Assembly (NCBI RefSeq): GCF_014279655.1
Contig: NZ_CP047946.1
Span: 868,001 to 932,000, forward strand
Direction: 5' to 3'
DNA length: 64,000 nucleotides
Source of the DNA: Synechococcus sp. ROS8604
GTDB lineage: Bacteria; Cyanobacteriota; Cyanobacteriia; PCC-6307; Cyanobiaceae
The translations under genes were made by a program, and so were the position numbers. Of this stretch, positions 1 to 64,000 are shown piece after piece (the stretch's first letter is position 1; each line of letters opens with the position of its first letter). The notes beneath the pieces were generated by a model. That model saw only the letters and a list, made by a program, of their open reading frames with translations. It was not told where the DNA came from and searched no databases.

Positions 1-74
1 TGCAACCATTCTACATTTTCATCTGGAGACTTATCAACATCTGGATCAAAGTCATCATGTATTAAGATACTCAT
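1..74 (-). CDS. Partial hypothetical protein, N-terminus only
   Basis: An ATG at 74 on the minus strand opens a frame that runs off the left edge, giving about 24 residues (MSILIHDDFDPDVDKSPDEN and on). The peptide is acidic, like several small proteins of this region. The first in-frame ATG after the upstream stop is at 74. Nothing identifies a function. Because only the N-terminus is inside the window, it could also be a chance open frame. Confidence 0.4.
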   Translation of the reverse strand, partial: MSILIHDDFDPDVDKSPDENVEWL

Positions 75-221
75 ACTCGTTCTGAAGAGCAGTAATCAAT
101 TGTTGCTGAGAGTACTGAGAGACAGAATCCATATTGATGTAGCAATACAGGAGTAATCTAATCCACCAATGATAGAGTTAACAAGTGTTGAACAAACATC
201 GAACCATTAAAGAAAAGGACA

Positions 222-728
222 ATGGAATTTGATTTTGCATCGCGCTCCAAACAAGAGAAATTAAAGATATTCAAGTATTGGTTGCATCTCAAAGACTTCA
301 AGAAAGGTGTGAACGCCTCTTGGGAGTCAGATAAAGATTATTCTGAAGAATTCATTGTTGAATTCATGAACAGTACTTTCATGACCTTAGTCAACACAAT
401 TGAAAAGTTCTGGGAGTGGGATGAAGATCATAATTTATTTGCTTATGTGAAGGACGAATACATAGAAAAAATGAAAGACTCAGGTTATGAGCAGAGTGAG
501 TTAAGAGAAGGAATATCAGAAGTAGAGTTTGATGAAGACGATGACGAAGATGAAGACGAACCAGGATTAATTTATCCAGAGAAGTTCTATGTTGCCGGTG
601 CGCCTTACTTCTGGATGTCTGAAATCCCATTACCATTCAAGAAGCAATGGTTCTTTCAAAAGTATCCAACGATAAAAGAAGAGTGGTTGCGGTTTGACAA
701 CAACTTTGAACAAAGCATTGGTTGTTAA
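222..728 (+). CDS. Small acidic hypothetical protein (168 aa)
   Basis: A 168-residue soluble protein that I do not recognise. It is rich in Asp, Glu, Lys and aromatic residues and has a nearly pure acidic run (about residues 105-115, FDEDDDEDEDE) between an N-terminal part with helical character and a C-terminal part rich in Tyr, Trp and Phe. There is no signal peptide or membrane segment. It stands alone on the plus strand, facing the convergent TPR gene 18 bases downstream. Small acidic proteins of this kind recur through 0-9 kb, and some such proteins elsewhere are immunity or antitoxin partners. Nothing here shows a toxin partner, so no function is assigned. Confidence 0.7.
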   Translation: MEFDFASRSKQEKLKIFKYWLHLKDFKKGVNASWESDKDYSEEFIVEFMNSTFMTLVNTIEKFWEWDEDHNLFAYVKDEYIEKMKDSGYEQSELREGISEVEFDEDDDEDEDEPGLIYPEKFYVAGAPYFWMSEIPLPFKKQWFFQKYPTIKEEWLRFDNNFEQSIGC

Positions 729-746
729 TCACTCCTATCCCTTGAC

Positions 747-1820
747 TCATCGCATATTAAGGCACCATGAACCATTTTCACTGCTTAAGTATTGGATAGT
801 TGCTTTATGATCAAGAGACGCTGCTTTTTTGAAGTCGGCACATGCTCCATGAGAATCTTTTAATCCAATCTTGGCATTAGCGCGATTCGAATAGGCGGGG
901 GCAAACTGAGGATTAATTACAATTGCCTTGTTAGAATCAGCAATTGCTCCTTGATAATCCCCCAAATAATCCTTGGCAATCCCACGGTTTGAATAATAGT
1001 CAGGAGAAGATGAATCAATCTTTATCGCATTGCTGTAATCAATAATTGACCCTTTAATATCCTTTAACGCAAACTTGGCATTACCTCGCTTAAAATAATT
1101 ATCAGAGTCATGCGGATCAATATCAATCGATTTATTGTAATCGAGAATTGCTCCTTGCAAATCATTTAACTTATGCTTAGCGAGACCTCGATTATTATAA
1201 GCGTATGCATTGTTTGGATCAAGCAATAGTGCTTTATTGAAATCAACAATTGCCCCTTGCGGATCATTCTTGAATTCCAACTTGGCACTAGCAAGATTTA
1301 CATGAGCAGCAGCAAACTGTGGATTAATTGCAATTGCGTTGCTTAAATCAGAGATTGCGCCTTCAGCATCCTTGATCTTAAACTTAGCATTACCACGATT
1401 GTATAGGGCATTGGCATTATTCGGATTGATCTCTATTGCTATACTATAGTCTGAGATTGCTCCTTGAATATCATTCAACTCCAACCTAGCATTACCTCGA
1501 TTAGAGTAGAAAGCGGAATAACTAGGATTGATCTCTATTGCCCTATTGAAATCAAGAATTGAACCCTGAATATCCTTTAATTTGAACTTTGCGACACCAC
1601 GATCATTGTAAGCATTGGCATCTTGAGGGTTAGTATCTATTGACAATGAGAGTTCAGCAATCTCATTCTTAATAGCAAGAATATCATCACTGTTTGAATC
1701 TGCAGAAATATTAGAAACTTCCCCAGCAACATTCGATTGAGCACGACACCCAGCAATCAAAGGTGCCCCAAGCGCAACCAGCGAAAGGACAGCAGCAATG
1801 GCAGAAGTCCTGCGAGACAT
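747..1820 (-). CDS. TPR-repeat lipoprotein
   Basis: About 357 residues. An N-terminal lipoprotein signal ends in LIAGC, so the protein is predicted to be lipid-anchored after cleavage before Cys. Eight tetratricopeptide repeats of about 34 residues follow, each with a recurring NRGNAKxxLKD-type motif and an AI..Y..AI.INP-type second helix, filling nearly the whole mature protein. TPR superhelices bind other proteins, so this is probably an envelope scaffold or chaperone-like factor. I chose the ATG at 1820 because it sits directly before the charged part of the signal peptide. A longer TTG-initiated frame from 1871 would add 17 residues encoded by the 40-bp repeat at 1836-1875. The repeat therefore more likely belongs to the leader. 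Confidence 0.85.
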   Translation of the reverse strand: MSRRTSAIAAVLSLVALGAPLIAGCRAQSNVAGEVSNISADSNSDDILAIKNEIAELSLSIDTNPQDANAYNDRGVAKFKLKDIQGSILDFNRAIEINPSYSAFYSNRGNARLELNDIQGAISDYSIAIEINPNNANALYNRGNAKFKIKDAEGAISDLSNAIAINPQFAAAHVNLASAKLEFKNDPQGAIVDFNKALLLDPNNAYAYNNRGLAKHKLNDLQGAILDYNKSIDIDPHDSDNYFKRGNAKFALKDIKGSIIDYSNAIKIDSSSPDYYSNRGIAKDYLGDYQGAIADSNKAIVINPQFAPAYSNRANAKIGLKDSHGACADFKKAASLDHKATIQYLSSENGSWCLNMR

Positions 1821-1835
1821 ATATGGGGTGCCTAC

Positions 1836-1875
1836 TTCCGTCAAGGTAGTCAAAGCAGACTGTGAGGGCAATCAG
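1836..1875. repeat. 40-bp direct repeat, copy A
   Basis: This stretch matches 2560-2599 at 36 of 40 positions in the same orientation. It lies 16 bases upstream of the TPR lipoprotein start. Together with copy B it brackets the small acidic gene at 1969-2487. Confidence 0.85.
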
Positions 1876-1968
1876 CAACTAATGCAAAGACGCCTTCATC
1901 TTGAGTTTTGCAATCAATTTTCGTGGAAATCATCGAATTGCTCAACCATGGCAGAGTCCTAGTTGAGA

Positions 1969-2487
1969 TCATTCATCCCAATATCTAAAATCACGAACAA
2001 GCAAGTAGTCGATCAGATAAATTGCCTTATCGCTTTCGTATATTGTCAACTGTGAGTCTTCATAGTCCTCTTCATCAAAACGTGCCAAATCAACTCGTGG
2101 ACCGACATCAAGAGGATCGAAAGAGGGGGATAAAATATTATCTTGAATTAATGCGATACGCCCTGAATCAATCAATAATTGATCCAAGGGTTCATCATCT
2201 GCAAAATACGATTTACAATCAAGAAGAACTGAGTCAGGGTCGTGCAAATCGTCTGCCTCATAAAACGGGTAAACACCATCACCATGAGCAGTACCAAACA
2301 ATGCAAAATAAATGCCATTATGCTCAAACACGCCATCCGTCAGACATGACTCTGGAGACAAATCACCTAGACCTCCATTATTGTCAAAAGCAATACCAAT
2401 ATCACAAAACAGATAGCGACCACTAGAGTCGATCTTCATTGAATGCTCGATATAACCAGAGCATAGATTGGATTGGATTAATTTCAT
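1969..2487 (-). CDS. Small acidic hypothetical protein (172 aa)
   Basis: A 172-residue acidic soluble protein without signal peptide or membrane helix. It is rich in Asp and Leu, with a strongly acidic C-terminal third (FDEEDYEDSQLTIYESDKAI). I do not recognise the family. It is read in the same direction as the TPR lipoprotein gene downstream, and the two are separated by about 150 bases. The gene sits precisely between the two copies of a 40-bp direct repeat (1836-1875 and 2560-2599). This suggests it was inserted upstream of the TPR gene as a unit with duplication of the TPR leader. Confidence 0.7.
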   Translation of the reverse strand: MKLIQSNLCSGYIEHSMKIDSSGRYLFCDIGIAFDNNGGLGDLSPESCLTDGVFEHNGIYFALFGTAHGDGVYPFYEADDLHDPDSVLLDCKSYFADDEPLDQLLIDSGRIALIQDNILSPSFDPLDVGPRVDLARFDEEDYEDSQLTIYESDKAIYLIDYLLVRDFRYWDE

Positions 2488-2559
2488 TTGGATCTAGTTA
2501 TACGAATTTATAGCAATAACCATAAAACATACTTGAGTGATTTGCAATAACTGCTATGA

Positions 2560-2599
2560 TTCCATCAAGGTAGTCAGAGCAAACTGTGAAGGCAATCAG
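2560..2599. repeat. 40-bp direct repeat, copy B
   Basis: It matches 1836-1875 at 36 of 40 positions, same orientation, 724 bases apart. The four differences are all purine transitions on the plus strand. Copy B lies upstream of the 172-residue gene as copy A lies upstream of the TPR gene. Confidence 0.85.
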
Positions 2600-2642
2600 G
2601 TATGCCTGAAAGAAGACCTGATGGACCTCTTCTATCCATAAA

Positions 2643-2659
2643 AACAGTTCCGAACTGTT
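2643..2659. promoter_or_regulatory. 17-bp palindrome, possible operator
   Basis: AACAGTTC-C-GAACTGTT is a perfect 8-bp inverted repeat around a single central base. It lies between the divergent genes at 1969-2487 and 2856-3977. A short, near-contiguous dyad of this kind is typical of a dimeric repressor site. It does not match the NtcA or cyanobacterial LexA consensus that I know. No regulator gene is adjacent. Confidence 0.4.
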
Positions 2660-2855
2660 GTTCATTTATTATGTTGTTTTATCAACATGCCAATAGAATG
2701 CAATATTGGAATATCGAGGGACTGCTTCTAAGCACTCCTAGACAATTTGAGTCTATCAAGATAAAATGAATATATCGTAGAAATTGTCGTGACAACTCCA
2801 AGGCATAATAAGAGACTTACACTGATCAAAAGCATTGCCCATTGCTGAGACACCA

Positions 2856-3977
2856 ATGGACTACAAACGCCTGGCAATTACCCTCGGTGCTGGCATGGCA
2901 GGTGCAGTGGTCGTGTCTGCAATAGGTGCTCAAAAGTCTTATGTACTTACTGCTGCCTTAGCGGGAGGTTCTGGAAGCGCAATTGTATTAAAGATCAAAG
3001 AAGATGCAGAAAGTGAAGATATTATTGAAAAGGAAATGAAAAAATACGATGCTGCGGTGGAATTGGCAATATTCCTAGGAGATTCAGGAATATTTGAAAA
3101 AACTGACAACATTAATGATCCAAAGGAATACCTAAAAGAGACTGAAGAAACAACCATAGACTTTCTTCAAAACTGGAAGAGTTATAGCAAAGAAACATAC
3201 GATCAAATTTGTACTTTTGATCCAGTTATCGAAGTACTATTTGGATATTCTCAACTACTGAACAGCAATTATTCCTGTCATAGTGAATCACATCCACCAC
3301 TACAAGAATGGGTGAGGAAGGCACTATGTGCAAGTGCCATGGCAATCCATTTCAAAACTTCTAGAACTGATGAATGGTTCAAGGAAGAAGTGAGAGAAAA
3401 GGTCAGATATTTCGTATTAAATATTAGAAGAGAGTGGGCAGAATTTCTTATACAACTTTTAGTATTCCTTGATGCTACGGAGCAAACTCTCAAGGGAATT
3501 GAGAAATCGGATGCGTACAACAAGTCTCTACAAAAATTTGTAAGCAATTCTCTTCGCGAGATCTATGAAGAAATCAATAATGACTGCACACTTGTGGCGC
3601 AGGGAATGGACTCATGGGTAAAAAAATTGATTACAAAGACTAGTTTTACCGAAAGTGATCCGCCGCAATTACATATTAACGATATTGAGGATGGTCGTCA
3701 GGAAGTTTTTTGGGGCAACAAGGACTCAACATGGAAGCATGGCAGATCTTGCACTTATTTGGTTGACTGGAATGGAGGTGCATGTGTTAAGGAGACAAAT
3801 GAATTTGTTGTATTCAAAGATTGGAAACAATTTCCATTTATTGCCGCCACCATAATTCAAGATGTTTTTGGTCCCTATGATCATGAAGGCGCTACTAAAG
3901 CACTTGGAGTGGACATTGAAATGTATTTAATTGATAAAAAGGGGGAGAAGCAGGTTGATGAAGGGGAAAGTATCTAA
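2856..3977 (+). CDS. Hypothetical protein with glycine-rich hydrophobic N-terminus (373 aa)
   Basis: The family is not recognised. The N-terminal ~45 residues form a Gly/Ala-rich hydrophobic hairpin (LAITLGAGMAGAVVVSAIGA followed by a second such segment), suggesting membrane insertion or attachment. The remaining ~320 residues are soluble, mostly helical and charged, with a short beta-rich Trp-containing stretch near residues 270-310 and an acidic tail. I use the ATG at 2856. A TTG seven codons upstream would also be open. The gene stands alone, with no close same-strand neighbour upstream. A large cytoplasmic domain on a short membrane hairpin is seen in some effector and sensor proteins, but no catalytic motif is visible. 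Confidence 0.65.
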   Translation: MDYKRLAITLGAGMAGAVVVSAIGAQKSYVLTAALAGGSGSAIVLKIKEDAESEDIIEKEMKKYDAAVELAIFLGDSGIFEKTDNINDPKEYLKETEETTIDFLQNWKSYSKETYDQICTFDPVIEVLFGYSQLLNSNYSCHSESHPPLQEWVRKALCASAMAIHFKTSRTDEWFKEEVREKVRYFVLNIRREWAEFLIQLLVFLDATEQTLKGIEKSDAYNKSLQKFVSNSLREIYEEINNDCTLVAQGMDSWVKKLITKTSFTESDPPQLHINDIEDGRQEVFWGNKDSTWKHGRSCTYLVDWNGGACVKETNEFVVFKDWKQFPFIAATIIQDVFGPYDHEGATKALGVDIEMYLIDKKGEKQVDEGESI

Positions 3978-3981
3978 TTAG

Positions 3982-4101
3982 GATTTGCTTGGTTTCTCTG
4001 AGCATTCCAGGCACCACCAAACCGTTTTAAGACGGGAAGGTGAGTGGGCGAAGATTGAGGTTGATTCCCTTGCAGAGGCATTTCAGAAAAGATATTGCTA
4101 A
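3982..4101 (+). pseudogene. Possible C-terminal remnant of an unidentified gene
   Basis: A 39-codon open stretch with no credible start follows a stop codon directly and reads like the end of a soluble protein (TVLRREGEWAKIEVDSLAEA, then FQKRYC and stop). Its codon use and charge pattern look protein-like, whereas the surrounding sequence does not. I cannot name the parent family. It may equally be chance. Confidence 0.25.
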
Positions 4102-4202
4102 TGAAAATTATTTCCATTTAAAGATTGATCACTCTTATTCCCAACTTGCCTTTGATCTACTATTATGATTATCATTAGAATTTCATAGCAACCTGAGGAG
4201 TA

Positions 4203-5070
4203 ATGAATAGATCTTTTCTGAAGAATGCATTAATATATTTGCTATAGGAATGGGTCTTGTCAGATGCAGTAATTACATAAAAGATGATGCTAGTAAAAAT
4301 GGTTTAAAAAGGTTTAATTCCGGTGATTACTCAGGTGCTGTTAGTGCTTACAATAAAGCGTTATTCTTTGATTTTGGATGAGAAAAAATTTTCCAAATGC
4401 TGGTGATGCAGCAATATACGCAAGTCTTTGTGGCGCCAAGGTGCAGACTGGACAGTACAAAGATGCAATAAAAGATTGCGATAGAGGGATTTCTATCGAT
4501 GCTTCGCTGCCTACAAGTTACCTTAATCGGTGCACAGCAAATCAGAAACTAGGAAATTATCAGCAAGCAATTAAGGACTGCCAGCAAGTAATCTCTTTGG
4601 ATCCATCCAACGCGAAAATCCATACCGGTATTTGCCAACTGAAAAATGTTATTGGTGAAAACAAAAGTGCGCTTGTTGCATGTAATAAAGCACTTGAAAT
4701 CGATCCAGAAAGTGGAATGGCGTATCGAAACCGTTGCTTCGTAAATGGAGATCTAGGTAATTACCAGAATACGCTGAACGACTGCAGAAAAGCAGTAGAC
4801 ATAAATCCGAAAGATAAACTTCCATTTCTTGCGCTTTGCCAAGTAAATCTTACGAACGATCGCTATGATATTGCATTGAACTAATGCAATATAGCAGTGA
4901 AATATTTGCTGAATAATCCTGGATTAAATGCCCTTCCAACTGCTTATTTGTACAGAGGTGTTGCTTACGCATCTGTTAATAAGACTGAATTATCGTGTAA
5001 TGACTGGAAGAAAGCAAAAGAACTTGGAGTTGAAGATGTTCAGGATCTTCTAGACAAGCATTGTCAGTAA
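4203..5070 (+). pseudogene. Decayed TPR lipoprotein gene
   Basis: A good Shine-Dalgarno sequence (GAGGAG, just before ATG 4203) starts a peptide MNRSFLKNALIYLL that stops at about 4245. The reading continues in another frame as MGLVRCSNYIKDDASKNG and the first half of a TPR (GDYSGAVSAYNKAL), until a TGA at 4379. A third frame from 4378 carries about four more TPRs up to a TAA at 4882. The same frame then continues after that stop with LNNPG, LYRGVAYA and LDKHCQ, ending at 5070. Read through, this is one lipoprotein signal plus TPR protein broken by two frameshifts and one nonsense codon. The lipobox also reads LVRC rather than the expected LVGC. The piece 4378-4884 could still be translated alone, but it lacks a signal peptide. 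Confidence 0.75.
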
Positions 5071-5127
5071 TTTTTTAATACTTTTACCACAATAACATAC
5101 TAAAAATTAGAAACTTAGTATTCAGTT

Positions 5128-5295
5128 CTACTGCCAGTGCTCATCCCACTCTTGTTGCAACTCAGTAGGAGACAATGAATTATAGAACCCGCGCCACTTC
5201 TTGTCTGAATTTGCATCAGACGCCACTAGAGACACGAGGAGGTCAATTGCCTGTTGCTCGCTGAAGACCCGCCCTGACGAAGATTTGAGTTCCAT
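5128..5295 (-). CDS. Small hypothetical protein (55 aa)
   Basis: A 55-codon frame from ATG 5295 to TAG 5128 encodes a hydrophilic peptide beginning MELKSSSGRVFSEQQAIDLL and ending in TELQQEWDEHWQ. It is amphipathic and helical in character, with normal amino-acid composition for a real protein. It lies on the same strand as, and just downstream of, the 145-residue gene at 5349-5786. No family is recognised. Confidence 0.45.
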   Translation of the reverse strand: MELKSSSGRVFSEQQAIDLLVSLVASDANSDKKWRGFYNSLSPTELQQEWDEHWQ

Positions 5296-5348
5296 ATGCG
5301 GTCAAGTTCGCTATCTAGGTCTTGGAGTAATCAAATTCATTTTGCTAC

Positions 5349-5786
5349 TTACTGAGCAGTCAAATCAGATTCGCGAAGAAGCTCTAATGGGCAATCGTTT
5401 AGCCATGCAAGAAACTCTCCGGAATATATATTTCCGTGGATTGTCTCTTCTGTACATTCCTCGGGATTGTCTCTATCTTCTTTTGACATGGTCACATGAG
5501 TGCAGAATTGAATATAAATATAGTGACTGAATTCACATAGCCTATTGACTTCACTATCGTAATCCTCCCCTTCACCCCAGTCCCAAAGCTTTTCTTCTAA
5601 GTGCTCTTCTTTGGTGAACAGATTTTTTAAATCTAATGAATATCTCTTTATCATCTCGGGAGTAACCCATATCTTGTCGTCATGCTCCTCATCAATCCAG
5701 TAAAACCCACTTTCGTATTGCATATATCCGAGGCATTCATAGCCCTCCTCTGGAATATACTTGTCTTCGATCTTGTCCATAAGCAT
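5349..5786 (-). CDS. Acidic hypothetical protein, paralog of the 7825-8463 product
   Basis: A 145-residue acidic soluble protein. Two segments align with the protein at 7825-8463: YWIDEEHDDKIWVTPEMIKR with YSLDLKNL here, against YDFDEHMHRFYLTSEMVEKY with SLHEVATK there; and near the C-terminus GNIYSGEFLAWLNDCPLELL against GEVWSKTFEAYFNNFPVALY. The two therefore share a fold and probably a role. No catalytic motif, signal peptide or membrane segment is visible. The gene is read toward the small gene at 5128-5295 and could be co-transcribed with it. Function unknown. Confidence 0.7.
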   Translation of the reverse strand: MLMDKIEDKYIPEEGYECLGYMQYESGFYWIDEEHDDKIWVTPEMIKRYSLDLKNLFTKEEHLEEKLWDWGEGEDYDSEVNRLCEFSHYIYIQFCTHVTMSKEDRDNPEECTEETIHGNIYSGEFLAWLNDCPLELLRESDLTAQ

Positions 5787-5890
5787 TAAGCTTCCTGATG
5801 TCCATATTTTTCAATCTTATCAGAAAATCTTCAATTGCCTAATCCTCTATAAAAATGCAAACAGGTAACTTCATTGCTTACTCTCCAGAT

Positions 5891-5925
5891 TGAATTTCTC
5901 TGACGACGGTATCTATATCATCATC
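5891..5925. repeat. 35-bp direct repeat, copy A
   Basis: It matches 6281-6315 at 33 of 35 positions, same orientation, 390 bases apart. On the minus strand it can be read as DDIDTVVREIQ, a copy of the RmuC C-terminus (DDGIDNVVREIQ). It lies just past the end of the 116-residue gene. Confidence 0.85.
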
Positions 5926-6271
5926 TTTCTTGTCTTTTCTCTTCGAGTATCTGCTTGTCGTATTCGGCAATGCTTTCTCTTGCTCTTTTGGCATCTTGAT
6001 CATTTGCGAACCAGTAATGCCAGCCGTCGAAGTTTTGAGCTTTCATGTTGAACTTGCTTTCAATTGCGCGCATGTTTTCGAACGTGTAGTTCTTGAACCA
6101 TTCGGAATTCTCGTTCACGCTGACAAGGCTAGAGCTGAAATGGTCTGCGGTGAAAATCCCTAGCTCTGCAAGAACTTCGATAAATTCTTCAAGATCTTCT
6201 TCATCAACAGGAGTTGAATCTAAAATCGCCTCGATCAGGTTGCTTGTTTCGTCGTCGCTAATAATGCTCAT
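5921..6271 (-). CDS. Small acidic hypothetical protein (116 aa), coupled to rmuC
   Basis: A 116-residue acidic, helical, soluble protein. Its start overlaps the rmuC stop codon by one base (TAATG), with GGGAGG just upstream inside rmuC, so translation is probably coupled. The N-terminal half is very acidic (SDDETSNLIEAILDSTPVDE), the middle holds a Trp/Phe-rich patch (NFDGWHYWFAND), and the end is a basic-acidic helix. No family is recognised. The gene is bracketed by 35-bp direct repeats, one being the true rmuC 3' end and the other a displaced copy, consistent with insertion directly behind rmuC. Confidence 0.7.
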   Translation of the reverse strand: MSIISDDETSNLIEAILDSTPVDEEDLEEFIEVLAELGIFTADHFSSSLVSVNENSEWFKNYTFENMRAIESKFNMKAQNFDGWHYWFANDQDAKRARESIAEYDKQILEEKRQER

Positions 6272-7707
6272 TATCCTCCCTGAATTTCTCTGACGACGTT
6301 ATCTATACCATCATCAATCCTTGTTTCACTGTTCTGACCCGCAAGCTCAGCAAATCGTCTCCCCTGCGGTAACAAGCGACTCTGCGCAGAGCCAACTGCC
6401 TCGTTGTAGCTCTTGTTGAGTCTTGCCAAATTGCTCCCCACAGCATTGAACTTGTCGACAAACATCAAAAACCGCTTGTGCAGCTCAACAGCATTGTTCT
6501 GGATCTCCTCAATATTTGCAGCGATTTCACCTTGCTGAATTGTCATCGATAAGCCCTTGAGAATCGCGAGGAGACTTGTCGGGAAAGTCAGGATGATCTT
6601 CTTGCTAAACGCATACTCCAGAAGGTCAGGATCGCGTTCCAAAGCCATTGATAGGGCTCCTTCAACAGGGATGAACAGAACGACTCCGTCAACAACCTGA
6701 CCTAAGGAACTCAGCTTTCCTGCGTAATCCTTCTTACTAAGGAGATCAATATGACTACGGACCTTTTTGAGGTGCTCCTTTAAGGCTGCCTCACGCTGTG
6801 TTTCGTCTGTGGCCTGCAAGGCATCCAGATAACTCTCGATCGGTGCCTTGGAATCCACGATGAGCCTGCGCGAACCAGGAATCGTGATCACGCAGTCCGG
6901 GCGATAGGCACCTTCATCTGTATCGACATGCACTTGCTCGTCGAAATCGCAGTAGCTGATCAGTCCAACGAACTCCAAGATTCGGTGAAGGTTCACCTCT
7001 CCCCATCGGCCTTTCACGTTGGGAGAACGCAAAGCAGATGTGAGTTGCTGGGCTGCGCCTTGAACGTCTTCGCTGCGTTGACGCAGATCCATGGTGGTCT
7101 GGGCCAATGCCCCAAGCTTCTCTACTGACTCCTTCTGTAGGACCTGCATCTGCTGCCGTAGCTGCTCCATTTGCTTGGCAAAAGGCTCACTAACGCTTTC
7201 TTTGGTGGATTTGAGCAAGGCATCTCTAGAGCCATCCAGCATCTGACCACTAAGGGAGCGAAATTGGGTCAAGAGATCAGCTCTGGCTTGCTCCAGAAAT
7301 TGGGTTTGAGTCTCTTGTGAGCGGAGCTTCTCCGCAATCTCTGCTGCCTGCTTACTGAGGGTCTCTTTCTCTGACCTGATCTGCTCAAGAGCGTTAGTTG
7401 TCGTCGACTGCGAAGACCTCAGTTCATCTCGCTCGCGGCTGACTGCCTCAAGCTGAGTACGGCTGACAGCAGCAGCCTCTTTGGCTTCTTGCAGCTGCAA
7501 CTGCTGCTGTTTGAACTCCGCGTTCTGTGCCTCAAGCTGATCCCCAAACTTGCCCAACCCCTCATTGGCTTGCCCTAGGCGCTCTTCTAGACGCCCTAAG
7601 TCCCCAGTACCACTTGCTGGCCTAGAGCGCCCAAACATCTTGCTGACAATGAAGCCAACGATCACGCCGGTTAAAATACCTGTGATGAAGAGAAGGGCTG
7701 CTGGCAA
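6271..7707 (-). CDS. rmuC: DNA recombination protein RmuC
   Basis: A 478-residue protein of the usual RmuC architecture: an N-terminal transmembrane helix (residues ~3-21), a long coiled coil rich in Gln, Glu and Ala (~35-215), then the conserved RmuC domain (~225-430) with the signature runs NVKGRWGEVNLHRILE, YRPDCVITIPG and RRLIVDSKAPIESYL. RmuC is known to limit inversions at short inverted repeats, and the domain is related to the restriction-endonuclease fold. Membrane anchoring is common in the family. The start appears to be TTG at 7707. The C-terminus is duplicated 390 bases downstream. Chromosomal rmuC is normally a housekeeping gene, so the flanking small genes are probably later arrivals. 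Confidence 0.93.
   Translation of the reverse strand: MPAALLFITGILTGVIVGFIVSKMFGRSRPASGTGDLGRLEERLGQANEGLGKFGDQLEAQNAEFKQQQLQLQEAKEAAAVSRTQLEAVSRERDELRSSQSTTTNALEQIRSEKETLSKQAAEIAEKLRSQETQTQFLEQARADLLTQFRSLSGQMLDGSRDALLKSTKESVSEPFAKQMEQLRQQMQVLQKESVEKLGALAQTTMDLRQRSEDVQGAAQQLTSALRSPNVKGRWGEVNLHRILEFVGLISYCDFDEQVHVDTDEGAYRPDCVITIPGSRRLIVDSKAPIESYLDALQATDETQREAALKEHLKKVRSHIDLLSKKDYAGKLSSLGQVVDGVVLFIPVEGALSMALERDPDLLEYAFSKKIILTFPTSLLAILKGLSMTIQQGEIAANIEEIQNNAVELHKRFLMFVDKFNAVGSNLARLNKSYNEAVGSAQSRLLPQGRRFAELAGQNSETRIDDGIDNVVREIQGG
6281..6315. repeat. 35-bp direct repeat, copy B (rmuC 3' end)
   Basis: This is the coding sequence for the RmuC C-terminus. It is repeated at 5891-5925 with two mismatches. 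The pair flanks the 116-residue acidic gene. Confidence 0.85.
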
Positions 7708-7824
7708 CGACTTTTCGTTTAGATCACTAGCGACTTATAACCCGAAGTACTTGAAATAGGCAAACCAATGCAAAGAATGCATAGGGTCGATTAGTAGTAT
7801 TTGCAATTAAGCCATATGTTCTGA

Positions 7825-8463
7825 TTAAACCTGGGAGTAATAAGCATTTTCTTCGGGCTCATCGTAAAGTGCAACAGGAAAGTTATTGAAATAAGCTTCA
7901 AAGGTTTTACTCCAAACTTCTCCCCATGGAGTCATTGTTGTTGACTCATGGTCGTCCTTAGTCTTCCGATATGCAATAACGTCATCAATTAAAATCTCGT
8001 GGGTGTAGTTCACGGATTCGTTTTCTAACTCTTCTTTCATTTCTTCCAGTTCGTCATCGTCCATCTTGGTTGCAACTTCATGCAAGCTGTACTTTTCAAC
8101 CATCTCTGATGTTAAGTAGAATCTGTGCATATGCTCATCAAAGTCATAAAATATTCCATCATCATTCTCTACAAACTCAGTACCGCGATCAACTTCTTGT
8201 TGATGTGAAACTGCTATGCAAACCTCAACATAGGCATGGTTGTCCTTATCCCAATTCCAGGCAGGTGTTTGAATTTGTGCTGTTTTACCGTTCGATCTCC
8301 ATTTCTGAGCTTCCTTCTTGGCTAATTCAACAGAAGGAAACCACTTCCAGTCGCCGTCTTGATTGAATACCTCAAACCAAGTACTAAGTCCTTGTGGTGG
8401 CAGTTCAGTCACTTGGGTAGAAAGTGATGTTGCTTTCGATCTAGACATTAATTCTAGCAGCAA
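7825..8463 (-). CDS. Acidic hypothetical protein (212 aa), paralog of the 5349-5786 product
   Basis: A 212-residue soluble protein. The N-terminal ~80 residues form a Trp-rich segment (STWFEVFNQDGDWKWFPSVE and on), which resembles a small beta-strand domain. The C-terminal ~130 residues share two conserved blocks with the 145-residue product of 5349-5786. ATG at 8448 (MSRSKATS) is an alternative start five codons in. rmuC and the 116-residue gene lie between the two paralogs on the same strand. No function is assigned. Confidence 0.7.
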   Translation of the reverse strand: MLLELMSRSKATSLSTQVTELPPQGLSTWFEVFNQDGDWKWFPSVELAKKEAQKWRSNGKTAQIQTPAWNWDKDNHAYVEVCIAVSHQQEVDRGTEFVENDDGIFYDFDEHMHRFYLTSEMVEKYSLHEVATKMDDDELEEMKEELENESVNYTHEILIDDVIAYRKTKDDHESTTMTPWGEVWSKTFEAYFNNFPVALYDEPEENAYYSQV

Positions 8464-8540
8464 TATCTCTATTGTTGAATCTCTCTAAAGAGTTGGTGTT
8501 TGAATCTAGCCTTGTAAACATACTTGCAACATGTTTTCGA

Positions 8541-8903
8541 TTACTCCTGTGACTCTTCTGAATCTCTCTTGAGTGCTCGTTGTCCATCCTTTGTGACGAG
8601 ATGTATGCAATACCTTACGATGGGTATGTTTCCGACGGCAGCTATAAACATGAACGTCCATTCTAAGACTGGGTCAATACTTTCGTCTAGCAAGTCAATG
8701 CCAATCAATCTAAAAAATAACATGATAAATAATACCCAAGGAATGCATAAGAATAAATAAATACCAAATTTCCACGTCCTTCTGGTAATCATGTAGATGA
8801 TTACGGCAATATTTCCGATAAATGGAAGAACCATTGCGACAGAGAGTGACCATGCAATCAACCCTTTATCACTCAGTCGACGTTGTAATGGTTTCTTTTT
8901 CAT
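8541..8903 (-). CDS. Small membrane protein (120 aa)
   Basis: A 120-residue protein with three to four predicted transmembrane segments (beginning GLIAWSLSVAMVLPFIGNIA, then KFGIYLFLCIPWVLFIMLFF and WTFMFIAAVGNIPIV). Both ends are charged, with a basic N-terminus (MKKKPLQRR) and a C-terminal tail rich in Lys, Arg, Glu and Ser. The Phe/Ile/Met-rich composition is normal for an inner-membrane protein. No family is recognised. It lies between the acidic hypothetical gene and the helicase-nuclease gene, all on the minus strand but separated by about 80 bases on each side. Confidence 0.65.
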   Translation of the reverse strand: MKKKPLQRRLSDKGLIAWSLSVAMVLPFIGNIAVIIYMITRRTWKFGIYLFLCIPWVLFIMLFFRLIGIDLLDESIDPVLEWTFMFIAAVGNIPIVRYCIHLVTKDGQRALKRDSEESQE

Positions 8904-8987
8904 GCCATGACTTTGATTGTCTATCTATTATAAGTTGTCTTTTGCTGAAATCTTCAAGTAGGTTATCTCCCACAGCAAGCCTCCAGT

Positions 8988-11900
8988 TCAGTTGATTCTC
9001 CCGAGACTTCTTAATTTCTTAATCTCATCTTCTATCCGGTTAACAATTCGTGCGCCTCGTCGCCTGAAGGGAAGTTTCTCGAAGATTGCCTTGAAGATCT
9101 CATCGTCGGAATGAAGGACCCCGTCAGAACAGAACCAGACAATGTATTCAGCCAACTCACTCCCGTAGTCGTCTATTGATCCGAGTTCGGGGATCAGGGG
9201 TTCGGCTCCTTTCTTTTCAGGTGCAATTGGGGTGGGTTCTTTTGGCTCTAGGGAGCGAGTTGGCTCAGCAGGTTTTGGGTTTGCCTCGAAGGTATTGAGA
9301 GCTTCTTCAACGGCTTGCTTTACCAAAAATACTTCGTTCTCCTTGTTACGGAACCACTCGGTCGACCAAATGCGGTGAAACTTCCAACCCAGCCGTTCCA
9401 GGTGAGCTTGGCGAATCCGGTCTCGATCTCTCGCTGTTTCTGAAGAGTGGTACGAGGCTCCATCGGCCTCGATCGCGAGGATGAAGCGTCCAGGGCTATC
9501 CGGGTGCTGAACCGCGAAATCCAGCCGATACCCAGAGACGCCGTACTGGGGCACCATCCCAATTCCTTGCTTGCGAAGCGAGTCATAGATGTCTTGTTCG
9601 AACGGATTCATCGGCACCGTCTCCGCTGATAAATCCCCGAGGTCTTCGCCTCCGCTTTGCACGAAGCGCAGGTATTGGATTAACCCTTTCGCACCGATGC
9701 TGTTCAGTTTGTTGTCGTCGTATTGATAGGGATTGATTGTTGAGACGACCTCTACCCGCTTGCGGGCCCGTGTGACAGCGACATTGAGGCGTCGTAAGCC
9801 AGACAGGTTCTTGTCTCTGTTGATGGGTCCAAAGTCGTAGCGGAGCTTTCCGATCTCTCTTGGGCCATATCCGGTTGAAATGATGACGACGTCACGCTCA
9901 TCGCCCTGGATCGATTCCAGGTGGCGAATGATGAATTTCTCGTCTGGTCTGCCTTCAGGGAACAGCTGGATCGATGGGTCTTCACCAACCTGACGGTCAA
10001 ATTCGTTTTGGATATTGCGGGCGTGGTCAGAGCCAAGAGCGATCACCGCAAGGCTCAAGTCCGGGCGAAGGGTGAGATTTGTGATCGCTACCTGAACGGT
10101 GCGTTGAATTTCTGCACGGGGTGACTTGCCTGTGACATCGCTGAGCTGCCCTTCGACGAGGTGGTATTCGAATGGTGGTTCCAGGCTTGTAGAGGGAGCC
10201 GTGACCAACCGCCGTCCGTATAGCTCCGGGTGTTGGTTAGAGAAGGCAATGAGGCGTTCATCCTCTGAGCGGTAATGCCATGAAAGGGTCCTTACACCTT
10301 GGCTAGGCAAGACCGCTTTTACGGCTTCGAGAAGCGACTCCGCTTCATCGACGGCGTCAAAGACATCGTCCTCTGGGTCATCGCTCGTTGCGATCTCGTC
10401 TTCGTCCTCTTTTGTTGCGAAGAACGAGGTGCTCGTCGGTGAAAGTTGTTTGGAGTCACCGGCGACGATCGTCTGCTTTCCGCGGAGGATTGAGATGATT
10501 GCCTCAAAAGGGACGATCTGACTGGCTTCATCAAAGATGACGACATCGAAGAAAGCCTTATCAGGGGGGAGTAACTCGGAGACCACAAGAGGACTCATGG
10601 CCCAGCAAGGCTTGAGTGCTTTGAGCAATTCCGGTGTCTCAGCGAAGAGTCGACGAGCAGATTTCCGATTACGCCTCCTCCTGTGCTGGGTTTCGATTAC
10701 ATCGGCCTGCTCAGGGTTCGCGATCCGCACGGCATGAGCTCGCTCAGCGCAGAGACGGCGTATGCGCTGACCATTTGTTCGTATGTGATCGGCATCCCGT
10801 TCCCGAAAGTCCTCGATGTTGCGATCGAGGTACTGACGCCCGGAGTTACGTAAGGCTGGTGACTGGATGCGAATGGCTTCTTCGACGTAGTTCGACCACT
10901 CCTTCTTCAAGCCATCGCAAACTGCCTTCGCTGATTCACCAGCACAAAGTTGGGTGATCAACTGATCGAATAACTCTTTTGAGCTAGCGATCAGTTGCTG
11001 GAGGTTCTCGAGCTCTCGATGCAAGTCAGGGGCATAAGGCAATTGGGTTCGAATCCCTTCAAACCGGCTGATCACTGCGTCGACTTCTTCGATTGAGCAG
11101 CTATCAGGTGACAAGTCCTCGACCAAAGAGTTGAGTCGCGATAACGCCTCAAAGAAATTCGTCAGGGTGTCTCTGAGATCTTGTGGATATGTCCTCGCTT
11201 CTGCAGGCACACCCACTGCATGAAGTGAGCTGAGAGCAGTCATCGATCGGCAAGCAGCCCGAAGAGTTTTTGCTGATGCCTGCACGCCTTCTTGCAAGGC
11301 CGACTTCATGCCAGCCAGTGAATCTCGATAACTCTTATCGAAGAGGTATTTGAAGCACCGCAGTAGAAACGGTTGAGCCAAGTCTGTTTTTAGGCGCTTT
11401 AGCTGAGCAACGGCAGGAAGCTTGCGAAGGTCAGGAGCCATCAGCTCCAGGTTTTCACTGACGACGTCCAAATTGTCGAGGATTGGCTGGATTTGATGAG
11501 GGCTCTGGATCGACACCTCTTCGCCTGTTAAGCGAGCTTTGGCTTCAACCTTTTCAAGCCAGCTTTTGATTGAGCGTTGTGCTCCTTTTAGCTTGTCCAG
11601 AGTCTCGAGAGTACTGCGGATTGCTTGGGGTGTTTGAAGTTGTCCATTTTTGATCGCCTTCGCGACAGGTGAATGGCTTGCAAGTAGGTCTTGCGCTGCA
11701 AGAGAAATCAGCTCTGCCAGGCACGTCTCGGTGTCTCTGATCTGGTCAAGGGTGATCGCATCCATGCATGACGTACCGACTTCGAAGACTTGAGACGGCT
11801 TATGACCAGCCTCCATCGCTAGATCCAAAACCTCTAGGTAGGAGCAGTTCCATGGTTCCTGCTTTGCCTGAATTGCTGCGCTTCGGTCGACAAGCTTTTG

Positions 11901-13007
11901 GCGAACCTCCCCGAGCTCAAGTTGTTCTGCGCTGAAGTCCCTATCGGGGATTGACTTGATTTCTTCGAGAGCTGAAACGAAGGGCCCTGTAGGCCTTTTT
12001 CGAACTGCCTCTGAGGAGTGCAAATCGAAGAAGCAATCCCCTAGCCCAACATTGTCGATCCGCTTTTTAACTGCATCGATTGCTGCTCGCTTTTCCGCGA
12101 CAAACAGAACACTTTTCCCGACTGCGATGTAGCTCGCGATCAAGTTCGCGATCGTTTGGCTTTTCCCTGTGCCAGGTGGCCCCTCAATGACAAGGTTTTG
12201 TCCCTGCAGAGCGGTGTTAATCGCCCACTGCTGACTGGAGTCCGCATCAAGTACCAGGAACTCCTGTTTGGGGGTGATGAAATTTGGTGCGTCCTGCCTC
12301 GCATTACTGATGTCCTCCCTTAGGGCGTCCTTGCTTTCGGCGTCTCCGGCAAGTGCAGCAATCAGCGTGTTCTCTTCAAGCGAAACAGTCGCGTTTTGTA
12401 GATCCGCAACCATTGGCAGGTTGGGGTACTTGAGGTTTTTTATTGCATGTCCATCAAGCCTTTGAATTTCGAGGTCTGCAGGACATTGCGCTGCAAACAG
12501 CTCCCAGAGGTTCTCCTCAGTGGGGTCTTCCAGCTCTTCGAAGCTCTCATCCTTAATACCTATTGCCATTCGGCGTTGCAGGTGGAGGATTAAGACGGGG
12601 TTGATCTCCGGTTCGGTGTCGACAAGCCTGAGCTTGGTATTGATAAAGGCCCCCCCTTCGTTCTCGAGTTCGACTGAGTAGAGAAACAAAGGTGCGTTGG
12701 CGTTGCTGATCTTGTCGGTCTTCCAGGTGGCGAAGCCAGAAGCAAGCTTGAGCACTTCGATGCCGCGCTGCTCTTTGAACTCGATGGCTGTTTTGATTGC
12801 CCCCTTTGCGGGCTTCATTTGATCGGGATCAGTCAGGTCGCATAGATCCGTGATCGCGACTGTGTCTCCGTTTAGAAGCGCGGAGAGTCCCTTTGGATCC
12901 GGAAGGATCGTTGAGGTTTTTGTGACCTTGAAGTTGATCAGCTCATTTCTAGCTGTGAGGTCAACCAGCTCGTCAGCCCATCTTTGAAATCGCTCTTGTA
13001 AAGTCAC
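8988..13007 (-). CDS. DUF4011-type superfamily 1 helicase with C-terminal nuclease domain
   Basis: 1339 residues. The N-terminus matches the DUF4011 pattern (DELVDLTARNELINF, ~residues 12-26). A superfamily 1 helicase core follows with Walker A GPPGTGKS at 276-283, Walker B IFDEAS at ~826, and late motifs including SIQGDERDVVIIS and LNVAVTRARKRVEVV. After the helicase comes a Vsr/DUF559/MTES_1575-like PD-(D/E)xK nuclease (~1155-1210: GYRLDFAVQ, AIEADGASYH, LGWKFHRIWSTEWF), then a DUF3320-like tail. This order is that of Hhe-type defence proteins, in which one polypeptide combines helicase and nuclease. The GTG start overlaps the protease stop (GTGA), so the two genes are probably translated together. 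The likely role is cytoplasmic anti-phage DNA processing. Confidence 0.9.
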   Translation of the reverse strand: MTLQERFQRWADELVDLTARNELINFKVTKTSTILPDPKGLSALLNGDTVAITDLCDLTDPDQMKPAKGAIKTAIEFKEQRGIEVLKLASGFATWKTDKISNANAPLFLYSVELENEGGAFINTKLRLVDTEPEINPVLILHLQRRMAIGIKDESFEELEDPTEENLWELFAAQCPADLEIQRLDGHAIKNLKYPNLPMVADLQNATVSLEENTLIAALAGDAESKDALREDISNARQDAPNFITPKQEFLVLDADSSQQWAINTALQGQNLVIEGPPGTGKSQTIANLIASYIAVGKSVLFVAEKRAAIDAVKKRIDNVGLGDCFFDLHSSEAVRKRPTGPFVSALEEIKSIPDRDFSAEQLELGEVRQKLVDRSAAIQAKQEPWNCSYLEVLDLAMEAGHKPSQVFEVGTSCMDAITLDQIRDTETCLAELISLAAQDLLASHSPVAKAIKNGQLQTPQAIRSTLETLDKLKGAQRSIKSWLEKVEAKARLTGEEVSIQSPHQIQPILDNLDVVSENLELMAPDLRKLPAVAQLKRLKTDLAQPFLLRCFKYLFDKSYRDSLAGMKSALQEGVQASAKTLRAACRSMTALSSLHAVGVPAEARTYPQDLRDTLTNFFEALSRLNSLVEDLSPDSCSIEEVDAVISRFEGIRTQLPYAPDLHRELENLQQLIASSKELFDQLITQLCAGESAKAVCDGLKKEWSNYVEEAIRIQSPALRNSGRQYLDRNIEDFRERDADHIRTNGQRIRRLCAERAHAVRIANPEQADVIETQHRRRRNRKSARRLFAETPELLKALKPCWAMSPLVVSELLPPDKAFFDVVIFDEASQIVPFEAIISILRGKQTIVAGDSKQLSPTSTSFFATKEDEDEIATSDDPEDDVFDAVDEAESLLEAVKAVLPSQGVRTLSWHYRSEDERLIAFSNQHPELYGRRLVTAPSTSLEPPFEYHLVEGQLSDVTGKSPRAEIQRTVQVAITNLTLRPDLSLAVIALGSDHARNIQNEFDRQVGEDPSIQLFPEGRPDEKFIIRHLESIQGDERDVVIISTGYGPREIGKLRYDFGPINRDKNLSGLRRLNVAVTRARKRVEVVSTINPYQYDDNKLNSIGAKGLIQYLRFVQSGGEDLGDLSAETVPMNPFEQDIYDSLRKQGIGMVPQYGVSGYRLDFAVQHPDSPGRFILAIEADGASYHSSETARDRDRIRQAHLERLGWKFHRIWSTEWFRNKENEVFLVKQAVEEALNTFEANPKPAEPTRSLEPKEPTPIAPEKKGAEPLIPELGSIDDYGSELAEYIVWFCSDGVLHSDDEIFKAIFEKLPFRRRGARIVNRIEDEIKKLRSLGRIN

Positions 13008-14218
13008 TTTAATGACTCTCTAATGCTTAACCACTCTTGAGCAAGTTTCCCCTTAGATGAACCTAAGATTTTGCCCTTAAGCTCGGGGTAACGCTCATAA
13101 AAGATTACATCAGTACGGCGATCTAGATCTTTTTCTCTTTCAGCTGAATCAGGTAAAACAAATGCAAATACTCCACCATTAACTTTGACGCGCACATCAC
13201 CATCAGAATCAGTCCACCATCTTCCCTGATAAACCTGACCCTTCAAAATAACTTCAGCTTTCTCGTCCTCCCATAGCGCTATTGTTCTCTTTAATCCACT
13301 CACGGTTTCGGTTAGGTCATAAACCAAGTGACCATTATTATTCTTACGTGTGCCAACAAAACAGTTAGCCGCTTCAAGATCTCCCCCATCATCTTGCTGA
13401 AACCAGCATTTTGGTTTTTCCTCCATGATCATATTCGGACTAGGGTAAGTAGTGCGATTAGCTAATGCAGGGCTATCGGACATTGTTCCTTCGTCACTTA
13501 CAAGAAAATTCTGAAGCTGGCTCGACGAAATTGCAAATGCAAGGCCCTCACTATCTCTGCGGATAAATGTTGCGACTCCTACAACGCAACCTGTCTTGTC
13601 CAGGATTGCCCCGCCTGAGTTACCAGGATTAATAGGAGCATCAATCTGAATGACGCGGCCATTATCTCGATGAGCACTGACAATTCCCCTGGTAATGGTG
13701 AACTCCAAGCCACGCGGAGCGCCTATAGCAACAATATCTGCACCGGTGTTTACCTTACCTTGCTTAATCTTTAGGACTTTGCCTATATTTCCTGAAAGCT
13801 CAAGCAATGCTAAATCATTGTCCAGGCTTTGAACATCTCCAATTTTTACTACAGCAGCCTGATCCTTTGAATCATCGGACCACTTAAGCGTCACCACACT
13901 GTTTCCCTGCACAACATGTGCGTTGGTTACAAGCAGCGTTGAATTGTTCTCATGCTTCACAACAAAAGCACTACCAACCCCCGAATCAGTCAATACAACA
14001 GCAATACCGCTTTTGGATTTATCAAATAATTCTTCAGCTGAATATTCTTGAATAGTACATTCACTTGGAAGGTTTCTTATGATTTTTTTAGAAGTTAACT
14101 CTTTGACTTGTCCTGCCGAAATTGCTGACTTATTGGATGTGATTTTTTTGCAGCCTGCTAATCCTGCTGCAAGCGTCAAAAACAGTAAAAGCAGGCATCT
14201 CGCAAATCTGTACTTCAT
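13004..14218 (-). CDS. Trypsin-like (S1C) serine protease, predicted lipoprotein
   Basis: About 404 residues from ATG 14218, preceded by GGAGATAATTCGAAT. The start is set by a lipoprotein signal (LLLLFLTLAAGLAGC). A chymotrypsin-fold protease domain follows, with all three catalytic residues visible: His in VTNAHVVQG, Asp in LDNDLALLEL and Ser in PINPGNSGGAI. There is no PDZ domain. Instead the C-terminal ~150 residues carry a Cys-containing beta-rich region (CWFQQDDGGDLEAANCF) of unknown fold. DegP/HhoA-type proteases act in the envelope. Here the gene overlaps the helicase-nuclease start by four bases, an odd partner for an exported protease. A longer frame from 14254 exists but would mask the signal. 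Confidence 0.88.
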   Translation of the reverse strand: MKYRFARCLLLLFLTLAAGLAGCKKITSNKSAISAGQVKELTSKKIIRNLPSECTIQEYSAEELFDKSKSGIAVVLTDSGVGSAFVVKHENNSTLLVTNAHVVQGNSVVTLKWSDDSKDQAAVVKIGDVQSLDNDLALLELSGNIGKVLKIKQGKVNTGADIVAIGAPRGLEFTITRGIVSAHRDNGRVIQIDAPINPGNSGGAILDKTGCVVGVATFIRRDSEGLAFAISSSQLQNFLVSDEGTMSDSPALANRTTYPSPNMIMEEKPKCWFQQDDGGDLEAANCFVGTRKNNNGHLVYDLTETVSGLKRTIALWEDEKAEVILKGQVYQGRWWTDSDGDVRVKVNGGVFAFVLPDSAEREKDLDRRTDVIFYERYPELKGKILGSSKGKLAQEWLSIRESLK

Positions 14219-14299
14219 ATTCGAATTATCTCCTGCCAGCCTTGGTTTGAACAATACCTGTTTGGGTGATTGTTACTTTGCCGCTATCCCCCAATCGGG

Positions 14300-14518
14300 T
14301 TAGAGGCTCACACCCAGCTGCCAAGCCATCAGCCTGTCCCTCTCCTCTTCCACTAATAAGGGCACCATCCAGTCGCCCTCAACCTCACCAGCTACATCCC
14401 TTCCAAGCTGTTCAATGCCAAGTGTGAGCCAAGACTTGTAGCCATCAGCGTCATTTGCCCTCAGTGCCATCAGCAGCTCCTGCAGCAGAGCCAGCGTCAT
14501 TTGAGTATCGATGGTCAT
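14300..14518 (-). CDS. Small hypothetical protein (72 aa)
   Basis: A 72-residue soluble, mainly helical acidic protein (MTIDTQMTLALLQELLMALR, then ANDADGYKSWLTLGIEQLGR and on). The amphipathic leucine pattern looks real, and the stop lies 82 bases before the protease start on the same strand. It could be the first gene of the protease/helicase-nuclease operon. No family is recognised. The overlapping plus-strand frame at 14455-14805 lacks protein character. Confidence 0.5.
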   Translation of the reverse strand: MTIDTQMTLALLQELLMALRANDADGYKSWLTLGIEQLGRDVAGEVEGDWMVPLLVEEERDRLMAWQLGVSL

Positions 14519-14756
14519 TGGTTTGGGGCAACTGCTTGAAGAATTCCTTACTGAAACAAAAAAACTTTGCTCGTGGAGTATTCATTCACGCCAAGTGCAG
14601 CAAGAGTCTGACCGTACTGGCCTTCGCTGATCCTCCCTTCCCTGAGTTCAGAAACTCATCAACGTTGGGAGAGACTATTGGTATTTACCGTCAGAACCAG
14701 ACACCATGTCACCGGCAGACAAAAGCTGATTCCTCTCCTCAACGAAGTCCGATCAC

Positions 14757-17700
14757 ATGCATGATCCTGTTGGTGTATTCAGTCGTACCCGTGAGCTCTA
14801 TCTGAGCTATCTAGACACCGCCTTTCGTATTGAAGACCCAGGGCTTGCCGAGGAAAGACAACAGTTGTTGCGGGAAGCTGGCCGAATGTGCACTGACCCT
14901 TTCCTGGAACCCCAACCAGAGTGGGCTCAGGATGGCCGCAGGTTCGAAGACCTCCTCAAAGAGCAGGGTCCTGAGGCTGCTCTAGGGGAAATGAGCCCAA
15001 AAGCTCGTCATTTGTTCCTTCAACTGATTGGTTGTGGTCTCATTGGCCGTGGGAACAATGGTGAATTATTCAAGCCTTATCGCCACCAACTGCAAATGTT
15101 GCAGAGAGGTGTAAGCGATGGTCAGGCTGGAATCGTGACTTCCGGTACTGGATCGGGCAAGACCGAGGCGTTTTTACTCCCCGTGCTGGCGACGATTATT
15201 GAGGAGGCCACACGGGAACGAGGTGGATGGTCTGCTCCTCATCCTGGGTATTTGCAGAACCGCTGGTGGTGCGATGCCCGTGGCATTCCGTTAGCGAAAC
15301 GGGACAGCACAGGGAACTACGGGTTGCGCGAAGACGTGCAAGTGAAAGGGTTGCAGTGGGATGGATTTAAGGATCGCCATCACCGCAATGGTGAGTCCCG
15401 CACTGCTGCGGTCCGGGCATTGATCCTCTATCCGATGAATGCTCTGGTGGAAGACCAGATGGCGCGACTTCGGGCGGCCATCGATTCACAAGATGCTCGC
15501 GATCTGTTTGCTCAAGAGCTCAACGGCAACCGCATTTTCTTTGGGCGTTACACAGGGCAAACACCAGGAGGTCCTTGCTATTGGCGTCCTCACGAGAGGG
15601 CCCTCGGCTCAGGTGTTGCGTCTTCAGTAAGTACCCCAGTACACGAGCTGATCCCTGGCCTTCCTGCTGATCCAGATCAAGAGCGACCCTTCACTCTGAC
15701 CCGGTGGAAGCAACAGGTCGCCAGTTCGCGCAAGCGACGCATTGAAGAGATGCTTCAGACGTATGCACGCATGGAGGATTTGCAGCAGGCAGTACGCACA
15801 GAGTTGCAGTTGCCGCCAAATCAACAGGCTGGTTGGCAGCAAACAGACGAGCAACGGGAAACGGCCTTCTCGTTCTCAAGCATTGATGGCGGTGAGCTGG
15901 TGTCTCGTTGGGATATGCAACTCACCCCACCCGACATCCTCATTACCAACATCAGCATGCTCAATGCAATGTTGAGCCGCTCCAGTGAAAGGCAAATGCT
16001 GGAGCAAACGCGCCACTGGTTGGAAGCCGATCCAAGAAATCGTTTCACCTTGGTGATTGATGAACTCCACCTTCAACGCGGTAGTGAAGGGACTGAGTTC
16101 ATGTATCTGCTGCGTTTGCTTTTAGTGAGGCTGGGCCTGGATCAACCTGATCGCCATCATCAGCTTCGATTGCTTGCCTCTAGTGCCTCGCTTCCTGCTA
16201 CAGGAACGGAAGGAGAGCAAAGCTTGAATTTCTTGCGTGATGCCTTCGCTGATTTTGGCCTGCCCTTAGGTTCCGAGCGCGAAGCCTGGCGAGATGCAAT
16301 AGTTCCGGGAAATCAAGAGCTGACTGAACCCAGCCCGGAATCCTGGCGGTTACCTCGCAACGCCAACCAAGTTCTGAAAGCTTGTAAGGCCTTTTGGGAG
16401 AGCGATCAAGGTCCATCTGATAACGATGCGCTCCTCGTTTCAAACCACCTGGATGGCTCAAACCTTGGAACTCATCAGCTTGAGTTGCTTGATGCGCTGA
16501 CCGTACCGGCCGCTGCCAATGCGTTGGAGCGCTGGCTGACGTTAGCCACTGCGATCGGTAGCGAATTGGAGAGCGCTTGCCACAACCGCGCTAGCGGCCT
16601 TCATGCCATCGCGACTGCGATTTGGATCAACCATGCCTGGACGGATACCGAGCTGGAAATCGTCCTTCGACTGTTCGCCGCCATTGTTGGGTCTGTCGGT
16701 GAAGGGCATTTCAAAGAGCAGGCGGTACTACCTCGATTCCGGCTCCACACCTTTTTCAAGAACCCAGAAGGTCTATTCACCACGGTGTTGCCTCCCTCAG
16801 AACGAACGGCAAAGGACCCTGACCGCTGGCAAGGCCCTCTTTCTCTAAACCTCAGTGGTCGACAGCTTTCAGAGGGCGCAGATGGCAGTTCTGAGCTGCG
16901 GCGCCAATTTGAGTTGCTCCACTGTGAATGTTGCGGCGAAACCTTTTTGGGTGGCATCCGTTCGAGACAAGATGCCTCAGGCAAAGAGGCCACCCTTCAG
17001 GAGCTGTTGCCCCATGAAGCCGACACGGAGCGGTTGCCTGATCTACCAATGGCCAATCGATTCGAACAGCTCTCGTATGAGGACTACGCAATCCTTTGGC
17101 CGGTAGGCGATAACAGCGAACCCCAAGCTGACGAGGACAACAAAGAGAGGTGGGAGCCCATTTGGCTCGATCCAGTTAGCGGTGTTCTCCGGCATAGCGA
17201 CAACGGTCAAGGCGATTGGCAGCCGGCCTATTTGTTTCAACGACAAGGCGATGAAAAGGTTCACAGGTTGACCAAAACCAGCCCTAGTAGTCATCGCCCC
17301 TGCCGCTGCCCCCGCTGCAAAAGCGACTACAGCCAAAGGCGCAAGCGGGGGACGAATTCCAACCCGTTTACCTATTCCCCCATCCAAAGCCTTAGGCCTT
17401 CCTATGGGCGCACAACTCAACTGCTAGCCACCGAATTATTCGATGCCCTAGCGCGTGGTCGCCACGACGGGCAAGGATCACCGCGGTTGGTCAGTTTTTC
17501 AGACAGTCGGCAGGGCGCGGCTCGGGCGGCTCTCGATGTGGAGAACTTGCATTACCGCGATCTCCTCCGAGAGGTGTTGATGGTGTCGCTCATGGATGTT
17601 GACGCCAGAAGGCGGCGAATGGCCGATGGCGAAGACGGCAACCATCCACTTGAAGTTCAGCTTCGAGAGATTGAGAAAGGCCTTGCTTCCCTGCGGCAGG

Positions 17701-20700
17701 TCGGACTGGCCGATGACAATCAAGCTGTCCAGGAATTACTGAGAAAAAGGCAAGAGTTGCTTGTGCCTTTAAGGCAGGAGCAATTGGGTGTGATTCCCTT
17801 GAGCTCCGTTATTGAAATTGAGGACCCTCGCAGCGGAGATGAGGTGGGTCCGCTGCTCAGAAATCTCTTAAAACTTGGAGTCCACCCCTTTGATGATCGT
17901 GGTCTGCAGCGGGTGAAGGCAGGTCGCAACATCTCCATGCAATGGTGGGAGCTCTTTATCCAAGATCCCGATAACAAGAGCATTTATCGCTGGCATAACC
18001 CCCCGGCCCGAGGACTAAGACCAGATGTTTTCAGTAAGGCCGCTGGAGAAATGGTGCGTGAGCGCGTCCTCAAGGCGCTTGCGGATGTGGTGTTCCACAA
18101 AAGCTATTTCGCCATCGAATCCATTGGACTGGCTATTCCTGTGCCCTTGCCAACGCCAGAACAGCTGGCTGCGGATGACTTCAATTCCGATGATCTTCTT
18201 CAAGCGGCGGCATGGATGCGGATCTACGCCGACGACTATCGCTATGCCCCTTGCCAGTGGGACCCCAAAATACTCTCTATCACTCCAGAGCAGTTAGAGC
18301 GAGGGGCTGCAAATATCGCTCGTGTATTGCAACGCTTTGCCGATCAACAAGGCGGAGAAGCTATCGACTTCTTGTTGCGAGGACAAGACCTGCTCCGCAG
18401 ATTTGGCGGACACTCCGGCCCTGGACGTGACTACGTGGAGCTGAAAGACATCGGTTTTCAGCTTCCATCTGAAGATGCACCATTTTGGCGTTGTGAAAAT
18501 TGCCGGCGTGTCCATCTCCATAGAGGAATTGGTGGATGCACGCGTTGCGGAGCACCTCTATCTGAAAAGCCCAGTGGTCGGCGCGGGGATCTCATCCGCG
18601 AGCATGTTTATGGGCGTCGTCTGCGCCGCACCCTTGACAACTACACAGCAGGTCAGAGCTCTGACTCTGAACTGTTTCGCTTGCGTTGTGAAGAACTCAC
18701 GGGACAGACAGTAGATCCTGCAAGCCGCCAGCGGGAGTTTCGTGGCATCCGACTTGCCGAAGAGCAAAGCCATCCCCTTCAGCCCTATGGCATCGAGATG
18801 CTGGCCGTTACGACAACCATGGAGGTGGGGATAGATATCGGTCCGCTGGAAGCGGTGATGCAGGCCAACATGCCGCCTCAGCGTTTCAACTATCAGCAAC
18901 GGGTGGGGCGTGCCGGCCGCCGCGGCCAAACCTTTTCCTTTGTGCTGACTCTTTGCCGCAGCCGCAGCCACGATCTTCACTATTTCCGCCATCCAGAGCG
19001 GATCACCGGTGATGCACCACCACCACCATTTTTAGTGAAACGGCTTTCACGCATTGCCGAGCGACTCCTGCGCAAGGATCGTTTGATTCACGCCTTCCGC
19101 TGGCTGGAAGAGAGGCAGCGTCTTGCCCAAGGTGATATTTGGGCTGGCGATCTGGTGAAGCCGGTTGATGTTCACGGAGACTTCATCCCCGCCAAGGCGA
19201 TTCAAAATCCTCAGAACTTGCAGCAGTGGCAAGGCTGGTTACAAGAAGCCCTGGAGGCCACTGCCACTGAGGCAGAACGAACCCGCCATGCCTTGAATCG
19301 ACAGAGGCCCATTGATGACAAGAGCTGCGATCCACTTGATATGGAGACAACCACTGAACTTCTCGAGATCTTGGGCTCTGGTCGTCAGCGTGTCGGAGCC
19401 AATACAGCGGGCCTTGCAGCCCATCTCGCCAATGAGGGGGTGCTGCCGATGTATGGCCTGCCCACACGGGTGCGCGACCTAGTGATCGGTGGAGACATGA
19501 GGAAAAGAGAGGTGGTAAGCCTTGATCGTGATCTTGAGGTTGCGATCTATGAGTTCGCACCGGGGAATGTGCTCGTCCACGACAAGCAGGAGCACCGTTG
19601 TGTTGGCCTCACGCCACGCATCGATTGGCAAGGTGGCATTTCAACAAAAGGAGGAGGTTTTAGAACCATCCAGCCGGATCCTTGGGATCGCAGGTTCTCA
19701 CTTGGCTGCTGCCCTGTTTGTGGTGCCTGGCAGGACGTCACAACAATTGCCGAGCTCGAAACAGAACTCACATGCCCGAGCTGCAAAAACCAATCTCCAC
19801 TCAAACAATGGAACCCCAAAAGCTGTGTGGAACCTGCTGGCTTCCGCACCGATTTCAGGCCAGCCACCAACGTGGAATCGTTGCCTGGTACCTACAGCAA
19901 TGCCCTAAGCGCCGACGCTGCTCCGCCCGAACATCAAAGCTGGCAGCACCAGTGCGAAGACTCTGTTGATGGTCCGCTGAAGCTTCGGCTGGTGGCTCGC
20001 GATCAGACAACGGTTTATCGGTTGAATCGAGGCCCTCAGGGATCGGGATTCAACATGACCTGGCGCGAAGGAAAGTTGCGGCGTGCAAGTAGCGAGAGCC
20101 CCAAACTGCAACAACGCGATAATCCAACTCTGCTTGCACAAGCGATTGATCAGCGTCTGAGCAGCGAAAATATGATGAAGTCGGTACTAACGGAACCGCT
20201 GGAAGAACCCCACGACCACAGCGTGATCGATCCGGTGTTTTTCGTTGCCCCACGAGTGACGGATGGTCTTTACCTGCTGCCCGAGGCTGTCAATCCGCTT
20301 TTGGCGATCAATGAGCTGGGCAGTGGCTTAGCGGTTCCAAGGCCTGAGCTACGAGCGGGTTCACACGGCCCTGATGGCAGTAACTACTGGCAGGGCGTAC
20401 GGGCAGCAGCGATTTCGGCAGCACAACTTCTGATCGCTCGCTCAACTCGAGAATTGGATGTAGACCATCGTTCGCTTGAAGCGGTAGAGCCAAGGCCGTT
20501 TGCGATGGATGGCCAAAGATTGCCCTTAATCCAAATGGTTGATGCGCACGTCAACGGTGCCGGTTTCAGTGCCTGGCTCGGAGACGAACGGCAAGGCGTT
20601 GCACCAATCCTGGACCATATTCGCCAATGTCTTAATACTGCCGGAAGCAATCAGGTCAGAAGCGATGACAGCCCTGAAGCTTTGGCTTGGAGTGATTCGA

Positions 20701-21215
20701 AGCATCGAGATTCATGCCAAGACAGTTGCTATACCTGCCTGAAGACCTATGAAAACCAAGCTGTCCACGGTCTGCTGGATTGGCGTTTGGCACTTTGTTA
20801 TTTGAGGGCCTTTGTTCAACCTCAATGGAATTGTGGCCTTGATGGTGATTACAGCTGGGCGCCGCTGAGTGACTGGCCGGAGCAGGCTGAGAGGGTTGCC
20901 ACACTCAACCTGCGCCTTTGGGGTGGAAATGCCCGAGAAGACCTAGTGCGTTTCAGTCAGCGTGATGACTTGATTGCTTTTCGCCTCAAGACCAACACAC
21001 CGGTCAGCAAACCGTGGGTGATTGTCCGACATCCCCTCTGGCGCTGGGGCCTTGAAGGAGGCACCCTGACGGAGTTTGAGTCAGAACTAAAACAACGAGA
21101 TCCAGATCAATCCGTGGTTTGTTGGGACACCTTCAACCTCAGCCGCCGCCCTGGACGCAGTAGAGAGTGGATGTCTGTGCAAGGAGCTAGACGAAGAAGA
21201 AGGCGAAATAAATAA
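14757..21215 (+). CDS. DruE-like giant helicase with DUF1998 C-terminus
   Basis: 2152 residues. A DEAD/DEAH-type superfamily 2 helicase with Walker A SGTGSGKT at 129-136, DELH at ~435 and motif VI QRVGRAGRRGQ at ~1381. Four Cys clusters suggest zinc sites: CECCGETF (~722) with CRCPRC (~848), CENCRR with CTRCGA (~1245-1265), CCPVCGAW with CPSC (~1650-1680), and the DUF1998 signature CQDSCYTCLKTYENQ near 1987. Size, motif order and C-terminus match DruE, the helicase common to Druantia defence systems, better than the split DISARM pair DrmA/DrmB. No DruH or DruM/F/G gene is recognisable next to it. It is divergent from the DUF4011 operon and upstream of the type I restriction genes. The function is inferred to be phage defence. 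Confidence 0.85.
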   Translation: MHDPVGVFSRTRELYLSYLDTAFRIEDPGLAEERQQLLREAGRMCTDPFLEPQPEWAQDGRRFEDLLKEQGPEAALGEMSPKARHLFLQLIGCGLIGRGNNGELFKPYRHQLQMLQRGVSDGQAGIVTSGTGSGKTEAFLLPVLATIIEEATRERGGWSAPHPGYLQNRWWCDARGIPLAKRDSTGNYGLREDVQVKGLQWDGFKDRHHRNGESRTAAVRALILYPMNALVEDQMARLRAAIDSQDARDLFAQELNGNRIFFGRYTGQTPGGPCYWRPHERALGSGVASSVSTPVHELIPGLPADPDQERPFTLTRWKQQVASSRKRRIEEMLQTYARMEDLQQAVRTELQLPPNQQAGWQQTDEQRETAFSFSSIDGGELVSRWDMQLTPPDILITNISMLNAMLSRSSERQMLEQTRHWLEADPRNRFTLVIDELHLQRGSEGTEFMYLLRLLLVRLGLDQPDRHHQLRLLASSASLPATGTEGEQSLNFLRDAFADFGLPLGSEREAWRDAIVPGNQELTEPSPESWRLPRNANQVLKACKAFWESDQGPSDNDALLVSNHLDGSNLGTHQLELLDALTVPAAANALERWLTLATAIGSELESACHNRASGLHAIATAIWINHAWTDTELEIVLRLFAAIVGSVGEGHFKEQAVLPRFRLHTFFKNPEGLFTTVLPPSERTAKDPDRWQGPLSLNLSGRQLSEGADGSSELRRQFELLHCECCGETFLGGIRSRQDASGKEATLQELLPHEADTERLPDLPMANRFEQLSYEDYAILWPVGDNSEPQADEDNKERWEPIWLDPVSGVLRHSDNGQGDWQPAYLFQRQGDEKVHRLTKTSPSSHRPCRCPRCKSDYSQRRKRGTNSNPFTYSPIQSLRPSYGRTTQLLATELFDALARGRHDGQGSPRLVSFSDSRQGAARAALDVENLHYRDLLREVLMVSLMDVDARRRRMADGEDGNHPLEVQLREIEKGLASLRQVGLADDNQAVQELLRKRQELLVPLRQEQLGVIPLSSVIEIEDPRSGDEVGPLLRNLLKLGVHPFDDRGLQRVKAGRNISMQWWELFIQDPDNKSIYRWHNPPARGLRPDVFSKAAGEMVRERVLKALADVVFHKSYFAIESIGLAIPVPLPTPEQLAADDFNSDDLLQAAAWMRIYADDYRYAPCQWDPKILSITPEQLERGAANIARVLQRFADQQGGEAIDFLLRGQDLLRRFGGHSGPGRDYVELKDIGFQLPSEDAPFWRCENCRRVHLHRGIGGCTRCGAPLSEKPSGRRGDLIREHVYGRRLRRTLDNYTAGQSSDSELFRLRCEELTGQTVDPASRQREFRGIRLAEEQSHPLQPYGIEMLAVTTTMEVGIDIGPLEAVMQANMPPQRFNYQQRVGRAGRRGQTFSFVLTLCRSRSHDLHYFRHPERITGDAPPPPFLVKRLSRIAERLLRKDRLIHAFRWLEERQRLAQGDIWAGDLVKPVDVHGDFIPAKAIQNPQNLQQWQGWLQEALEATATEAERTRHALNRQRPIDDKSCDPLDMETTTELLEILGSGRQRVGANTAGLAAHLANEGVLPMYGLPTRVRDLVIGGDMRKREVVSLDRDLEVAIYEFAPGNVLVHDKQEHRCVGLTPRIDWQGGISTKGGGFRTIQPDPWDRRFSLGCCPVCGAWQDVTTIAELETELTCPSCKNQSPLKQWNPKSCVEPAGFRTDFRPATNVESLPGTYSNALSADAAPPEHQSWQHQCEDSVDGPLKLRLVARDQTTVYRLNRGPQGSGFNMTWREGKLRRASSESPKLQQRDNPTLLAQAIDQRLSSENMMKSVLTEPLEEPHDHSVIDPVFFVAPRVTDGLYLLPEAVNPLLAINELGSGLAVPRPELRAGSHGPDGSNYWQGVRAAAISAAQLLIARSTRELDVDHRSLEAVEPRPFAMDGQRLPLIQMVDAHVNGAGFSAWLGDERQGVAPILDHIRQCLNTAGSNQVRSDDSPEALAWSDSKHRDSCQDSCYTCLKTYENQAVHGLLDWRLALCYLRAFVQPQWNCGLDGDYSWAPLSDWPEQAERVATLNLRLWGGNAREDLVRFSQRDDLIAFRLKTNTPVSKPWVIVRHPLWRWGLEGGTLTEFESELKQRDPDQSVVCWDTFNLSRRPGRSREWMSVQGARRRRRRNK

Positions 21216-21592
21216 AATAGCGAGTGAATATGTCTAAAAAATGCTGTCAGCAAGTCGTACGTATTAAACGCATAAAATTCGCGTTATTTGCAGAGAGCAG
21301 TCCAAATCAATTTATGCTTTAAGGAGATGAAATGACACTTTGATGACACTTCCTGCTGTTTTTGAAGTATGGAGTTAAAAACGAGTGACTGAATCCCCCA
21401 TCCGGGGGAGGACAAGATCCTGCCTTTAACCCAAGATGGCCTCATCTCGATAACGATTGGCTGAATAGCTCCTGATGGGTAGGACCGAAACGCAAGTCAA
21501 CTTCAATAGGCATAGAGCTTGCTCAGATAAAAGCATCTGCATTGACGATGGTTGGTTTCCCAGCGTTTTCATCCAACTAGGTGTGCAGTGAG
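21216..21592. other. Intergenic region before hsdR
   Basis: About 377 bases without a convincing gene. It holds a short hairpin at 21394-21409 and a purine-rich Shine-Dalgarno-like AAGGAGATG near 21325 that leads only into very short frames. It probably contains the hsd operon promoter, which I cannot place with confidence. Confidence 0.4.
21394..21409. other. G/C hairpin
   Basis: TCCCCC-ATCC-GGGGGA is a perfect 6-bp stem with a 4-base loop. There is no T-run on either strand, so it is a weak terminator candidate. It could be an mRNA structure or pause site between the giant helicase gene and hsdR. Confidence 0.4.
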
Positions 21593-24500
21593 ATGCAAAG
21601 CAACTTCACCCATATCGCCACCTACGACAAAGCCCTGTTTCGTCTGAGCAGTAATGCAGAGCGTTACTTCCCTGATGACCCCAATACGGCTCTGATCAAG
21701 CTGCGGCAATTTGGGGAGTTGCTGGCCCAACAGGTGGCCTCGCGTTTTGGTCTCTATGCCGGCAGCGAAGAAAGCCAGCTGGAGCTTCTGCGTCGTATGG
21801 AGAGCAATGGTGATCTCGAAAGGGATGTAGCCGTGTTGTTCCACAACCTGCGGCAAGCAGGCAACGCCGCAACTCACCGCCTCGAGGGCGATCACGGCAC
21901 GGCACTACAGAACCTGAAGGTGGCCTGGCAACTCAGCCTTTGGTTCCATCGAACCTTTGGCAACGATGCGAACTACCGCAGTGGCCCCTTTCAGCCACCG
22001 CAACCGCCTGAGCAAGAAACCTCGAGTGATGAGGCCCTACAAAAAGAACTTGAAGCTCTTAGGCGGGAGTACGAGCAGGGGCTAGCCAATGAGAGTGCCC
22101 TCACCCAGGCACTCAAAGCTCAGGCCGAACAGCTGAATGAATCGCTCAGCCTGCAGCAGGAGTGGGAAAACCTCGCGGAAGAAAGTGAAGCTGAAAAAGC
22201 AGAGCTCGCTCAAAAACTGATCACGTTGCAAGCAGCGGCTAGCAACGAAGCTGGAAGCATCCGGAGTGAACGCAAGCAAGCCGGCAAGAAAGCTTCAGGG
22301 CTGATCAATCTGGATGAAGCAGCAACCCGTGAACTCATTGATGCCCAGTTGCGAGAAGTGGGCTGGGAATGCGACACCAAGCAACTCACTTATGCCAAGG
22401 GCGCCAGACCAGAAGCCAACTACAACAAGGCCATTGCCGAATGGCCCTGCAAAGGCGGGGTCGCCGATTACGTGCTGTTTTTAGGGCTTACACCAATTGC
22501 AGCAGTAGAAGCGAAACGTGCTCATAAAGATGTTGCGGGTGTGATTCCTCAGGCCGAGCGTTACTGCGAAACCTACGTTTCAGATGACCAGAACCACGCT
22601 GCTTCAAGCGCTAATGCGGGTGGTCCGTTTCCTATTCCCTTTGCTTTCGCATCAAACGGAAGGCCCTACCTTCCGCAGCTGAAAACCAAAAGTGGCATTT
22701 GGTTCCGCGATACCAGAAAGGGCACGAATCTCAGCAGACCTCTTGATGGCTTCTACACACCGGAAGGGCTCAAGGCCATGGTCCGGCGTGACAGCACCCA
22801 GGCCCATGAGCAACTCAAACGAGAGAGCTTCAACTACGGCTTTCCTTTGCGGCGCTACCAACAACAAGCCATTGAGTCTGCTGAATCGGCGATTGGAGCT
22901 GGGCAAAAAGAGATCTTGCTGGCGATGGCCACTGGCACGGGCAAAACCAAAACTTGCATAGCTCTGATCTACCGGTTGCTGAAAACCAACCGCTTTGGGC
23001 GGGTGCTGTTTTTGGTGGATCGCTCCGAGCTCGGCCGGCAGGCAGCTGATGCGTTCAAGGAAACGCGGATGGAGAGCTTGCAGACCTTCGCTGACATTTA
23101 CGGCATCAAAGAGCTAGGCGAGAAAGAGGTCGAGAGCGATACGCGCGTTCACATCGCCACCGTGCAAGCAATGGTCCAGCGCTTGATGCTTGGCAATGAC
23201 GAAGAGAAGCCCAGCGTCGACACCTATGACCTGATCGTGGTCGACGAGTGCCATCGCGGTTACCTGCTGGACCGGGAGCTGAGTGAGCGGGAGCTGGGTT
23301 TCCGCAACTTCAACGACTACGTGTCGAAATACCGGCGCGTGATCGAGCATTTCGATGCCGTGAAGGTGGGCCTTACAGCTACGCCTGCTCTCCACACCGT
23401 GGACATCTTCGGCGAACCGGCTTTTGTTTACAGCTATCGAGAAGCGGTGGTTGATGGCTTTCTGGTTGACCACGAGCCACCCACACTGATCACAACTGAT
23501 CTCTCCAGCGACGGAATCCATTTCTCCGCTGGGGATGAAGTGAAGGTGTTTGATCCCGGCTCTGCTGGGATGGATCGCTTCAACACACCAGATGCCCTCG
23601 ACTTTGAGGTGGAAAGCTTTAACCGCAAGGTGATCACCGAGCCGTTTAATCGTGCGGTTTGCCGCTTTCTGGCCACGGAGTTGGATCCGCAGTCACCACA
23701 AAAAACGCTGATCTTCTGTGCCACTGATGCCCATGCCGACATGGTGGTGACGCTCCTTAAAGAAGCTCTTCAAGAGCAATACGGCAGCGTCTCTAACGAT
23801 GCGGTGGCCAAGATCACCGGCGCAAGTGACAAACCTGCAGACCTGATACGCCACTACAAAAACGAAGCCTTCCCCAACATTGCGGTCACCGTGGATCTGC
23901 TGAGTACGGGGGTGGATGTGCCATCGATCTGCAACATCGTTTTCTTGCGGCGGATGAACAGCCGCATCCTGTACGACCAGATGATTGGTCGTGCCACGAG
24001 GCTTTGCGAAGCGATTAATAAAACCCACTTCCGCATCTTTGATGCGGTGGGCATCTACGAAGCCCTCAAGAACTTCAGCGACATGAAGCCAGTCGTAGCT
24101 GACCCCAAGATCAGCATTGGCCAGCTGCTTGAGGAATTTGCTCAGGAGCATGACCCCAGCACCTTGGAGCTGATCCGTGATCAGTTGGTGGCCAAGGTTC
24201 GCCGTAAGGCTCGCGGCCTCAACGAGCACCAGGGCGACCAAGTGCAGCAAGTGACGGGAGAGCAGCCTCTGGATTTCGTGAAGCGGTTGGTGGACTTGCC
24301 CGTGGAAGACGCCAGCCGTTGGATCCAGCGCATGCCACGCCTCGCCGAAGTGCTGGATGCACCAACGGGCGGTGGTAGTCAACCGCAGGTGATCTCTGAT
24401 CATCCCGATGCGTTGCGCTCTACGGAGCACGGTTATGGCAAAGGCCGAAAGCCTGAGGACTATCTGGAGGAATTCAGCCGTTTCATCAAGCAAGAAGGGA

Positions 24501-24958
24501 ATGAGCTTCCAGCCCTCAATCTGGTGTTGCAAAAACCATGGGAACTCACGCGCGATGACTTAAAGCAATTGCGCATTGCTCTTGATGCGGAGGGTTACAA
24601 CGAAGCCAGCCTGCGCACAGCTTGGCGTGACACCACCAACCAAGAGCTGGTGGCCTCGATCATGGGGCACATCCGACGGGCAGCCCTTGGGGATGCGCTT
24701 GTCCCCTACTCAGAGCGGGTGGACAAAGCCTTGCAACGCATCCTGGTTTCACAAAATTGGACTCGACCGCAACGGGATTGGCTGCAGCGCATTGCCAGCC
24801 AAACCAAGTCGATCACGATTGTTGATCGTGCCGCGATTGATGATCAAGGCATGGTGTTCCGTAAAGAAGGAGGCGGCTGGCCCCGGCTCAACAAGGTGTT
24901 CAATGAGGAGCTGGGTGAGGTGCTGGAGCTATTCCAGCGTGAAGTCTGGGCGGCCTAA
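21593..24958 (+). CDS. hsdR: Type I restriction enzyme R subunit
   Basis: About 1121 residues. The N-terminal ~120 residues are a DUF4145-like helical domain (NERYFPDDPNTALIKLRQFG-type, with NAATHRLEGD). A coiled coil follows (~150-225), then the HsdR nuclease region with PD-(D/E)xK residues in VADYVLFL and AVEAKR (~290-306), and a superfamily 2 motor with Walker A TGTGKT (~447), DECHRGY (~552) and IGRATRLCE late motifs. R subunits translocate DNA and cut it when the recognition site is unmethylated. The ATG at 21593 is preferred to a GTG four codons upstream. hsdM follows after 31 bases. The gene layout and domains match the EcoEI-like R subunits. Confidence 0.93.
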   Translation: MQSNFTHIATYDKALFRLSSNAERYFPDDPNTALIKLRQFGELLAQQVASRFGLYAGSEESQLELLRRMESNGDLERDVAVLFHNLRQAGNAATHRLEGDHGTALQNLKVAWQLSLWFHRTFGNDANYRSGPFQPPQPPEQETSSDEALQKELEALRREYEQGLANESALTQALKAQAEQLNESLSLQQEWENLAEESEAEKAELAQKLITLQAAASNEAGSIRSERKQAGKKASGLINLDEAATRELIDAQLREVGWECDTKQLTYAKGARPEANYNKAIAEWPCKGGVADYVLFLGLTPIAAVEAKRAHKDVAGVIPQAERYCETYVSDDQNHAASSANAGGPFPIPFAFASNGRPYLPQLKTKSGIWFRDTRKGTNLSRPLDGFYTPEGLKAMVRRDSTQAHEQLKRESFNYGFPLRRYQQQAIESAESAIGAGQKEILLAMATGTGKTKTCIALIYRLLKTNRFGRVLFLVDRSELGRQAADAFKETRMESLQTFADIYGIKELGEKEVESDTRVHIATVQAMVQRLMLGNDEEKPSVDTYDLIVVDECHRGYLLDRELSERELGFRNFNDYVSKYRRVIEHFDAVKVGLTATPALHTVDIFGEPAFVYSYREAVVDGFLVDHEPPTLITTDLSSDGIHFSAGDEVKVFDPGSAGMDRFNTPDALDFEVESFNRKVITEPFNRAVCRFLATELDPQSPQKTLIFCATDAHADMVVTLLKEALQEQYGSVSNDAVAKITGASDKPADLIRHYKNEAFPNIAVTVDLLSTGVDVPSICNIVFLRRMNSRILYDQMIGRATRLCEAINKTHFRIFDAVGIYEALKNFSDMKPVVADPKISIGQLLEEFAQEHDPSTLELIRDQLVAKVRRKARGLNEHQGDQVQQVTGEQPLDFVKRLVDLPVEDASRWIQRMPRLAEVLDAPTGGGSQPQVISDHPDALRSTEHGYGKGRKPEDYLEEFSRFIKQEGNELPALNLVLQKPWELTRDDLKQLRIALDAEGYNEASLRTAWRDTTNQELVASIMGHIRRAALGDALVPYSERVDKALQRILVSQNWTRPQRDWLQRIASQTKSITIVDRAAIDDQGMVFRKEGGGWPRLNKVFNEELGEVLELFQREVWAA

Positions 24959-24989
24959 TGAGAATCCAAACAATGAGACGTAAGACAGC

Positions 24990-26450
24990 ATGAGCGGCAA
25001 AACCACCACCGATATCGTTGCCAAGCTTTGGGGCCTCTGCAACGTCCTCAAAGACGACGGGGTGACGTATCACCAATACGTCTCTGAGCTGACCTATCTG
25101 CTGTTTTTGAAGATGGCGAAGGAGACCGGCACAGAGGCTGGAATCCCAGAGGAATGGCGCTGGGATGCGCTCGAGCCGCTTAGCGGGCTTAAGCAGATGG
25201 AGCACTACAAGCTGCTCTTGTTGGAACTGGGGAGTTCTGAAAGCGGTGCATCGGTTTTGGTGCAGGAGATCTATGCCAACGCCAGCTCATTCGTCAAAAG
25301 GCCCGTCACGCTGAACAAGCTGGTGGAGGAGATCGACAAGCTCGATTGGTACAGCGCCAAAGAGGAAGGGTTGGGCGATCTGTACGAGGGGCTGCTGCAG
25401 AAGAACGCCGAAGAGAAGAAGTCAGGGGCAGGTCAATATTTCACGCCACGTCCACTCATCGATTCGATGGTGGCGGTGATGCAACCCCAGCTCGGAGATG
25501 TGATCCAAGATCCTGCTGCTGGTACCGGCGGTTTCTTGATTGCAGCGCGCAGCTGGATCGCCAATCACCAAGACATCTATTCACTCACGGAAGCTGAGCA
25601 ACAACGCTTTTACCGGCGCACGTTCTTTGGGATGGAGCACGTGCAGGACACTCACCGCTTGGCGTTGATGAACCTGATGCTGCACAACTTGCAGTCGACA
25701 AGTGGTGAAGGTGGCATCCGCTATGGCGACACGATGAGCAGTGAGGGAGAAGGGCTGCCCAGGGCCAGTTTGATGTTGACCAACCCACCCTTTGGCACCA
25801 AAAAAGGCGGGGGGCTACCCAGCCGCACTGACTTCACCTTCCCCACCGCCAACAAGCAGTTCTGCTTCCTGCAACACATCTATCGGGGCTTGCAACCGGG
25901 CGGCCGTGCCGCTGTGGTGCTGCCCGACAACGTGTTGTTTGAAGGCAACGTGGGCCGCCAGATCAGGGAAGACCTGATGGCCAAATGCGATCTGCACACG
26001 ATCCTGCGCCTACCCACCGGCATTTTCTACGCGCAGGGCGTGAAGACCAACGTGCTGTTCTTCACCCGAGGCCAACACGATCAAGGCAACACCGATCAGG
26101 TGTGGGTCTATGACCTGCGGGCCAACATGCCGAAGTTCGGCAAGCGCACCCCACTCACTCGCGCCCATTTCAGCGAGTTTGAAGCCGCCTATGGCTCTAA
26201 TCCCTACGGCAAAGCTGATCGCACAGCCACCGGGCCTGATGGCCGTTGGCAATGCTTCAGCAGCGATGAAATTGCTGCCCGCGACTTCAGCTTGGATCTG
26301 GCTTGGTTGCGGGATGAGTCAGCCGATGACGCTGAAGATCTACCGGAACCTGAAGTTCTTGCTCAGGAGGCAATGGATGAGCTGGAAGAAGCATTAGGCC
26401 TTTTAGGCCAGCTAATAACCGAAATTTCCTTCGAGGCCGAAACCAAATAA
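24990..26450 (+). CDS. hsdM: Type I restriction-modification DNA methylase, M subunit
   Basis: 486 residues, the normal length for HsdM. An N-terminal helical domain is followed by the N6-adenine methylase core, with the SAM-binding motif QDPAAGTGGFLIAA at ~172 and the catalytic LTNPPFG at ~262, then a C-terminal acidic helix. It methylates adenine in the host recognition sequence and, with HsdS, forms the modification enzyme. With HsdR it forms the full restriction complex. Both key motifs are intact. hsdS starts 7 bases after the stop. Confidence 0.95.
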   Translation: MSGKTTTDIVAKLWGLCNVLKDDGVTYHQYVSELTYLLFLKMAKETGTEAGIPEEWRWDALEPLSGLKQMEHYKLLLLELGSSESGASVLVQEIYANASSFVKRPVTLNKLVEEIDKLDWYSAKEEGLGDLYEGLLQKNAEEKKSGAGQYFTPRPLIDSMVAVMQPQLGDVIQDPAAGTGGFLIAARSWIANHQDIYSLTEAEQQRFYRRTFFGMEHVQDTHRLALMNLMLHNLQSTSGEGGIRYGDTMSSEGEGLPRASLMLTNPPFGTKKGGGLPSRTDFTFPTANKQFCFLQHIYRGLQPGGRAAVVLPDNVLFEGNVGRQIREDLMAKCDLHTILRLPTGIFYAQGVKTNVLFFTRGQHDQGNTDQVWVYDLRANMPKFGKRTPLTRAHFSEFEAAYGSNPYGKADRTATGPDGRWQCFSSDEIAARDFSLDLAWLRDESADDAEDLPEPEVLAQEAMDELEEALGLLGQLITEISFEAETK

Positions 26451-26457
26451 AGAGAAG

Positions 26458-28035
26458 ATGACACCATTCGATCGGCGATTAAATACAACACTTGGCGAGA
26501 TTTGCGATATAGCAAGTGGCGCAGGCTTTCCAAAGCATCTTCAGGGAAAAACGGAAGGTGAATTAGCATTTGCCAAAGTTTCCGACATTTCGGAAGCCGT
26601 TAAATCTGGTCAGCCCCTAACAACTACAAAAAATTACATCACCACAGAGGTTTCCAAGGAATTAAGGGCAAAAGTATTTCCACCCGGCTCAACCTTATTT
26701 GCAAAGATTGGAGAAGCAATTCGCCTCAATAGAAGGGTAATTACAGCCATCAACTGCTGTGCAGATAACAACGTAATGGCAGTTGTGCCGAACAAAGAGA
26801 TAAGCGATAAATTCATTTTCTACTTCTTAAGGACGATTTCCTTCGTTGATGCCTCAAGAGCAACAACTGTTCCTTCAATACGGAAAAGCGATGTCGAGTG
26901 CATCGAAATCAACCTACCGCCACTGCAGGAGCAACACCGCATCGCCGACAAGCTCGAAACCACGCTCGCCGCCGTTGAAGCCTGCAGACAAAAGCTCAAC
27001 AATGCCGCCGAAACCATCCAGCGATTCCGCCAATCCGTTCTGGCCGCAGCTGTTTCTGGTGAGCTGACGAGGGAGTGGAGAGAAGAGAGGGGGATTGAAG
27101 GGGAGTGGCCCAAAGTTTCACTATCAGACCACGTCACCAAACCCGCTTATGGGACATCGTCCAAATCCAGTCCCTCAGGATTGGTACCAGTGCTTCGGAT
27201 GGGAAATATTCAAAACATGAAACTTGACTGGGGAGATCTGGTTTACACATCAGCTGCAGAAGAGATCGAAAAATACCAACTCAAAAAAGGCGATGTCCTT
27301 TTTAATCGAACAAATAGCCCAGAGCTTGTAGGCAAGACTGCTATTTACAATGCCGAAAGACAAGCCATATACGCGGGATATCTAATCAGAGTCAGATGCA
27401 ACAACACATTGCTCCCGGAATACTTAAATTTCAGCTTGAACTCGCCGCAGGGCAGGCACTATTGCTGGAGGGTGAAGTCAGACGGTGTGAGCCAGTCCAA
27501 TATCAACTCAAAAAAACTCGGATCTTACAAATTTGGCCTACCTAGCATTGAAGAGCAGGAAGAGCTATGTCAGCAGATAAACCTCTTACTTAGTAACGGC
27601 GAAGAGATCGAGCTGAAGATCCAATACTCATTGCGAGTTCTCAACAACTTCACCAAAGCATTACTTGCCAAAGCCTTCCGCGGCGAGCTTGTCCCGCAAG
27701 ACCACAACGACGAGCCGGCCTCAGTGCTGCTGGAACGGATCAAAGCCCAACGTGAAGCAGAAGCAGCAAACAAAAAGCCAGCCAAGCGAGGCAGAAAGAA
27801 GAAGGCTGATGCTGCTCAGCTCGCCATTCCTGACGGCATTGCCGACAACCACCTCGCCAAGGTGCTTGAAGAATGCGGGCCCCTTAGTGAATTAGCTCTG
27901 CTTGCCGCTTCAGGGCTTGAACCTCGAATATTTAAGTTGCAGCTGGCGAAAGAGCTCAGCGTTAATGGGCTCATGCAGGTCGATTTGCATGGCGAAGCTG
28001 CCTATGCCGATGCAGCCTGGGAGGAGGAGTTATGA
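26458..28035 (+). CDS. hsdS: Type I restriction-modification specificity subunit with C-terminal extension
   Basis: 525 residues. Two target-recognition domains alternate with conserved helices: TRD1 (~1-150), LPPLQEQHRIADKLETTLAA (~158), TRD2 (~215-355) and LPSIEEQEELCQQI (~362), then a closing helix with FRGELVPQD. These define the bipartite DNA site. Beyond the normal end (~435) there is an extra ~85 residues: a basic linker (KKPAKRGRKKK) and a small helical domain ending DAAWEEEL that looks like a winged helix. This extension is longer than in many HsdS proteins and could contact DNA or the partner Mrr protein. The stop overlaps the next start by four bases (ATGA). Confidence 0.92.
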   Translation: MTPFDRRLNTTLGEICDIASGAGFPKHLQGKTEGELAFAKVSDISEAVKSGQPLTTTKNYITTEVSKELRAKVFPPGSTLFAKIGEAIRLNRRVITAINCCADNNVMAVVPNKEISDKFIFYFLRTISFVDASRATTVPSIRKSDVECIEINLPPLQEQHRIADKLETTLAAVEACRQKLNNAAETIQRFRQSVLAAAVSGELTREWREERGIEGEWPKVSLSDHVTKPAYGTSSKSSPSGLVPVLRMGNIQNMKLDWGDLVYTSAAEEIEKYQLKKGDVLFNRTNSPELVGKTAIYNAERQAIYAGYLIRVRCNNTLLPEYLNFSLNSPQGRHYCWRVKSDGVSQSNINSKKLGSYKFGLPSIEEQEELCQQINLLLSNGEEIELKIQYSLRVLNNFTKALLAKAFRGELVPQDHNDEPASVLLERIKAQREAEAANKKPAKRGRKKKADAAQLAIPDGIADNHLAKVLEECGPLSELALLAASGLEPRIFKLQLAKELSVNGLMQVDLHGEAAYADAAWEEEL

Positions 28036-28979
28036 GCGAAGAAACAGGTTTGGTCGAAATCCCGAAGTGGCATCAATTCATGCTCCCTCTGCTGAAGGTG
28101 CTTCAGGAACGTGGTGAGCTTTCACGCAATGACGCCATCGAAGCTGTCGTTCAAAAGGTGGGCCTGAGCGAAGAACAAATGGCCCTTAGCCAAGAAAGCA
28201 ATGGCAAAAGCATCGTGCGTGGCCGTATTGGCTGGGCATCGTCTTATCTGCGATCAGCTGGTGCATTGATTGGTCCAAAACGCGGTTACTTCGCCTTAGG
28301 TCCCAATGCCCAAAACCTCTTTGGCCTCAATAGGCCCATCAAACGTGCTGACCTCACGGGCTTCAAGGAATGGCAGGACCACGAAGCTTCTAAGCAAGCC
28401 AAGAACCACGCATCATCCGACTCCACTGCCGACATCAACACAGAAGACAGCACTCCAGAAGATCTGATCGAAGCGGGGGTCAAGCAGATCAAGGAGCAGT
28501 TGGTTTCTGACCTGCTGGATCAGATGAAAGAGATGGATCCTCACGACTTTGAAGGCTTGGTTTTAGACGTACTCCCTGCCATGGGCTACGGCGGTGGTTC
28601 CAGGCAAGCAATGCAAGGAGTGCCGCGTGGACCAGATGGAGGCATCGACGGCAAGATCAACGAAGACAAGCTCGGCCTTGATCAGATCTATATGCAGGCC
28701 AAGCGCTATTCAGAAAACTCAGTCTCAAGCGAGAAGGTGCAAGCTTTCGTTGGTGCCATGACCTCAGGCGGCTGCAGAAAGGGAGTCTTTGTGACCACTA
28801 GCAAGTTCACTGCTGATGCGATCCGCTTCGCCAACAGCATTCGCGATCCACGCCTTGTTCTTGTCGATGGCGACAAACTCGCCAACTTGATGATTCAGCA
28901 CGGGGTTGGCATCCAAACCAAAGAGGTGATCAAGATCTCCAAGATTGATCTCGACTTCTTCTCAGGTGGTGGTGATTAG
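28032..28979 (+). CDS. mrr: Mrr-type restriction endonuclease
   Basis: 315 residues. An N-terminal winged-helix Mrr_N-type domain (~8-95) and an acidic linker precede the Mrr catalytic domain (~170-290) of the PD-(D/E)xK fold: VLPAMGYGG, GPDGGIDGKI with the catalytic Asp, and IYMQAKRY with the Gln-x-Lys pair. A conserved FVTTSKFTADA strand-helix unit follows. Mrr enzymes typically cut methylated DNA. The start overlaps the hsdS stop by four bases, so it is translated with the type I system. It may supply a second cleavage activity or target foreign methylation patterns. All expected catalytic residues appear to be present. Confidence 0.92.
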   Translation: MSEETGLVEIPKWHQFMLPLLKVLQERGELSRNDAIEAVVQKVGLSEEQMALSQESNGKSIVRGRIGWASSYLRSAGALIGPKRGYFALGPNAQNLFGLNRPIKRADLTGFKEWQDHEASKQAKNHASSDSTADINTEDSTPEDLIEAGVKQIKEQLVSDLLDQMKEMDPHDFEGLVLDVLPAMGYGGGSRQAMQGVPRGPDGGIDGKINEDKLGLDQIYMQAKRYSENSVSSEKVQAFVGAMTSGGCRKGVFVTTSKFTADAIRFANSIRDPRLVLVDGDKLANLMIQHGVGIQTKEVIKISKIDLDFFSGGGD

Positions 28980-29104
28980 GGAGGGAATATGCGCATCACA
29001 TCTTTTAACTGGCAACTTCAGAGGCGACACTCACTCAAATCACGACTAACAAGCTATATAAATATGTTTCTTTATCATTTAACTGAGACACAACTTCTTC
29101 ATTA

Positions 29105-30730
29105 ATGGTGATGAAACGAAATTCTCGATCCACTCTTGAAGCCAGGATGGCAATCGTGGCCTTTACGGAGTCAATTGCAGCTTCATTTGCTTGTAATAGC
29201 TATGCTTGTGTTAATACCACAGACTATTCTGTATTTCCTGAGGAGCTCTGTTCTCTTGAGACATATAAGGAATTACTGCCTGATAAAACTTATGATTTGA
29301 TAACTCTTTGTTCTCCGCTGGGGCTTAAGGCGTCAAGTACAGGGCAAATTAAAATTCGCCATGCAAATGCCTCGTGGAACCAGTTGTATGAAGCATTGCC
29401 TAGCCTAAGCCCAGAGGGAGTATGTCTTAGTATCGTAGAACCAAACTTCTTCAATTGCCATGGCAATGATGAATTCAGGGAATACTTAAATTCTCTTGGC
29501 TTCTTTATTAAAGCAGTTTTTCGCCTGCCTAAAGATGCACTCGCTCAGACTTTAATTAGACCCATTGTGTTGCTAGTGTCAAGAAAGCAATCAGAAAATA
29601 TTTTTGTATCTGAGATTATTCATCAGGAGCAAGCAAGAGAAATAGTCTCAAGGCTTAAGAAAGGCAATCAGGGTGCCTCTCTATCGGAAGGCGTGCTTGT
29701 TCGAAATTCACAATTCACTGGTATTGATTATTTAAGTGCAACGCTGAAAATCAATAGTCTTCAATCTCAGTACAAGACATATACCACCTCAACTATTGGC
29801 GAGCTGTCTATTGAAATCAATACCTGCAAGCCTGGATGCAACTTTACTGAGATAGAAAATGCCATCTATCTCAGTGCAGGAAGCTTAAAAGTAATCACCT
29901 CTTTCGCAGAGTTGCCTGACAATCATCGTTTTATCACTCAGATTGTTTTCAAAGACTTTGTCCGATGTGAGTATATTAAATGCTTCTTGGAGACGGAATA
30001 TGGTCGTCTAATTCTTGAATCCGCATCGTCTGGCTCGGCAGTAAAGACATTGAGGCGAAGTGCTCTTGATTCGCTCTTGGTGCCGGAGCCTTCAATTGAG
30101 GAACAAGAGACGATCATTAAGTCGTCGGAAGTGCTACAGCGACTTACTAAAGCTATTAAGGAGTTTGAGCAAGACCTTGCTGTTAACCCGAAAAATGCCA
30201 GAGATATTATCGGACATGCTACGAATATGCTTGCTCAGATAGGCAAGATCACACTCGCTGAGCATGTTCGAGATCTAATCAGATCTGGCGAATCAAGACA
30301 GGTTGAATTTAAGCAAACCCTGTCTTGGGATGTTCGAAAAGGTGAAAAGTCAAAAGAAATTGAGAAGTCAACACTTAAAAATATTGTTGCTTTTATGAAC
30401 TCCGCTGGGGGTACATTACTTATTGGAGTCCATGATAATGGCGACATACTTGGTATTGACGAGGAAGTGAATCGCATTCGCCAAGGATCATTGGACAAAT
30501 TTATGCTCCATCTGAATAATTTAATAAGTTCACGAATTGGAGAGCAGTTCTACCCATTCATCTCAATAGAGATAGCTACTCTTGATGAAAAGAGAATCCT
30601 TTGTATTAACTGCAAGTCATCTCAGGAACCTTCCTATCTTGATGAAAATGATTTTTATATAAAAACACACCCTGCAACAGCTCTTCTTCAAGGCTCGAAG
30701 TTGATTGATTATGTTAGGAATCATTTTTGA
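29105..30730 (+). CDS. Fusion of degenerate methylase-like region, specificity-like region and AlbA_2 domain
   Basis: 541 residues in three parts. Residues ~20-185 resemble the late half of an N6-adenine methylase: LITLCSPLGL sits where NPPF/Y should be, and LPKDALAQTLIRPIVLLVS follows, so the catalytic motif is lost. Residues ~205-365 resemble an HsdS half (YIKCFLETEYGRLILESASS, LRRSALDSLLVPEPSIEEQE and a helix). Residues ~384-530 form an AlbA_2 (Schlafen-type) domain with ESRQVEFKQTL, NIVAFMNSAGGTLLIGV and FYIKTHPATALL. Such a protein might recognise DNA without methylating it and signal through AlbA_2. It follows the mrr gene by 125 bases on the same strand and may be expressed separately. 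Base composition is more AT-rich than the hsd genes. Confidence 0.8.
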   Translation: MVMKRNSRSTLEARMAIVAFTESIAASFACNSYACVNTTDYSVFPEELCSLETYKELLPDKTYDLITLCSPLGLKASSTGQIKIRHANASWNQLYEALPSLSPEGVCLSIVEPNFFNCHGNDEFREYLNSLGFFIKAVFRLPKDALAQTLIRPIVLLVSRKQSENIFVSEIIHQEQAREIVSRLKKGNQGASLSEGVLVRNSQFTGIDYLSATLKINSLQSQYKTYTTSTIGELSIEINTCKPGCNFTEIENAIYLSAGSLKVITSFAELPDNHRFITQIVFKDFVRCEYIKCFLETEYGRLILESASSGSAVKTLRRSALDSLLVPEPSIEEQETIIKSSEVLQRLTKAIKEFEQDLAVNPKNARDIIGHATNMLAQIGKITLAEHVRDLIRSGESRQVEFKQTLSWDVRKGEKSKEIEKSTLKNIVAFMNSAGGTLLIGVHDNGDILGIDEEVNRIRQGSLDKFMLHLNNLISSRIGEQFYPFISIEIATLDEKRILCINCKSSQEPSYLDENDFYIKTHPATALLQGSKLIDYVRNHF

Positions 30731-30937
30731 CCTAGTTTTGCGTACAGCTTTATTTCGCTTTTCCCAAGCGCTATTTCTGACCTTTTTAAAGGGAAGCACT
30801 TTAAGTGTACGCCGTCTACAAGGATCCTTTTTTTAACCATGATGCTTCAATTAATAATTGCTTGATTTAAATGAGTGTATTTTTTTAGACAGGAGTTTTT
30901 GCGAATACTGCCCTGTTACTACGAATAAATTGATCTT

Positions 30938-33496
30938 TTAATTTTCTGGAAGAGTAGTAATTGGCAGGAATTTCTGGATGCTTTGACTACGTTCTAAATC
31001 TCTTGACGCGAAATACCGATAGGTGTGATCACTGGGCTGATGCCTTGTTGGACCAGGCATATAACTGCCAGTAAGTGCGAGATAACGCGCAAGGGGTAGT
31101 GGGAGATAGGCCTGAGCGTCGTACAAACGATCTAGTTGGCCTCTGTCTTGATCCGTGAAGCCAAATGGCCAAAGACCATCGGTAGCAATCACCAAGGCAT
31201 GCAGAGCTACCCGATTGAAGTGGCAGCTGCTGAACTCCGCTCCGTTAACTGGATCAATGCTGTGCCAGCGCCTTTTACCGCGAGCAGTGATCTCTGAATC
31301 AATTTTCAAGCTGATTGGTGCTCGGTATTGCTCTGGTAGTGGCTGCGTTGGCTTCCAATGATGATCCAGGCCTCGTCTTCCACATACTCGATCCGATAAA
31401 CGACGACCCCTTAGACCCGTAGGCCAAGTCGATCCGGCATCGCAAGCCAGTGGCTTGTCCAGTACCCACGACGCATGACGGGGGTCAGGAATCCAGTCCG
31501 ACTGCTCTACAAGCGATAGACCACAAGCTTCAGATAGTGCCCTGATATCACCGTTGAAGCGCCAGCCTCGGGGCATGTCGGGACAACTTGGCGGAACTGA
31601 ACGTACCGTGAGCTTCAGCTGATGTGCGCAAGCCAGAACGGCCATCAAACGGCGCGCACCGAGTAACCCCACGAGCTGTGCTCCACCTCCTTCAAGTTGC
31701 ACCAACCGTGGATCAATGGCCTGAATTTGCCAACGGCCATTGATGCTTTCCAGACCCTCTTCGAGCCATCCCCCTTCGCACCATCCACGCAAAACAGCTT
31801 CCGCAAATCCCGGCCATTCATTTGGTTTGTTGCGCAGTTGGCTGTAAAGGGCATAAAAATCGCGACGAGGAAGAGATCCACGTCGTTGGAACAATGCCGA
31901 GAGGCTCTCCAGCATCTGCTGTTCAAACAGATGGTTGACGTTGTAGTCATGCTCATGAATTCGCTGCCATGCCCATCTCAATTCGGCTTCATCGAGGTGA
32001 ATGCTCGGGGACAATGATGGAGGGAGAGAAAGGGGTCCAAGTTTTAATTCCCAGTCCTCACGGAAGGCCAAATGATGTTTTCGGCGAAATGGAAGCGATG
32101 CATCAAGTGCAGCCAATCGGATCGTTCGTTCTTGGAGGCTGCCATCGTTGAAAGCTGCCTCAAGCACTGCAGCGCCTATTGGAAGCTCCTTTAATCGACG
32201 CAGCTTGGAGGAAGGTTCCCAAAGCTGACGCTCAGCTTCGCTTGCTCGATCGTTGAATTTTTCGTAGAGCCCACAGGTTTGATCGGCAAAGCGTATTTGG
32301 ACTAATTCCGCTGAAAGTCCTTCCGGAATCGCTAGAAGGGGTAATCCAAGCCCTGATGCTAAGTAACCTTTTCCCTCAGCCAATCGAACTCCCCCACGAT
32401 TACTAATCCGGGGTTCCTGCAAAACAACTGCAGGTGAGATAGATCCCATTTGGGAAACAACATGCTGCAATGCGTGATGAGATTCTTCGCTTTGTATTTC
32501 AAAGCCCTGCCATCGGTCGTCATCAAAATCCAGTGGCAGAGATTCTGCTCCGCAGTTTTGAAGCAAGGAAGCAAATTTTTCTTGAACCAAGACGTGCGTC
32601 GCATCGCTGAGCTGCTCGAGGCGGAGCAGCCGAAGCAAGCGCAGTTCGGGATCCATCGCGAAAGGCAGAACTCCCGTGTTTAACCAAGGATGAAGTGTGT
32701 CGCCTGAGATTTCCGGTTCATCAAGAGCGCGAAAACCAGCTTCTAAAGGCGCATACAACTCGTCTTCGGGATCCTGCGGAACAACTAATGCCTGGTCAGC
32801 CAGCCAGTCCGAGGTGGCATCTATTCTAAATTCTTCTGGAATGGATTGGCCTGGGCTGTGAAGCAGCAATAGACCAAAAGCATAATCGAGGTCTTTTAAA
32901 AGCAGTGGACCAAGTGATCCGCGAGCAGCCTCAATGTTGCTTTCTTCTATTGGTTCTATCTCTATTGATATAGAGCTACTCTCGGAATCCTTCAGATCCG
33001 GCTCTTCTTGTACTGCAGGTGCTGATAACACTTGCACATCAGCAGGCAGTAAGGGCTCCTTTTCTTCTTCATTTCGGCCAAGAAGCTGTAATGCCTGGCG
33101 CTTGATTTGCCTAAGCCGCATCACAATTGGTAGCAATCTGGCCAACTTGATCACCCATGGCGTCAAGCCACCAGGACTTGGCTCGTCGATGATCGATGCC
33201 GTTTCGTCAAGTCCCGTCTCGAGATCCCCAACGATTTCGGCGATGCGGGCATTAAGAGCATGGATTCGTATCCGGCTTTCCGCTTCGTCTCTTAGGTCGT
33301 TTTCGATATCCTGCAATTGTGATTGCAAATCAAGAATTAGTTTCTGGCGTCTTGAGTCGTGTCCTTTTAATGCACTACGTGAGCGGTTGGCACTGACAAG
33401 TAATTTCCTAGCGCGCAAATACTCCTCCATGAGATTTTCTGGTGGAGGGTTAGTTGGAAGATTGCTGGCGTCATATGGATCAGTATTGTTTTTCAT
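30938..33496 (-). CDS. Large hypothetical protein, third gene of an unknown operon (852 aa)
   Basis: About 852 residues from ATG 33496, which has AGGTGAG upstream. The alternative GTG at 33508 overlaps the preceding stop. The N-terminal ~140 residues are a helical, partly coiled-coil domain homologous to the 159-residue product at 33934-34413: both have ENDL..EA..R...HA.N and GL..W. An acidic linker (~145-205) follows, then ~650 residues rich in Leu, Arg and Trp with no motif that I recognise. The middle region around 500-560 has winged-helix character (LPRRDFYALYSQLRNKPNEW, then AVLRGWCEGGWLEEG). No nuclease, kinase, helicase or transmembrane motif is evident. Position inside a defence island suggests, but does not show, a defence role. 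Confidence 0.75.
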   Translation of the reverse strand: MKNNTDPYDASNLPTNPPPENLMEEYLRARKLLVSANRSRSALKGHDSRRQKLILDLQSQLQDIENDLRDEAESRIRIHALNARIAEIVGDLETGLDETASIIDEPSPGGLTPWVIKLARLLPIVMRLRQIKRQALQLLGRNEEEKEPLLPADVQVLSAPAVQEEPDLKDSESSSISIEIEPIEESNIEAARGSLGPLLLKDLDYAFGLLLLHSPGQSIPEEFRIDATSDWLADQALVVPQDPEDELYAPLEAGFRALDEPEISGDTLHPWLNTGVLPFAMDPELRLLRLLRLEQLSDATHVLVQEKFASLLQNCGAESLPLDFDDDRWQGFEIQSEESHHALQHVVSQMGSISPAVVLQEPRISNRGGVRLAEGKGYLASGLGLPLLAIPEGLSAELVQIRFADQTCGLYEKFNDRASEAERQLWEPSSKLRRLKELPIGAAVLEAAFNDGSLQERTIRLAALDASLPFRRKHHLAFREDWELKLGPLSLPPSLSPSIHLDEAELRWAWQRIHEHDYNVNHLFEQQMLESLSALFQRRGSLPRRDFYALYSQLRNKPNEWPGFAEAVLRGWCEGGWLEEGLESINGRWQIQAIDPRLVQLEGGGAQLVGLLGARRLMAVLACAHQLKLTVRSVPPSCPDMPRGWRFNGDIRALSEACGLSLVEQSDWIPDPRHASWVLDKPLACDAGSTWPTGLRGRRLSDRVCGRRGLDHHWKPTQPLPEQYRAPISLKIDSEITARGKRRWHSIDPVNGAEFSSCHFNRVALHALVIATDGLWPFGFTDQDRGQLDRLYDAQAYLPLPLARYLALTGSYMPGPTRHQPSDHTYRYFASRDLERSQSIQKFLPITTLPEN

Positions 33497-33500
33497 CGCA

Positions 33501-33941
33501 TCACTCACCTACAAGATCTTCAATTAAAGACAACAGTTCTGCTTTGCTAAACGCGTGTAATGGAGTCGGTGGAGCAACTACTCCTTTGGAATCAAGCCTC
33601 GCAATGATTTCTTTTTTATTCATTCGTGAATAGCCACGAATTCCATTCTTTTTGCATAGATAAATTAGATCAGCCCTTAGCTGCTTCTCAAAACTTGGCT
33701 GGCCTTGCAATAGAGGACGAGGGGAAATCGAATCCTCATTTTTATGATCTACCTGCTGACCATCTTCTCTTGCTTCCTGATCAAGAATCGCCCGCGTACG
33801 CTGAAGGTGCTCGCCGATCGACCGGTAAAGCCTGGCGTCACTTCGAGCAAGCTCTTGATTAGCCGCCAAAAACATATCGGCAAGAGAACCGTTTGACTCC
33901 TTTGTGGGATTGAGGCTTGCTTGATCTGGAATATCAGCCAT
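33501..33941 (-). CDS. Rho-N/SAP-like domain protein, second gene of the unknown operon
   Basis: 146 residues. The N-terminal half is helical (SLADMFLAANQELARSDARL and on). The C-terminal half carries a motif of the Rho-N/SAP type (LRADLIYLCKKNGIRGYSRM followed by NKKEIIARL), and the extreme C-terminus looks like part of a second one (FSKAELLSLIEDLVGE). These small helix-extended-loop-helix folds bind nucleic acid. The start overlaps the upstream stop by eight bases (ATGGCTGA). The stop overlaps the GTG alternative of the next gene by eight bases. This compact arrangement implies coordinated expression and probably a complex of the three products. Confidence 0.75.
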   Translation of the reverse strand: MADIPDQASLNPTKESNGSLADMFLAANQELARSDARLYRSIGEHLQRTRAILDQEAREDGQQVDHKNEDSISPRPLLQGQPSFEKQLRADLIYLCKKNGIRGYSRMNKKEIIARLDSKGVVAPPTPLHAFSKAELLSLIEDLVGE

Positions 33942-34413
33942 TGAAAGTATTTTGGTCAGTCACAACAGGCAGGCTTTGTTGTCTTTGTTTAAAAGCGCGC
34001 CAACGTTTCTTGATAGATTTCAACCGTTCAATCCATGTACTCAGACCAGTGCGAGGAGTTTTGTGAGCGGATTCAACAGAATTTGATATCTCCTCAGTAA
34101 AACCATCAACTTCCTTGAGAACAGCCAGTAGTTTCTCGTTCATGGCATGCAATTGCATGCGAGTTTGAGCTTCAATAACCAAATCATTTTCTAGTCTTTC
34201 AATCTCGGCACGAACCTCAAGGATGATGCGTTTTTTATCGTCCATGCTGCTGCGCCAAAGTCCACGAGCAGTATTGGTCTCATTCAGGGCTTGCAGTAGT
34301 GCTGGGTATAGTGTCTCTAATGCCTCTGCTTTAGGAGCCCTGGGGAACTCTTTTGCAGATCGGAATGCTGGCATTAAACATTGATTTGCGTGTTGCAATG
34401 CAGTGCCAGTCAT
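33934..34413 (-). CDS. Coiled-coil protein, first gene of the unknown operon
   Basis: 159 residues. Residues ~36-148 align with residues ~32-144 of the large third-gene product, with one short gap: a long charged helix (RIILEVRAEIERLENDL), the block EAQTRMQLHAMN, an acidic-turn segment, then GLSTWIERL and a basic helix (KKRWRAFKQRQQSL). The protein is therefore essentially a free-standing copy of the large protein's N-terminal domain. The arrangement suggests hetero-oligomerisation through this domain. No Shine-Dalgarno sequence is obvious before the ATG. No known family is recognised. Confidence 0.72.
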   Translation of the reverse strand: MTGTALQHANQCLMPAFRSAKEFPRAPKAEALETLYPALLQALNETNTARGLWRSSMDDKKRIILEVRAEIERLENDLVIEAQTRMQLHAMNEKLLAVLKEVDGFTEEISNSVESAHKTPRTGLSTWIERLKSIKKRWRAFKQRQQSLPVVTDQNTFNG

Positions 34414-34917
34414 GATTTTAGGAAAGCGCGAAAGAAGTACGTGATTTCTTTGACCGCGATTATCTCACGATTTCTGCGATTTCAGTACTTGTTTCGGTCG
34501 ATCAGATTCTTGGCTTGATTTACCCTTTTCAGGCGCCTAGATCACTCTGCTGTATCCACTGCTACAACGAGTTGCTTCATCTGGCCTGGCTGTTAGCGGC
34601 TGCGATGTGGGTATTGATGTCGCTTAGAGGGGTACCAGCCTCTATTCATCGCTCTTGTGCAGCACAAATGCGAAGCGTTTGGACGCAGAGCAATTATTTT
34701 GCCGAATCTTTATAACTTTATCCATAAGGCTTTAGGAGTTATAATCTATTGCTTTTGCCTAAGACAGGTGGATATACGACTTACGCTTTTTGCCTTTTAG
34801 ATATTGACTTTATAGCTTACTTAGGTGATGTAATGAGCCTGCTATGTCAAACAGTTCCTTTCTGACTATTATTGAGTGGGGCGATTCGAGGCTGCTATTC
34901 GGCTTGGTTTGTTTTCC
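34414..34917. other. Intergenic region, about 500 bases
   Basis: No convincing gene. A short plus-strand frame at 34515-34715 has poor protein character. The region should contain the promoter of the three-gene operon. One half of an 18-bp near-repeat (34875-34892, one mismatch to 37142-37159) lies at its right end. The sequence is AT-rich. Confidence 0.45.
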
Positions 34918-35853
34918 TTAATTAGAAAGTAATGGAACAACGTCAATGGTGATACTTCCATCTTCATCACGTCTCATGTCATAGATCATTCCTTTCATGT
35001 AACCCTGTAAGGAGACAAGAAAGTCCTGCTCTTGTTGGGTGGGATTCTGAATAAACGATGTCACCAGACGAAGTGAGAGCCCAACAGAACCTAAAAGTCC
35101 TAGGGGAGCCATAACCACTGATAGGCCAGGTACCATCAACAGAAGTACTGCGAGAAAAACCGAAACAGGTAAAGCACCAGCAGCTATTAATCCACTACGT
35201 TTCAAGATATCCATCAGAATTTCTTTCTTCTGATCATTTGATCCGTTGATCAGCTCTTCCCTTTGGATTAAAAACATATCCAAAGCGGTGATTGCTGCTG
35301 CATAGGCAGATGCTTCAAAAGCATTCCCAAGCGTCCTCTGCCAAAATTCTTGAGTTCTAACAGTTGTCAGAAAGGCGTCAAAGTGGTTGTCAAAACTGGC
35401 CGTCACTCTTTCGGTAATAGTCATGTTCTCAGAACTTCGGGAACGATTTGCTGAACCGTCTTCCCAAATAGCATTTTTGGGGTCAGAGGCCCTATCTGGG
35501 TTGTTGAACTGACTTTCTACGTGTGACCATTGTTTCCCCTGGGGGTCACCACCTTTGAGGTATTGATCTACGACGTGCGTACCGTATCTAGTTAGTTCAT
35601 CAGGAAGTGCCCGAACAGCATCAACAGTACTGATGCCATGGTTTTTCATTGCACTGGTGATACGAGTCACCTGGCTTGGGTCAAATGGGATATCTGCGAA
35701 TCGACTTAGGGACGATCCGATTGCACCCACACCAACTGTTGCAACTGCAGTTGCTTTGTCTGCAAGTGGTTGAGCCTTGATCAGCGCCGACTTGACCGCA
35801 CCTTTTATACCTATCGATGCCTTGGCCTGTATCTGTTGGATATGTTCAGACAT
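34918..35853 (-). CDS. Hypothetical membrane protein (311 aa)
   Basis: 311 residues, family not recognised. The N-terminal ~190 residues are soluble and helical, with an Ala/Val/Gly-rich segment near 30-50 and a charged, Asn/Ser-rich linker. Two adjacent hydrophobic segments (~232-275: GALPVSVFLAVLLLMVPGLS and MAPLGLLGSVGLSLRLV) form a predicted membrane hairpin, followed by a short charged C-terminal tail. The layout, with a large soluble part and a C-terminal hairpin, is seen in some membrane-acting effectors, but no homologous motif supports that. Its nearest neighbour on the same strand is the second membrane protein at 36204-36842, 350 bases upstream. Confidence 0.65.
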   Translation of the reverse strand: MSEHIQQIQAKASIGIKGAVKSALIKAQPLADKATAVATVGVGAIGSSLSRFADIPFDPSQVTRITSAMKNHGISTVDAVRALPDELTRYGTHVVDQYLKGGDPQGKQWSHVESQFNNPDRASDPKNAIWEDGSANRSRSSENMTITERVTASFDNHFDAFLTTVRTQEFWQRTLGNAFEASAYAAAITALDMFLIQREELINGSNDQKKEILMDILKRSGLIAAGALPVSVFLAVLLLMVPGLSVVMAPLGLLGSVGLSLRLVTSFIQNPTQQEQDFLVSLQGYMKGMIYDMRRDEDGSITIDVVPLLSN

Positions 35854-36203
35854 CGATCGCGTTTTTGATGCAAGGTGTTATATGGACATGATTTTCGCAT
35901 GTTTTTTTCGGACAAGACCTTTATGTATTAACCGCATAGATAACTGCTTGTTCCAAGTTTCGAATGGGTCATCTGCTTTGACACCCCCTTCTTCGCTGAA
36001 ATTTCAAGGATCCGAATCCCTCAAATGCGTGCTCTTTTAAATTGGTCTTATCTCCGCCGTCCTCTTAGAAATTTTTGGAGGGAGTTTTATACACTATTTA
36101 GCGACACCTAGTTTAGGCAATACACAACCCCCGGCAATGATGGCATAGCATTGTAAATAAAGATTTTCATGACATTAATCCAATCAATTACTTGTTAAGA
36201 TTT
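35854..36203. other. Intergenic region, about 350 bases
   Basis: AT-rich sequence between two minus-strand genes. No coding frame with protein character and no clear terminator or promoter can be placed. Confidence 0.4.
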
Positions 36204-36842
36204 TTAATTCATGGAGAGTGAAACAACAATCAATAGAGTAGCTAGTCCAAGGCAAATAGAGCAAGTTATTGGATATGTTTTGCACAATTGTATTATCAGA
36301 AAAGGCCAAAAAATTGGAAAAAACCATGCAAGAATGCCTAAGCACCCCAGAAGACCAGCCTCAGAATCTTTTTTATCCTTTACGGCTTTTTCCTTAGATA
36401 CTTTTTCTTGTTTATCTTTTTCTATTTGCCACTTATGCTCTAGCTCAGCGCTGATTGATTTTTTACTTATAGCGTCATCTTCGACTGTCCATCGGCCATA
36501 TTTAACTGCTGATTTTACGTCGTCTTCAACCATTAGACTATCTTTAGGTGCTCGGGATGATGAAGGTAAGGGATTCGAATCGTTTTTAATTTTCTTTATT
36601 TTTGCAAGTACACTAGAAGCAATCCTTGAACCGCTGATTAAACGTTTTTTGAATTCATCTAGTCCATCTTGCTCGTTATGAATGCGTTCATCCCTGAGAT
36701 CATTGATTTCTTGTTCTAAGCGCTTTATCTCAAGTTCCGCTTTTCTAGCTTTAATTATTTTCCTTTTTTCCCTCCTTAGGAATTCAGCTTTCTGTCGTAA
36801 ATTGTCTAGACGTTTTGGATCGTTGCTTTCGTTAGTTGACAT
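36204..36842 (-). CDS. Hypothetical coiled-coil membrane protein (212 aa)
   Basis: 212 residues. A highly charged Lys/Glu/Arg coiled coil occupies ~5-75 (beginning KRLDNLRQKAEFLRREKRKI) and a further charged helix ~125-160. The C-terminus carries two hydrophobic segments (LLGCLGILAWFFPIFWPFLI and SICLGLATLLIVVSLSM) that should anchor it in the membrane. No enzymatic motif is present. It resembles the previous gene's product in having a soluble head and a C-terminal membrane hairpin, so the two may act together. The overlapping plus-strand frame is Ser/Leu-rich and is judged a shadow. Confidence 0.65.
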   Translation of the reverse strand: MSTNESNDPKRLDNLRQKAEFLRREKRKIIKARKAELEIKRLEQEINDLRDERIHNEQDGLDEFKKRLISGSRIASSVLAKIKKIKNDSNPLPSSSRAPKDSLMVEDDVKSAVKYGRWTVEDDAISKKSISAELEHKWQIEKDKQEKVSKEKAVKDKKDSEAGLLGCLGILAWFFPIFWPFLIIQLCKTYPITCSICLGLATLLIVVSLSMN

Positions 36843-37242
36843 TGCACCGCAGCGGGAAATTTAAGTTGGCTTGGGTATTTTTAAAAGTATATCGTCTTTC
36901 AGCCGAAAGGTCATTAGCCAAATGCTCTTTGTTTTGAAGCTAGTTTTACTTTTCCTCCAATAAAGAATTTTGCTCAGAAGTCGGCTACTAAACCGAAGCC
37001 AGATTTACAGTGCAATGTCTTAAATTCCATGGGATTTTACTGGCGAAATACATTTCGTCACGTTATAGTAAGTGGAATTATGCGCGAAAAATGGGAAGTA
37101 ACTCCAAAGACTGGTCAATGGGTCCTTGCTGGCTAAACTTAAGTGGGGTGATTCGAGGCACGCTGTTTTTGCAGGCAATGCACGCAAGACTAATTAGAAG
37201 ATTACACGTAATGCATACTATTTCTCTCGTATAGACTAATTC
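36843..37242. other. Intergenic region before the HTH gene
   Basis: Four hundred bases between divergent genes, AT-rich. It includes the second half of an 18-bp near-repeat (37142-37159). A short frame at 37010-37234 looks non-coding. Possible attachment or operator sites for the recombinase region cannot be identified by eye. Confidence 0.4.
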
Positions 37243-37629
37243 ATGAGTGCTACTAAGACATTGATTTCTGTTGCTGAAGCCGCTGAAATTCTTGGTCGAT
37301 CCAAAAGTACAGTTTATGCCGCTTTGAATGCATTGCCTCCAAGGCTGCATTATCAGGATGTACGGCGTCGTTTGCTTCTAAGGGAAGGTCTTGAAGCACG
37401 TTTCGCTCGATCAACCCGTCCAAGAATTGATAAACCTCAGGCACAGGCTTCAGAGGCAAAGAGCAAGACAGCAAACGATTTTGAGAAGCAATGGGAGATC
37501 ATTGCAAAAATTGCAAACAAAACTCTTGATAGCAGCGCTTGGTCAGGACCTCCATGGTCGGGTAAACAATGGGCGGTATTGGCTGGAACTATTGAGGTCG
37601 GCATGGAAGCACTGGATGCTGAAACGTAG
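37243..37629 (+). CDS. Helix-turn-helix protein, excisionase-like
   Basis: 128 residues. Residues ~6-50 form a MerR/excisionase-type helix-turn-helix (TLISVAEAAEILGRSKSTVY), in which the domain reads a DNA site through a short recognition helix. A basic linker follows, and the C-terminal ~50 residues are helical with a Trp/Pro-rich patch (SAWSGPPWSGKQWAVL). It is convergent with the serine recombinase gene, with 37 bases between the stops. Such small HTH proteins often act as recombination directionality factors or transcription regulators of the element. The role as an excisionase is inferred from context and domain. Confidence 0.7.
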   Translation: MSATKTLISVAEAAEILGRSKSTVYAALNALPPRLHYQDVRRRLLLREGLEARFARSTRPRIDKPQAQASEAKSKTANDFEKQWEIIAKIANKTLDSSAWSGPPWSGKQWAVLAGTIEVGMEALDAET

Positions 37630-37641
37630 AAGGTTTTACCG

Positions 37642-37661
37642 GATCTTCTCAATCGAAGATC
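37642..37661. terminator. Hairpin between convergent genes
   Basis: GATCTTC-TCAATC-GAAGATC forms a 7-bp stem with a 6-base loop between the stops of the HTH gene and the recombinase gene. Only a short T-run (CAGTTTTCAG) follows on the plus strand. It could act as a weak bidirectional terminator. Confidence 0.35.
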
Positions 37662-37666
37662 AGTTT

Positions 37667-39415
37667 TCAGAATTCCATATTTGTGAAACTGAGTTTTGCC
37701 GTGTCTTCTAGGTAGCGATCTAGGTCTTTCCCCTTCAAGTGGGGAAGAATCCATTCGCTATCCCATATTTCAACGATGCTGTTTCCGACAATCTTTGCAG
37801 GGTTGATCTCGGCTCGCTTCGTTCTTGGATCAACCACAACCACCAACCCCGTGCTGTGAAACCACTCATTGAACCTCTCTCGTTCTGCGTAGTTATCGAG
37901 CCTTGAGTTCATGAATGCCTTCAGCTTGGCCCTGGCCTCACGTGCCGCGGCCTTGCCCACTGTCTTGCTCTTAAGAGCAGCTAATTTCCTATCGGCTATT
38001 GCTACGGCGTTTTCGGCTTCTATGAGCGCAGCGTCTGCTTCTTCGAGGGTTTCGGTAAACGCTGGGTTAGGCGCTTGGCCTTCCATGAGCGCCTTGCTGA
38101 TGCCTTGTTTGATGTTGTCGACGATCCGCTGCTTTGCGCCCTGAACCTCTTCAAGAGCGAGCAGGTGCTGCCTTGCTTGGGTTACCTCCTCGTCGTGGGA
38201 TGTGCTGCTGTAACGGTCCTCCCATCTGAAGTCGTGAAGCATCTCTAGGAGCGCAACTTCGTTGTAAGGGGTGCCGACTTGTTTCCCTTTGACGTTGCAT
38301 GCGTCGTGATCCTTATGGCCAACCCTGCACCGATAGTTGCCTGGGTAATGCCGCATCGATCCGTCTGCCAATTGCTTGGATGTTTGAGGCGACCACCCCA
38401 TAAGCCCACCGCATTGGGCGCAGAAGGATCGTTTTTCGAACAGGTTGTGCTTCTTCTTTGATCGTGTTGCTCCTAGTCCGGTGTCACGGTCTTCGATGAT
38501 TCCGCGGATCTTCTTCCATTCGCCCTCAGTGATGACCGGTGGAAACACTCCGGGAATAGGAGGGCCTGCTGGTTTGTTGTTCTTACGACGAGGCTGAAAC
38601 TCCCCGAGGACAGTCCTTCTTTTGAGGAGGAGCCGAACGAACTCTGGGCTCAGCAACTTCTCCTCTCCTTTGCGCGGATGTGGACTCTTAAAGCCCTCCT
38701 GCTTAAGCACTTGAGCAATGCGAGCTCCGCCCATGGTTCGGGCGAGTTCCCAGATGCGAACTATCAGTGGCCAATGCTCATTCGCCTTGAACACACCGCG
38801 GCCGTCTCTTTCTTCTGGATGGAACTCAAGCCAGAACGGATAATCCTTCGCGGACTTTGATTTGCCGCGAGGTTTGAAGGCTTTGGAAAGGTTTCCTTCT
38901 CTTATTGCTTTCCATTTGTCATCAACGGCTCCAAGGCGCCGCTCACGCTTCCTCTCACTCTCGCGTCGTGCCCTCTTTAGCTCGCGAAGGATCTCTTCTC
39001 CGCCAGTGTTGAGGTTGGTGATAATGCCAAGTCTATTCCAGGTGTCGTCGTCTTCGTAAGGGCAGACAGCAATGCCCAAGCCCGCATCGAAGATTGCCAA
39101 TAACTCCCTGATGCCGTCTTCGACCTCCATGCGGGAGAAACGGTCGATGTCCTCTACTAACAGGACTGTGCCCGGTGGATATTTGGCAGGGTTTTTGATG
39201 AACCACTGGAAACGATCTTTCTTACGGCCTGAGAGCTTTACTTTTTTCGTATCAAGCAGCGTGAATTCGGGATGGTTGGCGAGCCATTTGTCCCGTGCAC
39301 GTTTCTGTCGAGAGTGGTCTTGCTCAGGTGTACTGACACGCTGGTATGAGACCGCCAGTTTGTTGGCTGGAAGTTTCACCTCTTTTTTCTGTGTCTCAGG
39401 CGAAAGCGTTCCCAA
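37667..39415 (-). CDS. Large serine recombinase
   Basis: 582 residues. An N-terminal resolvase domain has the catalytic Ser in AVSYQRVSTPEQD and the conserved EDIDRFSRME region. A recombinase domain follows (~195-300), then a zinc ribbon (CAQCGGLMGW with YRCRVGHKDHDAC, ~335-375) and a long C-terminal coiled coil (~430-500). This is the build of phage- and island-type serine integrases, which join attP and attB sites. The start seems to be TTG at 39415, since no ATG lies upstream before the stop. It separates the accessory region from the DUF1254 genes and probably mobilised at least part of the island. All catalytic motifs look intact. Confidence 0.93.
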   Translation of the reverse strand: MGTLSPETQKKEVKLPANKLAVSYQRVSTPEQDHSRQKRARDKWLANHPEFTLLDTKKVKLSGRKKDRFQWFIKNPAKYPPGTVLLVEDIDRFSRMEVEDGIRELLAIFDAGLGIAVCPYEDDDTWNRLGIITNLNTGGEEILRELKRARRESERKRERRLGAVDDKWKAIREGNLSKAFKPRGKSKSAKDYPFWLEFHPEERDGRGVFKANEHWPLIVRIWELARTMGGARIAQVLKQEGFKSPHPRKGEEKLLSPEFVRLLLKRRTVLGEFQPRRKNNKPAGPPIPGVFPPVITEGEWKKIRGIIEDRDTGLGATRSKKKHNLFEKRSFCAQCGGLMGWSPQTSKQLADGSMRHYPGNYRCRVGHKDHDACNVKGKQVGTPYNEVALLEMLHDFRWEDRYSSTSHDEEVTQARQHLLALEEVQGAKQRIVDNIKQGISKALMEGQAPNPAFTETLEEADAALIEAENAVAIADRKLAALKSKTVGKAAAREARAKLKAFMNSRLDNYAERERFNEWFHSTGLVVVVDPRTKRAEINPAKIVGNSIVEIWDSEWILPHLKGKDLDRYLEDTAKLSFTNMEF

Positions 39416-39441
39416 TTTTTGACCGTAGATCTGTCAGTCAT

Positions 39442-39460
39442 ACCAGCGGATTCAGCTGGT
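39442..39460. other. Inverted repeat next to the recombinase start
   Basis: ACCAGC-GGATTCA-GCTGGT is a perfect 6-bp inverted repeat around a 7-base spacer, 27 bases upstream of the recombinase gene. Serine recombinase sites and operators often have such dyads, so this could be part of an attachment site or an operator. No second copy was found by eye. Confidence 0.35.
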
Positions 39461-39637
39461 GTCTATTAGGAGGCGTTACGTCATCACTCCATTGTGCTGC
39501 GTCCAAGGCAGCGTTCTATGCGCCTGCCTTGGGTTCTGACTTTGGTTCTGATTGTGCGAGATGGCTGGCTCGATTGGGTGGATAGCCAGACAAAGCCTTT
39601 CAAGGCGATTAAGACGTTGAAAGGAATCAAAAGACCC

Positions 39638-40750
39638 ATGGCGCCATATATGACTTCACTTTCAGGGCGATTGGCTGGTGTGGCCTCAGCGCTGAGCCTC
39701 GGACTCCTCTCTATTGCTACGCCTTCCGTGTCAAAGGCGCAATCGATTGCAGCGTCGAACCGTTGTCCTGAACCCGCTGTTGTTGTTCAGAGTGATGAAG
39801 TCGTTCCTGTCACGAAGGAAAATTATGCAGCGGCTGAAACTCAGACCGTGTTTGCCAAGTACATCGCCAACGTTGCCAAGGGAAGCTGCAGCGGTGGGAT
39901 GGGTGTGCTGTTGAACGACAGCAAAGCAGCAGATCCAAAGGATCGAACGGTGATTCGCATCAATTTCGATACCTTGTATTCATGGTTGATTTTGGATCTC
40001 AATGATCCGGCAACAATCACGCTTCCTGAAACAGGTGGTCGCTATCAAAGTGCCATGGTTGCGGATGATCAGGGATACGTCTTTGTTTATAAAAATCCTG
40101 GTGCTTATGAATTAACCAAAGAGAATGTTGGCAGTCGTTATGCGTTGGTGGCGTTCCGCACCGGAGTCAATATGGGTGATCCAGAAGACCTCGCCAAAGC
40201 TCGGGATTTGCAGAAAGAATTGAAGGTGAGCCAAGCAAATCGTGGTGAATTTGTGCAGGCCAATCAATGGAACCTTGAGGACATGCTCGCCTTACGTGCT
40301 GCTTACAACAAAGAGCGCAATGAGCAAGGCGTGAAGTCTGATGACCTCTATGGCCGTAAGGGTGTTATTTCTCCAGAGCGAAATAATATGGGCGTTGCTG
40401 TTGGGATTGGAGGATTACCAAAAGAAGGGGCTGTGTATCTCTTCTATACGCCATCTTCTGAGCAAGCTCAAACGCTCACTCTTAAAGATGTTCCCAATGG
40501 AAGCAATGCATTCTGGTCTTTAACTGTTTACGACAAGGATGGTTTCCCAGTTGGTGACGCTTACAACATCAACAGTGCCTTCGCAACAGAGAATGATCAA
40601 GGCGAGGTTGTCCTGAATTTTGGTGGTGACGCCAGTCAGGATAATTATCTCGGCATTTACCCAGGTTGGAATGCCACCTTGAGGATTTACAACCCCACGC
40701 CTGCTTATTTTGATGGCTCCTGGACGCGTCCGGAGTTGGTGCTGAAGTGA
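39638..40750 (+). CDS. Exported DUF1254/DUF1214 protein, short type (1)
   Basis: 370 residues from ATG 39638. A signal peptide (LAGVASALSLGLLSIATPSV, then SKA before the predicted cut) directs export. The mature protein has the DUF1254 features (VPVTKENYAAAETQTVF, NFDTLYSWLILDLNDPATI) and a C-terminal DUF1214 part (FWSLTVYDKDGFPVGD, NYLGIYPGWNATLRIYNPT). The biochemical role of the family is unknown. Length is typical. A longer frame from 39494 would bury the signal sequence. It is the first of four paralogs read in the same direction, closely related to the next gene and more distantly to the two long ones. Confidence 0.88.
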   Translation: MAPYMTSLSGRLAGVASALSLGLLSIATPSVSKAQSIAASNRCPEPAVVVQSDEVVPVTKENYAAAETQTVFAKYIANVAKGSCSGGMGVLLNDSKAADPKDRTVIRINFDTLYSWLILDLNDPATITLPETGGRYQSAMVADDQGYVFVYKNPGAYELTKENVGSRYALVAFRTGVNMGDPEDLAKARDLQKELKVSQANRGEFVQANQWNLEDMLALRAAYNKERNEQGVKSDDLYGRKGVISPERNNMGVAVGIGGLPKEGAVYLFYTPSSEQAQTLTLKDVPNGSNAFWSLTVYDKDGFPVGDAYNINSAFATENDQGEVVLNFGGDASQDNYLGIYPGWNATLRIYNPTPAYFDGSWTRPELVLK

Positions 40751-40875
40751 GTGTCTGATGCGATCACGAAAGATCAGGGTCCTATGGCTTCAACCGTGGA
40801 TAGGCCCCATTTTTGATCCCAATGGTGCGTAATGCTGCATCGCTGCTGGTCTGCAGTGATGCAGGCCCTTCATTC

Positions 40876-42027
40876 ATGGTTATGACTAAAAAAACAGTGA
40901 TCGACTCAGTGGGATTTCGTTTGTTCAGGCGTCAAGCGCGCACCGTCTTGATGGCTTCAGCTCTTGGAGCAGGGCTGCTTGTTGGTTCGCAAACCAGAGC
41001 TGACAGTGGTCACTCTCATGCAACGAAGCACAACTGCCCTGAAGCGGCGATTGAGACCAAAGCCACTGCGGTCACACCGGTGACCAAGGCCAATTACGCC
41101 GTTGCTGAGACGGAGGTGATTCTTGAAGATTATGTCCGCAAAATTGCCAAGGGAACGTGTGGCACGGGTGTTGGAGAGTTTATGCACCTCAGTAAGGCCA
41201 TGGATCCAGCGGATCGGACAATCCTGAGGCCCAATTTCGATACGTTGTACTCCTTTGCAGTGCTGGATCTTGACAGCCCTGCAACCGTTGTCTTACCTGA
41301 AACAGACCGCTATCAAATCCTTGAAGTGGTTGATGAGGAGCATTGGATTCCCGTTGTTAGCGCTAAGCCCGGTCGTTATGAGTTAACGAAGGAAGCCATA
41401 GGGAGTCGCTATGTGTTCGCGTTCGTGCGCACACAGGTGAACATGCAGGATCCCGCTGATTTGCAAGCCGCCGCTGCTGTTCAAAAGCAAATTGGTTTGG
41501 AGCAGGCCAGCAGAGGTGAATTTATCTCTAACCATCGCTACAACATGCAGGAGATTCTTGATCTGCGTGCCGATTACAACAGTCGCCGTGAACCCGAGGG
41601 TGTGACCTCGGAGAACGCCTTTGGCAAAAGGGGAGAGATCAGCGATGAGCTGCGTAATTTCGGCGTTGCAGTGGGCTGGGGTGGATTGCCTAAGCAAGGA
41701 GCCGTCTATCCCTTCCCCAAGATTGTTGACTCCATCGAGCCTCACACTCTTGTGATGAAGGATGTGCCCAGTGATCCTCGGGCTTTCTGGTCCGTCACGG
41801 TGTATGACGCCAAAGGGTTTTCAACCGGTGAAAAATATAATGTCAACAGTGCATTTGCCAAGGCCAATGAAAAAGGTGAATATGTTATTCATCTAGGTGG
41901 AGATAAAAATCAGGATAATTATCTTGATATTTATCCGGGTTGGAATGTGGCTATTCGTGTTTACTCTCCAACAAAGTCGTATTTCGATGGCAGCTGGAAA
42001 CTACCTCAGTTTCAGCCCGTTCAATAA
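40876..42027 (+). CDS. Exported DUF1254/DUF1214 protein, short type (2)
   Basis: About 383 residues from ATG 40876. ATG 40882 is equally possible, and longer frames reach back to 40813. The signal segment (TVLMASALGAGLLVGSQTRA) is followed by HSHATKHNCPEA and then a body closely matching the preceding gene: VTPVTKANYAVAETEVILED, NFDTLYSFAVLDLDSPATVV, GWGGLPKQGAVYPF, FWSVTVYDAKGFSTGE, YLDIYPGWNVAIRVYSPT. It is a tandem duplicate that has diverged. The gene ends just before a strong terminator, so the two short paralogs may form one transcript. Confidence 0.88.
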   Translation: MVMTKKTVIDSVGFRLFRRQARTVLMASALGAGLLVGSQTRADSGHSHATKHNCPEAAIETKATAVTPVTKANYAVAETEVILEDYVRKIAKGTCGTGVGEFMHLSKAMDPADRTILRPNFDTLYSFAVLDLDSPATVVLPETDRYQILEVVDEEHWIPVVSAKPGRYELTKEAIGSRYVFAFVRTQVNMQDPADLQAAAAVQKQIGLEQASRGEFISNHRYNMQEILDLRADYNSRREPEGVTSENAFGKRGEISDELRNFGVAVGWGGLPKQGAVYPFPKIVDSIEPHTLVMKDVPSDPRAFWSVTVYDAKGFSTGEKYNVNSAFAKANEKGEYVIHLGGDKNQDNYLDIYPGWNVAIRVYSPTKSYFDGSWKLPQFQPVQ

Positions 42028-42032
42028 CTTTG

Positions 42033-42062
42033 AAGCCCGGGTTAAAAATCCGGGCTTTTTTT
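42033..42062 (+). terminator. Intrinsic terminator after the short DUF1254 pair
   Basis: AAGCCCGG-GTTAAAAAT-CCGGGCTT forms an 8-bp G/C-rich stem, followed directly by a run of T. It lies 6 bases after the stop codon at 42027. Confidence 0.85.
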
Positions 42063-42260
42063 AACCAAGTTGTGCTCAATGATGAGCTCGTCTTATTGCT
42101 GCCTAGACGATGAGGCTGGCTCTGATAGATGCAGTCAAATGTGATGAGGACCGCGTGATCCAGGAGGTGGTCCCATTTGGGCAAATGTTGGATTTTTTTT
42201 GGTTCCGCAGCGCACCCCATTCTTAGAAAGTCATTGAACAGGTTTTCTTGTTGATTGGCT

Positions 42261-43832
42261 ATGTCAGGCATTTCCAGCAAGCTGCGCAGACGTTCTTCTG
42301 CGGTGCTTCTTACATCGTTGGCGGTGGCCGCTGTTAGTGCATCGGATCGTGCTGTCAATGCACAACAAGCACAAGCGAGCCAACGTTATACCACTCCCAT
42401 CCCTGAGGAGATTTTCACTCCAGACACTGTCAAGACCAGTGCCGGAACGTTTCGCTTCTTCGATGGGATGCCTGATGAGGCAACGGTTCGGACAAGTTTC
42501 GACAACCTTAAATTCATCCGTGGCTATGAAACGTTTCTGACCTTGATGCCCGCAGCAAGCATCGAAATGCTGCGTCATGGTCATGCGCAAGTTGGCGTGG
42601 ATGATCACACCAAGGTGGCCTTGATGTCTCCCTTGTATTCGAACCCCCTGTTCCTTACAGGTAATACGGATACGATTTACGGTTCAACATTTTTCAACCT
42701 TCAGGATACTGGTCCGATGGTGATCGAAATCCCCGCTGGACTTGGTCCAGGCACGATCAACGATGCCTTCTTTCGCTTTGTGGCTGATACGGGGGCTCCG
42801 GGGCCTGACAAGGGGAAAGGTGGTAAATATTTGATTTTGGGGCCTGATGATACTGAGCCAAGCAATGTTGGTGATTATTTTGTGTTTCGCTCTCCAACCT
42901 ATTCAAACTGGTTGATTCTCAGGGCTTTCCTTGATTCCAATGGGAAACCTGATAAGGCTATCGCTAATTATGAAAGTGGATTGCGTCTTTATCCCTACTC
43001 GCAAAAAGACAACCCACCTCGGATGAGCTTTGTTAAAGTTGGCGAAAAGGTATTTAATACTGTTCACGCCAACAATTTTGAGTTTTTCAATGAGCTCAAC
43101 ACGGTGATCCAACGTGAGCCCATTGCCTTCTTGGATCCTGAGCTGAGGGGATTGGCCTCTTCGATTGGTCTCGAAAAAGGCAAGCCTTTTTCGCCCTCTC
43201 CACAAGATCGAGAGATCTTAGAGGAAGCCATTCAAGTGGGTGTGGCTTATGTGCGCTCTGATATGGGTAAGCCTCGTAATCAAGATGTTTACTTCTATCC
43301 AGGCAAGCAATGGTTCACTCCGTTTGGAGGCGGGAGTTACGAGTGGCTTGTTGATGGTGGCAAAGGTGGTCGTAACCTTGATGCCCGCAATAATTTCTTT
43401 TGGGGTTACACCGTCAACACGCCAGCCATGGTGCTGAAAATGGTGGGTGTTGGCTCTCAGTACGGAGTCGTAGCCACCGACTCCAATGGCACTTACCTCG
43501 ATGGAAGTAAGACATACAAATTCACCATTGATAAAGATGTTCCTGCGAAGGATTTTTGGTCAATGGTTGTCTATGACCCGCAGACCCGCTCTGAACTGCA
43601 AACGGGTCAACTTCTTCCAAGTAAAAATAGCGTCCGAAATCAAGATATGAAAACGAATGCTGACGGAAGCATCGATCTGTATTTCGGTCCTAAGGCCCCT
43701 GCAGGTCAAGAAGCCAATTGGATTGAAACTGCGCCTGGCAAGGGTTGGTTTGCGATCTTCCGCCTCTATGGTCCGCTGCAGCCTTGGTTCGATAAATCCT
43801 GGCAACTGAATGACATTCAGCCTCTTGGTTGA
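42261..43832 (+). CDS. Exported DUF1254/DUF1214 protein, long type (1)
   Basis: 523 residues from ATG 42261. The signal peptide (SSAVLLTSLAVAAVSASDRA, then VNA) precedes a DUF1254 N-terminal part (YTTPIPEEIFTPDTVKTSAG, FLTLMPAASIEMLRHGHAQV, LTGNTDTIYGSTFFNL) and a DUF1214 C-terminal part (KDFWSMVVYDPQTRSELQTG, NADGSIDLYFGPKAPAGQ). The long form carries the DTIYGS-type signature and an extra middle domain relative to the two short paralogs. The function of the family is not established; export to the periplasm is clear. Confidence 0.9.
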   Translation: MSGISSKLRRRSSAVLLTSLAVAAVSASDRAVNAQQAQASQRYTTPIPEEIFTPDTVKTSAGTFRFFDGMPDEATVRTSFDNLKFIRGYETFLTLMPAASIEMLRHGHAQVGVDDHTKVALMSPLYSNPLFLTGNTDTIYGSTFFNLQDTGPMVIEIPAGLGPGTINDAFFRFVADTGAPGPDKGKGGKYLILGPDDTEPSNVGDYFVFRSPTYSNWLILRAFLDSNGKPDKAIANYESGLRLYPYSQKDNPPRMSFVKVGEKVFNTVHANNFEFFNELNTVIQREPIAFLDPELRGLASSIGLEKGKPFSPSPQDREILEEAIQVGVAYVRSDMGKPRNQDVYFYPGKQWFTPFGGGSYEWLVDGGKGGRNLDARNNFFWGYTVNTPAMVLKMVGVGSQYGVVATDSNGTYLDGSKTYKFTIDKDVPAKDFWSMVVYDPQTRSELQTGQLLPSKNSVRNQDMKTNADGSIDLYFGPKAPAGQEANWIETAPGKGWFAIFRLYGPLQPWFDKSWQLNDIQPLG

Positions 43833-43869
43833 GGCCTGAACTGCTCAAATTTTCTCTGTATCCTCAACC

Positions 43870-45423
43870 ATGTCTGTAATCACTCGTTTTCCCTCTGCTG
43901 TTCTTTCAGCTGTGTTCTTTGCTTGTAGCGGTTCTGCGCTTCATGCCGCTGATGTTGTGCCAAAGGGCTACAACACGCCTATTCCCGTCGATGTTCTGAC
44001 GCCAGACACGGTGAAGACTCGGCTTGGCACCTTTAAGTATTTTGATGGTTTTCCTGATGACGAGACGATGCGAAAGGCACGGCGTCAGGTGGATTTAGGC
44101 CGTGGTGTGCAGACGTTCTTGAATTTCATGCCAGCGGCATCTTTGGAGATGCTGTATGTGGGCCATCGTGATGGCTATGGCCTGAAGCCGAATCGCGATA
44201 TTGGCCTTTTTGATGAGTTGATGAGTGCTAAGTCTCTTTGGCTCACGGGAAACACCGATACGGTCTACGCCTCAGCTTTCCTCGATCTCAGCGATGGTCC
44301 GGTCGTTGTGGAAGTTCCACCTGGTACGGGCCCTGGAACGTTAAACGATGCTTTTTTCCGCTTTGTGGTGGATATGGGAGGTCCCGGTCCTGACAAAGGT
44401 AAGGGAGGGAAGTACCTCATTCTTGGGCCTGGTCACCAGGAGCCTGCAGCCACCGATGGCTTTTTCGTTGCCAGGACTCCGAGCATCATCAATTGGTTGA
44501 TTCTTCGTGGTTTTCTTGATGATCAAGGACAGCCTGATACGGCACGTGAAAGCTTTAAAAATGGCTTGAAGGTGTATTCCTACGCCATGCGGGCTAATCC
44601 TCAAGCCAACTCTTTCAAAAACCTCACTGATTGGACGGTAAATACCATTCATGCCAATAATTTCAGGTTCTACGAAGAACTGAATGAGGTGATTCAGCGC
44701 GAGCCCTCTGAGATGTTCTCTCCAGAGCTTCTAGGGATGGCGTCAGCGATTGGAATTCAAAAAGGAAAACCATTTGCCCCGAATGCGGAGCAAAAAGCAC
44801 TGCTTACAGAATCTGTAGCGATTGGTAATGCCACGGCGCGTTCGATCCTATTTTCTCCTCAGGATCCCAAGGCTTATATCTACCCAGGGAAAGCTGGTTA
44901 TTGGCAAACAGGCTTTCCAGGAGGCAGCCACGAGTATCTCGTGGACAAAGGAAATGGAGGGCGCGATATGGATGGACGCACCCTGTTCTTCTATCTCGCC
45001 ACGGTGAATACACCGGCAATGGCCCTCGAGCTTCCAGGTGTGGGGTCGCAATATGCATTCACCTCTCGCGATGGCAATGGTGCCTATCTCGATGGAGCGA
45101 ACATCTACAAACTCACGGTGCCGGCAAATGTTCCGGCGAGACGTTTCTGGTCGTTTGTCGTCTATGACCCCCAGACCCGTTCGATGTTGCAAAGCAAGGA
45201 ATCGCCCTATCCAAGCAAAAACAACAAACGCAATCAGGACATGGTGAGCAACGCTGATGGCAGCGTTGATCTCTATTTTGGTCCAGAGCCTCCAGCGGGC
45301 CAGGAGGCGAATTGGGTGAAAACCGTTCCTGGTAAAGGTTGGTTTGGAATCTTCCGTTTGTATGGACCTGAGCAAGCTTGGTTCGACCGGACCTGGAAGC
45401 TGGGTTCGATCGAGCAGATTTAA
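43870..45423 (+). CDS. Exported DUF1254/DUF1214 protein, long type (2)
   Basis: 517 residues, close in sequence to the preceding gene. The signal peptide (AVLSAVFFACSGSALHA) precedes PIPVDVLTPDTVKTRLGTFK, FLNFMPAASLEMLYVGHRDG, LTGNTDTVYASAFLDL, RFWSFVVYDPQTRSMLQ and NADGSVDLYFGPEPPAGQ. It starts 37 bases after the previous stop, so the pair is probably one operon, closed by the terminator at 45448-45479. Four tandem family members suggest repeated local duplication. Related proteins are often annotated only by DUF number. Confidence 0.9.
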   Translation: MSVITRFPSAVLSAVFFACSGSALHAADVVPKGYNTPIPVDVLTPDTVKTRLGTFKYFDGFPDDETMRKARRQVDLGRGVQTFLNFMPAASLEMLYVGHRDGYGLKPNRDIGLFDELMSAKSLWLTGNTDTVYASAFLDLSDGPVVVEVPPGTGPGTLNDAFFRFVVDMGGPGPDKGKGGKYLILGPGHQEPAATDGFFVARTPSIINWLILRGFLDDQGQPDTARESFKNGLKVYSYAMRANPQANSFKNLTDWTVNTIHANNFRFYEELNEVIQREPSEMFSPELLGMASAIGIQKGKPFAPNAEQKALLTESVAIGNATARSILFSPQDPKAYIYPGKAGYWQTGFPGGSHEYLVDKGNGGRDMDGRTLFFYLATVNTPAMALELPGVGSQYAFTSRDGNGAYLDGANIYKLTVPANVPARRFWSFVVYDPQTRSMLQSKESPYPSKNNKRNQDMVSNADGSVDLYFGPEPPAGQEANWVKTVPGKGWFGIFRLYGPEQAWFDRTWKLGSIEQI

Positions 45424-45447
45424 GCGAGGTTGATTCTTATTCCCTCG

Positions 45448-45479
45448 TCAGGAACCAAGGTTTTGGTTCCTGATTTTTT
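45448..45479 (+). terminator. Intrinsic terminator after the long DUF1254 pair
   Basis: TCAGGAACCAA-GGTT-TTGGTTCCTGA is a perfect 11-bp stem with a 4-base loop followed by TTTTTT. It lies 25 bases after the stop codon at 45423. Confidence 0.9.
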
Positions 45480-45668
45480 ATGGATTATTGTTGTAGGAGA
45501 CTCGCTAATCATGACTGTCCGGTTATAGCCACTGATAGATGTTTCGCGAAGCCTGTCATGCTGTCCCCATTGCCTGGTCCCGTGCGTGCAAAATCTATGC
45601 CCTGACCGTGGGAATGTATTGCTTGTTTCTTTAAAATTGAAGGCGGTTAATATATTTTAAGAGATCCA

Positions 45669-46976
45669 ATGGCTGCCAAAACGTCATACGATGTTGTGAT
45701 CATTGGAGGTGGATTTGCTGGCGTAACTGCGGCGCGAGATCTTCAGAAGAGAGGGCTGAGCACCATTGTGCTCGAGGCGCGAGATCGCTTGGGAGGTCGC
45801 ACCTTCTATGAAGAGCGCAATGGCTTTCATGTTGAACTTGGCGGCACATGGATTCACTGGACTCAGCCGTTTGTATGGGCTGAGAAAGAACGCTATGGGC
45901 TTGAGGTTCAGGAAACACCAGGATGTGTTGCTGAGCGCATCGCGATCAAGATCGATGGAAAGGTTCAGGAGCTGCAGGAGGCCCAACTGGGTGAATTTGT
46001 TGAAGGGTTCGAGCATTTCTTTGCCGAGTCAAAGGGGGTTTGGGAGCGCCCCTATGACATTCACCACTGCTGGGAGGCTGTATGTGAACGGGATGCGCTG
46101 ACGGTTGCTGACCGTCTCAATGCTCTTGATCTCACCCCTTTGCAGCGCACGAGTCTTGGTGGCTTCTTAGAGATCCTCTCCATGAATCAACCGCAAAATG
46201 CCTCCTATGTGGAGATGATGCGCACCTGGTCACTGACGGCTTGGAACTATCAGTTGTTTAACGACACAGCGGCCCGCTACAAACTCACAAAAGGCACAGC
46301 TGCACTCGTGGAGGCGATCACCCGAGATGGTGGTTTTGAGGTGGCGCTTAGCACTGCAGTGCGCTCTGTGCAACACACCAGCGAAGGGGTGAGCGTCACG
46401 ACGGAGTCTGGGGAGCGGCTAATGGCACAGCGTGCAGTGGTGACTGTTCCTTTAAATGTGCTCCACAACCTGCACTTTGATCCGCCCCTCTCTGAGGTGA
46501 AGCTGGAGGCTTCGAAGCTCAAGCATGTTGGGGGTGGTTGCAAGGTGTTTTTTGAAGTGGGAGGCGACCCCGGTGCGGTGATGACCCTGTCTCGTTCAAC
46601 GGACTCACCCCTCATCGGCAGCTTCACTTACAAGCGTGGTGAAAAGCATTCGGTGCTTGCTGGTTTCAGCCTTGAACCTGATGCGTTGGAAAAATCGGTT
46701 GATGAGTGGCAGCCCGTTTTGGAGGAATTTATTCCAGGGGTCAAAGTGCTCTCCACCTTTGGCCATGATTGGGGTGGAGACGATCTCTCGCAAGGCAGCT
46801 GGTGCACCTATCGCCCCGGAACGGTTGCACGATTCACAGACGAGTTACCACGCCAGGAAGGTCATCTGTACTTTGCCTCTGGTGATCATGCCCAGGGATG
46901 GCGAGGATTTATTGAGGGAGCGATTGCCAGTGGATCGCGTACGGCCGTTCAAGTTGCTGAAAGCCTCAGGACTTGA
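45669..46976 (+). CDS. FAD-dependent amine oxidase
   Basis: 435 residues. The FAD-binding dinucleotide fold is at the very N-terminus (VVIIGGGFAGVTAARDL), followed by the second signature EARDRLGGRTF and, near the C-terminus, the FAD-closing motif YFASGDHAQGWRGFIEGAI. The protein fits the flavin-containing monoamine oxidase family, which oxidises primary or polyamine substrates to aldehyde, ammonia and hydrogen peroxide. The substrate cannot be told from the sequence. No signal peptide is present, so it is cytoplasmic. A TTAATATATTTTA stretch before the ATG could hold a -10 element. The gene faces the convergent outer-membrane protein gene with 20 bases between the stops. Confidence 0.9.
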   Translation: MAAKTSYDVVIIGGGFAGVTAARDLQKRGLSTIVLEARDRLGGRTFYEERNGFHVELGGTWIHWTQPFVWAEKERYGLEVQETPGCVAERIAIKIDGKVQELQEAQLGEFVEGFEHFFAESKGVWERPYDIHHCWEAVCERDALTVADRLNALDLTPLQRTSLGGFLEILSMNQPQNASYVEMMRTWSLTAWNYQLFNDTAARYKLTKGTAALVEAITRDGGFEVALSTAVRSVQHTSEGVSVTTESGERLMAQRAVVTVPLNVLHNLHFDPPLSEVKLEASKLKHVGGGCKVFFEVGGDPGAVMTLSRSTDSPLIGSFTYKRGEKHSVLAGFSLEPDALEKSVDEWQPVLEEFIPGVKVLSTFGHDWGGDDLSQGSWCTYRPGTVARFTDELPRQEGHLYFASGDHAQGWRGFIEGAIASGSRTAVQVAESLRT

Positions 46977-46996
46977 AAGGCAAGAGCGCACTTGTA

Positions 46997-48070
46997 TCAG
47001 TCAAACAACCAGCGCAGTCCTAGGTTCACGCCGCTTTGGTCCACGCTGTAGGCGTTGCCTCCGCCTCCGGCGTAATCAAGCCCGAAGTACTTATAGGAAA
47101 GGGAGATTTGGGCTGAGTTTCCAAGGGCGTAGGCAATGCCTGCCTGCGCCGTTCCGCTCAGATCCTGTTCTCCGCTTAAGCCAAACCCGCCGGCATCCAG
47201 GTAGGCAAACGCCTGCCAGTCTTCACTGATGGCATAAGTGCCGAAGGCACCGATCAACGGTTGCACCCAGGTGTTACCCCAGCTTTCGCTGGAGGATTTC
47301 TCCAGTTCACGCGTGTTCTCGCGGCTTATACGTCGCCCCTCCACGGAGACGGTGGTCTCGTTGCGAACGGACCAGCTGGTGTTGAGGTTGGCGTCGATCA
47401 CTCGGGCTCCAAGCAGGCCAAGGAAACTGCTACTTCCTTTTTTCATCCGTGGTTTCTGAATCGCTCCTGCTCGGTAGCGGAAGGCCAGATCAACGATGGT
47501 TTGATTGACATCAGCGTCAACATCTAGATCTCCATCGACGCGAATCGTGCGCTGTCTGAGTGCAGATGGAAGTCCGAGCTGATTGCGCAAGGGGTTCGTT
47601 GTTTCCTTAAAGAAGGATTTGGATCCGCTTCCGGACTGGCTCCCGTGATTGACACCGGCCATGAACCCGAATCGGCCATATTCAACTTGTGCTTTAAAGG
47701 TGAGCACTCCATCGAGCGAACTAAGCACATCCGAGAGGGATTGTTCCGCGCTACTTGTATTGCCGTTGATTGTTGTTGTGCTGTAAGTGGTTGGAACTAA
47801 GAAGGAATAGAGATCCAGGTACACACGCCAGCTGTCTTCCTCGTCTTGTTCCTGTTCGAGTTGCGTATCTTGATCACTCGCTTGACTGAGTACCAGGGGA
47901 GCAATTTCTTCTGTTTGTGAGATTTCAGGATCGACGTTGGCTACTACATCAGTCTCAATCTGAGCTTCATTGGCATCAACGATTTCTGCCGCAAGTAACG
48001 GTTTCATCGATGCTTCCACGCACAGCGTGCTTAGTGGAGCGATGAGAGCCAGGGGCAGAAAACGTGTCAC
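46997..48070 (-). CDS. Predicted outer-membrane beta-barrel protein (357 aa)
   Basis: A signal peptide (MTRFLPLALIAPLSTLCVEA) is followed by an acidic, Gln/Glu-rich linker (~30-75). The remaining ~280 residues show alternating hydrophobic and polar residues and many Gly, Asn and aromatic residues, the pattern of beta-strands in an outer-membrane barrel. The C-terminus ends NLGLRWLFD with a near-terminal Phe. No signature identifies the substrate. Because the gene is divergent from the next barrel-like gene (starts 48070 and 48212), the 140-base gap probably holds promoters for both. Confidence 0.7.
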   Translation of the reverse strand: MTRFLPLALIAPLSTLCVEASMKPLLAAEIVDANEAQIETDVVANVDPEISQTEEIAPLVLSQASDQDTQLEQEQDEEDSWRVYLDLYSFLVPTTYSTTTINGNTSSAEQSLSDVLSSLDGVLTFKAQVEYGRFGFMAGVNHGSQSGSGSKSFFKETTNPLRNQLGLPSALRQRTIRVDGDLDVDADVNQTIVDLAFRYRAGAIQKPRMKKGSSSFLGLLGARVIDANLNTSWSVRNETTVSVEGRRISRENTRELEKSSSESWGNTWVQPLIGAFGTYAISEDWQAFAYLDAGGFGLSGEQDLSGTAQAGIAYALGNSAQISLSYKYFGLDYAGGGGNAYSVDQSGVNLGLRWLFD

Positions 48071-48211
48071 GTATGGAGTTGAGATTCGCTGAAACTTAGG
48101 CGGGGCAATTTGTTATTGCTGCTGAATCTGATCCCATTCGTGCTGATTTTTGTGGGATGCCCTTGTCGGCTTGGTTTGATGCAATAAAACTCAATCGGTT
48201 TTTGGATCAAA

Positions 48212-49225
48212 TTGATGATTTCGCGTTTCCGTGGGCGTTTAGGCCTTGCATGGCTGCTTGGATGTGCGGCCCTTCTGGCCCCTTCCGTTGCTGAGGCGCA
48301 AGAGAAGTCTGATTTTTTGGTCGCTGACCCTGTTGATTTTGATTTCACGCCTCTCGTCCACAGTGAAATTGCACAGGCTTCTGCAGACGGTCAACCTCCT
48401 GGTACGGATAATCAACCGGTCACGGTGACTCCAGGCGAATCGGTTGCTGCGGAGGAGGGTTCATTGGCGAAGGCGGCGCAAAACCCGATTGCCAGTTTGA
48501 TCAGCCTTCCCATTCAGTGGAACAGCACTCCAAATACGCAATGGGCGCCGAATCTTTTGGACCCCAAGGCCAAGCAGAATCAGACTCAAAATGTAGTCAA
48601 TGTTCAGCCGGTTATTCCCTTCAAGGTGAGCGATGGCCTGACATTGGTCACACGTACGATTGTGCCTTTTATTTCCCAGCCGTGGGTTGGCGGTACCTCG
48701 ATTCAGGCACTTGGAGATATCAATCCATCGGTGTTCTTGGTACCCACGTTGAAAGGCAATTTCACGGTTGGTGTGGGACCCACCGTGGTTCTCCCAACAG
48801 CTACTGACAGTAGGCTTAGTTCTGGGCAGTGGAGTGCTGGTCCAACAGGCGTTTTGGTTTACACAAAAGGAAAAATCGTTGCCGGTGGTTTGATTAATAA
48901 CATTTGGTCATTCGCTGGAGATGGCAAGAAAAATGATGTCAATAAAATGTTGATCCAGCCTTTTTTGAATTACAACCTTCCTAAGGGGTGGTATTTGACC
49001 AGCTCTCCAATTATTACTGCAAATTGGAATACCCCTGATAATAAGGGTTGGACAGTTCCTGTTGGTGCTGGCTTTGGTCGCGTTTTTGTGCTCGGGAAGC
49101 AGCCAGTCAATGCTTCTCTTAGCGCTTATTACAACGCAATTAAGCCAGAGGTTGCTGGCGAAACTCTCATCGGCGATTGGACATTACGTGCACAGGTTCA
49201 GTTCTTGTTCCCAACTGGTAGCTAA
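48212..49225 (+). CDS. Exported transporter-like protein, MetA/neuromedin-U-like (337 aa)
   Basis: A signal peptide (RLGLAWLLGCAALLAPSVAE, then AQ) leads to a Gln/Pro-rich linker and a beta-rich C-terminal ~230 residues. These carry repeated motifs of the type VQPVIPFKVSDGLTLVTRTI, FTVGVGPTVVLPTATD and LIQPFLNYNLPKGWYLTSSP, ending in FLFPTGS. This pattern is that of proteins often annotated as neuromedin U or phenol-degradation MetA-like, which are probably outer-membrane channels. The transported compound is not known. ATG 48215 is an alternative start one codon in. Confidence 0.75.
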   Translation: MMISRFRGRLGLAWLLGCAALLAPSVAEAQEKSDFLVADPVDFDFTPLVHSEIAQASADGQPPGTDNQPVTVTPGESVAAEEGSLAKAAQNPIASLISLPIQWNSTPNTQWAPNLLDPKAKQNQTQNVVNVQPVIPFKVSDGLTLVTRTIVPFISQPWVGGTSIQALGDINPSVFLVPTLKGNFTVGVGPTVVLPTATDSRLSSGQWSAGPTGVLVYTKGKIVAGGLINNIWSFAGDGKKNDVNKMLIQPFLNYNLPKGWYLTSSPIITANWNTPDNKGWTVPVGAGFGRVFVLGKQPVNASLSAYYNAIKPEVAGETLIGDWTLRAQVQFLFPTGS

Positions 49226-49255
49226 GCCCTTCTACTGTCATTGATGATGCTCATG

Positions 49256-49287
49256 GCAGGGTGTAAAAATTGATCTTTTCACCCTGC
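49256..49287 (+). terminator. Hairpin downstream of the transporter-like gene
   Basis: GCAGGGTG and CACCCTGC form an 8-bp stem, extended by AAAA/TTTT with one bulged T. It lies 30 bases past the stop at 49225. There is no T-run after it, so its efficiency as a terminator is uncertain. Confidence 0.45.
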
Positions 49288-49382
49288 ATCTGTTGGTTGC
49301 CGTGGTTGGGATGATGCTTCTAAAGGATCGAATTAGCATGCTTTTAGATTTGGATTGAGTCTACTTTAAAACTATTCTTTTC

Positions 49383-50231
49383 ATGAGCAATCAACACGGT
49401 CGAATGATTATTATTCCATCAGGTGAATACTTAATCGGTTCCGATTCTTTTTATCCAGAAGAAGCGCCTGTTCGTTCTATTCAAATCAAGTCTTTCAAGA
49501 TCGACGAAACTCCTGTTACCAATAGCGAGTATTCGTGTTTTGTCTCTGAGACTGGATACGTCACGGTCTCTGAAAAGCCGCCCGATCCTGTCTTGTATCC
49601 CAATCTTCCGCCTGATCAACAGAAGCCAGAATCAGCGGTGTTTATTCCGCCTCCTCCAACGCTGGATCGCAATCAACCAATGTCTTGGTGGGCCTTGATC
49701 GAAGGAGCCGATTGGCGGCATCCCCAGGGGCCTGATTCCAGCATCGCCGACAAGATGGATCACCCTGTGGTTCATCTTGCTTATGAAGACGCCCTTGCTT
49801 ACGCCCAATGGATTGGCAAACGTTTACCGACTGCTGATGAATGGGAGGTGGCTGCCAGAGGTGGCTTGGTTCAGCAGAACTATTCCTGGGGTGCGGAGAT
49901 GACTCCAGGTGGTCAGTGGCTTGCCAATGTTTGGCAAGGAGCGTTCCCTTGGACAAATGAACAGACGGACGGATGGTTCTGGACGTCTCCGGTGGGATCG
50001 TTTCCCGCTAACGGCTACGGCCTTGTCGACATGTGCGGCAATGTTTGGGAGTGGACCTCCACGTTGTTTCCGGTTCCCAAAGGTGAGCAGGAGCGTCGGA
50101 TCATCAAAGGTGGATCCTTCCTTTGTGCTGAGAACTACTGCCATCGCTTCAGGCCAGCGGCTTTGATGGGACAAACAACTGATACAGCAACCTGCCATAT
50201 GGGATTCCGTTGTGCGGCGGATTCAGCCTGA
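49383..50231 (+). CDS. Formylglycine-generating enzyme
   Basis: 282 residues with the full SUMF1/FGE-sulfatase fold: ETPVTNSEYSCFVSETGY near the start, the central AYEDALAYAQWIGKRLPTAD and EWEVAARGG, GNVWEWTST, and the C-terminal KGGSFLCAENYCHRFRPA with GFRCAADS. Both Cys residues of the active-site pair (FLC and NYC) are present, so it should be a genuine FGE and not one of the non-catalytic relatives. It oxidises the Cys in CxPxR motifs of sulfatases to formylglycine. No signal peptide, as expected for bacterial FGE. The matching substrate, a Cys-type sulfatase, lies at 56280-58598. Confidence 0.92.
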   Translation: MSNQHGRMIIIPSGEYLIGSDSFYPEEAPVRSIQIKSFKIDETPVTNSEYSCFVSETGYVTVSEKPPDPVLYPNLPPDQQKPESAVFIPPPPTLDRNQPMSWWALIEGADWRHPQGPDSSIADKMDHPVVHLAYEDALAYAQWIGKRLPTADEWEVAARGGLVQQNYSWGAEMTPGGQWLANVWQGAFPWTNEQTDGWFWTSPVGSFPANGYGLVDMCGNVWEWTSTLFPVPKGEQERRIIKGGSFLCAENYCHRFRPAALMGQTTDTATCHMGFRCAADSA

Positions 50232-50324
50232 GATGTGAGTTGATCCGAATCGTGCTCAATTCATCCCTTCCGATGTTTGCTGTCGAATCCAGTAGCTAAT
50301 GCTTAGGGAAGTTTTTGTTCTCTA

Positions 50325-51179
50325 ATGCCCCGGCTTGAAACCAGTCTGTTGATCTTGGCTTTGCTCGGTGGGGGGCTGCCGCTTGGAGGTCCTGTTCAAG
50401 CCGCGGATGCACCAAGCCACTGTGAATCCAACGTGGGATCCCCTTCTGATCTGAAGGAGCTGAAACACGGTCTTGTGCAGGGCTACCTCGCACAGGACAC
50501 TCTTCCTGATTCCTTAAAGCTGCTTGCTCCGCCGCCTGCTCCAGGATCAGCGGCACAGGCGCTCGATGATGAGTACGCCAACCTCAACATTGCTCTTCAG
50601 GAGACCCCACGCTGGAACCAAGCCGCAACGGATGCCGATCTCAACTTCCCTGCTGCTGCGGCAATTTTTTCCTGCAGTTTGGGAGTTGAGATTTCTGAGG
50701 AGCGAACCCCCAGGCTGTACACGCTCCTGCGTCGCTCACTGACCGACGCGGGACTTGCTTCTTACAAAGCAAAGATGCACTACCAACGGCCTAGGCCATT
50801 CGTGAGCAATAGACAGTCGATCTGCACCCCTGAAGATGAGTCGATACTCCGATCCGACGGCTCTTATCCGTCGGGGCACACATCAGTGGGCTGGGCCTGG
50901 GCTCTGATCCTCAGTGAGATTGCTCCAAGCCAACAGGATCAAATTCTCCAACGCGGGATTGAGTATGGAAAGAGCCGAAACGTCTGCAATGTGCACTGGT
51001 ACAGCGACGTGCAAGCGGGGCAGCTCATCGGCTCAGCAACCGTGGCCCAACTGCACGCCAACCCCGTCTTTCGCGCTGATTTACGAGCAGCAGCAGCAGA
51101 AATCAAGGCGCAACAAGCGCTGAATCAAAACGCAAACGGCATCGACTGCGAGCTCGAGCAACAAGCGCTGCGTCCCTGA
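50325..51179 (+). CDS. Class A acid phosphatase (PAP2 family)
   Basis: 284 residues. A signal peptide (LLILALLGGGLPLGGPVQAA) indicates export. The three PAP2 motifs are complete: KAKMHYQRPRPF, the class A signature GSYPSGHTSVGWA, and RNVCNVHWYSDVQAG with the catalytic His. These phosphatases remove phosphate from many organic esters in the periplasm, as in PhoN-type enzymes. Cys residues in the N-terminal and middle parts may form disulfides. It is the first of three phosphate-related genes: the lipid kinase starts 23 bases after its stop and is followed by a metallophosphoesterase. Confidence 0.92.
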   Translation: MPRLETSLLILALLGGGLPLGGPVQAADAPSHCESNVGSPSDLKELKHGLVQGYLAQDTLPDSLKLLAPPPAPGSAAQALDDEYANLNIALQETPRWNQAATDADLNFPAAAAIFSCSLGVEISEERTPRLYTLLRRSLTDAGLASYKAKMHYQRPRPFVSNRQSICTPEDESILRSDGSYPSGHTSVGWAWALILSEIAPSQQDQILQRGIEYGKSRNVCNVHWYSDVQAGQLIGSATVAQLHANPVFRADLRAAAAEIKAQQALNQNANGIDCELEQQALRP

Positions 51180-51202
51180 ACGACCTATCCCATGACCAAG
51201 CC

Positions 51203-52513
51203 ATGCCCTCAACCCTTGTCCTGAACGCTGATTTAGACGTCTGCCCAGCCCTTGGGACGTGGATCATCAACAACACCCAACTGCTATCTGGGTTTTCACT
51301 CTTGATCGCAGAAGACGTGCTGCAGGAGCTTGCGAAGCGCTATCCCTTGCAGGGCCTCTCGATCGTTCAGGCTCGGGCGATTCGCCAAGGCGGAGATATT
51401 GCGATGGCCGCCACGATCCTCAACGGTGAGATCAGTGGTCTCATTCACTTTCCCTCTCCACCTGAACGTCATGCCAGGGATGTGCTGTCTGAGCCGTTGG
51501 TTCGTGCAGCACTGCTCCAAGACCTACCGATCGCCCTGAACCCAGCCACGGCATCGGCGTTGATGCAGGGCGTGAAAAGAAGCCGCAGGGGGTATCTGAT
51601 TTTTAATCCCGTCTCCGGTCAAGGAGATCCTGAAGCGGAGCTGGCCGAAATTCGCTCTTATCTTGAACCGCAGTTCATGCTGCAGATTTGGAAGACGCGA
51701 CCCGATCGAGACCCCGCCGAACAAGCCAAAGACTTGATCAAGGAGATCAATGCCTTTGATGCTGAAGGGGAGGGAGATTCGATCATCATTGCCTCGGGCG
51801 GCGATGGCACGGTTGGTGCCGTTGCTAGTGCCCTTCAAAACAGCAATATTCCCCTTGGCATCATTCCCCGTGGCACCGCCAATGCCTTTTCGGTTGCGCT
51901 GGGAATTCCTACAGGATTGAAGGCCGCTTGCACCAATTTGCTCCTTGGCAACCTGCGTCGGGTTGATGTTGCTCTGTGCAACAACCGACCGATGATTTTG
52001 TTGGCTGGCCTCGGCTTTGAGGCAGGAATGGTGGATAAAGCGAGCCGTGAATTAAAGAACATTCTCGGACCCATGGCCTACATTTTTTCAGGTGCCCGGC
52101 AGCTGGTGGATCAGCAACCTTTCCACGCCACGATGCAGATTGATGGAAAGGACTACAGGCTTGATGCCAGCGCGATCACGATGGCCAATGCCGCTCCGGC
52201 CACATCCGTGATGGCCCAGGGTTTTGGAGAGGTGATTCCGGACGATGGATTGCTCGAGGTGATTGTCGCTTCTCCGAAGGACCGCATCAGTGGGCTTTCT
52301 GTGCTCTCAAGTCTTGCTTGGTCAGCGATCATGAGCAGTAGCGCCAATCACAACAACAACATTGCTTGTTTTCGAACCAAAGAACTACAAATTGAACTGG
52401 ATGATGTTCAGAAATTGGTGATCGATGGTGAGGTTCTCGATGCGAAAAGTATTACTTTGAGTGTGAATCCTGGAGCCCTGCAGGTGGTTGCTCCAATCCC
52501 CTTGAAATCTTGA
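51203..52513 (+). CDS. Diacylglycerol-kinase-family lipid kinase with MGS-like N-terminal domain
   Basis: 436 residues. Residues ~1-120 resemble the methylglyoxal-synthase-like fold (LLIAEDVLQELAKRY, LNGEISGLIHFPSPPERHAR, LQDLPIALNPATA). A YegS/DagK catalytic domain follows: GYLIFNPVSGQGDPE, the nucleotide signature ASGGDGTVGAVAS, IPLGIIPRGTANAFSVALGI, and the C-terminal beta domain with LVIDGEVLDAKSI. It should phosphorylate a lipid such as diacylglycerol or sphingosine-like bases. The N-terminal domain may serve as a sensor. Its stop overlaps the TTG start of the metallophosphoesterase (TTGA). Confidence 0.88.
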   Translation: MPSTLVLNADLDVCPALGTWIINNTQLLSGFSLLIAEDVLQELAKRYPLQGLSIVQARAIRQGGDIAMAATILNGEISGLIHFPSPPERHARDVLSEPLVRAALLQDLPIALNPATASALMQGVKRSRRGYLIFNPVSGQGDPEAELAEIRSYLEPQFMLQIWKTRPDRDPAEQAKDLIKEINAFDAEGEGDSIIIASGGDGTVGAVASALQNSNIPLGIIPRGTANAFSVALGIPTGLKAACTNLLLGNLRRVDVALCNNRPMILLAGLGFEAGMVDKASRELKNILGPMAYIFSGARQLVDQQPFHATMQIDGKDYRLDASAITMANAAPATSVMAQGFGEVIPDDGLLEVIVASPKDRISGLSVLSSLAWSAIMSSSANHNNNIACFRTKELQIELDDVQKLVIDGEVLDAKSITLSVNPGALQVVAPIPLKS

Positions 52514-54069
52514 ACTTCGCCAGTGATCCCAGCATCCAGCGGAAGATCAGCAAGATGGCCGCGCGCGTGCGCTGGAAGCATCCAGAGCTGATTCGCCAAG
52601 GGATTGATCAGACCCGACTCGTGATTGACCAGGGGAATGACAACCCTGGGAGCGACGATGCCTTTCACTTTTTGGTTCTTGGCGATAGTGGCACTGGTCG
52701 TCATCGCTTCCAGAGTCCTCCCCGTCGGATTGCTGAACGACTGCTACCCCATAAAGCGGATGCAGCATTTCTGCTGCACACCGGAGATGTGGTTTATCTG
52801 GTTGGCGCTTTAGATCAGTACCGCGCCAACTTTCTAAGGCCCTACCGGGAATGGCTTTATCACGGCAACGCTTGGAAAAGCATGAGCCCTGAAGGCTTGG
52901 TCTTTAATCAACCATTTCTGCCAGTTCCTGGTAATCACGACTACTACGACCTTTCATGGCCTGTCGCCTTGCTCGCGGGGCTGACCCTTCCGTTGCGCCG
53001 CTATTTGCAATGGTTTGATGATGTCGACGCCGGCTGGCGGGGTTCAAAGCAGGGTGAGGCCTATGCACGCGTGTTTTTGGATGTTCTGAATCAAATCCCC
53101 CCAGCCCGGCTTCAAGACCATCTCGAGTTGCATTACGACGCTGTTTGGGATGGACAGCGATGTTTGCGATACCGGCCTGGTGTGAACACGCGTCTCCCCA
53201 ATCGTTATTTTCGTTTCCGACAGGCTGGTGTTGATGTGTTCGCGATCGATTCGAACACCCTGATGTCGTTCGAAAAACCAACGAACAATCTTTGCAACCT
53301 GCGGAGAGATTTGCGCAGTCTTGAAGAACGTCGTACCACTCTTTACAAAACATTGGCGAGTAGTAACCTCGATGAAACCCACCGAGATGATCTGTTTGAT
53401 GCGTTGGAAACGCTCCAGGAGGAATGCTTCGATCTTCAACGTCAAATTAAGCAACTCAATCAGATCAATCAAGCAGCGCTAGTTGATCATGAGCAACTGG
53501 AATGGCTCAAGGAGGGGTTAATCACATCCCATCGCGATCCAGCGGTGAGGGGCAGGATTTTGACGATGCATCACCCGACCTATGTCACCGAGAAAACAAA
53601 ATGCAACCAGGCCGATACGCATGCGATTCGCAGGCAATTGCGCGCTGTTTTCGATGCTGTTGTGAGAGCCCTCGGGGAGGAGCTCGGATCGGCCAAACCC
53701 GTTGATCTTGTGCTCAGTGGGCACGCCCATTGCCTAGAGGTGCTTCGCACCCATGACACGGGACATGCAGACAGCACTATCAACTGGGTGATTTGCGGCG
53801 GCAGCGGCTATGGATTGCGAGCTCAGCGACGGGAAGGTGCTGAGATTACGGAACAAACAGTGGACGGAAAGACCAGGGTGGTGGCAACGAGCGAGCTGTT
53901 TATTGGGCGAAACTCGACTGATGCAAGGGGACGCGATGGCTACAGCGGTTTGCGTGTTGACGTTGCAGAGGGGCGCCCCCTCACCATCCGTTTAACGCCT
54001 TTGGTGTCGTGCCGAGATGGCAAGAGTTGGCTGGATGCAGATCCTGATCCGATCAGCTTGAGGTCGTGA
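52510..54069 (+). CDS. Calcineurin-like metallophosphoesterase
   Basis: 519 residues. The metal-binding motifs of calcineurin-like phosphoesterases are in order: LVLGDSGTG, LLHTGDVVYL, VPGNHDYY, then ILTMHHP and LVLSGHAHC. An insertion of ~200 residues between the GNHD and HH motifs includes a charged coiled coil (~255-320). No signal peptide is seen, so the protein is probably cytoplasmic. The start seems to be TTG 52510, overlapping the upstream stop. ATG 52555, with GGAAG before it, is an alternative. Overlap with the kinase suggests a functional pair, perhaps making and removing a lipid or nucleotide phosphate. Confidence 0.9.
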   Translation: MNFASDPSIQRKISKMAARVRWKHPELIRQGIDQTRLVIDQGNDNPGSDDAFHFLVLGDSGTGRHRFQSPPRRIAERLLPHKADAAFLLHTGDVVYLVGALDQYRANFLRPYREWLYHGNAWKSMSPEGLVFNQPFLPVPGNHDYYDLSWPVALLAGLTLPLRRYLQWFDDVDAGWRGSKQGEAYARVFLDVLNQIPPARLQDHLELHYDAVWDGQRCLRYRPGVNTRLPNRYFRFRQAGVDVFAIDSNTLMSFEKPTNNLCNLRRDLRSLEERRTTLYKTLASSNLDETHRDDLFDALETLQEECFDLQRQIKQLNQINQAALVDHEQLEWLKEGLITSHRDPAVRGRILTMHHPTYVTEKTKCNQADTHAIRRQLRAVFDAVVRALGEELGSAKPVDLVLSGHAHCLEVLRTHDTGHADSTINWVICGGSGYGLRAQRREGAEITEQTVDGKTRVVATSELFIGRNSTDARGRDGYSGLRVDVAEGRPLTIRLTPLVSCRDGKSWLDADPDPISLRS

Positions 54070-54430
54070 ACTCTTGATTGAACGAATCACTGATTGCGTT
54101 GAACCATCCTGAGCTGGTGGCTGATCCATCCAGGGCCCAATAGGCCAAGAACGATGATGCTGTTCCTAGGAAACAACCGCTGCAGAGTCCAATCCCAGAC
54201 CACCAGAGCAAAGGTTGATGCAAGCGATTTTGCAGTCTGCTTAGCAAAATTAACAAAAGGCAGCTTATGATTAAGCCTGCAAATAATGATGCGATAAGTG
54301 TGACACTATAACCGATCACAGCGGACATAAATAAAGCGCTCAAGTCGGATCCTCTATGAGGCTTTAACTTGAGCGGGGCTTTATTAATTGGATCGTTTTG
54401 CATGGTTGTGATTTCGTTGTTTTGACGCAT
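54053..54430 (-). CDS. Small membrane protein (125 aa)
   Basis: From ATG 54430, whose A is the last base of the upstream stop (TAATG), the product is 125 residues. A frame from 54460 would add ten. Two strongly hydrophobic segments (VIGYSVTLIASLFAGLIISC and LLWWSGIGLCSGCFLGTASS) flank a short basic loop, and the C-terminus is polar and Ser-rich. No family is recognised. Its translation is probably coupled to the BASS-type gene upstream. The 3' end overlaps the metallophosphoesterase 3' end by 17 bases on the opposite strand. Confidence 0.65.
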   Translation of the reverse strand: MRQNNEITTMQNDPINKAPLKLKPHRGSDLSALFMSAVIGYSVTLIASLFAGLIISCLLLILLSRLQNRLHQPLLWWSGIGLCSGCFLGTASSFLAYWALDGSATSSGWFNAISDSFNQEFTTSS

Positions 54431-55284
54431 TAAGCCTGTGATGTGGTTTTTTTGCGCCATTTCATGAACGGTACAGATCCGATTGCTGTGATCACGACGT
54501 AGCCCACGACAGCAGCCTTAATGTCCATCGCGCCGGGAGCCATCTGTTGAACGATCAATAACGCTAGGCCTGGATTGCGCATGGAAAGAACCAGCGGAAT
54601 AGTGCTGCGCTCAACACTATCCTCGCCCGCAATCGCAAACCCTAGAGCGAGTGCGATCCAGGTGAGGATCAGCATTAATAAGGCACCTTTGAGGTTGCCG
54701 ATCAGCATCGGCGCTGCTTGTGGTAAAGCCACAATCAGGATTAAGACCAAGAGGGCTAATAACAGCGCAGTTGCTATTTTTTGAATCAGTGAATTCCAGC
54801 GTTCCGCCCACTCACTTCGCCATCGTCGGAGTGATACTCCCACCAGGAGTGGAATCAACTGCACGGTCAAGATCTGGAAGGCAACGTCTTGACTTGGGAT
54901 ATTCCACATGGTTTCACCTGCTTGGCTTGGCAGCTGACTGACCCAAAGCGGGACGCTGATGATGGCTGCGCAAGCTGTCCAAAATTGCAGCCTTGTTGCT
55001 AATTCAGGGTTCTCCGCTAGTTTTCTGCTCTTCAAGGCAATCATGGGAGCGCTTGGGCAGATTGCCATCAGCATGACTGCCATTTTGATCGCAGGCGAAA
55101 GACCATCTCCCAGAGGACATTGCAATAGCAGAAGTGCTGCGATTGGCATGGCAACGCAGGTGGCAAGCAACACGCGAATGATCAAAGCAGGCCTGCGCTT
55201 GAGAAGCCCGAATTGCAGGCTGGGCAGGTTGAGGCCCAGTGACACCATGATGAAAAAGAGGACCAGTGAAATCAGGAGTGACAT
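54430..55284 (-). CDS. Bile acid:sodium symporter family protein
   Basis: 284 residues with about nine predicted transmembrane helices and the BASS-type pattern (LILAICPSAPMIALKSRKLA-like segment near 90, GFAIAGEDSVERSTIPLVLS near 210, RNPGLALLIV near 235). Family members move organic anions with sodium across the inner membrane; the substrate here is unknown. It is followed by a coupled small membrane protein, which may be an accessory subunit. The gene is separated from the upstream DUF202 gene by 45 bases. Confidence 0.8.
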   Translation of the reverse strand: MSLLISLVLFFIMVSLGLNLPSLQFGLLKRRPALIIRVLLATCVAMPIAALLLLQCPLGDGLSPAIKMAVMLMAICPSAPMIALKSRKLAENPELATRLQFWTACAAIISVPLWVSQLPSQAGETMWNIPSQDVAFQILTVQLIPLLVGVSLRRWRSEWAERWNSLIQKIATALLLALLVLILIVALPQAAPMLIGNLKGALLMLILTWIALALGFAIAGEDSVERSTIPLVLSMRNPGLALLIVQQMAPGAMDIKAAVVGYVVITAIGSVPFMKWRKKTTSQA

Positions 55285-55329
55285 CGGAATAGGGGAAGAT
55301 GTTTTGGAAAAGGGGGAATGGTGACTGGC

Positions 55330-55722
55330 TCAGATCAATCCGGAAAGCAGCAATGAGAATGCCAATAGTCCGATCACCAGAACAGCTGTTGCTGTGGCAA
55401 TTGAAAGAGAAGGCTCGTCTCGGTAGAGGTAGGGGTCGCTGCGTAGCCGAATGAGTTCACGTTTGTGTTGGCGCATGGCAATCAGCAATGTGAAGATCCC
55501 GACTCCGATGAATCCCATCGACATCAGTTGCACGCCAATGTCTTGACTTGCGTTTCCGTTGCCTCCTGCATCCCGGATCGCACTGATGATCTTGTCCAGC
55601 CCGAATCCGAAACTGATCAGTGCGAGGGCCGTGCGGATCCAAGCCAGGGTGGTGCGCTCTGCGGCAGCTCGGTTGCGTGTTTTGGCCAATTCCGTGCTGG
55701 TATTGGTCATCTCTGCTGACAT
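55330..55722 (-). CDS. DUF202 membrane protein
   Basis: 130 residues. The DUF202 signature is at the N-terminus (ERTTLAWIRTALALISFGFG), followed by two more membrane helices (LMSMGFIGVGIFTLLIAM and ATAVLVIGLLAFSLLLSGL). Related to the YidH family of inner-membrane proteins of unknown role. It is read toward the symporter gene and probably shares its transcript. Length is normal for the family. Confidence 0.85.
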   Translation of the reverse strand: MSAEMTNTSTELAKTRNRAAAERTTLAWIRTALALISFGFGLDKIISAIRDAGGNGNASQDIGVQLMSMGFIGVGIFTLLIAMRQHKRELIRLRSDPYLYRDEPSLSIATATAVLVIGLLAFSLLLSGLI

Positions 55723-55873
55723 TATTTACCTCTATTGCAAGATTAGAAACCATTTCCAATTCGGGCCTTAATCAATGATCCCGTTTGTGCCGAATTCTGC
55801 ATGTTGCTGCAAATGGTTTGTTTATTTTCATGTTTCGAGATCACAATTGTTTGAGACCTTGCGTGGATGACGG

Positions 55874-56233
55874 ATGGAATGGGTTGAGCATCTTCTGACA
55901 CACACTGCGGAGGGATTGCGCTTGTTGCTTGAGATCCTTTCGGTGCTATCGGTTGCCGTTGGCTTGGTTGCAGTTTTTAGCCCTGCTGGTCCACTCCGTT
56001 TACGAGCGATTCCACCTCGACTCTTGCAACGAGGGCCGTTAACTTCCGCTCGTTTGACATTTGGCGGATGGATTGCCTTGGCTCTTGAATTTCAGCTTGG
56101 TGCTGATGTGGTGCAGACCACCATTAGCCGTGAAGCTTCTGCTTTGATTCAGCTTGGAGCAGTAGCGTTGGTGCGTACATTCCTGAATTACTTTCTGAGT
56201 TTGGAACTCAAAGAAAAAGAGCAGACCTCTTAA
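55874..56233 (+). CDS. DUF1622 membrane protein
   Basis: 119 residues with a membrane helix near the N-terminus (LRLLLEILSVLSVAVGLVAV) and further hydrophobic segments, including FGGWIALALEFQLGADVVQT and IQLGAVALVRTFLNYFLSLE, which is the conserved DUF1622 core. It is presumably an inner-membrane protein; the function of the family is not established. It is divergent from the DUF202 gene and convergent with the sulfatase gene. The sulfatase terminator overlaps its last codons. Confidence 0.85.
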   Translation: MEWVEHLLTHTAEGLRLLLEILSVLSVAVGLVAVFSPAGPLRLRAIPPRLLQRGPLTSARLTFGGWIALALEFQLGADVVQTTISREASALIQLGAVALVRTFLNYFLSLELKEKEQTS

Positions 56234-56245
56234 AGAGATCTGCTC
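56211..56245 (-). terminator. Intrinsic terminator of the sulfatase gene
   Basis: On the minus strand GAGCAGATCTCTT pairs with AAGAGGTCTGCTC (one mismatch), followed by TTTTTCTTT. It lies 35 bases past the sulfatase stop at 56280 and inside the 3' end of the convergent DUF1622 gene. Confidence 0.8.
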
Positions 56246-56279
56246 AAAGACATGCTGCATTTGTGTTGGCTTGGTTTCT

Positions 56280-58598
56280 CTATTCGAGATACTCCACGTG
56301 CATGGTGTGAATCGTTCCGTTGAATTTAAATGGTGCCCGCTCGTGGTAATCCAGGGAAACTGGAGACCCGAGCGCTTGACCAACATCCAGGCAGTCATTA
56401 GCAGTGAACAGCAGCGCTGCCACTCTTGGCACAATGCCTTCCATCAGTTGTGTGCCATTGAGGGACACCTTGATCGAGAGCGATCCCCTTGGATTGTCGT
56501 CGGTGTGTTCGGTGACCACCTCCAGCTTGTGTCTGCCAGCGGGTAGTGGCTGATCAGAGCGCAGCTTGGTGCGTTCAATGATGAATAGGTTGTACTCGTA
56601 GGTGAGGATCCCTTGATCCATGAACAGGGTGAGACCACCTGAATTGGCACCAAGTTTGTAAAGCACGCCACTGGCATTCTCTGGAATGTCCATGTCGATC
56701 GTGACTTTGTTGTTTAGGCAACCAAGACGTGGAGCACAGGTCTCAGGAATGCGGGTAATGGTGCCAGGCAACTCCCAGGATGTTGCTTCCGGGGCCACCT
56801 TCAGTTCGGGGTGGAAGATGATGGTCCAGAGACCACCACCAATCGGCATGTTTTTGTATTTCGCCGATTCCACCAGGAACAGATTCTTGAGCATCTGCAG
56901 TTTTTCTGGATGCTCATTGGCAACATTCTTGCTCTGACTGAAATCCTCGTCGAGGTTGTAGAGCTCCCAGACGTCGGTGTCTGGTGACCAGGTGAGGATG
57001 TCGGGGTCGACGCCCTTCACCCAAGGCAGGCGTGGCCCCACGGCTCCAGCCATCCAGCCATTGTGGTAGATGGATCGAGAGCCCATGATGTCGAAGAATT
57101 GGGTTTTGAGTGCACCCGGTGCATCCGGCGCATTGAAGGCATAGGCAAAGCTGGTGCCGTGAATCGGGTCTTGTTCAACGCCATTCACCACCTTGGGTGG
57201 AGTGATTCCTACCAGCTCGTAGATCGTTGGCACGAGATCGTTGCAGTGGTGGAACTGCGACCGAGGTTTGGGATCTGGCTTGATGCCCTTTGGCCACTTG
57301 ATCGCCATCGGATTGCGAGTGCCACCGAGGTAGGAGGCCATCAGCTTCATGCCTTGATAAGGCGTACTGCCAGCCCAGGCCCAGCCTGCGTTATACATGT
57401 TGTCCACCAGCGGGGAGCCAAGCGCATCCAGCCCGCCTAAATCGTCGAGCACTTTGATGTGCTCATCGATCTCTGTGGCAATGGAGTTTTGAGCGAGCAG
57501 CTCAGAGATCGTGCCGTCCTGGCCCTCGCCCGATGAGCCGTTATCGCCCCAGATGTAAACAACCAGGGTGTTTTCTTCGTACCCGAGCCGTTCAATTTCA
57601 GAGACAATGCGGCCAACCTGATGATCCGTGTGTTCGGCAAAGCCTGCCAGCACTTCCATCAAACGCGACTGAAAGGGCTTCTGGTGCTCGGGAATGGAAT
57701 CCCAGGCTGCCATCCTGGGATGGCGTGGTGTGAGTTGGGCGTTCTCTGGAATCCAGCCTTTGGCTTTGGCGTTCTTGAAGGCACGCTCGCGGTAGGCGTC
57801 CCAGCCCTCATCAAACTTGCCTTTGTACTTATCAGCCCATTCTTTGTTCACGTGGTGAGGGCCATGCAGGGCTCCTGAAGCCCAGTACATGTAGAAGGGC
57901 TTGTCAGGACTCAGGGCTTTGTGGGTTTGAAGCCAGTTGATGGCGTCATCGGCGAGGTCTTCACTGATGTGATAACCCTCCGCTGGCGTTTTCGGTGGCA
58001 ACACCACTGTGGTGTTGCGCACCAGATGCGGCTCGTATTGAGAGGCCTCTCCTGCCAGGAATCCGTAGAAATATTCGAATCCCAGCCCCGTTGGCCAGTT
58101 CTCAAAGGGACCTGCAGCCGTGGTTTGGTTGGTGGGTGTGTTGTGCCACTTGCCCCATGCACCGGTTGAGTAGCCGTAATTTCGTAGTACGTCGGCCTGG
58201 AGTGCACAACTTTCTGGAATCCGTCCTGAATAACCGTCCCAGTCGTTCGCGAATTCACAGATTTGGCCATTGCCCACGAAGGTGTGGTTGCGACCGCTGA
58301 GCAGTGATGAGCGTGTTGGCGAACACATTGCTGTGGTGTGGAAGCGATTGAAGCCCACGCCACCGTCTTTTACGTTCTGCAAGGTGGGCGTATGGATATC
58401 GCCGCCAAGACACTCCGGCAGTGCCGGACCTGCATCATCAATCAGCACCACAAGAATATTGGGTGCATCGTCTGGCAGCCTTTGGGGTTCGGGAAGCGGA
58501 CTGTATGTCGACTCCTGCATCGTCGTTCCGGCTTTGCTGCCCGACGGCTTGGCAGGGAACGGCAGGATTGAACCGTCGACGTGTGGATTGTTGCCCAT
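56280..58598 (-). CDS. Cys-type sulfatase
   Basis: 772 residues. The catalytic signature CSPTRSSLLSG (~93) has the Cys that FGE converts to formylglycine. Metal ligands are visible in VVLIDDAGPA (~50) and YIWGDNGSSG (~345), and the substrate-binding Lys in GAWGKWHN (~145). The alkaline-phosphatase-type core spans ~45-600. The last ~150 residues form a beta-rich C-terminal domain (around GGLTLFMDQGILTYEYNLF). No signal peptide is evident, so it may act in the cytoplasm like the P. aeruginosa arylsulfatase. It hydrolyses sulfate esters; the exact substrate is unknown. The FGE gene at 49383-50231 should activate it. AraC-type regulators lie just upstream. Confidence 0.93.
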   Translation of the reverse strand: MGNNPHVDGSILPFPAKPSGSKAGTTMQESTYSPLPEPQRLPDDAPNILVVLIDDAGPALPECLGGDIHTPTLQNVKDGGVGFNRFHTTAMCSPTRSSLLSGRNHTFVGNGQICEFANDWDGYSGRIPESCALQADVLRNYGYSTGAWGKWHNTPTNQTTAAGPFENWPTGLGFEYFYGFLAGEASQYEPHLVRNTTVVLPPKTPAEGYHISEDLADDAINWLQTHKALSPDKPFYMYWASGALHGPHHVNKEWADKYKGKFDEGWDAYRERAFKNAKAKGWIPENAQLTPRHPRMAAWDSIPEHQKPFQSRLMEVLAGFAEHTDHQVGRIVSEIERLGYEENTLVVYIWGDNGSSGEGQDGTISELLAQNSIATEIDEHIKVLDDLGGLDALGSPLVDNMYNAGWAWAGSTPYQGMKLMASYLGGTRNPMAIKWPKGIKPDPKPRSQFHHCNDLVPTIYELVGITPPKVVNGVEQDPIHGTSFAYAFNAPDAPGALKTQFFDIMGSRSIYHNGWMAGAVGPRLPWVKGVDPDILTWSPDTDVWELYNLDEDFSQSKNVANEHPEKLQMLKNLFLVESAKYKNMPIGGGLWTIIFHPELKVAPEATSWELPGTITRIPETCAPRLGCLNNKVTIDMDIPENASGVLYKLGANSGGLTLFMDQGILTYEYNLFIIERTKLRSDQPLPAGRHKLEVVTEHTDDNPRGSLSIKVSLNGTQLMEGIVPRVAALLFTANDCLDVGQALGSPVSLDYHERAPFKFNGTIHTMHVEYLE

Positions 58599-58707
58599 GG
58601 ATGAGAAACCAGTCGTGCGTTAGCTGACCATTACTTGCTAACTGCAGGTTCAGTCTTTGACTCGGCTCGGGAACTCAAATTTGCACGGATGGGATCTTTG
58701 GCAACGA

Positions 58708-59736
58708 TCAGCGATTCGTTGACTTCAGCCAGGTCTCGCTTGGAGTTTCTGCAAACAGCTTTTGGTAGGCCTTGGCGAAATGTCCGCGGCTCTGGAACCC
58801 ATAATGCTGGGCAACTTGGCTGATCGTTTTAAACCTTTCGTCTTCCCGTGCTTCCGTTGATCGCAAGATCCAATTCACTTGCTCGAGGCGTATATGTTTC
58901 ATCATTTCCATCGGCCCCATTCCGAATGCTTCTTTTGCGCCTTGGATCAGGGTTCGCCTTGATGCAAACAGCGATTCGCTGATTTGATCAAGATTGCTTC
59001 CAACATGAGCGTTTTCGAAGGCCAAATTTACAAATTCTTTGATGAGGATCTGTCGGGGAGATGGTGCGTGGGGTATGTAAGAAATATTGGGCTTATCACT
59101 TATAGACTTTACAAATTCTGCGTAGAGATGATTTGTTATTTGCCGGTTTTTTTCTGATGTTAACGCTGGTTTAACGAGAAGCCTCTGACATGTTTTTCGA
59201 AAATGTGCATGCATCCTAGGGGTGATCTGCAATGCATTGCTGGCTTCGAGTTGTTCAATTAGATCTTCTCGTTCGCAGTAAGAAATGAAAGCATTGAAAC
59301 GGCTGATAGAGAGAATGATGAGATAAGTGGTTGTATTCGCTGTGAGTTGGAAATGAGATTCTTTCTGCCCTTGGCGAAACCCATTGAGGGAATAGGGCGC
59401 AATCGGTTTGTTGTACATCAGGTGTTCATCGGCCAGTCCTGTGGCTTCAAAACAAAAACTCATGCAATCGGCTCCTCTATCTCCATTCAGGAGTAGGCGC
59501 TGATTGGTGCGGATTTCTAGCAGGACCATACTGCCTAGGCCTGTCAGGCTGAACTGTCCATGCAGTGCACCTCGGCTGACCTGAACCACGTCAAAGGATT
59601 TTCCGATCAGCATGAACAGCTGCTTCAGTTCGCTCGCAGAGTGAAATCCAGTTGTTATGTGCTGATCAATCTGATCACCATTTGATAGTTGTGAGAAGGT
59701 TCCAAGATGAGGTGAGCTGATGATGCTGGCAGCCAC
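58708..59736 (-). CDS. AraC-family transcriptional regulator (1)
   Basis: 342 residues from GTG 59736. The C-terminal ~100 residues hold an AraC-type double helix-turn-helix (SRRTLIQGAKEAFGMGPMEM, then ISQVAQHYGFQSRGHFAKAY). The N-terminal ~220 residues form the effector-binding or dimerisation part, similar to that of the next regulator. Such proteins activate or repress adjacent operons in response to a small molecule. It lies 109 bases upstream of the sulfatase start on the same strand. It shares about the same length and domain order with the second regulator, so the two are recent paralogs. Confidence 0.9.
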   Translation of the reverse strand: MAASIISSPHLGTFSQLSNGDQIDQHITTGFHSASELKQLFMLIGKSFDVVQVSRGALHGQFSLTGLGSMVLLEIRTNQRLLLNGDRGADCMSFCFEATGLADEHLMYNKPIAPYSLNGFRQGQKESHFQLTANTTTYLIILSISRFNAFISYCEREDLIEQLEASNALQITPRMHAHFRKTCQRLLVKPALTSEKNRQITNHLYAEFVKSISDKPNISYIPHAPSPRQILIKEFVNLAFENAHVGSNLDQISESLFASRRTLIQGAKEAFGMGPMEMMKHIRLEQVNWILRSTEAREDERFKTISQVAQHYGFQSRGHFAKAYQKLFAETPSETWLKSTNR

Positions 59737-59854
59737 GATCGTTACTTAGACCTCCTCATTGTAAGCGAGTTTTTCTGCATCAATGATTTTGATGCATCGA
59801 GGGAATGTGCGTCTTGAAGGGGTAGGGATTCGTCTTTCTCAACTTCATTTTCGC

Positions 59855-60883
59855 TTACATCGTATGGATCATGTTTGCTTTCGAAAGTGTTTGCTTTGGT
59901 GATTCGCCAAAGTGATTTTGATAGGAAGCTGAAAAATGTCCTCGGCTTGAGAAGCCAAAATGACTTGCAATTTCTCCTACCTTATTTAGCTTTAGTTCCC
60001 TGCGTAGCTCTTTGGATCTGAGGAAATGGTTCACTTCCTCGAGGCGGATTAAGCGAAGCAGCTCCATTGGTCCCATTTGAAAGTTTTCTTTGCAACCTTG
60101 TATGAGAGTGCGCCTTGAGCTAAAGAGAATGTTGCTGACATCATCAAGCTTGAGCGGGTTTGTGCTGTTATCGAATCCCCAACTGATCAATTTGCAAACC
60201 AGTTGTTGGCGTGGTGCTAGTTCGAATGCCTTGAAGGATTGATTGTTTCTGCTTGAAAGCGCTTCCAGCATCAGCGCGAAGATCTCTCCTGTATGCAGTG
60301 AACGCAATTCTGGGTTGTTAGATGGGTTGTTTAAATGCCATAAAAGATTGTTTGCAATTGCAGAATAATGTGCTGGATTTAGCTGTAATGAATTGCTGGT
60401 ATAGAGACTATCCCGTAATTCAAACGCTCCGCAGCATTCAAGAAATCTACAGAATTTTTTGGCTGAGGTGATGGCGATAACAGTTGTTGAGCTTGCTGTT
60501 AATTGGAAATGGCTTTCGTTGAGATCTAGTTTGAATCCATGTAGGGAATGGGCTTCAATGGATTGGCAGTAAACTTTGTGATCAGAATGGTTCCCACTCG
60601 TTTCTAAACTAAACGTTATGCAATCTTGTCCGCGTTCGCCGTTGAGTAAGAGCAGCTGATTGGTTTCAATACTAAAAATGCTGAGATCATTGAGGTGAAC
60701 AACAGAGAAGTGGCCTTGAAGTTGACCGGTAGACAGCTGTAAAACATCAAATTGTTTGCCAAGCCTTAAGAGCACAGCGGCTAATTCGCTGGCGGAGTTA
60801 AATTTGGTACTCCAGCTAATGCTTTGCGATGAGCCGGGAGGGACAGAATATTGGCTGGTTATTGCGCTTGGCGTCTGCAACAT
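59855..60883 (-). CDS. AraC-family transcriptional regulator (2)
   Basis: 342 residues from ATG 60883, chosen because GAGGAG stands 6 bases upstream; a TTG at 60901 is open but unlikely. It is paralogous to the product of 58708-59736: the shared blocks are SSRRTLIQGCKENFQMGPME with LLRLIRLEEVN, and IASHFGFSSRGHFSASYQNH. The N-terminal half is the effector part. Both regulators may respond to related signals and control the sulfatase or sulfotransferase genes. The ligand is unknown. Confidence 0.9.
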   Translation of the reverse strand: MLQTPSAITSQYSVPPGSSQSISWSTKFNSASELAAVLLRLGKQFDVLQLSTGQLQGHFSVVHLNDLSIFSIETNQLLLLNGERGQDCITFSLETSGNHSDHKVYCQSIEAHSLHGFKLDLNESHFQLTASSTTVIAITSAKKFCRFLECCGAFELRDSLYTSNSLQLNPAHYSAIANNLLWHLNNPSNNPELRSLHTGEIFALMLEALSSRNNQSFKAFELAPRQQLVCKLISWGFDNSTNPLKLDDVSNILFSSRRTLIQGCKENFQMGPMELLRLIRLEEVNHFLRSKELRRELKLNKVGEIASHFGFSSRGHFSASYQNHFGESPKQTLSKANMIHTM

Positions 60884-61032
60884 GCTTGGCTCCTCACGCA
60901 ATGGTGTGCAAATTATGCATAGTTTTTGCTAAAAATGGCAATAAGACTCCCTAAGTACTTTGTTGGGGACCATTGCGGTTTTGAAATGAGCCTTCATTCT
61001 GTCCCTGCGGGCTGCGGGTTTCTAGATTTGTT

Positions 61033-62097
61033 ATGTCTGTGTCTCGCCTTTTCGATGTGCTGGTCGCTGGGGGATGCATTCGCCCCACCACGCTGCTTGC
61101 TGGGTTAAGGCATGGATCCGTGTCCCCAAGGCGTTTTCCCGTTGCGTTGTTGCTTACGGCCAGCGGCTTGGCGGTCGAGCCGTTTGCCTGGCTGCAAGCC
61201 CTGATCTATGGGCGCAGGATTCAGGCTTGCGCCTGCCCTGATAACCCAGTGGTGGTGATTGGTCACTGGCGCAGCGGCACCACCTATCTGCACCAGCTGT
61301 TGGCGGCTGATCCAGCTGCAGCCACCGCTCGCAACCACTTCACGATTGCGCCGCAGGCTGCCTTGGTGCTGAAACCGCTGCTCAAGCCCCTGTTGAAGTG
61401 GGGGATGACACAGCATCGCCCCATCGATGCTGTGCCCTGGGGAGCAGAGGATCCCCAGGAAGACGAGGTGGGGTTGGCCCGGCTCACCATGGACACCAAC
61501 ATGGCGGGCATTGCTTTTCCTCAGCACTACCCAACGCATTTCCGCCGCGCTGTGCTCAACAGCACGCCCGAGTTTGAGCAGACGTTGCTTCATTTCACTC
61601 GCCTTACCTGGTTGCATGAGGGAGCTGGTAAAAACCACCTGGTGATCAAAAATTCTGCGCATACCGCACGGGTTGCTTTGCTACTGCGTCTGTTTCCGCG
61701 GGCCCGGTTTGTCTATCTGTACCGGTGGCCGATCGATTCGATTCGTTCGCTTGCGCAGGTCAAGCAGCGGTTAGCTCAATTGGTAGGCCTGCAAGAGCCT
61801 CCATCCGGCATCCAGCAGGTGGAGGAAACAGCGGCGGCCCATGACCAATTGCAAGAGGCCTTTGCCCGCTCGCGGCATTTGATCCCAAAGGGGCAGCTGG
61901 TGGAGATCGCTTACGACGACTTGGTGCAGTCACCGCTGAATACGCTGCAGCGGATTTACAGCGCTCTTGAAATTGGAGGCTGGGACTTTGCGCGCGAGGC
62001 GATTGCGGCTCGCATTGCCAAGGGCAGGGCCTATCAAGCCGAACCTGTTGTCTTAGATCCGGAGGCTGAGCAACGCCTGCAGGAGTTGCTCAGCTGA
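61033..62097 (+). CDS. Sulfotransferase family protein
   Basis: 354 residues. The PAPS 5'-phosphosulfate loop is clear (VVVIGHWRSGTTYLHQLL, ~75), as is the 3'-phosphate motif (FVYLYRWPIDSIRSLAQ, ~225). A conserved segment KNHLVIKNSAHTARVALLLR precedes it. The enzyme transfers sulfate from PAPS to an acceptor such as a carbohydrate or lipid. It is divergent from the AraC pair and 28 bases from the convergent next gene. With the sulfatase it suggests local sulfate-ester turnover. Confidence 0.88.
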   Translation: MSVSRLFDVLVAGGCIRPTTLLAGLRHGSVSPRRFPVALLLTASGLAVEPFAWLQALIYGRRIQACACPDNPVVVIGHWRSGTTYLHQLLAADPAAATARNHFTIAPQAALVLKPLLKPLLKWGMTQHRPIDAVPWGAEDPQEDEVGLARLTMDTNMAGIAFPQHYPTHFRRAVLNSTPEFEQTLLHFTRLTWLHEGAGKNHLVIKNSAHTARVALLLRLFPRARFVYLYRWPIDSIRSLAQVKQRLAQLVGLQEPPSGIQQVEETAAAHDQLQEAFARSRHLIPKGQLVEIAYDDLVQSPLNTLQRIYSALEIGGWDFAREAIAARIAKGRAYQAEPVVLDPEAEQRLQELLS

Positions 62098-62124
62098 GCC
62101 GGAAGTGTCTCTATGGCGGACCGG

Positions 62125-63102
62125 TTACTGACCGAAGGCCACCTGACAGGCTGCATTGAGCAATTGGGCCTCATTGGCATTGAGCGGTGCTCCGCCGTTG
62201 AGGGTGCCATCGCGGCAGTTGGCGTTGAAGCGCAGCGTGTCGTAACCGTTGTCGGCTTCAAAGCTCACCACATCCCCCGTGGCCGTCACGCTGGGGTAAT
62301 ACAGCGTGTAATCGGAGTTGGGAACGGCGATGTAGCTCACTTGGCTGGACTGAGCTGAATTCACCAGGCTGTTGATGGTGCCAAAGGTGGCCATCCCCGC
62401 GAGTCCCCAGGCGGCTGCTTGACCCGGGTACCAACCCCAGTTGTTGTAGTAAGACCCGCCATACCAGCCGTTGTTCCAGGGGCGATTGTTCGACCAGTTC
62501 GATCCGCTGTACCAACCGTTGCCGTAGCGATCCCAGTTGTTCACGGCATCGCGGCGGGTCTCGGAACGATTGTTCACCCGATCATTGCGGCCGCTCTGGC
62601 GTTGATCCGTGCGGCTCGTGCGTCCCTGCTGACGGGAATCAACGTTGTTGCTGCGCGAGTTTTGGCGTGTTCCCCGGTTGTCGGTGCGGCTGGTTTGACG
62701 CGTATCACGGGTGCCGCTGCGCGCGCTTTGCCGATTGCTGCTCGTGCTGCTGCGCGTGCTCTGGCGGCTACCGCTGTAGGAACTGAAACCGGTGCGGCCA
62801 CTGCTGGAGCGACTGCTGGAGCGGGAACCACTGCTGCGTGAACTGCTGCGTGAACCACCACTTCTGGAGCCGCCACCACTTCTGGAGCCGCCGCCACCTC
62901 TGGAACCACCGCCTCTCGATCCACCGCCGCGTTGGCTGATCAGCAGCTCTTCTGTGGCAGACGTTTTCGTGGCAGACGTTGCTGGAGGCTCAACGCTGAG
63001 ACCACGATTGGGCGCAAAGGCGGAGAGGGCTGCTGCCGGTTGCAGCATCAGCAAAACGCCGATCGCTCCTGCTAAGCCTGTCTTTCTGGCTTTGCTTGTC
63101 AT
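62125..63102 (-). CDS. Exported Ser/Arg/Gly-rich low-complexity protein (325 aa)
   Basis: A signal peptide (LAGAIGVLLMLQPAAALSAF) leads to a long low-complexity region. Residues ~58-95 are RGGGS and SRSGG repeats, ~95-170 are SSR/SSGR/QSAR repeats, and ~190-235 are Asn/Trp/Tyr/Gly-rich (NNRPWNNGWYGGSYYNNWGW). The C-terminal ~90 residues look folded, with NSDYTLYYPSVTATGDVVSF and two Cys residues (NCRDG, NAACQ). The basic region could bind nucleic acid or anionic polysaccharide at the cell surface. Family unrecognised. The start overlaps the stop of the upstream gene by four bases (ATGA). Confidence 0.75.
   Translation of the reverse strand: MTSKARKTGLAGAIGVLLMLQPAAALSAFAPNRGLSVEPPATSATKTSATEELLISQRGGGSRGGGSRGGGGSRSGGGSRSGGSRSSSRSSGSRSSSRSSSGRTGFSSYSGSRQSTRSSTSSNRQSARSGTRDTRQTSRTDNRGTRQNSRSNNVDSRQQGRTSRTDQRQSGRNDRVNNRSETRRDAVNNWDRYGNGWYSGSNWSNNRPWNNGWYGGSYYNNWGWYPGQAAAWGLAGMATFGTINSLVNSAQSSQVSYIAVPNSDYTLYYPSVTATGDVVSFEADNGYDTLRFNANCRDGTLNGGAPLNANEAQLLNAACQVAFGQ
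62820..62935. repeat. Imperfect tandem repeats encoding Gly/Ser/Arg runs
   Basis: Short units related to CCACCACTTCTGGAGCCG recur with variation on the plus strand, inside the Ser/Arg/Gly-rich gene. Slippage here could change the length of the repeat region. Confidence 0.6.
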
Positions 63103-63599
63103 TTTTGAATGGCCTCCATGAGGCGATCGCAGCCGTTGTCAAAGCAAGACACATCCACACGGCCGTTGCTTGCAAAGGCCAAACCGATGCGGGTGCGGCC
63201 TTGAATGGCATGACCGCCTTGGGTCAGCACATCGGCCAGAAAGGTGGGATTGTTCACGCAAAAGGCCTTGCTGTTGAAGCAAAGCTCCTCTGTTTTGAAA
63301 TTGATCGAGGCGTTTTTGACCGAGGTCCAAGGCGCGCTGTTGCTCGCCCGCCCTTCGATGCGGACGTAGGGATCTTCAATCACGCGGTAACTCACCGTGC
63401 GTGAGCCAAAGCGATGGTGATATTCCGTGGTGTCATCCACATCAATGGCCTTCACCTGGCATGAAAAGTTGGGGGAGGTTGGGGTGCTGCAGGTGGTGTC
63501 GAGCACGTAAAGCTCCTCGGCAAATACCGCTGGAGCACCAAGGCCGCTGCAGAGCGCCAGCAGAGCTGTCAGCACCTTGCTTCGTTTGGAAACAAGCAT
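63099..63599 (-). CDS. Exported hypothetical protein (166 aa)
   Basis: 166 residues from ATG 63599; a longer frame from 63635 would mask the signal peptide (KVLTALLALCSGLGAPAVFA). The mature protein is small and beta-rich with several Cys residues (LDTTCSTPTSPNFSCQVKAI, ELCFNSKAFCVN, VSCFDNGCDRL), suggesting disulfides in the periplasm. It is followed by the low-complexity protein with a four-base overlap, so the two are probably co-translated and work together at the cell surface. No known family is recognised. Confidence 0.75.
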   Translation of the reverse strand: MLVSKRSKVLTALLALCSGLGAPAVFAEELYVLDTTCSTPTSPNFSCQVKAIDVDDTTEYHHRFGSRTVSYRVIEDPYVRIEGRASNSAPWTSVKNASINFKTEELCFNSKAFCVNNPTFLADVLTQGGHAIQGRTRIGLAFASNGRVDVSCFDNGCDRLMEAIQK

Positions 63600-63673
63600 G
63601 AAAAGGGTGAGTGCGCAGAGGGATATGACCTCCATCCCTTCAAGATGGCCACAGCGAGAGCGGTGTGGTGAAA

Positions 63674-63943
63674 ATGTGCACCAATGGGATCAAGGAGCGT
63701 CGTCAACGCCTCCACGACATCCTGTTGGCCCTCCTGGCCCAACAGGGTGATTTAGAGCTGATGGATGTGGACAATCCCTCCGGATTGGTGGGTGGGGGCA
63801 GCCGCGATGCACCAGTGAATGCTGCCCGCTGGCTGGAGCGCAATCGCCGGGTGTTGCAGCGCTATCAAGCGCTGGTGCGTACGGCGGTCACGCTCGATGC
63901 CCTCCTTGATGCGGAAGATGGCATCGCTCAGGAACCCTCTTGA
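63674..63943 (+). CDS. Small hypothetical protein (89 aa)
   Basis: 89 residues from ATG 63674; a GTG at 63665 would add three. Helical, with leucine heptads (RQRLHDILLALLAQQGDLEL and NRRVLQRYQALVRTAVTLDA) and a central SGLVGGGSRDA linker. It could dimerise through the helices. It is divergent from the exported protein gene and overlaps the end of the next, minus-strand, gene by 16 bases. Function unknown. Confidence 0.6.
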   Translation: MCTNGIKERRQRLHDILLALLAQQGDLELMDVDNPSGLVGGGSRDAPVNAARWLERNRRVLQRYQALVRTAVTLDALLDAEDGIAQEPS

Positions 63944-64000
63944 TGCAGCAGTTGTTGCTCGCGGCCAATGATCAACAGCAGCAAGCTGATCGCAAACAGC
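63928..64000 (-). CDS. Partial protein, C-terminus only
   Basis: A frame entering from the right edge ends at a TGA at 63928-63930. The ~23 residues inside the window (LFAISLLLLIIGREQQLLHQ, then EGS) are a clear membrane helix followed by a polar tail. The rest lies outside the window, so no identity can be given. Confidence 0.5.
   Translation of the reverse strand, partial: LFAISLLLLIIGREQQLLHQEGS

What the first reader, a model, noticed from the sequence alone, without database searches (positions are those of the whole stretch)
30938..34413. Three-gene operon of unknown function with a domain shared by its first and last products
The three minus-strand genes run with an 8-base overlap between genes 1 and 2, and the gene 2 stop lies at or overlaps the start of gene 3. 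The 159-residue first product aligns over ~113 residues with the N-terminus of the ~852-residue third product, sharing ENDL..EA..R...HA.N and GL..W with one short gap. The middle protein has a Rho-N/SAP-like nucleic-acid-binding motif. The large protein has no recognised enzyme motif. The arrangement suggests a complex in which the small protein docks on or mimics the large one. It sits inside a defence island, so a new anti-phage or DNA-processing system is plausible. Nothing in the sequence proves that role.
Basis: partly seen in the sequence, partly recalled or inferred. Interest (0 to 1): 0.85.

Follow-up and report, generated by a model that had tools for sequence, protein, structure and literature searches.

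The report
Druantia-like operon with swappable helper genes
The three genes are probably one arm of a Druantia-type anti-phage system: the large protein is a relative of the Druantia subunit DruF, and the two small proteins are a helper pair that this group of cyanobacteria also places in front of several other DNA-attacking defence systems.

Summary
In detail: both junctions can overlap by 8 bases, and A (159 aa) truly shares a domain with the N-terminus of C (E 1e-11; 0 of 500 shuffles). B carries a SAP/Rho_N-like domain. C is a divergent relative of DruF, the uncharacterised subunit of Druantia type II; the matching helicase DruE2 lies 9.7 kb away at 14757-21215. In 400 family genomes, 8 have strong DruE2 and all 8 encode C; the ninth genome with C has DruE cut by a contig end. 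DruG was not found in 7 genomes tested. The fresh part is A-B, a coiled-coil plus SAP pair. A lies directly upstream of B in 50 of 51 strong places. In one subfamily 25 of 31 pairs lead into a defence gene (type I RM, GmrSD, DrmD, PLD-SNF2 or C); in the other only 2 of 20 do. Near-identical DrmD genes carry very different A-B pairs. C has an A-domain in 5 of 5 genomes with A-B-C, and lacks it in 3 of 3 without A-B. Best reading: A-B is a swappable nucleic-acid-binding docking module, fused into DruF here. Function is untested.

The parts
33934..34413 (-). gene A, 159 aa, coiled-coil-like protein homologous to the N-terminus of C
33501..33941 (-). gene B, 146 aa, long helix plus SAP/Rho_N-like domain
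33576..33701 (-). SAP/Rho_N-like domain of B (residues 81-122)
   Evidence: fold match range 81-122; Rho_N 90-114
30938..33508 (-). gene C, 856 aa (852 from ATG 33496), DruF-type protein with an A-domain at its N-terminus
33083..33472 (-). A-domain of C (residues 13-142)
30938..32911 (-). core of C (about residues 200-856), shared with A-domain-free DruF-type proteins beside DruE
14757..21215 (+). DruE2, Druantia II helicase, 2152 aa, probable partner of C
   Evidence: PADLOC E 0; co-occurrence; motifs GSGKT, DELH, QRVGRAGR
21581..28035 (+). type I RM genes hsdR, hsdM, hsdS between DruE2 and C; neighbours, not claimed as parts of the system
   Evidence: HsdR, HsdS; HsdM from sequence

Best explanation
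A-B-C is the non-helicase arm of a Druantia-II-like anti-phage system whose helicase, DruE2, lies 9.7 kb away in the same island. C is a DruF-type subunit that lacks the usual DruF N-terminal domain and carries a copy of A there instead. Inferred working: A and the A-domain of C pair as coiled coils; B, through its SAP/Rho_N-like domain, holds the assembly on DNA or RNA; C senses or loads, and DruE2 is the motor. A-B would do the scaffold job proposed for the coiled-coil subunit of standard Druantia II. Shown: shared domain, conserved linkage, C-DruE2 co-occurrence, DruF relationship, exchange of A-B between operons. Inferred: complex, nucleic-acid binding, replacement of DruG, phage defence.
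For: A-C homology. DruE2 in the window. Of 400 family genomes, 8 have strong DruE2 and all 8 have C; the ninth C genome has the first 253 residues of a DruE, 62% identical to the window's, cut by the contig end. A-domain-free C proteins start with the DruF N-terminal domain (E 4.6e-15 and 2.6e-19) and lie within 10 bases of DruE. C family against DruF: probability 98.5, E 4e-15, 762 columns in order. G597 carries DruE2, A, B, C and DruM2 (E 1.6e-92) in one stretch. The A-domain in C goes with A-B: 5 of 5 with, 0 of 3 without. B resembles SAP and Rho_N domains.
Against: No DruG found in 7 C genomes (one weak partial hit) and no C5 methylase in the window's genome, so two subunits of standard Druantia II are missing. 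In the window C and DruE2 are 9.7 kb apart on opposite strands. The DruF profile match leans on A-domain-free members: without them probability 25, E 7.7e-4; the PADLOC DruF profile hits 1 of 5 A-domain C proteins and 0 of 291 phylum genomes, with no control ringing. One A-B subfamily is mostly not beside defence genes. No functional data.
Confidence: 0.58

Rival explanations
1. A-B is a regulatory leader pair: a nucleic-acid-binding switch that controls expression of the operon behind it and is no part of the effector. C and DruE2 alone would make the Druantia machine.
For: A-B is first in the operon with start-stop overlaps; it is exchanged between unrelated effectors; Druantia of G496 and G526 has C-DruE without A-B.
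Against: No 8-mer shared upstream of A beyond shuffles in 16 loci. A copy of A fused into C fits a protein contact better than a regulator, and the fusion appears only where A-B is present.
Confidence: 0.25
2. A-B serves a general chromosomal task (for instance nucleic-acid handling) and was only carried along into defence islands, except that one copy was fused into DruF.
For: In the second A-B subfamily only 2 of 20 pairs lead into a defence gene; others precede HD hydrolases or unmatched genes, also in small genomes.
Against: In the first subfamily 25 of 31 pairs lead into a defence gene; different A-B pairs sit before 86% identical DrmD genes.
Confidence: 0.12
3. C is a specificity or accessory subunit of the neighbouring type I RM system, not of DruE2.
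For: Type I genes lie near C in the window, G328 and V. limneticus.
Against: C goes with DruE in 9 of 9 genomes and lies directly beside DruE without type I genes between in G496, G526, G633 and G568.
Confidence: 0.05

Closest known systems
Druantia type II (DruM, DruF, DruG, DruE2), also called Type IV CoCoNuT
   Same: DruE2 helicase; DruF-type C; DruM2 present in the G597 copy
   Different: no DruG found; no DruM in the window's genome; DruF N-terminal domain replaced by an A-domain; A-B added; C and DruE2 separated in the window
Druantia type III (DruH, DruE)
   Same: two large partners, one of them a YprA-type helicase; DruH is the likely sensor (PMC13192584, passages read)
   Different: C has no DruH match at E<=1 in PADLOC, and the helicase fits DruE2 far better than DruE3
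SAP and Rho_N domain proteins (Ku70 SAP, Rho N-terminus)
   Same: B's C-terminal domain by sequence and fold
   Different: B is a 146-aa protein with a long helix and no ATPase; matches are weak
small leading regulators of RM, DISARM or BREX operons (recalled)
   Same: small genes at the head of defence operons
   Different: those are HTH or WYL proteins (recalled); A-B shows no such domain and no shared upstream motif

Membership tests
Druantia type II | DruE2 helicase | tested here: met
   PADLOC DruE2 E 0, 1654 bits
Druantia type II | DruF | tested here: inconclusive
   Family-level profile match E 4e-15, but the window's C alone has no DruF match at E<=1 and lacks the DruF N-terminal domain
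Druantia type II | DruG | tested here: not met
   0 in the window's genome; 1 weak partial hit in 7 C genomes
Druantia type II | DruM cytosine methylase | tested here: not met
   no PF00145 match in the window's genome; present beside C in G597
Druantia type II | subunits in one operon | tested here: not met
   9.7 kb apart, opposite strands in the window; adjacent in G496, G526, G633, G568; same strand nearby in G597
Druantia type III | DruH | tested here: not met
   C: 0 PADLOC families at E<=1
SAP/Rho_N superfamily (B) | two-helix SAP or Rho_N motif | tested here: met
   26 of 34 members Rho_N at E<=0.01; Ku70 chain E 5.2e-7 from two matches that are each weak alone; fold Z 4.8
Druantia systems in general | protection against phage | not testable with these tools
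   needs a phage challenge

The most novel reading that the evidence does not exclude
A-B is a plug-in nucleic-acid-sensing clamp of one bacterial family: the same two-protein head is moved between type I RM, GmrSD, DrmD/DrmMI, PLD-SNF2 and Druantia effectors and is needed by each, so that unrelated defences share one recognition front end.
Probability: 0.22. Interest if true: 0.82.

Novelty: new variant of a known kind. Interest (0 to 1): 0.6.

Why it matters
The three Druantia/YprA papers I searched do not mention DruF, so its role is open; this variant shows that its N-terminal domain can be exchanged for a coiled coil matching a separate partner, which points to that end as a docking site. 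If A-B really serves several unrelated systems, it would be a common handle on many cyanobacterial defences.

Tried and rejected
Housekeeping family for C: no match. DruG or DruL relation of C: weak only; a two-member set (Rubrobacter 473-aa protein and a DruG) gave E 0.0042 at probability 8. Plasmid and phage copies of C: none at E<=0.01. B in viral contigs: none confirmed. Shared motif upstream of A in 16 loci: none beyond shuffles. The 311-aa protein at 34918-35853 as a fourth component: no similarity to the 171-aa protein upstream of A-B in L014. Model of C: mean pLDDT 63.5, pTM 0.52, 8 sequences; no Foldseek match at E<=0.001; an Ig-like hint at 364-468 rests on Z 7.0 and is a lead only. 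The 705-aa protein after C in G597 does not resemble the ATP-binding protein of the Rhizobium locus. Solved-structure relatives of C by sequence: none at E<=1. tRNA in the window: none.

Limits. Searches covered 400 genomes of the family, 386 and 98 of the phylum, drawn evenly from larger groups. One search's list of places was capped; 51 listed places have B at 100 bits or more, and all 51 were examined (38; those 13 were left out at first). The two subfamilies are my split by score and sequence. Weaker B-like hits were not counted. L013, L048 and L054 have only remnants of the partner and L057 ends at a contig edge; L048 was not counted as followed by a defence gene. The partner proteins used as references were taken from these same neighbourhoods, and a few of its 16 control matches are the A-domain of C or genes inside A-B operons, so that contrast is descriptive. 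In G633 both C and DruE look damaged (stop in C; DruE frame of 860 aa). Hhalign E-values are for single pairs of shallow alignments. In the tree long branches meet.

Full report
OBSERVATION. The three genes are present as written. A (33934-34413), B (33501-33941) and C (30938-33508) are on the minus strand and overlap by 8 bases at each junction if C starts at its GTG; an in-frame ATG at 33496 gives 852 residues. A and the first 142 residues of C are homologous: BLASTP E 1e-11 for this one comparison; alignment score 128 against a best of 58 in 500 shuffles. B is related to neither. B has a sub-threshold Rho_N match.

WHAT C IS. Alone, C hits no library at E<=1. Homologues resolve it. Relatives with an A-domain occur in G328, G527 (V. 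limneticus), G422 (A. feldmannii) and G597. In 400 genomes of the family the C profile finds nine with the core of C: these four, the window's own, and G496, G526, G633 and G568, whose C has no A-domain match; 22 further genomes match only through the A-domain. In G496 and G526 C starts with the N-terminal domain of DruF (PADLOC DruF2 E 4.6e-15 and 2.6e-19). The G597 protein carries both the A-domain and that DruF domain (E 1.9e-11). Profile comparison of eight C proteins with four plasmid DruF proteins aligns 762 columns in order, probability 98.5, E 4e-15; DruG, DruL and a mixed set are far weaker. The result leans on the A-domain-free members: without them it is E 7.7e-4 at probability 25, over the last third only. 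The PADLOC DruF profile itself found 0 of 291 phylum genomes, the window's included, with no control ringing, and hits 1 of 5 A-domain C proteins.

ITS HELICASE. The 2152-residue protein at 14757-21215 (+) is DruE2 (PADLOC E 0), with GSGKT, DELH and QRVGRAGR in place. Strong DruE2 (E<=1e-200) occurs in 8 of 400 family genomes, and all 8 encode C. The ninth C genome, G526, has C a few bases before the start of a DruE cut by the contig end; those 253 residues are 62% identical to the window's DruE2. In G496, G633 and G568 C also lies within 10 bases of DruE. In the window and G328 the two are separated by type I genes and lie on opposite strands. In G422 A-B-C and DruE converge, DruE being split over two contigs. 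In G527 they are on different contigs. G597 gives the fullest set: DruE2, A, B, C, a 705-residue protein overlapping C by 4 bases, a 247-residue protein, and a cytosine methylase fitting DruM2 best (E 1.6e-92). DruG was not found in 7 C genomes apart from one weak partial hit, and the window's genome has no C5 methylase match. So the window's set works, on this reading, like Druantia II but fails features that define it.

THE A-B DYAD. A search with B in 400 family genomes matched 100 at E<=0.001, many weakly or in long repeat proteins. All 51 listed places with B at 100 bits or more were examined. A lies directly upstream of B in 50: 37 of 38 and 13 of 13; the exception is a damaged second copy in the window's own genome (L074). 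In the first subfamily, with the window's type of B, 25 of 31 pairs are followed within 300 bp by the start of HsdR, HsdM, GmrSD with HsdR, DrmD (with DrmMI), a PLD-SNF2 helicase, or C. In the second only 2 of 20 are, both DrmD; others precede HD hydrolases, an exonuclease or genes without a match. Of other genes in the first 38 loci 16 of 465 are so followed, a descriptive contrast because the references came from these loci. A and B diverge together (Mantel r 0.91, 0 of 2000 permutations, 29 pairs), which the two subfamilies alone would favour, and are under purifying selection (dN/dS 0.06-0.31 in ten comparisons). They are exchanged between effectors: DrmD of L014 and L075 are 86% identical, yet their A proteins share 27.5% and their B proteins 50%; conversely L014 and L063 share A at 85% and B at 82%, but their helicases at 34%. 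Outside the family B was found in 0 of 97 phylum genomes at E<=1e-8, and not in the viral collection.

THE LINK BETWEEN A-B AND C. C carries an A-domain in 5 of 5 genomes where A-B stands before it. It lacks one in G496, G526 and G633, where the upstream DNA holds no A or B at E<=1; the G568 contig is too short to tell. The A-domains of C form one group in the tree (100/99) and the A proteins of these loci another (98/96), apart from those of other loci. One fusion followed by joint inheritance is the simplest reading.

HOW IT MAY WORK. B is modelled as a long helix and a compact SAP/Rho_N-like domain (mean pLDDT 78.8), with weak sequence matches to the Ku70 SAP region and Rho and low-Z fold matches to Rho and FAN1. 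C is modelled with an N-terminal helical part, a disordered linker and a beta-rich body with an Ig-like stretch (mediocre model). A preprint on YprA helicases (PMC12458937; abstract start and passages seen) says that Druantia I and II are a fourth CoCoNuT group encoding an inactive CnuB homologue, and that a coiled-coil insert in the type II helicase may contact that homologue's extended coiled coil. That this homologue is DruG is my inference, as is its replacement by A-B and the A-domain of C. In Druantia III DruH is the likely sensor and DruE the effector (PMC13192584, passages seen). By analogy C would sense or load and DruE2 act. None of this is shown here.

KNOWN OR NEW. Paper searches for Druantia with DruF, Rho termination factor with RM and Synechococcus, Druantia with DruE, CoCoNuT, cyanobacteria with Druantia and DISARM, and Rho_N or SAP with defence or type I restriction listed nothing that I recognised as describing the A-B pair; I saw listings, and passages of four papers. 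PMC12458937, PMC13192584 and PMC13316683 have no mention of DruF; PMC11090510 was searched only for Druantia, Rho, SAP domain and cyanobacteria. I rate the set as a new variant of Druantia II with a helper dyad that appears undescribed.

Noticed in passing
own genome G000:C1:1502078-1502446 (locus L074): A second, damaged A-B copy (shortened A, stop in B) before an HD-domain gene.
   Followed up: partly
window 28032-30730: An Mrr-type restriction endonuclease (Mrr_cat E 1.9e-34) and a protein joining a type-I-specificity-like stretch to an AlbA_2 domain follow the type I genes.
   Followed up: no
window 8988-14254: A 1339-aa helicase-like protein (PADLOC candidate PDC-S37, E 2.7e-234) next to a 416-aa trypsin-like protease: a possible further defence pair.
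   Followed up: no
window 37243-39415: A serine recombinase (Resolvase and Recombinase domains) and a small HTH protein beyond the operon, perhaps the island's mobility genes.
   Followed up: no
L082, L083, L084: Distant A-B-like pairs (B about 36-44 bits; A detected in two of three) precede a conserved gene of about 181 aa without a Pfam match.
   Followed up: no
L117 (Rubrobacter marinus plasmid) 4833-7989: DruF may be split here: a 380-aa protein with the DruF N-terminal domain, then a 131-aa and a 473-aa gene directly before DruE.
   Followed up: partly
family genomes of genus g147 (e.g. G496:C8): Proteins with open frames of about 2000-2600 aa carry several repeats resembling B's SAP/Rho_N-like domain.
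   Followed up: no
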